IMG/VR virus record: IMGVR_UViG_3300030012_002105
Location: 1 to 42,886 of that record
Source of the DNA: a virus
Reading direction: 5' to 3' (one strand)
DNA length: 42,886 bases
Each line of letters opens with the position of its first letter. The stretch's first letter is position 1. This document shows positions 1 to 42,886 of the stretch, one piece after another. Made by a program: the position numbers and the translations under genes. The notes below the pieces were generated by a model that worked only from the letters and a program-made list of their open reading frames with translations, ran no database searches and was not told the origin of the DNA.

Positions 1-400
1 CCACTTGGAAAGGGTTGGCTGGGTTGGTAGTCCCCACACCAACGCTTCCGTCATTGTATATTGATGTAACTCCCGCACCTAAATTGACATCCACCCACTG
101 TGATGTAGGTATATTTGATAAAGTTGAACCATCCCCCTTGAATGTGGTTGCAGTCATCACACCACTTGTCGCATCAAGTATAATTCCGCTACCAACTTTA
201 ATTTGATTAAATGTACCAACACCAGTTACATTAAAATCTACTGTGGATGTTACCCCTGTTATATTTGCATTTCCTCTTACATCTAATAATTGGTCTGGAC
301 TCGTAGTTCCTAAACCTACACGATTTCCTCGTACAACAAGAACTTCATCATCTACCTGTACTCCATCACGGAAATTAAATGTCTTTCTTATATCTGCCAT
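1..400 (-). CDS. Tail-fibre/structural protein, N-terminal part (runs off left edge)
   Basis: The protein starts at 400 (MADIRKTFNFRDGVQVDDE) and is cut by the window edge after 133 residues. The visible part has repeated short beta-type motifs, including VGLGTTSPDQLLDVRG, FKGDGSTLSNIP and VGVGTTNP. These are typical of long tail-fibre or structural proteins of T4-like cyanophages and pelagiphages. The role is presumably virion surface or host recognition. It lies downstream of an oxygenase cluster on the same strand. The family resemblance is from memory of such repeats; the C-terminal receptor-binding part is not visible. Confidence 0.72.
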   Translation of the reverse strand, partial: MADIRKTFNFRDGVQVDDEVLVVRGNRVGLGTTSPDQLLDVRGNANITGVTSTVDFNVTGVGTFNQIKVGSGIILDATSGVMTATTFKGDGSTLSNIPTSQWVDVNLGAGVTSIYNDGSVGVGTTNPANPFQV

Positions 401-422
401 TTATAATAAGATTTTTAGTTAT

Positions 423-1043
423 TTATTCAGTTTCTTTATTGCCGAAGAAACTCGTAATAGCATACCTACCATATCCATCAAGATAATCAGAATCTTTGAT
501 CGAAACTTTGGATACACCATGTTCCACCCAGCCGGGCATTATTATTAATGAGTTATTATCACAACTGAATGAGTAATCATATTTAGGGAAGATTAACTCA
601 CCTCCTTCAAACTTTTTAGGTTCACGATAAAAGTAAGAAAATGCTAAAAATTGAATATATGTATCTATATGTGGTTTATAATAATCACCGTCATGATAAT
701 ATCTCACCTTTGTTGTATCACTATTACAAGACTTTGCTATCAAACAACAATCATGTATATTTCCAAATGGTTCTAATATTTTTTCATTAAATATTTTACG
801 ATTAACAGTTAATATATTAGAAATATGTCGATATTGTTTAGAGTATAATTTATCTAACCAGATCGCTTTTGAATTAGTTTTATGTACCACACCACCAAAA
901 TCTTTAGCATCAAACAACTTACCTTCTTTTGTATAAAAATCTAGTTCTTCCCAGATCAATTTAAGTTCCTCATCATCATAAAAATTATGAAGAATCATAT
1001 GTGGGAATGGATCTGTATATGTGTCAGCGGATATGTTCTGCAT
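423..1043 (-). CDS. 2OG-Fe(II) oxygenase (prolyl-4-hydroxylase-like)
   Basis: A 206-aa protein with the double-stranded beta-helix dioxygenase signature. H125-x-D127 lies in YKPHIDTYIQF, the distal iron ligand H175 in WVEHGVSKV, and R193 in GRYAITSF probably binds the 2-oxoglutarate carboxylate. EGGELIFP (about 146-153) is the usual strand between them. Such enzymes are frequent next to T4-like phage tail-fibre genes and may hydroxylate fibre or host proteins; the substrate is unknown. It overlaps the next upstream gene by one base (ATG at 1043), so translation is likely coupled. Confidence 0.82.
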   Translation of the reverse strand: MQNISADTYTDPFPHMILHNFYDDEELKLIWEELDFYTKEGKLFDAKDFGGVVHKTNSKAIWLDKLYSKQYRHISNILTVNRKIFNEKILEPFGNIHDCCLIAKSCNSDTTKVRYYHDGDYYKPHIDTYIQFLAFSYFYREPKKFEGGELIFPKYDYSFSCDNNSLIIMPGWVEHGVSKVSIKDSDYLDGYGRYAITSFFGNKETE

Positions 1044-1528
1044 TATAGAGCAACCTCCATACTTGGGTCTATGTCAAGATACAAAAAGATCATTTCTTGA
1101 TCTGATTCATTTGCTCCCTGATGTAAATTTTCAACATTAAATATCTCGACCTTTCCCTCCTTCCAGTAAACTCTCTCTTTTGTATCTATCCATTCTATGT
1201 AACACTTATTTCCTTTAGGAATTTTTAATGGAACTTGGACTCTTCTAAAATCTTTACCCCAAAGATTAAAATCTCTATGAGGTTTAGCAATTAATTTTGG
1301 TGGATATGAAATGTATGCAACACCAAATATCTTTTCATTTAAAATAATATTTTTTATTTTATTGTTTAATAATTTATCTCGATAAACTTTTCTCTTCTTT
1401 CCAAATTTAACATAACATACTGATGGATCGTATTTCATATATTTTGAAGTAATACCCTCCCTTCTCATTGGAAAAATAGTGCTTTTAGCCCAATGTTGTA
1501 ACATAATTAAATCAGAATTAGTAATCAT
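1043..1528 (-). CDS. Aspartyl/asparaginyl beta-hydroxylase-like dioxygenase
   Basis: A 161-aa protein resembling the Asp_Arg_Hydrox family. H84-R-D86 in KPHRDFNLWG is the first iron-binding pair. RRVQVPLKIP follows as the core strand, then GKVEIFNVENLHQGANES, where H136 is the second ligand. The length matches compact phage versions. It lies between another 2OG oxygenase and a cupin-like gene, with a 4-base ATGA overlap upstream. It is likely an oxidative modifier of proteins; the target cannot be read from sequence. Confidence 0.78.
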   Translation of the reverse strand: MITNSDLIMLQHWAKSTIFPMRREGITSKYMKYDPSVCYVKFGKKRKVYRDKLLNNKIKNIILNEKIFGVAYISYPPKLIAKPHRDFNLWGKDFRRVQVPLKIPKGNKCYIEWIDTKERVYWKEGKVEIFNVENLHQGANESDQEMIFLYLDIDPSMEVAL

Positions 1529-1998
1529 ACCTTAGTAAAAACTCCAACTAATGCGTCATTTAAATAAACATCATAGTGTTTATTTTTAAGTTTTGCATAA
1601 TCCATAGGTTTAAGCAATATATTATTAATTATAGGTTCACCTTTAAAACAAATTAACCAACTATTATCATCACCATAAAATGAATCTCGGACTAATCTAC
1701 CATCCCACATTTGATTTGGGTCTATGGCATTAAATCCAAACATATGATATGGACTTGATGATGTATAAACTCTCTGACTGTATAAGTAATCTTTTACATC
1801 TACAAAATTATTTGACTTAGCATCTAATTCGATAAATTTAGATTCAAATGGTCTTCCCATTTTTACACAACCCTTCGTTATAATGTGATATATCGCATTA
1901 TTATCTGGGAACCCATCTGTAAAAATACCATTTGCATCTCCATATCCACCACATAATACAAATTCCTCACATTTTTTAATAAATTTTTGTATCATCAT
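1525..1998 (-). CDS. Hypothetical protein, possibly cupin-like
   Basis: A 157-aa protein starting MMIQKFIKKCEEF. It contains ITKGCVKMG and a C-terminal half rich in beta-type segments (LICFKGEPIINNILLKP), faintly like a small cupin sensor. I see no metal-binding histidine cluster, so the fold is a guess. The gene overlaps the hydroxylase downstream (4 bases) and the gene upstream (4 bases) and belongs to the same oxygenase cluster. Confidence 0.6.
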   Translation of the reverse strand: MMIQKFIKKCEEFVLCGGYGDANGIFTDGFPDNNAIYHIITKGCVKMGRPFESKFIELDAKSNNFVDVKDYLYSQRVYTSSSPYHMFGFNAIDPNQMWDGRLVRDSFYGDDNSWLICFKGEPIINNILLKPMDYAKLKNKHYDVYLNDALVGVFTKV

Positions 1999-2342
1999 AA
2001 CTCAACTCTCCTCATATGCAGTATTTGTATTTTACGATTAAATCTTTTGACACAAATTACTTTACCAACTATATTTTGTATTTCAAACTTTCCTTGTATT
2101 TCTTCTGGAGTATTTTCTTTAATTACATCAAGTTTATCTTCTTGTATTTCAATTCTTCGTAATCCACTTTTGTTGACTAAACTTTCTGAAAAACTTTCCA
2201 AATCAAACATATCTAAATCATGACAATCAACACCTCGTGACGCATAACTATCAATGGGTTCTCTTGATTTTAAATTACAAAAACTGACAGATATTTGATT
2301 TGTGTCTGGATAATAATTATGAATTTTATAAATTATTTTCAC
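1995..2342 (-). CDS. Hypothetical phage protein with GTG start
   Basis: A 115-aa protein. An upstream in-frame ATG (2384) lies deep inside the preceding oxygenase gene. The GTG at 2342, giving VKIIYKIHNYYPDTNQ, is a better start and leaves a 17-base overlap. DCHDLDMFDLESF and an acidic middle followed by a strand-rich end resemble small proteins found beside tail-fibre and oxygenase genes in T4-like cyanophages. Function unknown. Confidence 0.62.
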   Translation of the reverse strand: MKIIYKIHNYYPDTNQISVSFCNLKSREPIDSYASRGVDCHDLDMFDLESFSESLVNKSGLRRIEIQEDKLDVIKENTPEEIQGKFEIQNIVGKVICVKRFNRKIQILHMRRVEL

Positions 2343-2904
2343 CCTGTATAATCCCCCATGATGTAGCAATATATTTAGTACCACCTAGAGGTGGATTTCC
2401 TCGATGAGTATGAGTAAATGATGCTGGAAAAATAAGCACATCTCCTGCCACTGCTTTTTCTCTTCTTTGTTGATATAAAAACTCTGTCTCACCCCCATCA
2501 AATTCGTCATTCAAATATACTTGTACTACAAATTGCCTACCCGCAACTTCTAATGCACCATTTTCATAATGCCATGCATGAAATCCACCACCTGCGGGTA
2601 TCTCTTTTAATTTTATGTCATGTAGTAAAAATTTTCTTTGACCTAAAACTTGAAATGCCTGTAAGTATTCATCAACACAAACTTTTAATTTAGGGAAAAT
2701 CTCCTCTGCTAATCTACTTGATGCAGAAAAATTGTACTCGTGAGTTATATTTACTGTTTTATGATCTTCTCGTGTCAATCTCTCTTTGTCATAAAACAAT
2801 AAATGATTTTGTTCAAAAAAATGTATGCCTTCAATTATCTTTTCACAATCTTTTTTTAAGAAAGCACCACTATATCTTCTTATTAAATCAGTTTCAAATG
2901 CCAT
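2326..2904 (-). CDS. 2OG-Fe(II) oxygenase
   Basis: A 192-aa protein with a beta-helix dioxygenase layout. HAWHYENG gives H112-x-E114 as proximal iron ligands, an HxE variant of HxD. NDEFDGGETEFLY forms the central strands, AGDVLIFPASFTHTHRG carries the distal histidine (H165 or H167), and K177 sits where a 2OG-binding Arg/Lys is expected. It is the first gene of a five-gene coupled set ending with the prolyl-hydroxylase-like enzyme. The likely job is hydroxylation of virion or host protein. Confidence 0.83.
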   Translation of the reverse strand: MAFETDLIRRYSGAFLKKDCEKIIEGIHFFEQNHLLFYDKERLTREDHKTVNITHEYNFSASSRLAEEIFPKLKVCVDEYLQAFQVLGQRKFLLHDIKLKEIPAGGGFHAWHYENGALEVAGRQFVVQVYLNDEFDGGETEFLYQQRREKAVAGDVLIFPASFTHTHRGNPPLGGTKYIATSWGIIQGENNL

Positions 2905-2943
2905 AAAATAATATCTCGCACTTCATTATAACATATATTTTCT

Positions 2944-3846
2944 CTATTGCACAGTAGTCGCAAGTGTTTGATTTGGATGAATTGATCCGTTATTGTTAAT
3001 TGTCACAGAAATTGAATTATTTGTTCTTCTGATCGCTGCACCTGTGGGCCCTCCTTGCCCTCCTGCACCACCAGATCCCTCTCCACCAGATCCATTACCA
3101 CCAGCATCTGCTGCATTATTTGGTGCAGATCCACCTTCTCCACCACTGCCACCGACAGCTTCTCCTCCATTATTTCCTCCACTACCTCCTTCTCCGGGCT
3201 CTCCTAAACTCGTAGCTGCTGATCCACCATTTCCACCGGCTCCACCAGATCCACCGGCTCCACCTTGTCCTACAGGAAGGCCACCTCCTCCACCGCCTCC
3301 TCCTCCGGAAGCAGTTCTCCATGATTTATGGTCATAGTCGAAGGCTCCTCCACCTCCTCCTCCACCACCAAAACCGGCAGAGATTACACCACCACTCGCA
3401 ACATTTACAGTAGCATTATATTCCACACCTAATCCACTTGAACCTGCACCACCTTGACTACCACTTGAATTACCATTTGCACCATTACCACCAAATCCAC
3501 CAGCACCAAGAATTTCTCCTGAACCACCAACATCAAAGGTAGAACCACTTCCACCTTCTGCTCTGGCTTTTAGGATTCTCCATCCACTTGATGTGTATGG
3601 CCTTTTAGGTAGAATAGCCAAAGCATTAACCTCTTGGTTTAGCATTGACCATACCTTTTGTCCGAATACTTTGTTGTAAAGCGAAGATAATCCGCTTGCA
3701 CCACTCATAACAGACGTTGAAGCATCGTGGGCGGTATGTAATCCACCAACAACACCTGCGCTCTTTAATAGAGCATTACCTGTACCGCCCCTAACTCCGT
3801 AGGTTGCAGCCTCTAAATCTTTCATTGTCTTAATATATCCACTCAT
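2944..3846 (-). CDS. Truncated major capsid protein fused to glycine-rich tail (possible chimera)
   Basis: A 300-aa reading frame made of two unlike parts. Residues 1 to ~105 (including SLYNKVFGQKVWSMLNQE, LAILPKRPYTSSGWRILK) look like the N-terminal arm of an HK97-fold major capsid protein, in the expected place after the protease/scaffold gene. From about residue 100 the protein becomes a glycine/serine-rich run (more than half Gly) ending NNSISVTINNNGSIHP, typical of phage tail-tip or adhesin regions. The capsid core domain is missing. The switch occurs within a short GGSG stretch (about 3,530-3,560), so microhomology-driven recombination or misassembly are both possible. Confidence 0.7.
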   Translation of the reverse strand: MSGYIKTMKDLEAATYGVRGGTGNALLKSAGVVGGLHTAHDASTSVMSGASGLSSLYNKVFGQKVWSMLNQEVNALAILPKRPYTSSGWRILKARAEGGSGSTFDVGGSGEILGAGGFGGNGANGNSSGSQGGAGSSGLGVEYNATVNVASGGVISAGFGGGGGGGGAFDYDHKSWRTASGGGGGGGGGLPVGQGGAGGSGGAGGNGGSAATSLGEPGEGGSGGNNGGEAVGGSGGEGGSAPNNAADAGGNGSGGEGSGGAGGQGGPTGAAIRRTNNSISVTINNNGSIHPNQTLATTVQ

Positions 3847-3851
3847 CTAAA

Positions 3852-5096
3852 TCACTCCTCAAATTGTGAAACAAAACTGTTTATCTCAGCCCATGACATT
3901 TCTGAAACATCTACATCAGGCACTTCTACTGTTTGTGCTTTAGCAATTGTTTCAGTCTGTTCTGAAAGGGATTTCCTTAAGGTAGCAAACTCCTCTCTTA
4001 GTGCTTCGACTTCATTCTTTGCGTCATACTCGCTTCGTGCAATTGATGCCTTTCTGACATTTTGCTCATCAGCGAACCTACTAGCAAACTTTGATTTTAG
4101 AGAATCATAAGCCATCTTCTCCAATTGTTCTGCTTTGTACGCTTCGTAGGCTTTTTCTACGTTATCTGGGGAAAGGTCTAAAGTAGCGAATTCATCATCC
4201 GACCACTCCTTGTAGAGAGAACCTAACTGACCTGCTTGTTCATGCTTTTTACCTTGTCCGGGTTCTCCCGCACCTGCATTCTCAACAAAGCCTTCTGGCC
4301 CAGTTCTTCCTTTTCTTTCCATATCGGCTTCATCCATATCAGCCATTTCAAGGTCTTTATCTGCCATTTCAACGTCTTCTTCATCAGAATCCATAGACTC
4401 ATAGCCCATTTTTTCTTTGTCGTCGTCCATAGACATTTTCTCCTCGTCTTTTTCCTTCATGGACATTTTCTCTTTGTCGTCCATGTCGGACTCTTCTTTT
4501 TTGAAGTCGTTTAACTGAGTCATAAGACCGTTTAACTCCTCCAAAGCCTTTTCCAACTTTTCACTCATTTTATCTTTCTCCTCTTTTAGAATGTCAAACT
4601 TTGCTTCTGGATTTATCCCCTTCTCACAAATTGTTACTTCATGGAGTTCTAACTTGTCAATTTCGTTATATTCACCTAATTCTTCATTAGACTTTTTTCT
4701 TTTACTTAAGGCTTGACCACCTATACTAAATGAACGTAATGTTCCTTTTCTAATACCTCTTGATATTTCTTTTGCTTTTTCTATGTCATCTCTTAATTTA
4801 ATAACAACATAAAATCCTACATCATCTACTTGTGTTCTATGGAGATTACCATGTTTATCTCTATACTTTTCTATTACATCTCCTACTTGAACATTTGAAT
4901 GGTTTGACATTACATTTCTGTATTTTGCATCTTGCATATATTTTGTTACTGCTTCTTCTAATGCTTTTAATGTAATTAAATCATTTTGTTTGTCTACTAT
5001 TTCTATTGAAGCATATCCACCTATTATTAAATCATCTGATTTTAAAATATTAAACTCATTATCGTCACTCGATTTTAACAGAATCGTACCGGACAC
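3852..5096 (-). CDS. Prohead protease fused to scaffold (XkdF-like)
   Basis: A 414-aa protein. Residues 20-170 form a herpesvirus/HK97-type maturation protease: GGYASIEIVDKQNDL, then H66 in MSNHSNVQVG as likely catalytic His, and S122/S124 in LRSFSIGG as nucleophile, followed by LELHEVTICEKGINPEA. Residues 180-414 are highly charged and coiled-coil (Met/Asp/Glu/Lys repeats around 205-260), the expected internal scaffold. The N-terminus (MSGTILLKSSDD) is a weak version of the WxxVLK tag seen in neighbouring gene products. It lies directly upstream of the capsid gene. The protease assignment is strong; the exact nucleophile is uncertain. Confidence 0.82.
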   Translation of the reverse strand: MSGTILLKSSDDNEFNILKSDDLIIGGYASIEIVDKQNDLITLKALEEAVTKYMQDAKYRNVMSNHSNVQVGDVIEKYRDKHGNLHRTQVDDVGFYVVIKLRDDIEKAKEISRGIRKGTLRSFSIGGQALSKRKKSNEELGEYNEIDKLELHEVTICEKGINPEAKFDILKEEKDKMSEKLEKALEELNGLMTQLNDFKKEESDMDDKEKMSMKEKDEEKMSMDDDKEKMGYESMDSDEEDVEMADKDLEMADMDEADMERKGRTGPEGFVENAGAGEPGQGKKHEQAGQLGSLYKEWSDDEFATLDLSPDNVEKAYEAYKAEQLEKMAYDSLKSKFASRFADEQNVRKASIARSEYDAKNEVEALREEFATLRKSLSEQTETIAKAQTVEVPDVDVSEMSWAEINSFVSQFEE

Positions 5097-5135
5097 ACAG
5101 ACACTTCCTACTTTTACTATATTAAGTCGGCGTTA

Positions 5136-7649
5136 TTACTTTATTTGCATGGTTAATTTTTTATACCTATCTTCAGTAATATCCCATATACCTTCGTCAT
5201 CCGACCTTTCTAACATCTTTTGTTTAATTCCAGTCCAAGCAAGCCATGTATCTTGTTTTTTTACTGGTATAACTCTCAAATGCAATCTAGTTTCAAACTT
5301 ATCGCCTTCGAGTTTATATTCATGATAACCATGTTTTTGAACACCCATAAGTATTTTACCACTATCTAAGAGTTTATCCTTTTGAACTCCCCTAGATACT
5401 TCTGCTGGATATTTACCTGATTTACCAAACAGGTTGTAAATATCCTTTGAGTTATCTATGTCAATAGTCCAAGCAAAAGTTTCATCTTTGTAATTAATTA
5501 TAAAATCTATATTACCATCCTTTCTAGTGTATAGTTGAAACTTTCCATATTTACTATCATCTTCTTCTTTATCCTTTATTATAATTTTAGAGTTAGCAGT
5601 AAATTTTTGGTTGCCTATTGGAATGAAAGCATCATGGTCATTCATAAAATTCTTTAACTTTCTAGCATTGTTTTCAAACATTGCTTCAGTTAATTCAGAA
5701 TCTCTTTTAACAATATACTCAAAGATATCTTTAATGTGTACTCCCTTTTCATCTGGGTCTTCATCTTGAAGATATTGTTTTAGTATGGCAATTGCTTCTG
5801 TTGTCTTTCCTTTGTGTATTTCTGACAACTGCTCTTTCCACATATCCATATCAGCAATAGCATTCTTTTCCATCAGGCTATCACCTTGGACACCATATAC
5901 AGAATAGCCTTCATAGTCTGACTTCAATAAAATTTCAGCAGTACCATGAATACCATCTGTGATTGTGTATTTTAACAACGCTTCTTCTACATTGTATTTT
6001 AATGACTTTCTCCCATCCTTTGAAAGAAACTCTAATGTCACTAGTTTCTCAGGAGTTTCTACTTCTGGTATCTCAATTACCTTTGCAGAATACAGACTAT
6101 ACCCTTTACCTGCTCTCCTTACTTCATCTACCTTTACTCTTACAATAGCACCTACTTCTACATTTTCTTTTGTGTTCAATGCTTTTCCTACTTGCAGGTA
6201 CGTCTTTCCTTCATATTCTGTACCTGTATGTTCTCTAGCCTCTTCACCCGATAATGGCCCAACGCCAACCGAATAAGAATATAGATTAGACTTAGTTTTC
6301 TTTTTCTCTAATACTATAACATCTAAATCTACAAATTTCTTGAATTTAATCCACTTTGGATTTTTCTTACTACCAATGTAATATGTAGATTCTATGTCTT
6401 TTATTACAACCCCTTCTGAGGTTTTTGATTGCATAATGTCTTTTGCGTACTTATCTATTTCAGCCAAGGAATCTGCTATCCTTGTGTTTTTCTTATTGGG
6501 AAACTCTAGTATCTCTTCTGAATGTTGTGCTAGTTGATATTGTAATATGTTGATTCTTTCTCTTAATGGATTGTCTGTATGGTCTTCTCCATCGTGAGCC
6601 ATTATATCGAATACCTTTGCTTTAAGTGTAGCATCTTTGTATTTATCTTTGAATAGATGTGCAATGGTATCTGCTCTATGTAAAGGCTCATCTCCATCGT
6701 ACAATATTAATTCTGCATCTAAAATTAAATCGCCAAATTTCTTTTGCTTTAGTATCTTAATTATATCTTGACACTTTGCAGAAATATCCTTTTTGTTATA
6801 GGAATATATCTTTACATCTGAATTCGCTTTGTGTATTTGTATTCTGATTCCATCATACTTTTCCTGTACTACCCACTCACCTGTGAATCCCTTCAAATCT
6901 TTTATGTCGTTGATTTCAAAGATTCTATACATTGGTTTGTTTGGTATAATGAAATCTATTTCTGCTTTCTCTTCATCACTCTTTTTCAAGTCTAGAGCAA
7001 CTAATTTCTTCCAGTCTTCTTCTGAGTTTTCCTCTAAGAATATCTTCTCTAATAATTTTAAAGCCCCTTCAAATTTATCTTCTACTCTATCATTTCCATC
7101 TTTATCATCGCCATAATGTTCCAAGATGTATAACGGCACATCCTTTAATGCTAAATCTAATCCTTCCGCACCTTGAGTAATTTTATCTGGTTTTAGGTCA
7201 TGTTTCTCCCATGCCTTTTCACTAATGGCGTTAGCGTCTGAGCGTAAAGCATAATGAATGAACATTGCATAGATAGGTGCTGAACGCAATAGATTGTCTA
7301 TTACATCATCACCCATCTGTCTAGCGAATGGGTCATTCAACTCAGCAGAATTGAAACGCATCTCCTTGACAGAATCATATAATTTCTTAGCATCGTATGA
7401 TTCAGGGTTCAATGCATTCTTACTGAATACTTCTTCTTCATCCAAGTATTTCTTAAGAGTAGATGAAAATTCACCTAAGCCATCAAAATCCTTTCTGATT
7501 CTCTTTACACTCTCAATCCAATTTTTTCTATATTCTTTGGGGTCTGATTTTGCTGATAGATAGTTATACCTAATGTCTTCGTAAAAATCTAAGATACGCT
7601 TCGCCAAGGCTTTGTTTTCCTTACCAACAAAAACCTCTTTCAGAAGCAT
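5136..7649 (-). CDS. ATP-dependent DNA ligase with long C-terminal extension
   Basis: Starting at ATG 7649 (MLLKEVFVGKENK) the protein has 837 aa. An N-terminal helical region (1-230) precedes the nucleotidyltransferase core. The active-site lysine is K264 in VVQEKYDGIRIQIH; then LILDAELILYD (motif III), KVFDIMAHDG (IIIa), SEGVVIKD (IV) and KWIKFKK (V). An OB-fold follows (~440-545). The last ~290 residues are not a standard ligase domain; they end RLHLRVIPVKKQDTWLAWTG and could be a diverged LigD-type phosphoesterase fold, but its catalytic residues are not evident. A TTG at 7664 is a less likely start. Location between head genes suggests a late, perhaps packaged, enzyme that seals genome ends or nicks. 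Confidence 0.87.
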   Translation of the reverse strand: MLLKEVFVGKENKALAKRILDFYEDIRYNYLSAKSDPKEYRKNWIESVKRIRKDFDGLGEFSSTLKKYLDEEEVFSKNALNPESYDAKKLYDSVKEMRFNSAELNDPFARQMGDDVIDNLLRSAPIYAMFIHYALRSDANAISEKAWEKHDLKPDKITQGAEGLDLALKDVPLYILEHYGDDKDGNDRVEDKFEGALKLLEKIFLEENSEEDWKKLVALDLKKSDEEKAEIDFIIPNKPMYRIFEINDIKDLKGFTGEWVVQEKYDGIRIQIHKANSDVKIYSYNKKDISAKCQDIIKILKQKKFGDLILDAELILYDGDEPLHRADTIAHLFKDKYKDATLKAKVFDIMAHDGEDHTDNPLRERINILQYQLAQHSEEILEFPNKKNTRIADSLAEIDKYAKDIMQSKTSEGVVIKDIESTYYIGSKKNPKWIKFKKFVDLDVIVLEKKKTKSNLYSYSVGVGPLSGEEAREHTGTEYEGKTYLQVGKALNTKENVEVGAIVRVKVDEVRRAGKGYSLYSAKVIEIPEVETPEKLVTLEFLSKDGRKSLKYNVEEALLKYTITDGIHGTAEILLKSDYEGYSVYGVQGDSLMEKNAIADMDMWKEQLSEIHKGKTTEAIAILKQYLQDEDPDEKGVHIKDIFEYIVKRDSELTEAMFENNARKLKNFMNDHDAFIPIGNQKFTANSKIIIKDKEEDDSKYGKFQLYTRKDGNIDFIINYKDETFAWTIDIDNSKDIYNLFGKSGKYPAEVSRGVQKDKLLDSGKILMGVQKHGYHEYKLEGDKFETRLHLRVIPVKKQDTWLAWTGIKQKMLERSDDEGIWDITEDRYKKLTMQIK

Positions 7650-7650
7650 A

Positions 7651-7890
7651 TCATTCCTTTCCAAATTCAGGTCTAATTCCCTCTAACGGGTCTACTTTCT
7701 CTTCAGCAGGTTTCTTCTGGGGTCTATCAACATCAACTGTTTCACCCTCTAATTCCACTGTTTCTTCTACTGGCAACTCATTGTAGTTCAATACTTCACC
7801 GACTGCCTCTTTTGCTTTGGTAACTGCATTGTCTATCAACGTGCCAATCTTCTCTTCTTTACTTACTTTCTTTGGTAATAAATCATCCAT
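7651..7890 (-). CDS. Small acidic hypothetical protein
   Basis: A 79-aa protein starting MDDLLPKKVSKEEKIG at ATG 7890, immediately after the preceding stop. It is charged, with an acidic middle (VEETVELEGETVDVDRP) and a Pro/Glu-rich end, and is likely disordered. It sits in the head operon between another short charged protein and the ligase, and overlaps neither strongly. No family recognised. Confidence 0.6.
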   Translation of the reverse strand: MDDLLPKKVSKEEKIGTLIDNAVTKAKEAVGEVLNYNELPVEETVELEGETVDVDRPQKKPAEEKVDPLEGIRPEFGKE

Positions 7891-7891
7891 T

Positions 7892-8131
7892 CTATACACT
7901 TCCTTCTATTCTTGAAACCATATCATTGATTTCTTTCCATTCCATCTTTGCTATCTTATCATCGTTGATTTCTGTTTCACCAACTGATATTGATGGAGCA
8001 GGTGTGGAGGCTACAACAAAACCTGATTTCATCAATAGGTTGTCATCATTGTAGACTGCTTTCTCCAAATTCTTTACTTTCTCTACTAACTCTTTCATTA
8101 GTAATAACATTTCATTGTTCTCTTCACTCAT
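7892..8131 (-). CDS. Small coiled-coil hypothetical protein
   Basis: A 79-aa protein starting MSEENNEMLLLMKELVEKV. Residues 1-30 are a strong coiled coil. The C-terminal KMEWKEINDMVSRIE resembles the end of the protease/scaffold protein (EMSWAEINSFVSQFEE), so the two may share a short docking peptide. ATGAGTGA overlap with the upstream gene indicates coupling. Possible assembly cofactor; function unknown. Confidence 0.62.
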   Translation of the reverse strand: MSEENNEMLLLMKELVEKVKNLEKAVYNDDNLLMKSGFVVASTPAPSISVGETEINDDKIAKMEWKEINDMVSRIEGSV

Positions 8132-8468
8132 CTTTCTCATCTCCTAAATCGCCTTTACTTTTTGGATATACTACTGCTCTAAGTTGCCTGTATAGAGTTT
8201 CGTAATCCTTTCTCAATTCAGATGCGGCCGCAATCAAGGAAACATTTGCCTCATCTATTTTCTTCATCTTCTTGAGCATCTTTTTGTCTGATTTCATCAT
8301 ATCAAGTGACCTTAATTCTTTTACTAAATCACTTAACTTCGTAAAATCCTGACCCATATATTCACTAGGTTCAGATGTCTGAACCAGTTTCTTTAACTTC
8401 TTCTTCTGTTTAGCATTTACCTTTTGCAGTAAATCACTATCTTCTTTTATTAATTGGCTTTCCCACAT
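8124..8468 (-). CDS. Tag-bearing hypothetical protein (MWESQLIK)
   Basis: A 114-aa, highly charged helical protein starting MWESQLIKEDSDLLQ. The first eight residues fit the recurrent N-terminal tag of this operon in a shortened form. The remainder is Lys/Glu-rich, including KQKKKLKKLV and KKMLKKMKKI, and may bind nucleic acid or scaffold. It overlaps both neighbours. No family recognised. Confidence 0.62.
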   Translation of the reverse strand: MWESQLIKEDSDLLQKVNAKQKKKLKKLVQTSEPSEYMGQDFTKLSDLVKELRSLDMMKSDKKMLKKMKKIDEANVSLIAAASELRKDYETLYRQLRAVVYPKSKGDLGDEKDE

Positions 8469-9019
8469 TATCTAGTCCTCCTGTTAAATCTATCTTCATT
8501 GAATTGTTGGTTGTCATCATAGTCTGATGCCTTTCTGTCTGTATCATAATCACCAAACTCATGTCCTCCTACTGTGCTTCCTTTTAGTTTGCCATTCTTT
8601 GTCATCTTTTTCCAATGCTTCTCACAAACTCTAAAGCCACATTTTCCGCTATCTGAATACTTGTCATTGTAGGGTATAGAACACCAGTATTCTGCACACT
8701 CCTTACATTTGCCGGGATAGTTTGGATTACTTTTTGCCTTCCATCTATCATCCATACTACCATCAGTAATATATTCACATTCAGGACAACCACCGCCTTT
8801 TACATCAACATCGGTTTCATCCTTCAAATCAACTGCATCAACGGGAGCAATCCAAGCAAGGTCATCACTTCTACTTCTATCTCTTGAATCTGGTCTAATG
8901 ATGGTTTCTGGCCTTAAGTCTTTTAGAATCCTTTTCCAGTTATCATAGCCTTTTACCCATCCTTCGGGTATCTCATCCTCTTTTACAACATGATTATCAT
9001 CACCGCAAGCATTACACAT
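8468..9019 (-). CDS. Zinc-binding hypothetical protein
   Basis: A 183-aa protein with an N-terminal CNAC knuckle and a central cluster of pairs: CPEC (~96), CKEC (~119), then single cysteines and CEKH (~147). This spacing suggests two or three zinc knuckles. Residues ~26-33 contain WKRILKDL, an internal copy of the tag-like motif. The C-terminus is Asp/Arg-rich and probably disordered. It is part of the coupled head operon; likely structural or DNA-contacting, with no named family. Confidence 0.6.
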   Translation of the reverse strand: MCNACGDDNHVVKEDEIPEGWVKGYDNWKRILKDLRPETIIRPDSRDRSRSDDLAWIAPVDAVDLKDETDVDVKGGGCPECEYITDGSMDDRWKAKSNPNYPGKCKECAEYWCSIPYNDKYSDSGKCGFRVCEKHWKKMTKNGKLKGSTVGGHEFGDYDTDRKASDYDDNQQFNEDRFNRRTR

Positions 9020-11297
9020 CTTCTTGTTCCCTCCTTTTTCTTTCTGCTAAATCTCTTAATGCTTGCATTTGAGTAGGAGTAGACGTTGGTACTTTCTCCT
9101 TCTTACCTGTGGTTGGATTGGTTCTAGTTTTAATCTTACCCTCGGAATCATATTCGTATATAGTCTTGTAAGGGTCGGCTTCTTTTTCCCTTCTCTTTCT
9201 ATTTGCTTCTTCCTTAGCCTTCTGTTTTCTTTCCTCTTCAAGTCTAGAAGTTTCCTGTGCAAATTGTTGTTGCATTGGAGTTTCCATACCTTCTCTACTT
9301 ATCTCTTCCAACAAAGTTTCGTATTCAGGAATAAAGGTCTTCATTTGTTGATACTGAGAATTTACGTCCTGTTGTGTCTTTCGTATGGACGTTTTGATAC
9401 CTGCTAAATCTAAATCTGTATCTCTTTGTCCTTCTGATAACAAACCAGACCATTCAGCACTTTCTGGTATTTGATACCTGAATCCTTTTGCATCCATAAA
9501 AGCCTCAGTTAATTTTACTGATGCATTGAAATAAAATTTACTTTCTTTGAATAGTTTTTCCATAGACTTGATTAGTTTCTTATATCCTTTCTTAATATGT
9601 TCATCTCTATCATGAGTATCATCAGGTGCGTCTTCTAATAACTGTGCAAACGTTTCATTAAACTCAGCAATTATCTTACTATCAGACCAACCCTCTAATC
9701 CTTCTTCGTCTTCTCCCTCTCGTAAAAAGAACTTGTCTGATAAAACGTCCCAAGTAGCAGTTACAGAAGTATATTTATTCAACAATTTACTCAAGTCAGA
9801 TTCGTTATTTAACGCTAACAAATCATCGTATTCTATATCTTGAGGGTATTCTTTTGCATTTACTTGTCTTGCTATTTGAGATACATTTGTCTTTGCAGTC
9901 CTAAGTTTTTGCATTAATCCTTTTATTTCTGATGTTGAAGCAGACTTTAGTTTAGGATTGATATCCTTTAGTCTTCTTACTAATGTGTTAAAGGTATCTC
10001 CCTCCTTTAACATTTGAATAATACTAGGGTGTAGGTTGTTTCTTTCTCCTGAAACATTCAAGGTCATATTGTATAGGAATTTATTATTTAGAATATTATT
10101 TACCTTCAACCTTGTTTGTGTAGAACTAGATATTTCATCAGCATTCAATTCTCGTATTGCTTGAGCCAATGCCTCTTCTTGATTAGTTAATTCTCTATCT
10201 ACCTTTTTGCTTCTCTCCTTTAACTTAGGAGTTAGTTTATCTATAATTTCATCTGAAAAACTAGGCAACCTTAATTGTCTTATTGCTCGAATCAAAGTGT
10301 TCTTTACATCTTTAGGTCTTATTTCAGATGTTATTAGAAGTTCCTTTTCTGCCTTTCCTGTTTTCTGTTGCCTCTTTAGTGAGTCTATCTTGGATTGTAA
10401 TCTAGTCTTGGCTGCTAACTTATCTTTCTTACTTGTAGTAAGAGTATCTAATTTATCATACAATTCTACTCTTTTCTTGTAGTTTTCAATTCCGGCAGTA
10501 AATGTTTCATCATACTTCCCATCTACTTCATTTCTAGGTTTTCTAGATTCAGACTTCCCATCCTTTATTTTCTCATCTGGGAACTTAGGAGAATAATTGA
10601 AAGTGCCAGTAAATGCTTCACGCATAGCAGTTTTGATTTTGAAGAATTCTGTTATTGGATTGTCTTTCTTAGCCTTCTCTCTAACTTTAGAAGCCTGTGT
10701 AATCTTCTCCTCTAACTCCTCTATTCTTTCTTCTGCTTCTTTTCCTCTAGCCCCTTCTAGTTCATCTAATTCATCATAGAAAGGCTTAGTTGTTTCATCG
10801 AATGTCTTTTCTGCCTCTACATTAGTATCTAATTTTTTAGATGCTTGTTCCCTTTGTGGCTTATTCAACTCAGTAATCTTTAACTTCTTACCCTCTTCAT
10901 CGGTGATTTTTGTATCTATCTCTAATAGTTCCTGATATCTAGACTGTAATTTAGTTAGTCTGTCAACAATCTTTTGAAGAGTGGTTATTCTGTTCTTGAA
11001 AACTTTCTGCTCACCAGTTTCATCAATTAACTTTAACTGTGCCTCAAGATTTTTTATATCTCTCTTGATTTTATCTTTGGCTTCCTTCGGTAGTTTAGTA
11101 TCAGATTTTTGTTGTTCATCTATTGCTTTATCTACCACTTGCATTATAGTAGGTACTGGTGCGCTAAGTCCAGTCATTCTTTCTAATGCCTTTTCTAATT
11201 CCCTGTATAGTGGTCTAGATGTATAGTCTTCTTTTACAATAGGCATAGATTTCTCCATGACCATCGGCTTAGACTTTAATACATCCATAAAAGCCAT
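9012..11297 (-). CDS. Large coiled-coil hypothetical protein (762 aa), tag MAFMDVLK
   Basis: The best start is ATG 11297, one base after the preceding stop, giving MAFMDVLKSKPMVMEKS; the tag has Phe in place of Trp. The rest is almost entirely long charged helices (for example 70-330 and 560-762), with no enzyme motifs visible. Its size and position between portal and protease suggest an internal head, scaffold or ejection-type protein. The acidic/basic C-terminus (RLEEERKQKAKEEANRKR) is a strong coiled coil. Function unknown. Confidence 0.68.
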   Translation of the reverse strand: MAFMDVLKSKPMVMEKSMPIVKEDYTSRPLYRELEKALERMTGLSAPVPTIMQVVDKAIDEQQKSDTKLPKEAKDKIKRDIKNLEAQLKLIDETGEQKVFKNRITTLQKIVDRLTKLQSRYQELLEIDTKITDEEGKKLKITELNKPQREQASKKLDTNVEAEKTFDETTKPFYDELDELEGARGKEAEERIEELEEKITQASKVREKAKKDNPITEFFKIKTAMREAFTGTFNYSPKFPDEKIKDGKSESRKPRNEVDGKYDETFTAGIENYKKRVELYDKLDTLTTSKKDKLAAKTRLQSKIDSLKRQQKTGKAEKELLITSEIRPKDVKNTLIRAIRQLRLPSFSDEIIDKLTPKLKERSKKVDRELTNQEEALAQAIRELNADEISSSTQTRLKVNNILNNKFLYNMTLNVSGERNNLHPSIIQMLKEGDTFNTLVRRLKDINPKLKSASTSEIKGLMQKLRTAKTNVSQIARQVNAKEYPQDIEYDDLLALNNESDLSKLLNKYTSVTATWDVLSDKFFLREGEDEEGLEGWSDSKIIAEFNETFAQLLEDAPDDTHDRDEHIKKGYKKLIKSMEKLFKESKFYFNASVKLTEAFMDAKGFRYQIPESAEWSGLLSEGQRDTDLDLAGIKTSIRKTQQDVNSQYQQMKTFIPEYETLLEEISREGMETPMQQQFAQETSRLEEERKQKAKEEANRKRREKEADPYKTIYEYDSEGKIKTRTNPTTGKKEKVPTSTPTQMQALRDLAERKRREQEDV

Positions 11298-11299
11298 AC

Positions 11300-11512
11300 T
11301 TACCACTTGTTTTCAGTTCTTCTCTTTTGTTTCTTAGGCAGTCCGATATAACCCGGAATGTCAGCCGAACCGGGTTTCTCTTTCTTGACTGTCTTAGGGT
11401 CAGCACCAATATAATCGTAGTTTCTACTAGTTGTAACTTTACGCTCACTAGCCTCTCTTCTCCTAGCCTTGGCTAGTTCTTTCTCTAAATCTCTTACACT
11501 CTTTTCACTCAT
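11300..11512 (-). CDS. Small basic hypothetical protein
   Basis: A 70-aa protein starting MSEKSVRDLEKELAKARRRE at ATG 11512; an upstream in-frame extension to 11575 lies inside the preceding microgene and is unlikely. The helical N-terminus is followed by NYDYIGADPKTVKKEKPG and a basic end. ATGAGTGA overlap with the upstream microgene shows coupling. Function unknown. Confidence 0.55.
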   Translation of the reverse strand: MSEKSVRDLEKELAKARRREASERKVTTSRNYDYIGADPKTVKKEKPGSADIPGYIGLPKKQKRRTENKW

Positions 11513-11627
11513 CTTTTTCACCTTTATCTTTTGCAGCCTCTTCCATAGACTCTTTCTTGTTCCCATCACCATCAAGGTCTAAGAAGTCTGGCTTCTTCTT
11601 CTTCTTTACTATTTCTTCCCACTTCAT
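11505..11627 (-). CDS. Tag-bearing microprotein (MKWEEIVK) with EF-hand-like loop
   Basis: A 40-aa gene that ordinary length cut-offs miss. It starts MKWEEIVKKKKKPDF at 11627, then LDLDGDGNKKESMEEAA, a calcium-loop-like DxDGDGxxxE segment also seen in small proteins of marine T4-like phages. It is flanked by coupled genes with 1-8 base junctions, which supports it being real. The first eight residues are a perfect copy of the operon-wide tag. Confidence 0.6.
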   Translation of the reverse strand: MKWEEIVKKKKKPDFLDLDGDGNKKESMEEAAKDKGEKDE

Positions 11628-11628
11628 T

Positions 11629-12279
11629 TTATCCAATCATCCTAAACATGTTTAAAATCTCTCTAATCTGAATTGCTGCTCTTTTAGGGTCACGATACAT
11701 CAAACCCTCATTATAATCTTCTATTATATATTTAAGTGACCTTTTTCTTCTATAATCACTACTACCAACTAGTTTTTCTAATCCTTCTATATCCGCCTCA
11801 CTAAATTCTCTTAAGAGTTCATCAGGTATAATTCTTTTTAATGCCTTTCTTTTAGTTCCCGGTGTTTGCATATTGAAACCATAGTTACTTCTTTTGAGTC
11901 TACTAATAGTACCACCCCAATAATTTTGAGCCATTCTATCTAACATTCTTTTATCTCTATCTCGTAAATTATCATACAACTTAAACTTACCTTTAATGTC
12001 TATAACTGATTCATTTAATTCAGTAGTTTCAATTAACTCAGCAGGTACTTCTTGGTCTTCTTCATAAAGGGTGTAAAGTTTAGTTTCAAGTGTACTTATT
12101 GAACGTTCCATATTATCTATTGCGTAATTTCCTCTAGGTCTATCCAATAATTCCTCTTTTGTTACCCATATATCATTAAATGATTGTTGTTTTTCACTAG
12201 TTGGTCTACTCCATCTTTGATACCAAGCAAGCACTGTTTTGAACCCAGATGATTTCTTTAGTATGATATTCTGCCACAC
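11629..12279 (-). CDS. Tag-bearing hypothetical protein (MWQNIILKK)
   Basis: A 216-aa, mostly helical, basic protein starting MWQNIILKKSSGFKTVLAW. It directly follows the portal gene and overlaps it by one base. The N-terminal tag is a slightly lengthened form. The C-terminal half (KLVGSSDYRRKRSLKYIIED and onward) is helical. The position could suit a head-completion or minor head protein, but I recognise no family. Confidence 0.62.
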   Translation of the reverse strand: MWQNIILKKSSGFKTVLAWYQRWSRPTSEKQQSFNDIWVTKEELLDRPRGNYAIDNMERSISTLETKLYTLYEEDQEVPAELIETTELNESVIDIKGKFKLYDNLRDRDKRMLDRMAQNYWGGTISRLKRSNYGFNMQTPGTKRKALKRIIPDELLREFSEADIEGLEKLVGSSDYRRKRSLKYIIEDYNEGLMYRDPKRAAIQIREILNMFRMIG

Positions 12280-13931
12280 TATCCAACCCTCCTTTCAGTC
12301 CTTTTATCCACATTCTGATTACCCGCTTCTTTGGGTAGTCCGGTGAATCTTTGGTCTGGCCCTACACTCATACTTGGCTTATTTCTAGTTTGTCCCTTTA
12401 CTTCTGCGGGCTTACCTGCTTCTTCTTTTGATGGTCTAGTACCTGCTTCCATCATTTGTCCTAGTTGTGACTGGTCTATGTTTGTACCTGCATAGGGGTC
12501 AAGTTCTATTTCTTCTTCTTTACCCTTCTTTCCTTGTTGCATTTCTGGTGGAGGCTTTTCAAATGTGAACCTGCCTTCATCATCCATATCTACTTCAAAC
12601 CCTAGATTCTTTATTGACGCAGCAATATTGACTTCGATTTCTCTCTTTCTTAATTTAGCAATAGCATCCTCTTCTTCCGATGGTGGTAGTTTTAACTGCC
12701 AATCTGTAATACCAAATTCTTTTGTTAGGAATGGCAAGACGTATTCGTTGTAAAGTGTCTGAGCCATCTCTACTGCTCTATTTGTTACAAGTATCTGCAT
12801 ACCCTCATTATTCAATCCGCCACTAGCGGAATTATCAGACATGAATATTTTACTCACGCCATAGAATGCTGATATTCTATCTCTTAGGTCATCCTTCACA
12901 GAAACGTAATCCATTTCCTTTAGGCTATCCATGAATTTAATCCATTCAATAGAACCCTTACCATTTTCTGCTTCAATACCCATAACAGGTATGAAGTGTG
13001 GGTCTTGTTCCATCTTTTCTTTGACTCCACGCCAGAAGGATTTCATTGAGTCTATATTTCTAGTCTGTACTGCAAGAAGTCCTCTTGGCATCCTACTCTT
13101 AGAATAAGATGAATTGACGTAGTTTTCCATAGCAAGTAATGTAGTGATATGATTCCATAGTGTCAACACAGGGGATAAACCATACAATCTACTAGGGTTA
13201 TACTTACTGAAATGTAATACTTCTCCCTCAATGTAATATTGTTCCTTACCATTCACTCTATTGACATAGTGAACAGGGTACATCATATCACCGCACATTT
13301 CACATTGTCCAACAGGGTCTTGTGTTATTTGGTCACGGTGTTTAATGCAAGTGAAACCACTATTTCCTTTATCCCCATTTTGGTCTGCATAAATGTGCAT
13401 GGTTACAGGGTCGCCACGATATATTTCCTTTATCTTGTGCATTCTAATTTTACCTGCATTGTCAATGTAGTATTCTTTGACTAGTATAATGTAAGCATCG
13501 TCCATGATATTCAAATCATCTTCTAACTCTTTTAGAACATCAATGAACATCTGCTCAGACGAATTGACATACTCATCTAAGAATTTGTGAGCATATTTCA
13601 ATTGCTTCTTATCAGGTTTCTTTAGGTTCATAGAACCACAATCAGCACATTGTTTTACTGCACTTTGATGTTCATTACCACAGTCAGCACACTTTGATGT
13701 AAATTTCTCTTCCCATGTATATCCTCTTCTGAATATTTCATTCTTTAACTGCGTTGTGCAGGTTCTTACAATTACAGAAGACTGAGCAACATGATAAAGT
13801 ATTGGTGACGTTATCATGTAACTTGTGTCTTTTTCCTGTATTCCGGGGTTGAATATCTTCCTATCCTCCGGCTTAGGGGTTCCCCTTCTAAACAAATTAG
13901 TAAGGGTAAATCTTCTTCTTTCTTCTACCAT
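12279..13931 (-). CDS. Portal protein with zinc-ribbon insertions
   Basis: A 550-aa protein directly after the terminase/LAGLIDADG pair. The portal-like core includes SPILYHVAQSSVIVRTCTTQ near the N-terminus, VLHFSKYNPSRLYGLSPVLT, LWNHITTLLAMENYVNSSYS and RISAFYGVSKIFMSDNSASG, a common late portal segment. Two zinc-binding insertions are visible: C81xxC84 with C95xxC98, and a C/H plus CEMC set around 195-220. The C-terminus is disordered (Pro/Glu-rich). It forms the dodecameric DNA channel at the capsid vertex. Zinc ribbons inside a portal are uncommon. Confidence 0.83.
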   Translation of the reverse strand: MVEERRRFTLTNLFRRGTPKPEDRKIFNPGIQEKDTSYMITSPILYHVAQSSVIVRTCTTQLKNEIFRRGYTWEEKFTSKCADCGNEHQSAVKQCADCGSMNLKKPDKKQLKYAHKFLDEYVNSSEQMFIDVLKELEDDLNIMDDAYIILVKEYYIDNAGKIRMHKIKEIYRGDPVTMHIYADQNGDKGNSGFTCIKHRDQITQDPVGQCEMCGDMMYPVHYVNRVNGKEQYYIEGEVLHFSKYNPSRLYGLSPVLTLWNHITTLLAMENYVNSSYSKSRMPRGLLAVQTRNIDSMKSFWRGVKEKMEQDPHFIPVMGIEAENGKGSIEWIKFMDSLKEMDYVSVKDDLRDRISAFYGVSKIFMSDNSASGGLNNEGMQILVTNRAVEMAQTLYNEYVLPFLTKEFGITDWQLKLPPSEEEDAIAKLRKREIEVNIAASIKNLGFEVDMDDEGRFTFEKPPPEMQQGKKGKEEEIELDPYAGTNIDQSQLGQMMEAGTRPSKEEAGKPAEVKGQTRNKPSMSVGPDQRFTGLPKEAGNQNVDKRTERRVG

Positions 13932-13933
13932 TT

Positions 13934-15250
13934 TTAGAACTCCATTTTACTGTTCTGTTCAAGTTTAGAGATACTGTCTATGTCAATATCCCATGCTTTC
14001 CAATCAAATTTTGCATTGTCACTATGATTGTAATATTTCATTAGTTTGAATAACTCGCCTTTCCTATCCTTATACCAGTCTTCTTTCTTATTTTCTTTTT
14101 TAATTTTAATTAACTCTAATAAGACCTTAGCGTTGTTTTTCTTTAATTTAAAGTGAGGCAAACATTTGGTTAATAAATCTGTTATTTCTGCACCAGAATA
14201 AAAATTAAGTCTGTTAATTAATCTAGTATCTTGCGGGGATTTCTGGTCTAAATGTAGCCTTCCCATTCCTATTGATTTATGCATTTCTAACATGAATGCC
14301 TTACCTCTATTTCCTGTTGCTACTAAACCTACTCTTGGATTATGATTTTTATCCATTGTAATATATCCATCTGAATCAATAAAGGCAGCAGTATAAGCCC
14401 ATATATTCTTTTTAATCTCATCATTTATTTTATAATAAGCACCGTCAACACTTGTTATATTTTCATCCTTTGCTAACTTTGCTATTATTCGAGAAGAACT
14501 TCTATTTTGTAGTTTCTTAGGTAATTGGTCATGTATCTGTCTAGCAGATATACCCGGATTATAACAAACAGAATCTAGGATGGCCTTCCTAATTTCATCT
14601 TTAGGAGATGTGCTTATAGTAGTTTCCTTTAGTAATGATTTGAATACTTTCTTTTCATTAGTCATCTGCTTTGTAAGACTAGCATACTCTTTATTGAAAG
14701 ATATGTCCTTTCTCTCTAAATCTGCTTCCCAATATTTACAAAGGCTATCTACCATCTTTCTTCTTTTATCTTCTTCTTTGACTAAATACAATTTATACAA
14801 TTGTTCTTCATTCAAAGTCATAGCCTGTAATGGAACCCTATATTTTTTAATCCAATGAATACTATCAATACACTTATTCAAGTGGTCACTATATGCATCT
14901 ATTAAATTGTCAATAGATTTAGTAAATTCAATCTTAGGATTGCCTTTCAAGGTTCTTCTGTAATCTCTCATTTCTTTTACTATTGAGGGAACATCTCTAC
15001 CTTTTATTGTATATTTTCTTGGATAACTAAACAAAGAATTCTTTGCTTGTGATAGATTAATGTCCCTTTCAGATGCAAACAGTTTGATTAGGTCATCGTC
15101 ACCCATCAATGGTTGTGATGCAAGCCAATCTGATGCATTTTTAGTTTCATCAATTACTGCCTGTAATTCATCCTCGGCTTGACTAGCCTCTTCATCAGCC
15201 TCATCCAATTTATCAGCAGTTTCCCGCATTTGTTCTGTTAACTTACTCAT
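13934..15250 (-). CDS. Helical/wHTH protein with C-terminal LAGLIDADG homing-endonuclease domain
   Basis: A 438-aa protein. Residues 1-210 are helical, starting with a coiled coil (EQMRETADKLDEADEEASQA). Residues ~215-285 (PKDEIRKAILDSVCYNPGIS, ARQIHDQL) form a winged-helix-like domain. Residues ~293-410 carry a LAGLIDADG domain with AYTAAFIDSDGYITMD as its catalytic helix end, and DLLTKCLPHFKLKKNNAKVL as the usual later helix. Only one such motif is seen, so it may act as a dimer. It lies between terminase and portal. It may be a minor packaging protein invaded by a homing endonuclease, or a DNA-recognition cofactor. Confidence 0.78.
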   Translation of the reverse strand: MSKLTEQMRETADKLDEADEEASQAEDELQAVIDETKNASDWLASQPLMGDDDLIKLFASERDINLSQAKNSLFSYPRKYTIKGRDVPSIVKEMRDYRRTLKGNPKIEFTKSIDNLIDAYSDHLNKCIDSIHWIKKYRVPLQAMTLNEEQLYKLYLVKEEDKRRKMVDSLCKYWEADLERKDISFNKEYASLTKQMTNEKKVFKSLLKETTISTSPKDEIRKAILDSVCYNPGISARQIHDQLPKKLQNRSSSRIIAKLAKDENITSVDGAYYKINDEIKKNIWAYTAAFIDSDGYITMDKNHNPRVGLVATGNRGKAFMLEMHKSIGMGRLHLDQKSPQDTRLINRLNFYSGAEITDLLTKCLPHFKLKKNNAKVLLELIKIKKENKKEDWYKDRKGELFKLMKYYNHSDNAKFDWKAWDIDIDSISKLEQNSKMEF

Positions 15251-15264
15251 TTACTTCACCTGTA

Positions 15265-16704
15265 CTAAAAATTCAGCCCTGCTATTCCCACAGGAACACC
15301 AATTACGGGCGTTTGTGGGCCATCAAATAATTCTAGGTCGTCAAGGAGCATGAAAGACTCAGAAGGCGTTTGTGCAGCCGCATTTGCTAACGCTAGTGCC
15401 ATCACTAGGTCATCGTGCGCACCCACTCCTTCAAACTTTCCAGAATCGGTTATCGAAAACATAGATAATTCTTCTATAATGTTCATAGTCATTTTTCTGC
15501 TATTGTTATCTCCATAAGGAAGGTGCATTTTGTTGTTTTCAAAGTTCATTTGAAGTCCTAAGATAATTTCTTGCTTCTTTCTCCTAGTTGTATTGAAATC
15601 CCTAACGTTCATGTCTGTTACACTTCTTAATTCCTGAGTAAACGCCTTTGCGAATGTATTTGTTTCATAAAGAACCACTTCTGGCTGAAATATTTGACCA
15701 ATCAACTTAAGTTTCTCAATATTTTCTCTAAATTGCACATTTTTCGCTCTATCAACATGTACGATTGACTTATTCATGTTTTCATCCACTTCTAAGACCA
15801 TAATTACATTGTAATCTCCATCAGTAGAGATAGCAGGGTCAACTCCAACGTAATATTTGTAGCCTTTGTCTTTTCTATTGCCTAATCTAAGTATAAGATG
15901 CTCATTTTTTGCATTTTCTAGGTGTTCTTGACCAAATAAAGCCGTACCTGTTGAAATTGGTATGCACAAATACTCTCTTGTGAATTTTAATGAGCCGATT
16001 TCTGCTTTTCTTTGCATTAGTGCATCATAATCCCACCTTTCAGGCCAAAGTGGGTCATTATTTGAATCTAAACATGGATATTTCCTTACAGTATATGCTT
16101 GATTCTCCTCTAGTTGAGTGAAAATATCAGTATATGTGAAAGGAGTGCCTATCATTCTTAGATTAGCAGTATGATGTAGTGTTGGTATCATATCACCAAA
16201 GAACCAGTCGGTTACTCTATTGATACCCGCTAAACTAAACTCTTTCAAAGGGTCGTCAATAATTATTTCTTGAGGGTGAAGACCACGAATCTGAGAACCT
16301 ACCGACCTTTCTAGAATTGAATTGCCATTCGTTAATTGAATGTTACCAATAGCCCATCCTCTTGACGGTCTAAACTTCTTTAGTTGTGGTATGTTGAAAT
16401 ATCTGTCTATCTCTCTCATGTGAACCAATGTCTGCTTTTGGTTAGATGAAATGTATAGCATCTGATATGGTGGTTCTTGGAAGACTAAATTCCATACTAC
16501 CCATGAATGCATAAATACAGATTTTCCGTGGTCACGACTACAAACAATAACTGTTCTATCTGTATTTTCCATTGTTTCTAACCATTCTTGCATATATTCA
16601 GGGTACATCATACCCAATACATTCTGGAAGAAATATGGAAAGGAGTTCTTAGATAATTCCATATCCATTCTATGAGCGAAATTTAAGTCTTCTAACTCAC
16701 TCAT
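15265..16704 (-). CDS. Terminase large subunit
   Basis: A 479-aa packaging motor. The ATPase domain has Walker A CSRDHGKS (55-62), a coupling segment QMLYISSNQKQT and Walker B EIIIDDP (146-152). The nuclease domain has YVGVDPAISTDGDYN (~288) and GAHDDLVMALALA near the end, supplying the metal-binding aspartates of the RNase H-like fold. Length and order fit Terminase_6-type enzymes. It translocates DNA into proheads through the portal and cuts concatemers. The ATG overlaps the upstream gene by four bases. Confidence 0.93.
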   Translation of the reverse strand: MSELEDLNFAHRMDMELSKNSFPYFFQNVLGMMYPEYMQEWLETMENTDRTVIVCSRDHGKSVFMHSWVVWNLVFQEPPYQMLYISSNQKQTLVHMREIDRYFNIPQLKKFRPSRGWAIGNIQLTNGNSILERSVGSQIRGLHPQEIIIDDPLKEFSLAGINRVTDWFFGDMIPTLHHTANLRMIGTPFTYTDIFTQLEENQAYTVRKYPCLDSNNDPLWPERWDYDALMQRKAEIGSLKFTREYLCIPISTGTALFGQEHLENAKNEHLILRLGNRKDKGYKYYVGVDPAISTDGDYNVIMVLEVDENMNKSIVHVDRAKNVQFRENIEKLKLIGQIFQPEVVLYETNTFAKAFTQELRSVTDMNVRDFNTTRRKKQEIILGLQMNFENNKMHLPYGDNNSRKMTMNIIEELSMFSITDSGKFEGVGAHDDLVMALALANAAAQTPSESFMLLDDLELFDGPQTPVIGVPVGIAGLNF

Positions 16705-17147
16705 ACATTTCTCTCCTCAAATTCTTGTATTCCTTTTTTATCAGCAGATTCTTCTTCACACTTCTGCCAAAACTCTAGCAGTTCTCTACCAGTTTTAACC
16801 ATCAGGTCTAACTCGCCTATTGAGATTTCACCACCTGCTTCTTGCATTGCTTGATTTAATACTTCCATGCCACCATCATCTAAGTCTTCTAATAGTTGTA
16901 GTAGTTCATCAGAATCTAATTTACAATCAATATCCATAATGTACGAAACAAAGTCGTCATCAAGTTGGTTATACTGAGGCATTAGCCTGAGTCTTTCTTG
17001 TGTATATTCACAACAAGATTTTTCTTGCTTGTGTGGTTTTAGATATGGCTTCATCCATTCTTCAACGGCCATTGGCCTATTGAGAATCCTTCTTGCCTCA
17101 TCAAAGTCGTCAACTCTATTCTTGACAACATCAAACCAATCACTCAT
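16701..17147 (-). CDS. Tag-bearing acidic protein upstream of terminase
   Basis: A 148-aa protein with ATG at 17147 giving MSDWFDVVKNRVDDFDEA; an in-frame TTG slightly upstream is less likely. The DWFDVVK tag is followed by a helical, acidic protein containing CCEYTQERLRLMPQYNQLDD. The position immediately before the large terminase, with a 4-base overlap, could suit a packaging accessory. No family recognised. Confidence 0.62.
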   Translation of the reverse strand: MSDWFDVVKNRVDDFDEARRILNRPMAVEEWMKPYLKPHKQEKSCCEYTQERLRLMPQYNQLDDDFVSYIMDIDCKLDSDELLQLLEDLDDGGMEVLNQAMQEAGGEISIGELDLMVKTGRELLEFWQKCEEESADKKGIQEFEERNV

Positions 17148-17152
17148 ACTAC

Positions 17153-17437
17153 TCAATATCCCCTATCCATCTTACTTGGTTGCATTAACTCTCTTGCTTT
17201 TTGGCAACAGTATCTAATTTTCTGAGTTGATTGTAGAAACCAAAAGGTGTCCTTCTCCAACCCAAACTTATTCTCTATGTGATTACATAGTTCCCTTCTT
17301 GTCATTGATTCAAAGTCATCATCTATTTCTAAACCCAAAATTGGCCCTGTTACCGGAGGCATTTTGCTATCTAGATAGACATATACATGACCCATTATAT
17401 CAATGAGTTTACTTATTACTCTATGTCGTAACTTCAT
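17153..17437 (-). CDS. Hypothetical protein in packaging cluster
   Basis: A 94-aa protein. ATG 17437 (MKLRHRVISKLIDIM) has the site AGGTGA a few bases upstream and is chosen over an earlier in-frame start. The helical N-terminus precedes GLEIDDDFESMTRRELCNHI and KIRYCCQKARELMQ. It shares two cysteines in tandem with its neighbour. Function unknown; it sits just before the terminase cluster. Confidence 0.58.
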   Translation of the reverse strand: MKLRHRVISKLIDIMGHVYVYLDSKMPPVTGPILGLEIDDDFESMTRRELCNHIENKFGLEKDTFWFLQSTQKIRYCCQKARELMQPSKMDRGY

Positions 17438-17441
17438 TTTA

Positions 17442-19886
17442 TCACCTGTATATTGCTTTAACATGATAAATTATATCTTCATTTGTGCCATGTTTCTTAG
17501 CAAGCGACTCTAAACTATCTAACTCTACTACAATGTTAGAAATGTCATGTGCAGTTAATTCTACACCATATTGTGATTTGATTAAGTCAATTGTATCATT
17601 GACGTTATCATAGGAATCTGTTTCGCAAACACCATAGTAAGTAGGCTTCTGCATCATCTTTCTAATTGCATCATGTGCATCAAGAAGTTGTTCTTGTGGC
17701 CCTGCTAGTTTTGTTTTCTTGTTAAAGGCATCATGCAACTCTTTGAATTCCTTGATTGAATCTTCTTTGTTCTTATCCTTCTCCATCTCGGAAGACAATG
17801 CGTATATCATGGATATTAGTTTTCCATAATTTCCATCAGTTTCTTTATTCGTTGTCAAATCAGAAAGTTTCTTTCTATCTAAGTAATAATTGTCTAAATT
17901 GATATTACTATTTTTACTAGCCATGTTTCTTAGTCTGTTGGCAAAGTAAGTTCTATCTGCCTCTCTATCCTTTGGAAATAAGTCTGCTAGAATATCTAAG
18001 ACTCTCTCTACCTTTTTGATAGTCATCTTAAATCCTCTTTCAGATGGCGCAGCCCGAAGTATCTTTCTGTACTCGTTAATATCCTCAAGGTCTGCGTTAC
18101 TGATGAATGCGGTATATTCTGAAATATATGCTGACTGTATCAACTGAGATATCTCATTTTTACCATGTGTAGTAATAGCAGATGAAGCCCTCTTGTCTAA
18201 GAATTTAGGTAGTGACTCGAATCTAAGCATGTTATCAGTTATTGGGTCAACATAATATTTTTCTGCTAATTCTACTAATTCTAATATATCATCTGTGAAT
18301 TTACCTAAGTCTTTCAATTTACCACTTCTACCTAATGAAGTAGATTCAAAGGCAGTTGTAACTTTACTTTCTTGTTCTCTTATTGCAGGGCTACCTTCTA
18401 TGCCATAGTCCTCTTGTAACCAATGATAAGGTAGTAGAGTCTTATCACTTGGTAGTTCTATCAAATCACCTATCGTTCTAAGCATATCAACATGGAATGA
18501 CTCTATTTCAGTATAATCTAAGTCTGTGGAATCAACATACTTTTCGTATAGTTTAGCAACACTAGGAGTAAAAGGAAGATGATAAACAGACCTATCCACC
18601 TCAGATGCTTGGTCTTGTAATTCTTCTAAGTCTTCCAATAACTCCTCAAATAAACCTACCATTTCTGGGTTTTCTTGTTCAACACCCTGAATCAGTATTC
18701 TAATGTCATTTGCCATTCTTTCTCTAGAAGTCTTGGTATGTGTTTGTCTAAGTATTCCTGAATCTGCTGCAATAGCATAAAGAGGGTCTACTTCATCAAT
18801 GACCTTTAGTTTGTCAATATCTTGTCCCCATTCCTTTTCATACAATTCATCAGAAGACATACCTTGGAATGTAGTTTCTGCCATAGGAACACTTTCTCCT
18901 CCATCTTCTCCATAACCAGACATATACGTTCTGTACTCTTCATCTTCACCGCCTTCCTGTTCTCTTTCCGTAACTTCTCTTTCATCGTCACTATCGGCAG
19001 AAGCAGTTTCAGTAAATGCGGTATCTCCTTCTTGTATTATATGATTTAGATAACTATACATTATGTTAGAAGCCATCAAAGATGACCCTTCATCTGTATC
19101 GGGATATGTAGGAATCTTAACTTCTGATAGTTTAATGATATAATTCATACCATCCATCTTCTCATACAATTTGAATAGTTTCTCCAAGTCATCATTCAAA
19201 TCTTCTATTACGAAGTCTGATGTTTTTAGTTTCAGTTTTTCTGATTCTAAATCCTCTTCTACTCTATCCCAAGAACGCATGATTGACTTTATCTTCTCCT
19301 TCATCTCAGAAAATAGAGGATGTTTCTTTTTGTAATAGTCATAGACTTTGTTTCTTGAACGAAGTAATCTCATATCCATTTCACCAAAGATATCCTCAAA
19401 GTCAATTGTCATTTTATCTGAGTTGTCTATCTTGGACTTTACCTTAGTTTCTAGGATTGCCAAGGCAGACCTAAAAGTAGGATTTATTCTCTTTACCGTA
19501 TCTATTACAGAAAGAATCTCATCGTCTTTGTAGCCTCTATTCCTAGTAATATTTTCCAGTCTTATACCTGCTTTGAAATCCTTGACTGTAAGTTTCTCTC
19601 CTTTGTGTCTAAAATATACACCTAATGATTCTAAGGATGCTTCCTTAGCCTCTTCTAGATTATCTCCTATACTGGATATGAATTTGTTAGTGTACTCTTC
19701 TGTGAATCCTTTGTCTAACAATACCTTTCTGTAACTCTCTTTGTTATCAGCATCCTTTGCTTCTTCAGGTACATGGCTAAGACTAAACTCAAGATTCTTT
19801 AGGTTTCTAATGAATGCTTTACCTTCATCACCATATTTTTTTCTGAAAGGTCGCAATGACATTTTGATGTAATCTTGCTCTATCAT
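17442..19886 (-). CDS. Very large helical hypothetical protein (814 aa)
   Basis: An 814-aa protein starting MIEQDYIKMSLRPFRKKYGD with ATGA overlap of the upstream gene. It is almost entirely acidic helices, with a Ser/Glu-rich linker around 290-340 (EREQEGGEDEEYRTYMSGYG). I see no catalytic motifs, signal peptide or membrane segment. The scale is similar to internal virion or ejection proteins. It lacks the WxxVLK tag, unlike the two genes before it. Confidence 0.66.
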   Translation of the reverse strand: MIEQDYIKMSLRPFRKKYGDEGKAFIRNLKNLEFSLSHVPEEAKDADNKESYRKVLLDKGFTEEYTNKFISSIGDNLEEAKEASLESLGVYFRHKGEKLTVKDFKAGIRLENITRNRGYKDDEILSVIDTVKRINPTFRSALAILETKVKSKIDNSDKMTIDFEDIFGEMDMRLLRSRNKVYDYYKKKHPLFSEMKEKIKSIMRSWDRVEEDLESEKLKLKTSDFVIEDLNDDLEKLFKLYEKMDGMNYIIKLSEVKIPTYPDTDEGSSLMASNIMYSYLNHIIQEGDTAFTETASADSDDEREVTEREQEGGEDEEYRTYMSGYGEDGGESVPMAETTFQGMSSDELYEKEWGQDIDKLKVIDEVDPLYAIAADSGILRQTHTKTSRERMANDIRILIQGVEQENPEMVGLFEELLEDLEELQDQASEVDRSVYHLPFTPSVAKLYEKYVDSTDLDYTEIESFHVDMLRTIGDLIELPSDKTLLPYHWLQEDYGIEGSPAIREQESKVTTAFESTSLGRSGKLKDLGKFTDDILELVELAEKYYVDPITDNMLRFESLPKFLDKRASSAITTHGKNEISQLIQSAYISEYTAFISNADLEDINEYRKILRAAPSERGFKMTIKKVERVLDILADLFPKDREADRTYFANRLRNMASKNSNINLDNYYLDRKKLSDLTTNKETDGNYGKLISMIYALSSEMEKDKNKEDSIKEFKELHDAFNKKTKLAGPQEQLLDAHDAIRKMMQKPTYYGVCETDSYDNVNDTIDLIKSQYGVELTAHDISNIVVELDSLESLAKKHGTNEDIIYHVKAIYR

Positions 19887-21832
19887 TCTACCACCGACAC
19901 TACTCCCGCTTCTTGTAAATCTCTAATCATCTTGGTTGCTTTAGTAGCAGAACCATCTCTTCTTTTTTCTGTATATACGAGTTTATCCTGATACGTCTTT
20001 GGCCTTGTGACAATATCTTCTACTCTTTCCTTTACTGCCGTTATGAATGCATCTACTATTTCTTTGAAATTTGAAATGGCTGATGCCTTTACCTCATCGA
20101 ATAAAACGTCCTCTTCTTCATATTCATCTGGGTTAAGCCAGTCTTGTATATTCTCATACAAGTCTGTTTGACCATAATACCAATCTAGTAAGGCAATGAT
20201 ATGAAATATATCTAATACAGATAATCCGGCAACAGAAGATAAATCATAATCTTCATCATATTCCTCTTCTATTTTATTCCAAGAACTATCATCAGTAGTT
20301 AATGTGACCTTTTCAGATTCACTTCTAAGTGTTCTAAAATCACGATTGAGTTTGTCCATAGTTTCTTTGTCTAAGCCCCTAACCTGCAACTTGTAGAACT
20401 CTCCTACTTTAGTGAATAATGAAACTCCTTGTTCTTCAGCCTCGTCCATCAAGTCATACATTGTGTCTGCCAAGGAATCAGGTATGTCCTTATACAGTTC
20501 CTCCAAAGCCTGTTTATGTGCAGACTTTGTATCATAGTCATCCATGTTGTCTTTGATTGATTCAAGTTTCTTGGCCTCTTCTTCACTAAACATATTTTGC
20601 TTATCTACATAGAAATTGATTATGGTATCTAATGCTTCCTTTTTAGAACCACCCTGTCTATTCACTCTTCTAACAAATTCAGACATTCTTCCTTTTGCTG
20701 ATTGACTAAACAGTTTTTGTAAATCCTTGAAATCATCTTCTCCTATTCCCTCTTCTTCTAAGTCAAATGGTTCTTCTCCCATTAGCACCAATCTAACGAA
20801 ATTAGGAACTAGTTTTTCCTTGGTTTGTTTTACTCCTTCTTCCATCAATGAATTGATATCTAAGGAAGGATTGACTAATATTGCCCTTAACGCAGATGGA
20901 ATCAATACCTTTCCTTGTGGCATCAACAATGCTTTTCTTGCAGCCACCGTAGCACCGGAACTTTTTAGATTAGGTTTAGGCATAAACTCAGAAGATTTTT
21001 TCCATCTTGGTTTTGTAAGCAATGATAGGTATTTTACTGCGTCTTCTCCGGTGTTAATGTTAACTGTAAATCTCTTATTCGTAAATGGGTCTGTTGCATC
21101 TTGGGCAGCCCTGCTAGTTAACAGTCCAAATATAGAAACTAAAGGTGCAGGTCTAACTCTACCTTCCGTTTTGTAGCCTAGAGGCTTCTTCCTCTTTCCA
21201 TCCATAAACCATGCTGATACTTTCTTGTAGTCGTTTACACTCATTCTATCTGGTAAATCAGTCACGAAAAATTTCTTGTCGTCAATCTCTTCTTGACTAA
21301 TTTCTCCTTTGACATATTCTGGTGGCTCATCAACAGTAAGCAACTTTCTATTAGAAAGATTGACCCAATAGAAGTCTTCCTTGTTTTCATTGATGAAGTT
21401 CTTAACATCGTCTTCCAATTCCTTGACGACTTTTATTTTCTCCCTAGAATTTTTTTGATTTGTTATTTCCTTTGTTCCAATGAATTCTTTGAATCTATCC
21501 ATATCTTCTTCTTCTAGGATAGTTTCTAATATTTTCTTCATCTTTCCTCTCATTTGTGTAGGTTGTAATTCTCTACGATAATCATCCAAGTATTCCTTAA
21601 GTGCCTTATACGCTTTCTTAGCATTTTCTTGGATGGCTGCCCTTTGGTCTGTTGAATAACTAACGTTGGTGTTTCCTTCTGAAAGTTTCTTAGTTTCATC
21701 AACTGCATTCTTCAATCCTTTTTTGTCTGGTAGTTTAGCCATGCCGATTAGAACATCTACGCCCTTTTCCTCAAGTAGCAAGGGTTCTATGCTATCTCTT
21801 GGGGGTAAAGCCTTCAATACTTCTAACCACAT
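19883..21832 (-). CDS. Tag-bearing large hypothetical protein (MWLEVLK)
   Basis: A 649-aa protein starting MWLEVLKALPPRDSIEPLLL, one of the clearest tag copies. The rest is charged and helical with a mixed region around 205-330 that is less helical (PLVSIFGLLTSRAAQD). It overlaps the 814-aa gene by four bases. No recognised domain. If the tag directs packaging, this would be a major internal head protein. Confidence 0.66.
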   Translation of the reverse strand: MWLEVLKALPPRDSIEPLLLEEKGVDVLIGMAKLPDKKGLKNAVDETKKLSEGNTNVSYSTDQRAAIQENAKKAYKALKEYLDDYRRELQPTQMRGKMKKILETILEEEDMDRFKEFIGTKEITNQKNSREKIKVVKELEDDVKNFINENKEDFYWVNLSNRKLLTVDEPPEYVKGEISQEEIDDKKFFVTDLPDRMSVNDYKKVSAWFMDGKRKKPLGYKTEGRVRPAPLVSIFGLLTSRAAQDATDPFTNKRFTVNINTGEDAVKYLSLLTKPRWKKSSEFMPKPNLKSSGATVAARKALLMPQGKVLIPSALRAILVNPSLDINSLMEEGVKQTKEKLVPNFVRLVLMGEEPFDLEEEGIGEDDFKDLQKLFSQSAKGRMSEFVRRVNRQGGSKKEALDTIINFYVDKQNMFSEEEAKKLESIKDNMDDYDTKSAHKQALEELYKDIPDSLADTMYDLMDEAEEQGVSLFTKVGEFYKLQVRGLDKETMDKLNRDFRTLRSESEKVTLTTDDSSWNKIEEEYDEDYDLSSVAGLSVLDIFHIIALLDWYYGQTDLYENIQDWLNPDEYEEEDVLFDEVKASAISNFKEIVDAFITAVKERVEDIVTRPKTYQDKLVYTEKRRDGSATKATKMIRDLQEAGVVSVVE

Positions 21833-21838
21833 CTAAAT

Positions 21839-22747
21839 CTATCCTTCTGCTAATGCACCGCCCTCATACCCCATATATGGTGCATCAGGTTGCTTCAATA
21901 CTTTCGCTTTGAAACCAAAAGGAATCATTTGTCCTTCTGGCCCTTCTTCCATTTCTTCACTCATGAAAACTGCTCTTGGCATATCAACCTGCATTGTTGC
22001 TTCTCGATAACCTTCTGGTGTTATTCTTGGATAGCCTCTATTACTAGGTGAAATGTCATCTCTCATTGAACCATAATCAACAAGTCCTTTTGATTCTAAG
22101 CCTCTAAGGTATTTACTATTACTTTCCTTTTCTAATGGCCCTATTCTAAATTCCTCAAACAAACGAATTCTATTCTTTCTTTCTCTAGGTTTCCTTTGTT
22201 CTGCGAATATACCTAAGATTGCTAATGCTGCGGCCTCACCATTGTTTAATTGATAATTACTAGGGTTCTTCTCGAATTTATCCCTCATGTATTTCTCACC
22301 AACAATAAGGTTAGTTTCTGGTGGAATTGTAACTTCTATGTTTGGTCTTGCACCATACTTGATTACTTCAACACCTATCTGATTTGGGGTTAATGATATA
22401 GAATTCATTCCCATACCCCATTGTACTTCTGTAACTGATTCAGGGTCATTAGGATTCAAAGTATCTCTAGTTCTCATCATTTCCCAACCATCACCTACTA
22501 ATTCACCGTTGGTGATATTCATTACTCCCCAAAAGCCAATGCCCGGCCCTTTCAATTTAGGAGTGAATGTTTGGTCTTTCTCAAAGAATATCTTTCTTGA
22601 TACAGTAGGCCATAGTTCTTCCCAAGGAGCATCTTTAGCATTGATTAACTCTTCCAAATAAGGAATGTCATCCTGTGCAAAGAATTTCCAAGTTGTTCCT
22701 CTAAATGTCTGTGGCGGAGGAGCCTTTACAATATCAAACCACTTCAT
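21839..22747 (-). CDS. Tag-bearing hypothetical protein (MKWFDIVK)
   Basis: A 302-aa protein starting MKWFDIVKAPPPQTFRGTTW. Residues ~10-160 have mixed strand/helix character (GPGIGFWGVMNITNGELVGD). Residues ~165-250 (EAAALAILGIFAEQRKPRER, YLRGLESKGLVDYG) look like a winged-helix fold. A well-placed AGGTGA site precedes the ATG. Function unknown; possibly a DNA-contacting internal protein. Confidence 0.64.
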   Translation of the reverse strand: MKWFDIVKAPPPQTFRGTTWKFFAQDDIPYLEELINAKDAPWEELWPTVSRKIFFEKDQTFTPKLKGPGIGFWGVMNITNGELVGDGWEMMRTRDTLNPNDPESVTEVQWGMGMNSISLTPNQIGVEVIKYGARPNIEVTIPPETNLIVGEKYMRDKFEKNPSNYQLNNGEAAALAILGIFAEQRKPRERKNRIRLFEEFRIGPLEKESNSKYLRGLESKGLVDYGSMRDDISPSNRGYPRITPEGYREATMQVDMPRAVFMSEEMEEGPEGQMIPFGFKAKVLKQPDAPYMGYEGGALAEG

Positions 22748-23067
22748 CTTCTCACCTGATTAAACCAATTTCTTCTCGCTTCATTTCCTTGTGTTGTTAA
22801 CACCTGTCTAAGATTAGCGAGTCTTTCTCTATCTTTTGCTCCTTGTCCCATTACTGATATTAACGTATGATATGCTACACCGAAAGTACCTGTTTCCTTT
22901 TGTGCGTCTATTAGTGAATCAGACAATGCAATTAAGTCAATACCTCTTTGTGTTCTTTTAGGTGGTCTTCTCTTAATTTGTTCAACTAACTCATCGTAAC
23001 CCATAGATGTTAACTCATCTAAAATTTGTTCGTAATCAACTGAATAGTCCCTCATCTTACGAATCAT
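22744..23067 (-). CDS. Hypothetical protein
   Basis: A 107-aa protein starting MIRKMRDYSVDYEQILDELT at ATG 23067. A longer in-frame extension upstream lies in the overlapping MSWKKLLK gene and is rejected. It is helical, with a basic stretch EQIKRRPPKRTQRG. It overlaps the downstream tag gene by four bases. No family recognised. Confidence 0.58.
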   Translation of the reverse strand: MIRKMRDYSVDYEQILDELTSMGYDELVEQIKRRPPKRTQRGIDLIALSDSLIDAQKETGTFGVAYHTLISVMGQGAKDRERLANLRQVLTTQGNEARRNWFNQVRR

Positions 23068-23233
23068 ACTTGAATCTCCTATTAAGCATTTCTTTTCTGG
23101 CTTCACAACCACAATCATGTCCAGTCTTTTCTGATACATAATCAACGGCCTTCTTTATTCCAGTTTTAGTAGTTATTCTTTCTATGGTATCACCAAGACC
23201 TTTATCTTGTTTTAACAACTTTTTCCAACTCAT
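23057..23233 (-). CDS. Tag-bearing microprotein (MSWKKLLK)
   Basis: A 58-aa gene starting MSWKKLLKQDKGLGDTIERI. The first eight residues are the operon tag. A short helix is followed by GHDCGCEARKEMLNRR with two close cysteines, a segment common in small phage neck or virion proteins. It is joined by ATGA overlap to the gene before it and overlaps the gene after it by 11 bases. Confidence 0.6.
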   Translation of the reverse strand: MSWKKLLKQDKGLGDTIERITTKTGIKKAVDYVSEKTGHDCGCEARKEMLNRRFKYDS

Positions 23234-23313
23234 TCTATATCCACCTCATCAAAATCTTCAAAAATTTCAGACAAACATCTAATGAACATTCCACAACTTG
23301 TGTACCACTTCAT
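23230..23313 (-). CDS. Possible 27-aa tag-like microprotein (MKWYTSCGM)
   Basis: A 27-codon frame from ATG 23313 to a TGA at 23230, overlapped by ATGA at both ends with its neighbours. It starts MKWYTSCGMFIRCL and ends acidic (FEDFDEVDIE). The MKW start matches the tag but the following residues do not. It could be a real microprotein or a coupling leader; the exact junctions argue for translation. Confidence 0.4.
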   Translation of the reverse strand: MKWYTSCGMFIRCLSEIFEDFDEVDIE

Positions 23314-23984
23314 TGCATTTTCTCCTCCATTTTTGCTTTAACGTCTAACCATACTTGAGGGTGATTTTGTGCTAATACTTCTTGAACTATTTGCATTTGC
23401 GCTACAATAACTGTATCTTGTCTTTTATGAATAAGTTTTCCTTTGAACTCCATTAGGTATCTTAGACTTTCTCTAATCTCTTTAGCCATCTTAGTCAAAC
23501 TATCTACATATTTAGGGTTCATATCTTCTTGGTCAAATAATATGTCTATTTTTTGTTCCAGTCTTGATATGTTCCTAGATAGCGACTCAATCTCATCTAC
23601 TTCTCTCATGGCTATAATATTTGCCGCCGACCTTTGTACTAGTGGTTGAAGATGTTTTGTCATATGTCGCTTTACTTGTTCTTCCGAACAACCCGCCATT
23701 TCTGCTACTGCACTAGGAGTAATATGCCCTTGACCTAACTGTTCTTCAATAAGGGGTCTTAACTCATGAGTACATAATTTACATCTAGGATTAGAAGCAT
23801 CGTGATAATCGCCCATATGATTTCTCATGTGTTTAGCGGTTGTTCCACTAGGCCAACCTTCCATCTTGTCTAAATCATCAGGTGCAATATTTAGCGTTTC
23901 TAATTGCGCCTCTAAATCATCACGGTTTTCGTGATTACATAATCTACATCTTCTTCTGGTTACGATACTAACATCTCCTTCCAT
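23310..23984 (-). CDS. Duplicated zinc/HTH DNA-binding protein, candidate small terminase
   Basis: A 224-aa protein with two copies of a module: CRLCNH...HMRNH (~13-60) and CKLCTH...EQVKRHMTKH (~68-112). Each pairs a CxxC with HxxxH and a helix-turn-helix-like segment (PSAVAEMAGCSEEQVKRHM). A coiled coil follows (~130-200), expected to drive oligomerisation. This layout, upstream of the large terminase on the same strand, fits a small terminase recognising packaging sites. The start overlaps the upstream gene by 25 bases. Alternative: a transcription regulator. Confidence 0.65.
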   Translation of the reverse strand: MEGDVSIVTRRRCRLCNHENRDDLEAQLETLNIAPDDLDKMEGWPSGTTAKHMRNHMGDYHDASNPRCKLCTHELRPLIEEQLGQGHITPSAVAEMAGCSEEQVKRHMTKHLQPLVQRSAANIIAMREVDEIESLSRNISRLEQKIDILFDQEDMNPKYVDSLTKMAKEIRESLRYLMEFKGKLIHKRQDTVIVAQMQIVQEVLAQNHPQVWLDVKAKMEEKMQ

Positions 23985-25135
23985 GACTTCTTTACTTCTT
24001 TCTTCTTCTTCTTTTCACTAGGAGGGGTATATCCCTTTAGATAGACTGGGCCTTTTGGCGACCTTCTACCTACTTTACCTGTGGCTACGAATAAATTCTT
24101 AACCATTCCTCTAGTTATATCTAATGAATATCCTTTTATTTTACCTAGTAACTCTTTATCAACACCATACACATCTTTTATTTTCTTAGATTCAGCAGGG
24201 CTTTCTGCGATAAAGGATAATCTATTCTTAAACAACCTAGAGATTTGGTCATCTCTAATATTACCTGTTTTTGGATTTACACCTTGACCTATATCAGTAG
24301 ATGTACCTAATAGATTTAGAATAGTTTCTCTAATGTCTGGTATATCATATAATTCTTTAGCAAGTCCTCCTCTTGCTACTCCTCTTAATACTAGTTTTAT
24401 GTGGTCTACTTCCACATCATCAATCATATCTTCTGCGGTTTCCAAAACAGATAGTAATCCTACCTTAATATCTTTACCAGAATCACCATCAGTTGAAAAT
24501 AACGCTTGCCACATAGGAGGCTTTGACTTGTTCTTTTCTTTCTCATAGTAAGAAGAATCTACTGCCGGAATATCTTCTTCAAATTTTTTGTTATCAAATA
24601 CTTTAGCCTTAAGGTTTCTAAATTTAACATAATCAGGAGTTCGATAATGACCATAATATCTTGTGGTATGCTTCTTTTCATCATAAGCAGCAGTTTTCTT
24701 ATTGACTCTTCTATACATTGGAACAGTAAATGGAATGTTTCTTGGGTCTGCATCAGTATTAGCAATATCTTCAAGTTGTTTCTTTGCATCTAAAACATCG
24801 TCTTTAAACGATTCAGTCAATAAGGCGTTATCTCCTACTATGTCGTCTATTTCTTTCAAAAGTTTTCCAATGCCTTCATCTTCACTTACAGGGTTTTTTG
24901 CCTGTGGTCTTTGTGCCGTTGGTAATCCATGCTTAGAGATAACCTTGAAAAGATTCTCTCCTCCCTTTACTCCCATTTCTTTTGCACTCATGCCTACGCA
25001 TGATGCTTTCCATTTAGTATAAACAGACTTAAACTGCTCAATATCAAAGGTTTGAGTAACAACTACATCATCGCCTTTGTCATTAGTCATTCTGACTGTT
25101 CTTTTTGATTTCTTAGTCTTTGGCAATTTCTTCAT
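23960..25135 (-). CDS. Hypothetical protein (391 aa)
   Basis: A 391-aa basic protein starting MKKLPKTKKSKRTVRMTNDK. The middle contains IPFTVPMYRRVNKKTAAY and a helical segment; the end is Lys-rich (PPSEKKKKKEVKKSWKEMLV). SWKEMLV near the C-terminus resembles the operon tag but lies in the overlap with the next gene, so it may be coincidental. No family recognised. Confidence 0.6.
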   Translation of the reverse strand: MKKLPKTKKSKRTVRMTNDKGDDVVVTQTFDIEQFKSVYTKWKASCVGMSAKEMGVKGGENLFKVISKHGLPTAQRPQAKNPVSEDEGIGKLLKEIDDIVGDNALLTESFKDDVLDAKKQLEDIANTDADPRNIPFTVPMYRRVNKKTAAYDEKKHTTRYYGHYRTPDYVKFRNLKAKVFDNKKFEEDIPAVDSSYYEKEKNKSKPPMWQALFSTDGDSGKDIKVGLLSVLETAEDMIDDVEVDHIKLVLRGVARGGLAKELYDIPDIRETILNLLGTSTDIGQGVNPKTGNIRDDQISRLFKNRLSFIAESPAESKKIKDVYGVDKELLGKIKGYSLDITRGMVKNLFVATGKVGRRSPKGPVYLKGYTPPSEKKKKKEVKKSWKEMLVS

Positions 25136-25265
25136 CCTCCTCTTCTTCTTGTAGAAGGTTCTTCTTGTCTACCTTCTTTCCGTATCTAATATTGAATAGG
25201 GGATTAGAACCATGACTACCAAAGGAAACTGCTCCCCCTTCTTTGATTACGTCCCACCACTTCAT
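25113..25265 (-). CDS. Tag-bearing microprotein (MKWWDVIK)
   Basis: A 50-aa gene starting MKWWDVIKEGGAVSFGSHGS, with an acidic end (LLQEEEEDEEIAKD). The acidic codons also form a purine-rich stretch ahead of the next gene's ATG at 25135. The start shares one base with the preceding stop (TAATG). The tag is intact, and the body is probably disordered. Confidence 0.6.
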   Translation of the reverse strand: MKWWDVIKEGGAVSFGSHGSNPLFNIRYGKKVDKKNLLQEEEEDEEIAKD

Positions 25266-25576
25266 TACCATTCACCTATGAATACATTTTTTCTAGCCAA
25301 TGCCCTTCTAGCGTTTGTTCTCATTCCTTGACAGGCTTCACTTCTGGCTACCTTATTACTTGGAAGTCCAGTTGATACAATGAATTTTACCTCACTCATT
25401 CTAACAGGTAATTCATTTCCCGTATATGTGGCTCTAAACTGAAAATGTCCCTTTTTAGTAATAACAACATCATCAACTACAACACCATCTAATTCTTCTA
25501 GGCAACTTTTCAGTTCCTCAAGTTTCTTTTTGGAAACATATCTGCCTCCTCTCTTAAGGACTGACCACCACTTCAT
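25265..25576 (-). CDS. Tag-bearing hypothetical protein (MKWWSVLK)
   Basis: A 103-aa protein starting MKWWSVLKRGGRYVSKKKLE at ATG 25576; an in-frame start three codons earlier is less likely. The tag is followed by a compact mixed fold (VVVDDVVITKKGHFQFRATY) and a basic end (GMRTNARRALARKNVFIGEW). This length and pattern suggest a folded domain, but I recognise no family. Confidence 0.63.
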   Translation of the reverse strand: MKWWSVLKRGGRYVSKKKLEELKSCLEELDGVVVDDVVITKKGHFQFRATYTGNELPVRMSEVKFIVSTGLPSNKVARSEACQGMRTNARRALARKNVFIGEW

Positions 25577-25581
25577 TTTAA

Positions 25582-25887
25582 TCACTCTAATTCTTCTATT
25601 CTAGAAAGTGCATCAGATACACTACGAAGTTGTTCTTCGAGATTCTTTACTTGTAATTGCCTTGTGTTACGATAATGCATTTCTGCTTCATCTATCATCT
25701 GGTCAACCATTTGCCTCATATCTGCCACGTTCTCATTTTGCCTAAATACTTGAGGAAAAGACCTTTGGATGTTAACCAATGTCGTCTTTAACCCCTGATA
25801 ATTAGGTACAGGTTTATTCATCATTGCTTCGAGTTCCCTCGCCAATACACCTGCATCTTTCAATACATCTCTCCAATTATTCATCAT
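25582..25887 (-). CDS. Tag-bearing coiled-coil protein (MNNWRDVLK)
   Basis: A 101-aa protein starting MMNNWRDVLKDAGVLAREL. The tag sits two residues further in than usual. The C-terminal half is a coiled coil (QLQVKNLEEQLRSVSDALSR). A GGAGGAAG site formed by the glutamate codons of the upstream gene precedes the ATG. Probably an oligomeric virion or scaffold-associated protein. Confidence 0.62.
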   Translation of the reverse strand: MMNNWRDVLKDAGVLARELEAMMNKPVPNYQGLKTTLVNIQRSFPQVFRQNENVADMRQMVDQMIDEAEMHYRNTRQLQVKNLEEQLRSVSDALSRIEELE

Positions 25888-27416
25888 TCTTCCTCCTGTT
25901 CAAAACCAAACCTTTCTACTTTCTTTCCTTCTGTCTGTTCCCTATAATCCCTGAATCTTTCACGAAGCCTTTCATTTCGTGTCATTTCTTCAGGTGCAGG
26001 TATATTTCCAGCACCAGTAGGAGTTGCTACATCTTCCTTTACATCTTCTGTAAAGCCCTTTACATCTCTTTGGCAGTTTTGATAGTGTTCATATAATGTT
26101 GGTGATTGTATGCCCAAGATTTTCTTTTGTTGTGGAGTCAACAGTTTCTTTGGTTTAATGTCTACTTCAACTAACTCAAATTCATTTGTTTCCATGCTTC
26201 TACTTAATTGGTCACAAGTCAATTGTTTCTCGGATAGTTGTTCTCTTATCTCATATTCTGATAAGCCAAGATAGTCACCTGCTTCAGAATAAATATATCT
26301 AAACAATAAGTTTCTGAGTTCATCACAACATGGGTCAACGTTTGGTTTTGCTACCATAAGACGCTTGTAGTATTCTTTTGCATCTTGCTTTCTTCCACCT
26401 GTTCCTCTCATCACCCTTTTCCACTTTGGGTTTATTCGCTTAACTCTTTCATCGGGGTCAACGTCCTTGTCTTCATCTTCATCATCTCCCATGTCAAAGA
26501 TTTTTAGGACTTCCATCCACTTCTTCATATCTACTGTTGGCATCTTAACATACAACCCCTGTCTTTTCTTTTCTGGTATTGAATCTAATAATTCACCTAG
26601 ATACTCATACATTGCAGAATCACTTTCGATTTTCTGGTCATTGTATCTCATCAACCCAAGTGCCTCTAGGGATTCTGCTACTTTAGGATTTACCGCATTG
26701 GCAACATGAATGTACTTCTTGAAAGACTCCGGTTCATTTTCATACATGAATTTAGTGAAATTAATTCCTGCACTATATTTTAGTATCTTTTTGTAAGCCT
26801 CATCCTTTTCTGGTGTCCATTGTAGTTTGTCTAAAATTTCTTTCTCTTGTCTTCTGAACTGACCATTCTTGTATAATTCAGGATAATTGGCTTTCATCCA
26901 TTGACTTTGACTTTCAGGAGTCATAGCGTCATCTGTGGTTAAATTATATCCTACTGGAATAGGTTGACTTCTGTTTGATGGACTTACAGTAAATGGAATA
27001 GGATTCATCTTGAGTCTATCAATAAGTTCCTGTACTTGGCTAAAGAAAGGTTTGCCCATCAGTCTTCCTCTTTCTGTCATTCCTCCTTTTCTACCAGTGG
27101 TTTCCATAGAATCTGATTCAGGTGCATGTTTCATTTTGTCTTTCATTGAAACTAATCCCATGTATAGTAATACCTTGCCTCCTTTGATTGCTACTGTTCT
27201 TACTGCCAATGGATGTTTAATCCCTTCATCTTCTACAAAATAAACGTAGGAAACCATCTTTTCTGGTTTGAATAGTTTGAATAGTAATGTTCCACCATCT
27301 CCTCTAAACGCTGCTTTTGGAAATGCCTGTATCGGATTGTAACCAAATCTCTTGAGATATTGATATATCATCTGTTGTGCTTCTTCCTCACTCATTATCT
27401 CTATGTCGTATTTCAT
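25884..27416 (-). CDS. Hypothetical protein (510 aa)
   Basis: A 510-aa protein starting MKYDIEIMSEEEAQQMIYQY without the tag. An N-terminal mixed region (FPKAAFRGDGGTLLFKLFKP, LAVRTVAIKGGKVLLYMGLV) could be a small beta domain. Helical segments and an acidic/basic C-terminus follow, ending FGFEQEEE. It abuts the previous stop exactly. No catalytic motif seen. Confidence 0.62.
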   Translation of the reverse strand: MKYDIEIMSEEEAQQMIYQYLKRFGYNPIQAFPKAAFRGDGGTLLFKLFKPEKMVSYVYFVEDEGIKHPLAVRTVAIKGGKVLLYMGLVSMKDKMKHAPESDSMETTGRKGGMTERGRLMGKPFFSQVQELIDRLKMNPIPFTVSPSNRSQPIPVGYNLTTDDAMTPESQSQWMKANYPELYKNGQFRRQEKEILDKLQWTPEKDEAYKKILKYSAGINFTKFMYENEPESFKKYIHVANAVNPKVAESLEALGLMRYNDQKIESDSAMYEYLGELLDSIPEKKRQGLYVKMPTVDMKKWMEVLKIFDMGDDEDEDKDVDPDERVKRINPKWKRVMRGTGGRKQDAKEYYKRLMVAKPNVDPCCDELRNLLFRYIYSEAGDYLGLSEYEIREQLSEKQLTCDQLSRSMETNEFELVEVDIKPKKLLTPQQKKILGIQSPTLYEHYQNCQRDVKGFTEDVKEDVATPTGAGNIPAPEEMTRNERLRERFRDYREQTEGKKVERFGFEQEEE

Positions 27417-27776
27417 TCAATCCCTCCTGTAATAAGTGGTCTTACCTGTTCTACCGACAGAAGACTGTTCTTTAGTGTATAAATCATAATCATCTATTCT
27501 ATTCTTTATGACCTGTTCTAGATTTGATATATCATACTTAAGACCCGGATTTATTTTCTTTACCGCTTTAGACAAATCAGACAATGAATACCATTCACCC
27601 TCTTTCATTACGTCTTTTACCTGCTTGTTAAGTAAGTCGTAGAATTCTATGCTTCTCTTTCCATGCTTCTTGCGAATGTAGTCAAGATGCTTCATGTCAT
27701 TGGGTTCTGCATACTTCTCAGCAAGAAGTTCAAACTCCTTCATTTCTGAAGACTTTACTAAATTAAACCAAGTCAT
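27417..27776 (-). CDS. Tag-bearing hypothetical protein (MTWFNLVK)
   Basis: A 119-aa protein starting MTWFNLVKSSEMKEFELLAE. After the tag come helices and a winged-helix-like stretch (GEWYSLSDLSKAVKKINPGL), then a basic end (GRTGKTTYYRRD). GGGAGGGAAG precedes the ATG. It may be a DNA-binding internal protein; no family named. Confidence 0.62.
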   Translation of the reverse strand: MTWFNLVKSSEMKEFELLAEKYAEPNDMKHLDYIRKKHGKRSIEFYDLLNKQVKDVMKEGEWYSLSDLSKAVKKINPGLKYDISNLEQVIKNRIDDYDLYTKEQSSVGRTGKTTYYRRD

Positions 27777-28204
27777 TCTTCTTCCCTCCCATGCATTCTA
27801 TCGAATTGCCTAGCAAGTTCAGGATTGTAACATGGGTTATCTACTACCCTTATTTTATCGAATCTTATTTGTTCAGGTTTGATTGTTTCAAATGTCTGAT
27901 ATACCTTAGTGTCCATAGTGTATGGAGTTTCATCTAATTTTGCACCTAGCATTTCTAACATATACGGGCTATGGTCTGTTGCAGGTCTATGTGTCTTGGT
28001 GTCTGCTATGTATGGTATAACCATAACTTTCTTTGTCTGGTGCTTAGTCATACAAATCCACATAGTAGATAGTTGCCCGTCTTCTGATGAATAGATACCA
28101 TCATAATTAGGAACAATACCTTTACTCATAATGGATGCTAGATTCTTATAATCGGTAGCATGGTAGAATACCTCTCGCTCCTTAAGAATCATTTTCCAAC
28201 CCAC
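27773..28204 (-). CDS. Tag-bearing protein with possible ADP-ribosyltransferase-like fold
   Basis: GTG 28204 gives MGWKMILKEREVFYHATDYK; a TTG at 28216 would add four residues and break the tag position. The body (143 aa) begins VFYHATDYKNLASIMSKGIV, a pattern seen at the start of ART-like folds (Tpt1/KptA, DUF4433-type: H, then a helix and SKGI). No full catalytic H-Y-E set is certain. T4 packages an ADP-ribosyltransferase (Alt) in its head, so a tagged homologue would fit an injected effector. Fold call is tentative. Confidence 0.52.
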   Translation of the reverse strand: MGWKMILKEREVFYHATDYKNLASIMSKGIVPNYDGIYSSEDGQLSTMWICMTKHQTKKVMVIPYIADTKTHRPATDHSPYMLEMLGAKLDETPYTMDTKVYQTFETIKPEQIRFDKIRVVDNPCYNPELARQFDRMHGREEE

Positions 28205-28209
28205 CTTAA

Positions 28210-28473
28210 TCACCAATCTCTACAAGCCATACATCTAGCGGAGTAATCACTTCTTTTACAAGATGAACAATTGTGCCTTGCTCTAAACGAAGTTCTCCTC
28301 TTTCCTTTTCTCTTACCAGAAACGGTTACTCCTCTTTGACCCCAGTGTACTCTCTTATACCCACCTTTACCATTAGGAACACACTTCATCCATTTCTTAC
28401 CCTTACGAGTAGAGGATGTTTTCTTGGTGGCTCTAGTGCATCTATCGCCTTTTATTATTTCAAACCAAGTCAT
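28210..28473 (-). CDS. Tag-bearing basic zinc-knuckle protein (MTWFEIIK)
   Basis: An 87-aa protein starting MTWFEIIKGDRCTRATKKTS. The basic body has GGYKRVHWGQRGVTVSGKRK and FRARHNCSSCKRSDYSARCM, a C-xx-C...C-xx-C knuckle. This type of small basic domain occurs in virion proteins of large marine phages and algal viruses. DNA or RNA binding inside the head is likely. Confidence 0.65.
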   Translation of the reverse strand: MTWFEIIKGDRCTRATKKTSSTRKGKKWMKCVPNGKGGYKRVHWGQRGVTVSGKRKGKRRTSFRARHNCSSCKRSDYSARCMACRDW

Positions 28474-28491
28474 TTTATTCTCTCCGTTGTA

Positions 28492-28785
28492 TCACTCATG
28501 TAATCTATCCTTTGCATACCATTTGTCATCTCTTTCATCAGTATCTTCATCTTTGTAATGTATTGCTGATTTTATATTTTCTTCATGGTGTGCTGGACTC
28601 ATTGCTTGTTCTATCATAATAGGTTCTAATTCGTCTATCAATTTTCTGTGTTCATCAGTTAAAGATAAATTCATTCTTCCTCTTGCTATTAAATAAGATA
28701 AATCCATTAATGCTTCAAAATCAAAATCTTCAATCCTTCTACGATAATTAGCAACTTCTGATTTTAATACAGAATACCATCTCAT
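28492..28785 (-). CDS. Tag-bearing hypothetical protein (MRWYSVLK)
   Basis: A 97-aa protein starting MRWYSVLKSEVANYRRRIED. A clear tag is followed by a helical region and an acidic/basic end (HYKDEDTDERDDKWYAKDRL). It is overlapped by ATGA with the PAP2 gene upstream. No family recognised. Confidence 0.62.
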   Translation of the reverse strand: MRWYSVLKSEVANYRRRIEDFDFEALMDLSYLIARGRMNLSLTDEHRKLIDELEPIMIEQAMSPAHHEENIKSAIHYKDEDTDERDDKWYAKDRLHE

Positions 28786-29636
28786 CTTGACCCCTTCCTC
28801 CTCTTATACGTCTTACAGGCAGAACAAGTTGGACGACATCTTCTTTTAGTACCTTTTGAGGCATCCTTTCTACCACAAGGCTTAGGGCCATTCTTACTTC
28901 CACAAGTAGAACAGTCTATCCATCCTCCTTGTGTCTTCTTTCCTTTTCCTTCCTTACCGCCCCTTCTTGAGAACCATCCATGCAAACCGGATTCTTTCTC
29001 TCGCTTGAATCCATCTCCTTTCTTGCTGAGTATGTCGCTCCATTTCTCAATCTTGGTTGTAGATAGATATGCATCTGCAATCATCTTACCTACTTTCTCT
29101 CCGACTTCTATATCACTTGGAAAATGATTACCCATCTGAAGTCTTGACTTTGATATCTTAGCAGCCATCTTGTCAAGTTCATCTTTCTTGTCTGGATATC
29201 TTTCTCCTAATACTTCTGCTAAAGCGTAGGCTTCTATTGCATGACCACTAGGAAATGATGGACTGTCATCTGTATCTGTAATAGATTTGATTTTGTCACT
29301 ATATTCATATGGTCTTTGTCTGCCATACTTCATCTTGAGTTTGATTGTATGAATATCCACATCTTCTATGAATCTCTTCCAGTCATCCATGTCTTCATCA
29401 ACAATGTCTAACATCATCCTGTGGTTATTCTCATCTAAGTTTCTTTGAGTTTCTTTATCTAAGTCATTATCTTTGACTGCCTCTAGAACCTGCTCTATTT
29501 CACTTTCATTGCTTGGGTGTTTCAATTCTGGGAAATCAACCTTGAACGATGGCTCCGAATTAAGAAGTTTCTTTTTATCTGCGGGTAATTCTTTTACCCA
29601 CTTAGATTCTTCTTTCAGAACCATCATCCAATTCAT
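28782..29636 (-). CDS. Tag-bearing PAP2-family phosphatase with Cys-rich C-terminus
   Basis: A 284-aa protein. The tag MNWMMVLK opens a helical lead. The PAP2 signature is complete: KMKYGRQRP (~102-109), SFPSGHAIEAYALAE (PSGH at 129-132) and SRLQMGNHFPSDIEVG (R165, H171, D175). These form the vanadate/phosphate-binding site of type-2 phosphatidic-acid phosphatases and relatives. No membrane segments are apparent, so it may be a soluble phosphatase. The C-terminus (~210-284: GWFSRRGGK, GGWIDCSTCG, PCGRK, CRPTCSACK) is a Cys-rich module also found in marine phage and algal-virus proteins (DUF5872-like). Confidence 0.77.
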   Translation of the reverse strand: MNWMMVLKEESKWVKELPADKKKLLNSEPSFKVDFPELKHPSNESEIEQVLEAVKDNDLDKETQRNLDENNHRMMLDIVDEDMDDWKRFIEDVDIHTIKLKMKYGRQRPYEYSDKIKSITDTDDSPSFPSGHAIEAYALAEVLGERYPDKKDELDKMAAKISKSRLQMGNHFPSDIEVGEKVGKMIADAYLSTTKIEKWSDILSKKGDGFKREKESGLHGWFSRRGGKEGKGKKTQGGWIDCSTCGSKNGPKPCGRKDASKGTKRRCRPTCSACKTYKRRKGSR

Positions 29637-29785
29637 TTCTTACTATTCCCCCAATTGGCTGCACCAACTTTTCTGCATTGTACTAATGCCCCACTAGCAT
29701 AAGCAGAAGGCCATTTCTTGTATCGGCTTCTTACCTTACGATAACAGGCATCTTTCTTTTTCTTCAATATTTCTTCCCAAATCAT
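29633..29785 (-). CDS. Tag-bearing microprotein (MIWEEILK) with CYRKV module
   Basis: A 50-aa gene starting MIWEEILKKKKDACYRKVRS, then RYKKWPSAYASGALVQCRKV. The second part is a small module that recurs in marine phage virion proteins (CYxKVxxRYKxWPSAYASG). It joins its neighbours by 3-4 base overlaps. This is a good example of the tag placed in front of a known virion module. Confidence 0.68.
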   Translation of the reverse strand: MIWEEILKKKKDACYRKVRSRYKKWPSAYASGALVQCRKVGAANWGNSKK

Positions 29786-31248
29786 ATCTCTACCGCCTGT
29801 AATTCTTTTCTTATCAATTCACGAACTATTTTTATCAAATTCTCATTTCCACTCATTTGATACCCAAACCTAAATATCCTTTTATTGTTTAAAAGAATGG
29901 TAGTAATATGTTTACCACCTTCCATGTTTGTGTCAATTGTATATTTATATTGTTCTAGCCTACTTCTTTCCTCATCACTAGTTCTATCTAAATATGATTC
30001 TAATGCTGGATAGTAGCCACCACCAGTCTGTTCTTGTTCTTCTTCTGTGAGTCTTTGTCTTTCAGGCTCTAATGCCGTAATGTCTTCCAAAGATGCAATT
30101 TCACCAGAATCATTTACTTGTACTGCCTTAGTTTTCATTCCATAGAAATCTTTTACTGCCATTTTGATTATATTCAAAGGAGCATTACCATCTGGACTAA
30201 ACTCGAATTGAACTAAACAATCACTTTGTATAAACTGTTCAATAAAATCACCTATTGGAAGTATATATGGAATTACGTTTCTCGTTGAACTATCTAGTGT
30301 AATTATTACTCCATCATCGCTTCCAGCAGGTAAGGTTTCACCTTCAAGTTTTGAAGTAGTCTGTATAACTTCGTAGCGAAATACTAGAGGTGCTTTAGAT
30401 TTATTTAATATTTCTTTGATTTTACGTTCAAGGTTACGTTTAACATAAAGCGGTACACTACCCTCTAAAACATTAATAATTTTTTGTTGAACATATTCTT
30501 GTCCTTCTTCTCCCATACTAATATCATCATATACTGCGGGAGGTAGAGTAATAGGTAAATGTTCATAATAAAAACTAATATTTGTGCCTTTCGTTGGAAA
30601 AGCCCTAGTGTTAGTTTGAGGGTTAATATTGGTAACATCTAATACTATCGCATACTCAACTTTATCTTCGGTATCTGTTCTAAACATTAGTTTGTCTTTT
30701 TGTTTGGGACTTACACTTGTTTTCATTTTAGGATTAATAGTTTCTGCTACCTTTAATTCTTGGCTTATGTCACCAAATAAATTCTGAGCATATTCTCTGT
30801 TTATTTGCTCCTTTATTTCATCAAACATCATTGTGAATTCTTCTTTTACATCACCATGAACTTCTCTTAATTCATCTACCATATCATTATGTGTTATTTC
30901 TTCTAAAGTTCCCTTTCCACGCTCTATTGTTTTAATTTTAGATTCCAACTCTTTTATTCTAGATAATGCCTTATTTCTAAAAGGTGCTATAATAGGAGTC
31001 AAACTAGATAATGGTACAACGTCTTCCATTCCCGGTTCTTGTCCATTATCAATAATGGCATCGTAGGTAGCAGTAGTGGTTGCTTTGAGTTGTTTTACCC
31101 ATTGCCTGACATTAACTAATTTACCGTTTTTTACAAATAACAATTTATTGTCACCATATCTAGTATATTCATAACTTGATTGTGGAATGCTAAATATATT
31201 AGTAACTAAATTCTCTTTAGGTAGTTTCTTTAGTATATTAGTCCACAT
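29782..31248 (-). CDS. Tag-bearing hypothetical protein (MWTNILKK)
   Basis: A 488-aa protein starting MWTNILKKLPKENLVTNIFS. The tag is intact. The body mixes helices (~95-160) with a long strand-rich part (~170-400, for example YAIVLDVTNINPQTNTRAFP). No enzyme motif is visible. Size and composition would suit an internal or minor structural protein. Confidence 0.62.
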   Translation of the reverse strand: MWTNILKKLPKENLVTNIFSIPQSSYEYTRYGDNKLLFVKNGKLVNVRQWVKQLKATTTATYDAIIDNGQEPGMEDVVPLSSLTPIIAPFRNKALSRIKELESKIKTIERGKGTLEEITHNDMVDELREVHGDVKEEFTMMFDEIKEQINREYAQNLFGDISQELKVAETINPKMKTSVSPKQKDKLMFRTDTEDKVEYAIVLDVTNINPQTNTRAFPTKGTNISFYYEHLPITLPPAVYDDISMGEEGQEYVQQKIINVLEGSVPLYVKRNLERKIKEILNKSKAPLVFRYEVIQTTSKLEGETLPAGSDDGVIITLDSSTRNVIPYILPIGDFIEQFIQSDCLVQFEFSPDGNAPLNIIKMAVKDFYGMKTKAVQVNDSGEIASLEDITALEPERQRLTEEEQEQTGGGYYPALESYLDRTSDEERSRLEQYKYTIDTNMEGGKHITTILLNNKRIFRFGYQMSGNENLIKIVRELIRKELQAVEI

Positions 31249-31327
31249 CGTAACAAAACCTCCCTAAAGCCCATATTCCATGTAATAATAAAAAAGGAAA
31301 TAACAATATCTCAAATATTCTCCACAT
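31238..31327 (-). CDS. Possible membrane microprotein (29 aa)
   Basis: Starts at ATG 31327 (MWRIFEILLFPFLLLHGIWA), two bases from the previous stop, and overlaps the next gene by 11 bases. Most of it is one hydrophobic segment followed by GRFCYDVD, so a single-span membrane peptide is plausible. The MW start resembles the tag but lacks the lysine. Could be a holin-like peptide or chance. Confidence 0.4.
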   Translation of the reverse strand: MWRIFEILLFPFLLLHGIWALGRFCYDVD

Positions 31328-31328
31328 A

Positions 31329-31532
31329 TTAATTTGGCGTGTAACTCACACACCCTCCTGTATTATCTATATCTATTGATTCTAACTGGCAAACTCTTAC
31401 TTTATTGTTAATACAATTTATGGCATCGCAATTATTTACTCTGGTATCGCCTTGTTTTGGAAACATTGGCCTATTAATGCCTCTTGCTAAATCACTTCTT
31501 AACTTTTGTTGCCATTTTTGAGGTTTAACCAT
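31329..31532 (-). CDS. Small Cys-containing hypothetical protein
   Basis: A 67-aa protein starting MVKPQKWQQKLRSDLARGIN. The C-terminal part has CDAINCINN, VCQLESIDID and GGCVSYTPN: four cysteines that probably bind zinc, in a pattern like small bacterial/phage DUF1540-type knuckles. Second gene of the leftward operon. Function unknown. Confidence 0.6.
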   Translation of the reverse strand: MVKPQKWQQKLRSDLARGINRPMFPKQGDTRVNNCDAINCINNKVRVCQLESIDIDNTGGCVSYTPN

Positions 31533-31534
31533 AT

Positions 31535-31786
31535 TTATCTCTCCTCAATCATAACTTTCCAGCGTTTTAGCCTTCTTTCTAAAGCATCTAATGTTTGTCC
31601 TCTTCTACCTACAAATAAACCTGTCATCTTTGGAAATACTATTAATGTAATTGTATTGTTATCTCTATTTATTTCCATCCTTTTTATCTTATCGTCTAAC
31701 CTTGCCTTTTCATAGAAAATTCGCACGATATTTTTTAGGACTTTATCGGCAATAGAATCGTTTTTTACAACTTCCTCCCATGTCAT
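31535..31786 (-). CDS. Tag-bearing KH-like protein (MTWEEVVK), first gene of head operon
   Basis: An 83-aa protein. The tag MTWEEVVK is followed by helices, then NTITLIVFPKMTGLFVGRRG and QTLDALERRLKRW. GRRG in that context is the GxxG loop of a KH nucleic-acid-binding domain, with strand before and helix after. It is the promoter-proximal gene of the 28-kb leftward operon; an AAGGT stretch lies upstream of ATG 31786. It might bind RNA or ssDNA in the head. Confidence 0.63.
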   Translation of the reverse strand: MTWEEVVKNDSIADKVLKNIVRIFYEKARLDDKIKRMEINRDNNTITLIVFPKMTGLFVGRRGQTLDALERRLKRWKVMIEER

Positions 31787-32141
31787 AATTTATCAGACCT
31801 TTAAAACTCAAAATTTGGGCCGTCATTTATTTGCCACTTGCGCTTTTTTTTATTTTAAATTAATTCTATTTCCAGAATAAGGTAGAGTTTTAATCTTTTT
31901 TATATTTATTTAATAGTTTTAATTCTTTTTAATTGTATATTGAGATAAAATATTTGTATTCTTTTGTGTACGGCGGCGTTTTTATTTATACATCAAATAC
32001 TGGATTTGAACGTAGTGACCCCTTCTCTATCTATGCCATTATAGGCAAAGCATATTAATGTAGTGTTGGCAGCACTAAATAATTATACCACAACACAGTA
32101 AAACAATATTAATATGTAATAAAAAAAATTCTGCCTCACGG
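31787..32141. promoter_or_regulatory. Divergent intergenic region left of the palindrome array
   Basis: A 355-bp AT-rich gap with no convincing gene. It should hold the promoter of the leftward head operon. The AT-rich stretch at about 31,895-31,920 (reading AATAAATATAAAA on the minus strand) is a weak candidate TATA-like element. Small inverted repeats are visible, for example TGCCATTATAGGCA near 32,035 and TAGTG/CACTA near 32,060-32,077. Confidence 0.35.
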
Positions 32142-32299
32142 CCATATGGTTGCACATAATGTATAGGAATGAGCCATTCCTTCGTTAATACAAGGAATAG
32201 GTGAATGGAAGGAATTAGTGTTTACCCCGTCGGTTAACGGCTATTCTGCATACATTTCATTTGGACACTAAGCGTGTCCTTTCGCAGACTACCATATGG
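32142..32299. repeat. Array unit 1, noncoding, structured
   Basis: Inner stems: ATTCCTT/AAGGAAT (32176-32182 with 32192-32198), ATGTAT/ATACAT (32159-32164 with 32250-32255), and a 3'-proximal hairpin GGACACtaagcGTGTCC (32263-32279). Layout resembles unit 5, including the TTCGTTxAxACAA loop. Confidence 0.7.
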
Positions 32300-32992
32300 T
32301 GTGATGCTTTGTCGAATGAACACCCTATAATGTGTCTATATGTGCTATTATTGTGTGAGGGGCATTACTCACACTAAACGAGGTGAAAGAAATATGGCAG
32401 ATTACAGTATGGATGATAACGCATGGAACGCAAAGAAAGCAGATATTGACGAGTGGTTTGAGGCTAACCCAGACTTCTCGGCTAACAAGGCAATTACTGA
32501 TGGACTATTCTCTATCGGTGATTCGCAGGTTGAGATGAGGAAGAGATATTGGGCATCAATAGCAGGTGTCTTCGCAGGTCTTCCTAATTCCCCTATTGGT
32601 AGGGGTCGTCAATCTTTGATGGACGTAACCGATAAATCTCACGCAGACACTTACTTGGCTACTCTTGGAGATGCCTACGGTGTATTGTATGATTCAGCGT
32701 ATGCAATACTAAGAACACACGGTAAATCCGGTGGAAACCTATATTCCACTATGGATGATGGCCGAAGTGCATTCGTAAAGGACATGGTGACTAAGGCTAA
32801 GTTATTCATCAATTCAGGATATAACGCAGGTAAATCCCAGAACAACGATAAGAGGTTCTGGGTATCTTTCGATGATGGTGGTTCAATCGTCGTTGTAGAT
32901 AATAACGCTTCTATGGGGGTAGAAGAAGAAGAGTGAGGCTTAATGCCCCTCACCACCCTTCGGGGTCATTTAATCAAAGTATTACCATATGG
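32292..32992 (+). repeat. Array unit 2, carries the 180-aa gene
   Basis: Closing arms: CTTTG (32307-32311) with CAAAG (32975-32979) and AATGA (32315-32319) with TCATT (32966-32970). Upstream hairpin GTGTGAG/CTCACAC (32353-32374) and downstream hairpin GTGAGG/CCTCAC (32933-32953) have complementary loops; GTGAGGGGCATTA (32355-32367) is the exact complement of TAATGCCCCTCAC (32941-32953). A further ACCC-TTCG-GGGT hairpin follows at about 32956-32967. Confidence 0.75.
32394..32936 (+). CDS. Cassette protein A (180 aa), paralogue of 36519-37025
   Basis: Starts MADYSMDDNAWNAKKADIDE with GAGGTGA seven bases upstream; a longer in-frame start in the leader hairpin is unlikely. The protein is helical, with RTHGKSGGNLY about two-thirds along, then KAKLFINSGYNAG, and ends VEEEE. 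It aligns loosely with the second cassette protein (HGK, then D, K, A-LF-SG). No known family. The start follows one hairpin and the stop codon lies inside another, and those hairpins have complementary loops, so expression may depend on RNA structure. Probably an abundant small virus protein; role unknown. Confidence 0.78.
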   Translation: MADYSMDDNAWNAKKADIDEWFEANPDFSANKAITDGLFSIGDSQVEMRKRYWASIAGVFAGLPNSPIGRGRQSLMDVTDKSHADTYLATLGDAYGVLYDSAYAILRTHGKSGGNLYSTMDDGRSAFVKDMVTKAKLFINSGYNAGKSQNNDKRFWVSFDDGGSIVVVDNNASMGVEEEE

Positions 32993-33136
32993 TTGCCAAT
33001 AATAGACGGATTGAGCCGGGGTAAATATCATGGGCGAAAGTAGACGTTTATGGCTTACCCCAACGCTAACGGGTATGCCAACCGTAATTCTTTCAGAACG
33101 CACTAAGAGTGCTTTTACTCTCTGGCAACCATATGG
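32985..33136. repeat. Array unit 3, noncoding, 14-bp closing stem
   Basis: The ends form a perfect 14-bp inverted repeat, CCATATGGTTGCCA (32985-32998) and TGGCAACCATATGG (33123-33136). Inside: GGGGTAA/TTACCCC (33018-33024 with 33055-33061) and a 3' hairpin GCACTaagAGTGC (33100-33112). Confidence 0.75.
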
Positions 33137-33249
33137 ATGTAACTCGTAGAGGCGGAAAATGATTGGATAATATAATACGCTAAGTATAAGTGAAGCGGTA
33201 TTCTCCTGTTCATTTTCTGCTCCACAAGTTCTGGTTTACAACCATATGG
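33129..33249. repeat. Array unit 4, noncoding, rod-like
   Basis: Nested pairing: TGTAA/TTACA near the ends, GCGGAAAATGA (33152-33162) with TCATTTTCTGC (33210-33220), then AATAC/GTATT around the shared internal box ACGCTAAGTATAAGTGAAGC (33177-33196). One long interrupted hairpin is predicted. Confidence 0.72.
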
Positions 33250-33402
33250 ATTGCTATTAATGTAGAGAAGGAGGCATTCTTTCGTTTAAACAAAGAAGGC
33301 CGAGTGAACGGTTACTTACTGCTTATCCCGTATGCGTCGGCTTGCGCATCGTAACCACTTCGTTTATACTAAGCGTCATATTGACGCTGCGCAACCATAT
33401 GG
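33242..33402. repeat. Array unit 5, noncoding, structured
   Basis: TTCTTT/AAAGAA hairpin (about 33277-33297), GGTTAC/GTAACC (33310-33315 with 33351-33356) enclosing ATGCG/CGCAT (33332-33336 with 33345-33349). The shared box is present in reverse: 33356-33376 is the complement of ACGCTAAGTATAAACGAAGT plus G. Confidence 0.72.
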
Positions 33403-33500
33403 AAATATCTCGCCAAAGGGAATTGTTGCTTTTTGAGCAACAACGATGATATTTGCACATCCGGCACATTACATTCGCACTTAGCGTACTGACCATATGG
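33395..33500. repeat. Array unit 6, noncoding, strong hairpin
   Basis: Perfect hairpin TTGTTGCT-ttttg-AGCAACAA (33423-33443) inside AAATATC/GATATTT (33403-33409 with 33448-33454). A short reverse box CGCACTTAGCG lies at 33475-33485 near the 3' end. Confidence 0.72.
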
Positions 33501-33999
33501 TAATGTACTTTGATAGTCTGTTACCAGACTCACTAGATGCCCCATTTTCTACTCCCGATTCTAGTGGCGCAACCTACGGTGCGACTTATACTGATTGTTA
33601 TATGTGTTTTAATGCGGGCAGATGGGGTCTTACTCTAGGAGAGTGTAATGAAGGTTTTTTGGGCAATATCGTAATATCACGCCTCCGATAACCTACAACG
33701 GGAAATGAAATGGATAAAGGGTTCTCTTTCGATTACCTTCAAAGTGTCATGGGTCACTAGTTTATGCCATTGTTCATGCATAGCCTTTACCCGACCTTAC
33801 CACTAAACTCATCGCTAAATGAATTGTACTACCTACCGTTTTCTTTGGTCGGCTCGCTGAGTCGCTAAACTCCGATTAGTGTACCTTACCCCCTAATGAG
33901 TGGGGTTGTTCAGTCAATCCGGTGTCCCCCGTCGGGGACAATAATAGAGAACCTATCGTGTTAATATAGGGTTATTTTGTCAAAGCAACAACCATATGG
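33493..33999. repeat. Array unit 7, 499-bp noncoding, many hairpins
   Basis: Closing arms CTTTGA (33508-33513) and TCAAAG (33980-33985). Local stems: GTCTG/CAGAC (about 33518-33531), CACTAGA/TCTAGTG (33531-33537 with 33560-33566), ACCCC/GGGGT (33888-33892 with 33902-33906), TGTCCCC-cgtc-GGGGACA (33923-33940). The only sizeable frame (from 33497) starts within the palindrome without a ribosome site and is not credible. This looks like one large folded RNA. Confidence 0.65.
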
Positions 34000-34128
34000 A
34001 ATTGAAACATAGTGGTTTTCTGTGACTTGGGGGAGTAATACGCTAAGTGTAAACGAAGTGTCGGAGGAAAGTGACAGAAAATCAAACCCTAAAAAATAAT
34101 TGGTATAATCGTTGTTATTACCATATGG
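33992..34128. repeat. Array unit 8, noncoding, rod-like
   Basis: GTTTTCTGT (34015-34023) pairs with ACAGAAAAT (34074-34082), enclosing the best copy of the shared box, ACGCTAAGTGTAAACGAAGT, at 34040-34059, whose ends (ACGCT/AGTGT) also pair. Confidence 0.72.
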
Positions 34129-34229
34129 TAGTGTCAATAATGTAATTATGATTTCTGCCCGTCAGGAAGTGTGCCACAACCACGTTTCACTTACACTTAG
34201 CGTGTATATTGCTGCACACCTCCATATGG
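34121..34229. repeat. Array unit 9, noncoding, reverse box
   Basis: Ends can pair through GG-GTGT and ACAC-CC. The shared box is in reverse orientation: 34181-34204 begins CACGTTTCACTTACACTTAG and continues CGTG. Confidence 0.68.
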
Positions 34230-34375
34230 TGTTACGGAGGCGTGAACACGCTTAGTGTTAAGGTAACGTTAGACGACTATTCCATATAATAGAAACTTCG
34301 GGTGTTGTAACTTGTTGCTTCTATGTTCATGAGAACCAATCAAGTTAGAATGCTACGCATTCCACTACCATATGG
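34222..34375. repeat. Array unit 10, noncoding, several hairpins
   Basis: AACACgcttaGTGTT (34245-34259), ATAGAA/TTCTAT (34289-34294 with 34319-34324) and GAATGC-tac-GCATTC (34348-34362). The first is a shortened, palindromic form of the shared box. Confidence 0.68.
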
Positions 34376-34526
34376 TAAAAGATTTCTTTGTGAAGGTTCT
34401 GGTACGAAGCCTGAGTTTCGCAATATAAATACACGCTAAGTGGTAACGAAGTGTATGTGGCGAAACTTACCAGCAGCGAACAAAGCAATCACTGTAAGGG
34501 TTTTACCCGGTCTTACGACCATATGG
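34368..34526. repeat. Array unit 11, noncoding, long interrupted rod
   Basis: Four coaxial stems: GATTtCTTTG with CAAAGcAATC (34381-34390 with 34481-34490), CTGGT/ACCAG, AGTTTCGC/GCGAAACT, then ATACAC/GTGTAT around the box GCTAAGTGGTAACGAA (34431-34454). A 3' tail hairpin GTAAG/CTTAC follows. Confidence 0.73.
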
Positions 34527-34656
34527 TTAAGTAACGAAGTTACGTTTTTATGCACTGGAACTGGTGGAACAATAGTGAAACGCTAAGTAAGAGTGAAACG
34601 GCATTGTTGTACCGTGACAGTTGCATCAAATCACCACAGGGTCTACGACCATATGG
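34519..34656. repeat. Array unit 12, noncoding, rod-like
   Basis: ATGCA/TGCAT, AACTG/CAGTT and AACAAT/ATTGTT nest around the box ACGCTAAGTAAGAGTGAAAC (34580-34599). The 3' end GGTCTACGACC resembles that of unit 11 (GGTCTTACGACC), so the two may be duplicates. Confidence 0.7.
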
Positions 34657-34798
34657 TAGGCTACACTTTGTTCCGTAGAATGCCCCATTTCTGGGGACTT
34701 ATATCATTTCATTGGCACTATTCTACATATGCCCGCAATTGGGTCATAATAGTAGCAATCATCATGCCTCCTATTACAATGCTCGCAGATTTCATCTT

Positions 34799-34960
34799 TC
34801 ATAATCTCTCCTCCATATAGTTTCTAAATCTCGACGCATTGAAATTAGGATTCGTATTGTGTAACTCTATCACCAACCTATTAATTTGATTGTTATCTAA
34901 TTCTAAGGCTATTGCTATCTCAGCAATCTTGATGAAGTGTCTTCTTTGAAATAAACTCAT
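34799..34960 (-). CDS. Small hypothetical phage protein (53 aa)
   Basis: Starts MSLFQRRHFIKIAEIAIALE at ATG 34960 with GGGGGTGG upstream; it ends NPNFNASRFRNYMEERL. The pattern FxxRHF...TNPNFxxxRF is typical of a small protein common in marine phages, of unknown function. It overlaps the zinc-knuckle gene by four bases and is last in the five-gene operon. Confidence 0.7.
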   Translation of the reverse strand: MSLFQRRHFIKIAEIAIALELDNNQINRLVIELHNTNPNFNASRFRNYMEERL

Positions 34961-35052
34961 ACTGCCACCCCCGCTTTTACTGCACAAGCATAACAAAGGC
35001 CAATCTTCTTGTTCTGTGATATTGGCTTACCACATTCGTTGCATGGTTTCAT
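34957..35052 (-). CDS. Zinc-ribbon microprotein (31 aa)
   Basis: A 31-aa gene: MKPCNECGKPISQ then IGLCYACAVKAGVAV. CxxC...CxxC is a compact zinc ribbon. The ATG is preceded by GGAGGAGGAAG, which is also the glutamate-rich end of the upstream gene; it overlaps both neighbours by four bases. Confidence 0.66.
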   Translation of the reverse strand: MKPCNECGKPISQNKKIGLCYACAVKAGVAV

Positions 35053-35294
35053 TCTTCCTCCTCCTTAAAATCCCCATAAATTTCGTATTCGCCCGAATCC
35101 CCGTATGTGGTTCCAACGTAATACACCTTGATACCTTCAAACTTACCAGATAGGGCATATTCAATTTCTTTCTCGCTGAAACTGAAGTGTTCATTGTATA
35201 TCTCAAACACCTCTTCGTTTGTCAATTGTCTTGGCGACTTGATTTTCCATTTCCTTGTATCAACCGACCATTCTTCTACTCTATATTCATTCAT
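35049..35294 (-). CDS. Hypothetical protein (81 aa)
   Basis: Starts MNEYRVEEWSVDTRKWKIKS and ends YGDFKEEEE. Contains LTNEEVFEIYNEHFSFSEKE and a strand-rich end. The four glutamate codons double as the ribosome-binding site of the next gene. No family recognised. Confidence 0.63.
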   Translation of the reverse strand: MNEYRVEEWSVDTRKWKIKSPRQLTNEEVFEIYNEHFSFSEKEIEYALSGKFEGIKVYYVGTTYGDSGEYEIYGDFKEEEE

Positions 35295-36004
35295 TGCATC
35301 ACCAAATCAATTGTGTCCTTAGAACATTCATAGTTTGCACTAGATAGTATTTCTGTTGAGCAATCAACAGTATGTGTAATCTCAGCATTGGATATTCTCT
35401 CAAGTGCTGAAACCATTCTTTGCCTGATGTTTCTCATATCATCAGCAGGGATAGTAACAATTGACTTCTCTATGTTCTTCCTGTCTGTAATAGATTCTAT
35501 GTCCTTCCTTATCTCAAAGGTAAGTGAGAAAGCATCATCATTGACTCTTTGAATCTTGGTTGTTAGTTCAACACCATCCTCCAAATAAACCATTGATGGG
35601 TAAATTGTTGATGTTGTCATTTCACCATCAAAGTTCTCATCGTCCATATATGCGTAAGAGCCGGGTACTGCCATCCATTCTGTTGATTTTGTTTCTTCTG
35701 TTCTCTTGAAGTATTCAGCAATCCATTCATTCTTAACTAAATCGCTGACGATATCTCTAGCCTTGAATTCATAGTTAGTAGTAAAGGCTAATTTATCATT
35801 GATTAGAATATCATATGAATTATTTGTCTTTGTTATTTCTCTTAGACCGTATTTCTCATCATCGGGTGTACCATAGAAATAAGACTCTACTAATGATATA
35901 CCATCATCATGTAGATAAGATGCAAACTTTCGCATTAAAACAGGCGAATCCATCCATTCCTCGCTTTCAAACATTATTGTCATTGTTCTCTTGTATAGTG
36001 TCAT
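35291..36004 (-). CDS. Hypothetical protein (237 aa)
   Basis: Starts MTLYKRTMTIMFESEEWMDS. It alternates strand-rich stretches (YDILINDKLAFTTNYEFKAR, AFSLTFEIRKDIESITDRKN) with helices and ends SKDTIDLVMQ. No catalytic motif seen. Second gene of the operon inside array unit 13. Confidence 0.63.
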   Translation of the reverse strand: MTLYKRTMTIMFESEEWMDSPVLMRKFASYLHDDGISLVESYFYGTPDDEKYGLREITKTNNSYDILINDKLAFTTNYEFKARDIVSDLVKNEWIAEYFKRTEETKSTEWMAVPGSYAYMDDENFDGEMTTSTIYPSMVYLEDGVELTTKIQRVNDDAFSLTFEIRKDIESITDRKNIEKSIVTIPADDMRNIRQRMVSALERISNAEITHTVDCSTEILSSANYECSKDTIDLVMQ

Positions 36005-36006
36005 AT

Positions 36007-36198
36007 TTATCTCTCCATTGTTATGTATTCGTTTAGTGCCGTATGTAATTCATTGATTACTTCTTCTAAATCATCGCCAGAAACACGCAATTTGTTTATT
36101 GCAAGTATAAGCGATGAACCAGACTTCATGTGCTTAAGTTCAAGCACATATTTAGGCTCATTTATCTGTTGTATTGTTGTTGTATTGGTATTATCCAT
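36007..36198 (-). CDS. Hypothetical protein (63 aa), first gene of unit-13 operon
   Basis: Starts MDNTNTTTIQQINEPKYVLE, then SSLILAINKLRVSGDDLEEV and a helix. Two bases separate it from the next gene. Its promoter must lie between 36198 and the palindrome at 36264, so the unit seems to carry its own promoter. Confidence 0.6.
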   Translation of the reverse strand: MDNTNTTTIQQINEPKYVLELKHMKSGSSLILAINKLRVSGDDLEEVINELHTALNEYITMER

Positions 36199-36263
36199 AT
36201 TTGTTTCACCAATATTAGGGGATGATTCGCCCTTATGAGGTTATTGCTGAACAAAGTGCATAA

Positions 36264-36427
36264 CCATATGGTAAGGCCGTTAAATAGATTTGATTCAAAA
36301 ATAGACATTGTTAATATGCTGGCGCACACTGAAGTTTCTCTCTCCCATAGCCACGCAGGGAAGAAAAATCACCCGTTTTTTTCCTAAGTAACTATTCTGC
36401 ACCAGAAAAATACCTATTACCATATGG
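36264..36427. repeat. Array unit 14, noncoding
   Basis: Ends form an 11-bp perfect inverted repeat, CCATATGGTAA and TTACCATATGG. The inside is AT-rich with few strong stems and no shared box; it may be a degenerate unit. Confidence 0.65.
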
Positions 36428-37156
36428 TTTCATACTTTGCTCAGGAACCCCTTATAAGGTCGGATGATATGCTTCTATTGCCCCAAACGGCAACAAATTA
36501 AGAAAAGGTGAAATAAGAATGGAACAAATAGATTGGGATTCAGTCAAATTTAAGGTAAATGATATGTTAGATGCGGATAGCGAAATTAACGCTATTCCAT
36601 CCGATGTTGTATCTCTAGCAAGAATGTTGCTAGATACTGGTGATAACAACGCTTCAACGCGTGAATCACTTACAACATCAATTAGGGGAATGCTAAAGCC
36701 ATACCCCGGCTACCCTTGGAAGAGGGGAAATCAGGGTTCACTCCCTGCTGCTGCAAGAGCAGTTGTTGATACTGCTTGTGAAGAGATTAGGTCTGCTGCA
36801 CACGCTTTCTTTAGCGGAACACTAACCTACTCTCAGCCATTGCTACGAAAGCATGGTAAAGCCAAAGGCTCGCCAGTATATGTTGATGCTGACGAATACG
36901 CAAACACACTAGCAAAGAAGGCTAGGCAAAACGCAACGGCTCTATTTAAGTCGGGTGAGTGGGACGGAACATTAAGCGGTCTATCTGCTTGTTCCGCCTA
37001 CGAATTTGTGGAGGAAGAGGAATAATCCTCTTCACCACTTAATCGCTAGTTTGGTGGCATTCCTGCGGGAGAGGGAGTTTAGTCCTATTTTGGGCTTTAT
37101 TCCCTCTCCCCAATTCTTCTGGTAATTATACGTTCAAAGTGTATAATACCATATGG
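36420..37156 (+). repeat. Array unit 15, carries the 168-aa gene
   Basis: Closing arms ATACTTTG (36432-36439) and CAAAGTGTAT (37135-37144). Upstream hairpin TTGCC-ccaaac-GGCAA (36478-36493) has a loop complementary to GTTTGG (37049-37054) after the gene. A stop-codon hairpin GAAGAGGA-ataa-TCCTCTTC (37014-37033) and a 10-bp GGGAGAGGGA/TCCCTCTCCC stem (about 37,069-37,111) follow. Confidence 0.73.
36519..37025 (+). CDS. Cassette protein B (168 aa), paralogue of 32394-32936
   Basis: Starts MEQIDWDSVKFKVNDMLDAD with AAGGTGA nine bases upstream. Helical; RKHGKAKGSPVY then KARQNATALFKSG match the order HGK...KA-LF-SG of cassette protein A, and it also ends VEEEE, so the two are likely diverged paralogues. 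No known family. The TAA stop lies within a perfect hairpin, as in the other cassette gene. Confidence 0.77.
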   Translation: MEQIDWDSVKFKVNDMLDADSEINAIPSDVVSLARMLLDTGDNNASTRESLTTSIRGMLKPYPGYPWKRGNQGSLPAAARAVVDTACEEIRSAAHAFFSGTLTYSQPLLRKHGKAKGSPVYVDADEYANTLAKKARQNATALFKSGEWDGTLSGLSACSAYEFVEEEE

Positions 37157-37643
37157 TTCGGTTTTAACTTATTTTAAGGACTCCGCCGGGAGGTGGGGTG
37201 CGGGGGGTTATAAACTCGGAGGCTTGCCTCTAATTAGAAGTCGGCAATTATAATTTAACACCGTTCAAACACGCTTTCCGACAAACGGTGTATAAGTCAG
37301 TATAACAATCAATGGCCTAATTTGTTATGTAGTTAATTAGGTACTCTGAGATTATAGTACCAATAAGATGCTCTAATCATTGTTATATGACATATATCAT
37401 ACGGATATGCTTATGATATATCCTATATGATATGATAGTGAGAATTACGAACAGGCAGAACTGCTAAACTCTTACACACTTCTCGTTTCCAATCTGAGTG
37501 AGAATGAGAGGTGGGTAAGAGTTAGTAGGTTTAGGTATAAGAAGTAATGATATATTATATATTTCTATTATTATCATTATTCTACTACTATTATTGCCAC
37601 CACACCCTCCCCTCCCTTCTCTATTATTATTTGAGATAGGGGG
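37157..37643. other. Structured noncoding region right of the array
   Basis: No credible gene. G-runs at 37,188-37,207 could form a quadruplex. Hairpins: ACACCGTT/AACGGTGT (about 37,258-37,292), ATATATCAT/ATGATATAT (about 37,391-37,420), CTCTTAC/GTAAGAG (about 37,469-37,521). TATATTATATATTTC at 37,551-37,565 is a candidate promoter for the rightward genes. A pyrimidine run CCCTCCCCTCCC is near 37,606-37,617. Confidence 0.5.
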
Positions 37644-37796
37644 GTGGAAATGAGAGAAATGAGAATCACAAATAGAAATGACAATATCTCTAGCAGTTTC
37701 AGCAGGAGAACTGATAAACTTTCATTTCCACCAATGGAGAGAAACATTGTGGAAACAACTGGGCCGGGAGAGCAGGTTAACATTGAAGGTGTTAAA

Positions 37797-38288
37797 ATGA
37801 ATAAAAAATGGACAAAGAAAGAAGAAAGCAGATTAATATCTTTATGGAATGAAGGTTTAACCATAAAGCAAATTGCTAACGCAATAAAGAACAAAGATAT
37901 GGTAAGCGTAAGAAATAAAACGCAATACTTAAGAAGGAAGGGAATCCTTCAAGGAAGGAGAAACAAGACTAACGTTGAAGTTAAAGATGATAATACTCTA
38001 GGAGAAAGTAATATGACAGAACAAGATTCTACTAATATTAAAATAATTAAGACGATTGAAGATATTCGTCTATTCCTATTGAAGAAGAATGAACAATATG
38101 GCGATTCTGCCTTAGAACCTATTCGTATCTTTTCAAAGGCTGATAAACATGAGCAGTTGAAGGTAAGAATTGATGATAAACTAAATAGATTAGTTCAAGG
38201 TAATGCCGATATAGAGTCTGATGAAGACGTTGTTAAAGACTTAATAGGTTATCTTATACTACTTTTAATCAGTATGAAAGATAACTGA
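37797..38288 (+). CDS. HTH protein with Nmad1/DUF1599-like C-terminus
   Basis: Start chosen at ATG 37797 (MNKKWTKKEESRLISLWNEG) after GAAGGTG; in-frame starts at 37644/37650 would add ~50 residues and cannot be excluded. Residues 1-50 form an HTH/Myb-like module (LTIKQIANAIKN, NKTQYLRRKG). The C-terminal half, FLLKKNEQYGDSALEPIRIF and VRIDDKLNRLVQGN...DVVKDLIGYLILL, resembles the nucleotide-modification-associated/MazG-like domain of phages. It could bind DNA and act on or sense modified nucleotides. First rightward gene after the array. Confidence 0.7.
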   Translation: MNKKWTKKEESRLISLWNEGLTIKQIANAIKNKDMVSVRNKTQYLRRKGILQGRRNKTNVEVKDDNTLGESNMTEQDSTNIKIIKTIEDIRLFLLKKNEQYGDSALEPIRIFSKADKHEQLKVRIDDKLNRLVQGNADIESDEDVVKDLIGYLILLLISMKDN

Positions 38289-38298
38289 TTTTGCATAA

Positions 38299-38368
38299 TG
38301 TAGGTTTGCCGAGTAAAAACATTACACCTCCTTCCTTATCCTTTAGGCAATAGTAATGTTTTCCTACA
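38299..38368 (+). ncRNA. Bulged hairpin RNA candidate A
   Basis: 5' arm TGTAGG (38299-38304), 11-nt bulge tttgccgagta, AAAACATTAC (38316-38325); the 3' arm GTAATGTTTTCCTACA (38353-38368) is continuous. The loop contains ACCTCC. It is followed by TTACACTCGAAA (38371-38382). Strand is inferred from the flanking genes. Confidence 0.55.
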
Positions 38369-38382
38369 ATTTACACTCGAAA

Positions 38383-38486
38383 GGGGACAGGTTTACTGGG
38401 CTAAAAAACGCAATGCATCGCTGCAACATAAGGTGCTTCTTTCATAATATAACCTCCACCAGTTATAATGCGTTTTTCCTGTCCCC
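38383..38486 (+). ncRNA. Bulged hairpin RNA candidate B
   Basis: Same design as candidate A: 5' arm GGGGACAGG (38383-38391), 12-nt bulge tttactgggcta, AAAAACGCA (38404-38412), and continuous 3' arm TGCGTTTTTCCTGTCCCC (38469-38486). The loop again holds ACCTCC. TTACACTCGAAA recurs after it at 38494-38505. Confidence 0.57.
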
Positions 38487-38638
38487 TGCAATATTACACT
38501 CGAAATGTCAAAAGCGTATGGCTACGTTGCATGACATAGCGGGTAAGGCGTTCATTTGCGTAAGTCTTGACGAAGCAATAAGAACTTAATGAAGACAAAA
38601 ACCAGTTGCGGTGCAAAGTTTTCACCTTACTATTACAA

Positions 38639-38722
38639 TGCGAGATTCCCAAGTATGGTCAAAGGGGCCGGACTTAAGATTCGGTGCGTAGTGCTTCGTG
38701 GGTTCAAATCCCACTCTCGCAA
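38639..38722 (+). tRNA. tRNA-Leu(UAA)
   Basis: Acceptor TGCGAGA/TCTCGCA, anticodon stem-loop CCGGA-CTTAAGA-TTCGG (anticodon TAA), a longer variable arm as expected for tRNA-Leu, and T arm GTGGG-TTCAAAT-CCCAC. CCA is not encoded. A virus-encoded tRNA for UUA suits an AT-rich genome. Confidence 0.85.
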
Positions 38723-38891
38723 CCACTCTCTAATTGAGATGAGTTTGTCAAATAAAAAGAATAAATTGTCAATGACATGGGTATATCGTGTTTTTTCATA
38801 CCGACTCTTCTGGGGTTGGGTCGTTTTTGTTGTATTAGCCCATAGAGACATTTACACATGTAGATTATCTATGCTTACGGCATATTTATTT

Positions 38892-38932
38892 GGAGGATAG
38901 TGGTTACTAATCCACTATTGAATTATTCCTCC
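38892..38932 (+). ncRNA. Hairpin between tRNA genes, first
   Basis: GGAGG/CCTCC enclosing ATAGTGG/CCACTAT with loop TTACTAAT. It may be part of a precursor transcript or a terminator; no long T-run follows. Confidence 0.4.
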
Positions 38933-38952
38933 GGGTGATTGTTCATATGACA

Positions 38953-38985
38953 AGGTGCTTCATTCTTCGGAGTGACCTCGCACCT
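38953..38985 (+). ncRNA. Hairpin with UUCG tetraloop before tRNA-Lys
   Basis: AGGTGC/GCACCT encloses TCATTC-TTCG-GAGTGA (six pairs, one G-T). A UUCG loop closed by C-G is especially stable in RNA, which supports a transcribed structure. Confidence 0.45.
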
Positions 38986-39013
38986 ATTCTTCTCTAACTC
39001 AATTTTACAATAA

Positions 39014-39090
39014 GGGCCATTAGTTTAGACAGGTAGAACGCCGGGCTTTTAACCCGGAAGTCGCAGGTTCAAATCCTGCATGGCTCGCCA
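39014..39090 (+). tRNA. tRNA-Lys(UUU) with encoded CCA
   Basis: Acceptor GGGCCAT/ATGGCTC, anticodon stem-loop CCGGG-CTTTTAA-CCCGG (anticodon TTT), T arm GCAGG-TTCAAAT-CCTGC, discriminator G and encoded CCA. All arms pair well. Confidence 0.93.
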
Positions 39091-39127
39091 AATATTGTAT
39101 AATCCTAAATTTAAGGAGATAATTAAA

Positions 39128-39628
39128 ATGAATATATTTGTATTAAATGAAGACCCAATAAAGAGCGCACAACAAATGGTAGATAAACACGTTGTAAAAA
39201 TGCCAGTAGAATCATTACAGATGATATCTACTTGTTTACATTTACGAGGCTTTAATGCACCATACCGTATGTCTTTTGCTTATCACCCATGTACTATCTG
39301 GGCTAGAGAAAGCAGTAGTAATATGGAATGGTTAGTAGAACATACCTATGCGTTGTGTAAAGAATATACTATTCGATATGGTAAAACACATCAAGTTGAA
39401 AGAACAATGAAGATGTATCATGATACTATTCAAGAGTTGATTGACTATTTACCAGATGAAGGGCTAACGCCATTTGCCCAAGCAATGCCAGATATGTATA
39501 AGAGTGACAATGCTTGTGAAGCATATCAGAAATACTATCTTGGTGAAAAATGGTACTTTGCAGAATGGAAGACGCAAAGACCCGATTGGTGGCCGGAAGA
39601 CCACATTATGAAAATGAGAGGGAAATAA
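39128..39628 (+). CDS. Endonuclease V/pyrimidine-dimer glycosylase-like protein
   Basis: ATG 39128 (MNIFVLNEDPIKSAQQMVDK) has AAGGAGAT at good distance; an earlier start would run into tRNA-Lys. The 166-aa protein matches a common marine phage family related to T4 endonuclease V (Pyr_excise): DKHVVKMPVESLQM, HPCTIWARESSSNMEW, RYGKTHQVE, LTPFAQAMPDMYK, AYQKYYLGEKW. Members may act in DNA repair, but the catalytic N-terminal Thr/Glu of T4 DenV is not plainly conserved here, so activity is uncertain. Confidence 0.8.
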   Translation: MNIFVLNEDPIKSAQQMVDKHVVKMPVESLQMISTCLHLRGFNAPYRMSFAYHPCTIWARESSSNMEWLVEHTYALCKEYTIRYGKTHQVERTMKMYHDTIQELIDYLPDEGLTPFAQAMPDMYKSDNACEAYQKYYLGEKWYFAEWKTQRPDWWPEDHIMKMRGK

Positions 39629-39630
39629 AT

Positions 39631-39747
39631 ATGAAATGCACCAAATGTGTAAAAGGAGTAATAATGAAGCAAGTAGCAGTCGCAGACTATGATATGGAAC
39701 CCTGTGATTGTGTAATAGAAAATTGGTTCCAAGGAATAAGGAAGTGA
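39631..39747 (+). CDS. Zinc-knuckle microprotein (38 aa)
   Basis: MKCTKCVKGVIMKQVAVADY then EPCDCVIENWFQ. CxxC...CxC could bind one zinc. It starts two bases after the preceding stop. Small phage proteins of this kind are common; function unknown. Confidence 0.6.
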   Translation: MKCTKCVKGVIMKQVAVADYDMEPCDCVIENWFQGIRK

Positions 39748-39752
39748 AACAG

Positions 39753-40130
39753 ATGAAAAGTTGGAAGAAAGAAAACAGAATGGATTTGAAGATATGGTAT
39801 TCCCTAGATAAGTATAGGGAATCAGATGAATACTTGGAGAACGTGCAGACTATTGAAGGTGAAATGTATTATGTTAATACACCACTAGCAGGTAGTTTTC
39901 TCAATATCCGAGATAAAGATGGAAAGATTACAAGTATCTCTAGGGAACTTGTTCTAAAGATTGAATGGGCCAAACTACCAAGTTGGGCAGTATTGTCTGA
40001 GAAGCAAGTGGTTGACGCTGCTAAACTCAGAATGAGAAACTTAGATGTAGAAATACAACAGGGAATAGACCATCTCGACCAAGAGAAGAGATTGAAGGAT
40101 TCTTTGAAAGATGAAACAGGAAGTGTTTGA
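39753..40130 (+). CDS. Hypothetical protein
   Basis: 125 aa from ATG 39753 (MKSWKKENRMDLKIWYSLDK). MKSWKKE is a loose look-alike of the head-operon tag but lacks the hydrophobic-Lys end. A beta-rich middle (GEMYYVNTPLAGSFLNIRDK) is followed by a helical end. No family recognised. Confidence 0.62.
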   Translation: MKSWKKENRMDLKIWYSLDKYRESDEYLENVQTIEGEMYYVNTPLAGSFLNIRDKDGKITSISRELVLKIEWAKLPSWAVLSEKQVVDAAKLRMRNLDVEIQQGIDHLDQEKRLKDSLKDETGSV

Positions 40131-40385
40131 ATGAGGACATCACAACAGGAAGCGGTAAAGAGAGAGGTTGAATTCAAGTTAGTAGATGATGAGGATATGC
40201 CTCCAATCATTATAACTATGGGTGACAATGATTTACCGAAGGTAGTAATCAATAGGAAATATCAGATATGGCTAAGTCTGTATCGAAAGACTATTGGTGG
40301 ATGTGCAGAAGCAGTCTACGATAAGATAGATGAGTTATTAACTGCTCATCTTTCTGAACAAAGAATGTATGAGAAGATGGAGTGA
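40131..40385 (+). CDS. Hypothetical protein (84 aa)
   Basis: Starts MRTSQQEAVKREVEFKLVDD directly after the previous stop. DMPPIIITMGDNDLPKVVIN is strand-like; the C-terminus is helical (CAEAVYDKIDELLTAHLSEQ). Part of the rightward small-gene run. Confidence 0.6.
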   Translation: MRTSQQEAVKREVEFKLVDDEDMPPIIITMGDNDLPKVVINRKYQIWLSLYRKTIGGCAEAVYDKIDELLTAHLSEQRMYEKME

Positions 40386-40609
40386 TTATCTTGAACAGAC
40401 ATTGGAATGATAGGTGTGTAAGTAGTAGTGGGAAACCAAAGATTGCTTACACTCAAGCGCAAGCAGAAGCGGCCATGAGAAATCAACCGGGCAAAAATCT
40501 GCAAACTTATCTGTGTACGCAATGTGGTATGTTCCATATTGCCGCAGGTAAAAGAATGAAAGCAAAAGAGTTCAATTACAATATATTAGCAGGATGGTTA
40601 AATGAATGA
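40382..40609 (+). CDS. Small zinc-ribbon protein
   Basis: GTG 40382 or TTG 40391; there is no strong ribosome site for either. The core GKPKIAYTQAQAEAAMRNQP then YLCTQCGMFHIAAGK is a familiar phage zinc-ribbon layout (basic residues, Ala-rich helix, CxxC with GxxH). 75 aa at most. Function unknown. Confidence 0.65.
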   Translation: MIILNRHWNDRCVSSSGKPKIAYTQAQAEAAMRNQPGKNLQTYLCTQCGMFHIAAGKRMKAKEFNYNILAGWLNE

Positions 40610-40776
40610 ATTATAAAACAACAAGCGGAATAACAGTATTTAGAGATAAAGATAGCGTAACGGCATACACCAAAACTAGACACGGCGAAGTAGAAGTGCA
40701 TATGAGAAGTGGAACTATTTTCACCATATGTAAAGATGAATCGGACAAGTTTATTAGATGGGTAGAAATGGAGTGA
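40606..40776 (+). CDS. Hypothetical protein (56 aa)
   Basis: Starts MNYKTTSGITVFRDKDSVTA at ATG 40606, overlapping the previous stop by four bases. A compact strand-rich protein (GEVEVHMRSGTIFTICKDE) ending FIRWVEME. No family recognised. Confidence 0.58.
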   Translation: MNYKTTSGITVFRDKDSVTAYTKTRHGEVEVHMRSGTIFTICKDESDKFIRWVEME

Positions 40777-40781
40777 ATGAA

Positions 40782-40967
40782 ATGAAAGAAGAGAATTATA
40801 ACTTAATAGAGGCAGCAATCAATAAAGGGATTGATGAAGGAATGGAACAGATATTACGTCTATTGATGCAATATAATGTTAACGATGAGGAGTATCTTAA
40901 CGATGCTTTGTTTCATCTAGCGTATCATAGTATTGTGGAAGACACTAAAGAGGTGAAGTCAGAATGA
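40782..40967 (+). CDS. Hypothetical protein (61 aa)
   Basis: Starts MKEENYNLIEAAINKGIDEG at ATG 40782. Short, acidic and helical, ending EDTKEVKSE. The end codons include GAGGTGA, the ribosome site of the next gene. Function unknown. Confidence 0.58.
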   Translation: MKEENYNLIEAAINKGIDEGMEQILRLLMQYNVNDEEYLNDALFHLAYHSIVEDTKEVKSE

Positions 40968-41233
40968 CTCACATCGTACTAAGTAAGAAAAGATGTTTGC
41001 CATGCAGACAGTTACATGACATATTAGTAGCCAATAATTTGAATTGGGAAACTAAATGGCATCACGAAGACCCAAAGTTCTTTGAGATGCTAGGAGTAAA
41101 ATCAGCACCTACATTGTTAAAGATGACAGGACTGATTAATGGATATAAACATTACAAGGTAGTAGCGGTAGGCTTACCAGACATTCAGAAATATATGAAT
41201 AATAATTTTAATAATAATGAGGAAGAAGAATGA
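40964..41233 (+). CDS. Glutaredoxin/thioredoxin-like protein
   Basis: An 89-aa protein with C11-LP-C14 after a first strand (THIVLSKKRCLPC), then a helix, a second strand, and KSAPTLL with the cis-proline (P49) of the thioredoxin fold. It could supply electrons to a reductase or act as an oxidoreductase. It ends NNNEEEE; these codons provide the ribosome site of the next gene, which overlaps by four bases. Confidence 0.77.
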   Translation: MTHIVLSKKRCLPCRQLHDILVANNLNWETKWHHEDPKFFEMLGVKSAPTLLKMTGLINGYKHYKVVAVGLPDIQKYMNNNFNNNEEEE

Positions 41234-42390
41234 CAGAAGATTGGAAAGAGGCAAAAAGAGCATTAGGCAATGGCCGATGGGATAGAGTTCTAAAGACCAA
41301 TATGGTTTCTCTATCTAAAGCAGACAATTATGATGATGCTAAACATGAGTGGATAGCAACTGGTAATGTATGGTGGGATGGACTAGGTACAATGCCCACA
41401 TGGGTAACTAAACATCCATACAAGTGTTTGTGCGGTCACAATATTGTATATCACTTTGAGATTCATAACACCGAAACTGATGTTAGAGAGTCAGTTGGTT
41501 CAGACCACATAAACTCGTATCTTATTCTTCGTGCTATCCGTGAAGAAACTGGTCTATCTGATGACCAAATTACGGATGAAATGATTGAGGAATGGATTGA
41601 AGTAAGAGTTGAAGCATTGAAGAAAGATGCATGGTGGAACATGCATGGTGATGAATTCACAAGAATGTTCAATGAAGTTAAGGACATGGACTTGAGAGTT
41701 AATGTACGCAAAAGTGGTAGATACTACGACTCAACGTATAGAATGTATCGTGACAAAACGTATATCAGGAAGAGAGGTGAAGGTAAATATGGGGAACCAT
41801 TCTACAAAATGGCCTCTTTGGTATGGCGTTGGAATCATCCAGATAATCCGAAAGCACAGATTAGGAGGAAAGGATATCCGAGTCAAAGTTTGTATAATGA
41901 TTTACTGATGTTCTATTTTACGTTGGAAAAAGCAAACGAGCAGATTAAAAAAGAGGACAATTTTTTGGAGAGTCGGCTAGAGCAACTAGAAAATCACGAT
42001 AAAAAAGTGGAGGAAAGGAGAAGACTAGCCATAGAACGCAAGAATAAAATTGTGGCTACGGTTCAAGATATCAATCACCAACCTGCATTTTTAGATGCGT
42101 GTGAGTATTATGGAGTAAAGCCATTCGTTCCAGAACAAGGTAAAGATTCGTGGGAAGAAAGGTTCTTATTAGATATGAAGAATAGAATGATAAAAGGCGA
42201 TGTTCTGAGTGAGAAGCAGACTAAGAAACTATGGGAAGTATTGTCTTCAGATAAGAAAGAAGACGTTCCGGCAACCGAGAGGCAAAAGAATTATTTAATT
42301 CGATTAGGGTTTGAAGGAGATATAGACCATATAACTAAGGCTGATGCAAGCACAGAAATTAGCAAGTTGAAGAAAGAAAAGTGGGGATAA
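41230..42390 (+). CDS. Zinc-binding hypothetical protein (386 aa)
   Basis: Starts MTEDWKEAKRALGNGRWDRV. A zinc/turn segment HPYKCLCGHNIVYHFEIHNT followed by VGSDHINSYL matches a module frequent in phage proteins (CxCG...VGSxCI type, here His for Cys). A long charged coiled coil lies around 235-290. The end ATERQKNYLIRLGF and ITKADASTEISKLK is another common phage motif. Probably DNA-related; function unknown. Confidence 0.68.
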   Translation: MTEDWKEAKRALGNGRWDRVLKTNMVSLSKADNYDDAKHEWIATGNVWWDGLGTMPTWVTKHPYKCLCGHNIVYHFEIHNTETDVRESVGSDHINSYLILRAIREETGLSDDQITDEMIEEWIEVRVEALKKDAWWNMHGDEFTRMFNEVKDMDLRVNVRKSGRYYDSTYRMYRDKTYIRKRGEGKYGEPFYKMASLVWRWNHPDNPKAQIRRKGYPSQSLYNDLLMFYFTLEKANEQIKKEDNFLESRLEQLENHDKKVEERRRLAIERKNKIVATVQDINHQPAFLDACEYYGVKPFVPEQGKDSWEERFLLDMKNRMIKGDVLSEKQTKKLWEVLSSDKKEDVPATERQKNYLIRLGFEGDIDHITKADASTEISKLKKEKWG

Positions 42391-42393
42391 ACC

Positions 42394-42609
42394 ATGACAG
42401 AAAAAGGTAAAACAAAGAAAGAGTTAGAAGCAGAAGTCGCTACATTAGAGAGCGATTTAGATAGTATAAGAGAGCAATTGCAGCAAGTAAGCATGGGTTA
42501 TCAAAACCTAGTAAATGCGAATGGACAACTGCAAGGACTTGTTCAGAAGTATGAAGAAACAATTAACATATTGACCGGAAGGCTCATCGAGGCTAGGGCG
42601 CAAGGTTAA
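42394..42609 (+). CDS. Small coiled-coil protein (71 aa)
   Basis: Starts MTEKGKTKKELEAEVATLES and is a continuous coiled coil (LDSIREQLQQVSMGYQNLVN) with a helical end. Starts three bases after the previous gene. Likely oligomeric; partner unknown. Confidence 0.62.
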   Translation: MTEKGKTKKELEAEVATLESDLDSIREQLQQVSMGYQNLVNANGQLQGLVQKYEETINILTGRLIEARAQG

Positions 42610-42648
42610 TTAGCAAAGTACATGAGGAAAGAAAACGGAGGACTAAGA

Positions 42649-42852
42649 ATGATTTTGACAATAATAAATGAAACAGGACACACGGAATTAGTGGGTATAT
42701 CTCACACCGATGTAATAGAGCAAATCAACGACCACCCTACACATTGGGTTGTTATTGATTCGGAACTTACTTCAAGGGAAGAGATTTCAGAAGTAAATTG
42801 GGATAGCGTTGATAACGTTGAATTAATCCCTGCGGTTGTTGGCGGGCAATAA
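42649..42852 (+). CDS. Hypothetical protein (67 aa)
   Basis: ATG 42649 (MILTIINETGHTELVGISHT) has GGAGG at good spacing; an earlier start is less likely. Mixed strand/helix, ending VELIPAVVGGQ. The stop codon lies in the loop of GGCGGGC-aataa-GCCCACC (42841-42859). Confidence 0.62.
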   Translation: MILTIINETGHTELVGISHTDVIEQINDHPTHWVVIDSELTSREEISEVNWDSVDNVELIPAVVGGQ

Positions 42853-42859
42853 GCCCACC
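42841..42859 (+). terminator. Hairpin spanning the last stop codon
   Basis: GGCGGGC and GCCCACC pair with one mismatch around the loop aataa, which holds the TAA stop. It resembles the stop-codon hairpins of the two cassette genes. No T-run follows, so termination is only one possible role. Confidence 0.35.
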
Positions 42860-42886
42860 ATTCAACTAAATGAGATAGTGGGGGCG

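Follow-up and report, generated by a model that had tools for sequence, protein, structure and literature searches.

A capsid-adhesin fusion ORF at a 21-base joint between two marine viruses is best explained by misassembly

The 42,886-nucleotide window analysed here (IMG/VR virus record IMGVR_UViG_3300030012_002105, complete) carries on its minus strand a 300-aa ORF (2944-3846) in which the N-terminal arm of a capsid protein runs in frame into a glycine-rich tail. This fusion ORF is almost certainly an assembly artefact, and the contig a chimera in which two co-occurring marine viruses are joined. To judge from their sequences, virus A is probably a magrovirus-like tailed virus of archaea, and virus B probably a T4/cyanophage-like phage.

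The ORF consists of approximately 103 residues of capsid arm followed by 190 glycine-rich residues. The major head protein family phrog_24667 (PHROGs) matches only its N-terminal part (aa 57-111, E=1.5e-4); a Pfam search gave no match, leaving the glycine-rich remainder without any family there. Glycine-rich composition begins at about residue 110, and the switch lies at window positions 3516-3536 (residues ~104-110), within a run coding for DVGGSG. A sequence-only reading of this DNA had accurately placed the end of the arm at about residue 105 and the switch within a GGSG-type run. Its description of what follows as a glycine-rich tail with no HK97 core is borne out by the composition and by a tblastn search of the record, that is, of the window itself, with the whole major capsid protein (MCP) of the closest relative, L001: only residues 1-111 were matched, and no second full capsid gene or MCP core was found. 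With no E-loop, P domain or A domain behind the arm, the ORF is not an HK97-fold MCP.

When the two halves were searched separately, as the same reading had suggested, their best relatives differed, one resembling haloarchaeal tailed viruses in its capsid protein and the other cyanophages in its tail fibre. Both parts are near-identical fragments of two intact genes, each found in a separate virus record, and for this reason the fusion is more than a chance resemblance.

The 5' 331 bases (110 codons) of the virus A MCP gene occupy 3516..3846 (minus strand). With the first 108 residues as sole query, 80 loci on marine virus contigs were kept, the best being L001 (100% amino acid identity over query residues 1-108), where the intact gene (6001-7362, 453 aa) directly follows that of the prohead protease. 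In 62 of the 80 loci there was an ORF of 400 aa or more, in no case glycine-rich; of the others, 12 escaped the motif filter, five ran off the end of their contig, and the last carried an ORF of 374 residues. The fusion was not seen to recur: no glycine-rich MCP ORF stood among the parsed related loci (maximum Gly fraction 0.13).

The flank agrees with this assignment. From 3516 onwards the window is 98.5-99.1% identical to a 22.6 kb record, G004 (98.5% over 3516-19486), which carries an intact, haloarchaeal-virus-like capsid gene of 453 aa. A second locus, L123, matches 3516-11096 at 99.1% DNA identity, the match beginning exactly at 3516. The virus A segment (3516..42886, minus strand), except for a short inverted stretch at ~32.3-33.6 kb (32292-33644), is collinear with a 96-kb relative, G001, as far as 42845, and comparison with that relative revealed no further joint over 3516-42845. 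The window is thus some 39 kb of virus A with one foreign segment (1-3536) attached at its end. PHROGs and Pfam family matches identify, all on the minus strand, a prohead protease (3852-5096), a DNA ligase (5136-7664), a portal (12279-13931) and a terminase (15265-16704).

Several features of virus A were noted in passing. A tag of the form ~M(S/K/T)W..(I/V)(L/V)K starts many otherwise unrelated proteins; in the window it is shared by the minus-strand genes at 16701-17156, 19883-21832, 21839-22747, 25265-25585, 25582-25887, 27417-27776, 27773-28216, 28782-29636, 29782-31248 and 31535-31786. The W..(I/V)(L/V)K core stands at the N-terminus of 10, 11 and 17 ORFs in the relatives G001, G002 and G003, against three internal matches in each, and is absent from the virus B record G005. 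Such a tag might direct proteins to the capsid or serve as a prohead packaging signal. One tagged protein (28782-29636), a PAP2-superfamily phosphatase, has W..VLK at its N-terminus and a second, similar internal motif (WSDILS, residue 199). The stretch 31249-36500 is CCATATGG-rich and has few long ORFs. It contains 30 matches to CCATATG/CATATGG in 5.25 kb, against five in the other 37.6 kb (counts on both strands, so that the palindrome ACCATATGGT, a frequent form, counts twice). Repeats of the ACGCTAAGTGTAA type also occur within it, and its composition is atypical too; it is a candidate replication origin or regulator-binding array. A 438-aa protein between terminase and portal (13934-15250) has a C-terminal match (aa 285-402) to the HNH/homing endonuclease family phrog_5046, and tRNA-Leu(taa) and tRNA-Lys(ttt) genes (38639-39090) lie just before and overlap the start of a gene for a pyrimidine dimer DNA glycosylase-like protein. 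The tag and the CCATATGG-rich region are of more interest than the capsid-adhesin joint itself.

The other half of the ORF (2944..3536, minus strand) is the 3' part of a glycine-rich gene of virus B. Used as sole query, this part retrieved a set of loci different from that of the capsid arm, the best being L240 (99% amino acid identity, query residues 8-204), where the gene is complete (5521-6594, 357 codons). Directly upstream of it in L240 is a gene for a long tail fibre of 1788 aa that carries an S74 chaperone domain and has its nearest relatives in Synechococcus/Prochlorococcus T4-like myoviruses. No family match to the glycine-rich protein was found in PHROGs or Pfam; its position and composition suggest a putative tail-tip or adhesin role. 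The first 167 of its 357 residues (MTLPSSPNSISMSQIANEFG...) are absent from ORF 2944-3846, which is accordingly not a whole adhesin either.

The entire virus B segment (1..3536, minus strand) is 99.97% identical over 3536 bases to L240 and L160, both matches terminating exactly at 3536. It corresponds equally closely (99.97%) to positions 6738-10273 of a 16 kb record, G005, in which an intact 357-aa glycine-rich gene adjoins a long tail fibre of T4/cyanophage type. Besides the rest of the glycine-rich gene, the segment holds genes for two 2OG-Fe(II) oxygenases, an Asp/Arg-hydroxylase-like protein, two unknowns and the start of a 913-aa tail fibre (PHROGs/Pfam families). The window genes at 423-2904 (oxygenases and unknowns) belong to the same L240 contig.

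The two matches meet in a single word. Exact comparison with L001 and L240 shows the virus A match ending at 3516 and the virus B match beginning at 3536; the intervening 21 bases, TTGATGTTGGTGGTTCAGGAG on the minus strand (3516..3536), are identical in both parents. The two parental loci have no 21-mer in common except TTGATGTTGGTGGTTCAGGAG, and no 22-mer at all, while in 150 random pairs of an A locus with a B locus the longest common word was 11-17 nt. Only four other viral records contain TTGATGTTGGTGGTTCAGGAG, every one of them matching one parent or the other, and scans of the viral collections, which may omit records very near the window, did not find the joint in another record. In genome_contigs the word gave one stray match to a Maricaulis MAG. 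The tetranucleotide profile of 1-3526 is also divergent (mean r 0.734, against 0.84-0.90 in 10 of the 11 other segments), but composition alone is weak evidence here, because segment 31735-35260, within virus A, is equally atypical (0.721).

These observations have the marks of a chimeric metagenome contig: the two sides have near-identical counterparts in two different genomes, each assembled independently, and the joint sits on an exact 21-nt common word, which is an assembler k-mer size. A real gene fusion was considered and rejected, both parent genes being intact elsewhere and the joint being exactly the common 21-mer. The sequence-only reading had proposed that two genomes were joined by a recent recombination or a misassembly. 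They are indeed joined, and the evidence favours misassembly, since the joint is exactly 21 bases long and falls at the longest common word between two genomes that are both intact elsewhere; the missing core, and the lack of an independent record with the joint, point the same way.

In widely used assemblers, k starts at 21 by default. Unrelated genes of the two viruses spell Asp-Val-Gly-Gly-Ser-Gly with identical codons, giving the identical word. The assembler step itself is inferred: a small-k de Bruijn graph would merge the two genomes at TTGATGTTGGTGGTTCAGGAG, and the assembler would then exit along the wrong branch. The reading frame happens to survive because each gene reads these 21 bases in the same frame, as the same peptide. 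If the smallest k of the pipeline were above 21, the joint would have to have arisen in another way, for example by scaffolding.

The intact frame could also be credited to natural illegitimate recombination, in which an archaeal virus genome was joined to that of a cyanophage-like phage through the 21 bases of microhomology, yielding a capsid-arm/glycine-rich hybrid protein; 21 nt of identity suffices for some recombination systems. Such an event is very improbable, as it would leave a hybrid genome without a capsid core, from parents of which one resembles viruses of archaea and the other viruses of cyanobacteria, hosts belonging to different domains. Separate intact parents, moreover, still match the halves at 98.5-99.97% identity, and the collection scans, which may omit records very near the window, found the joint nowhere else. 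We regard it as comparably far-fetched that a recent true recombinant persists as a defective or helper-dependent genome expressing the hybrid. A laboratory chimera, formed by amplification (MDA or PCR) before sequencing and faithfully reported by the assembler, has a negligible probability. Amplification chimeras too form at short identical words, but usually with shorter and varied microhomology and in a minority of reads, and a joint at the longest word common to the parental loci is the better fit to an assembler.

The record should be divided at 3516-3536, and the fusion ORF should be dropped; the importance of the case lies mainly in quality control. Left unsplit, the record would suggest an archaeal virus with cyanophage-type tail genes and 2OG-Fe(II) oxygenases, or a real capsid-adhesin fusion. 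A chimeric joint may preserve the reading frame and so evade detection as a broken gene.

Among known systems, the arm corresponds to the HK97-fold MCP of haloarchaeal tailed viruses (HCTV-1, HVTV-1; phrog_24667, Pfam SU10_MCP), being residues 1-108 of the L001 MCP. At full length, the latter is 24% identical to the HCTV-1 MCP (87% coverage, E=2e-18) and matches phrog_24667 over residues 57-451 (E=2.5e-21). The haloarchaeal proteins have a core, whereas the window ORF ceases to be capsid at residue 110. The last 190 residues of the ORF match the L240 protein, a glycine-rich tail-tip/adhesin-like protein encoded beside the distal long tail fibre as in T4-like marine phages, but neither the first 167 residues of that protein nor the fibre gene next to it is present in the window. 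Genes reported for the magroviruses of Poseidoniales include portal, terminase, MCP, prohead serine protease and DNA ligase (PMC10160649). Virus A has the same set, with portal, terminase, prohead protease and ligase in the window and the MCP in L001, and a Poseidoniales host may be suggested for it. K-mers shared between genomes are known to cause chimeric metagenome contigs (reviewed in PMC7299287). Simulated viral metagenomes yield such contigs as well; in one data set they made up 11.5% of those built by SPAdes (PMC4585024). The present contig is like these in joining two genomes at a common k-mer, the sole difference being the chance retention of the reading frame.
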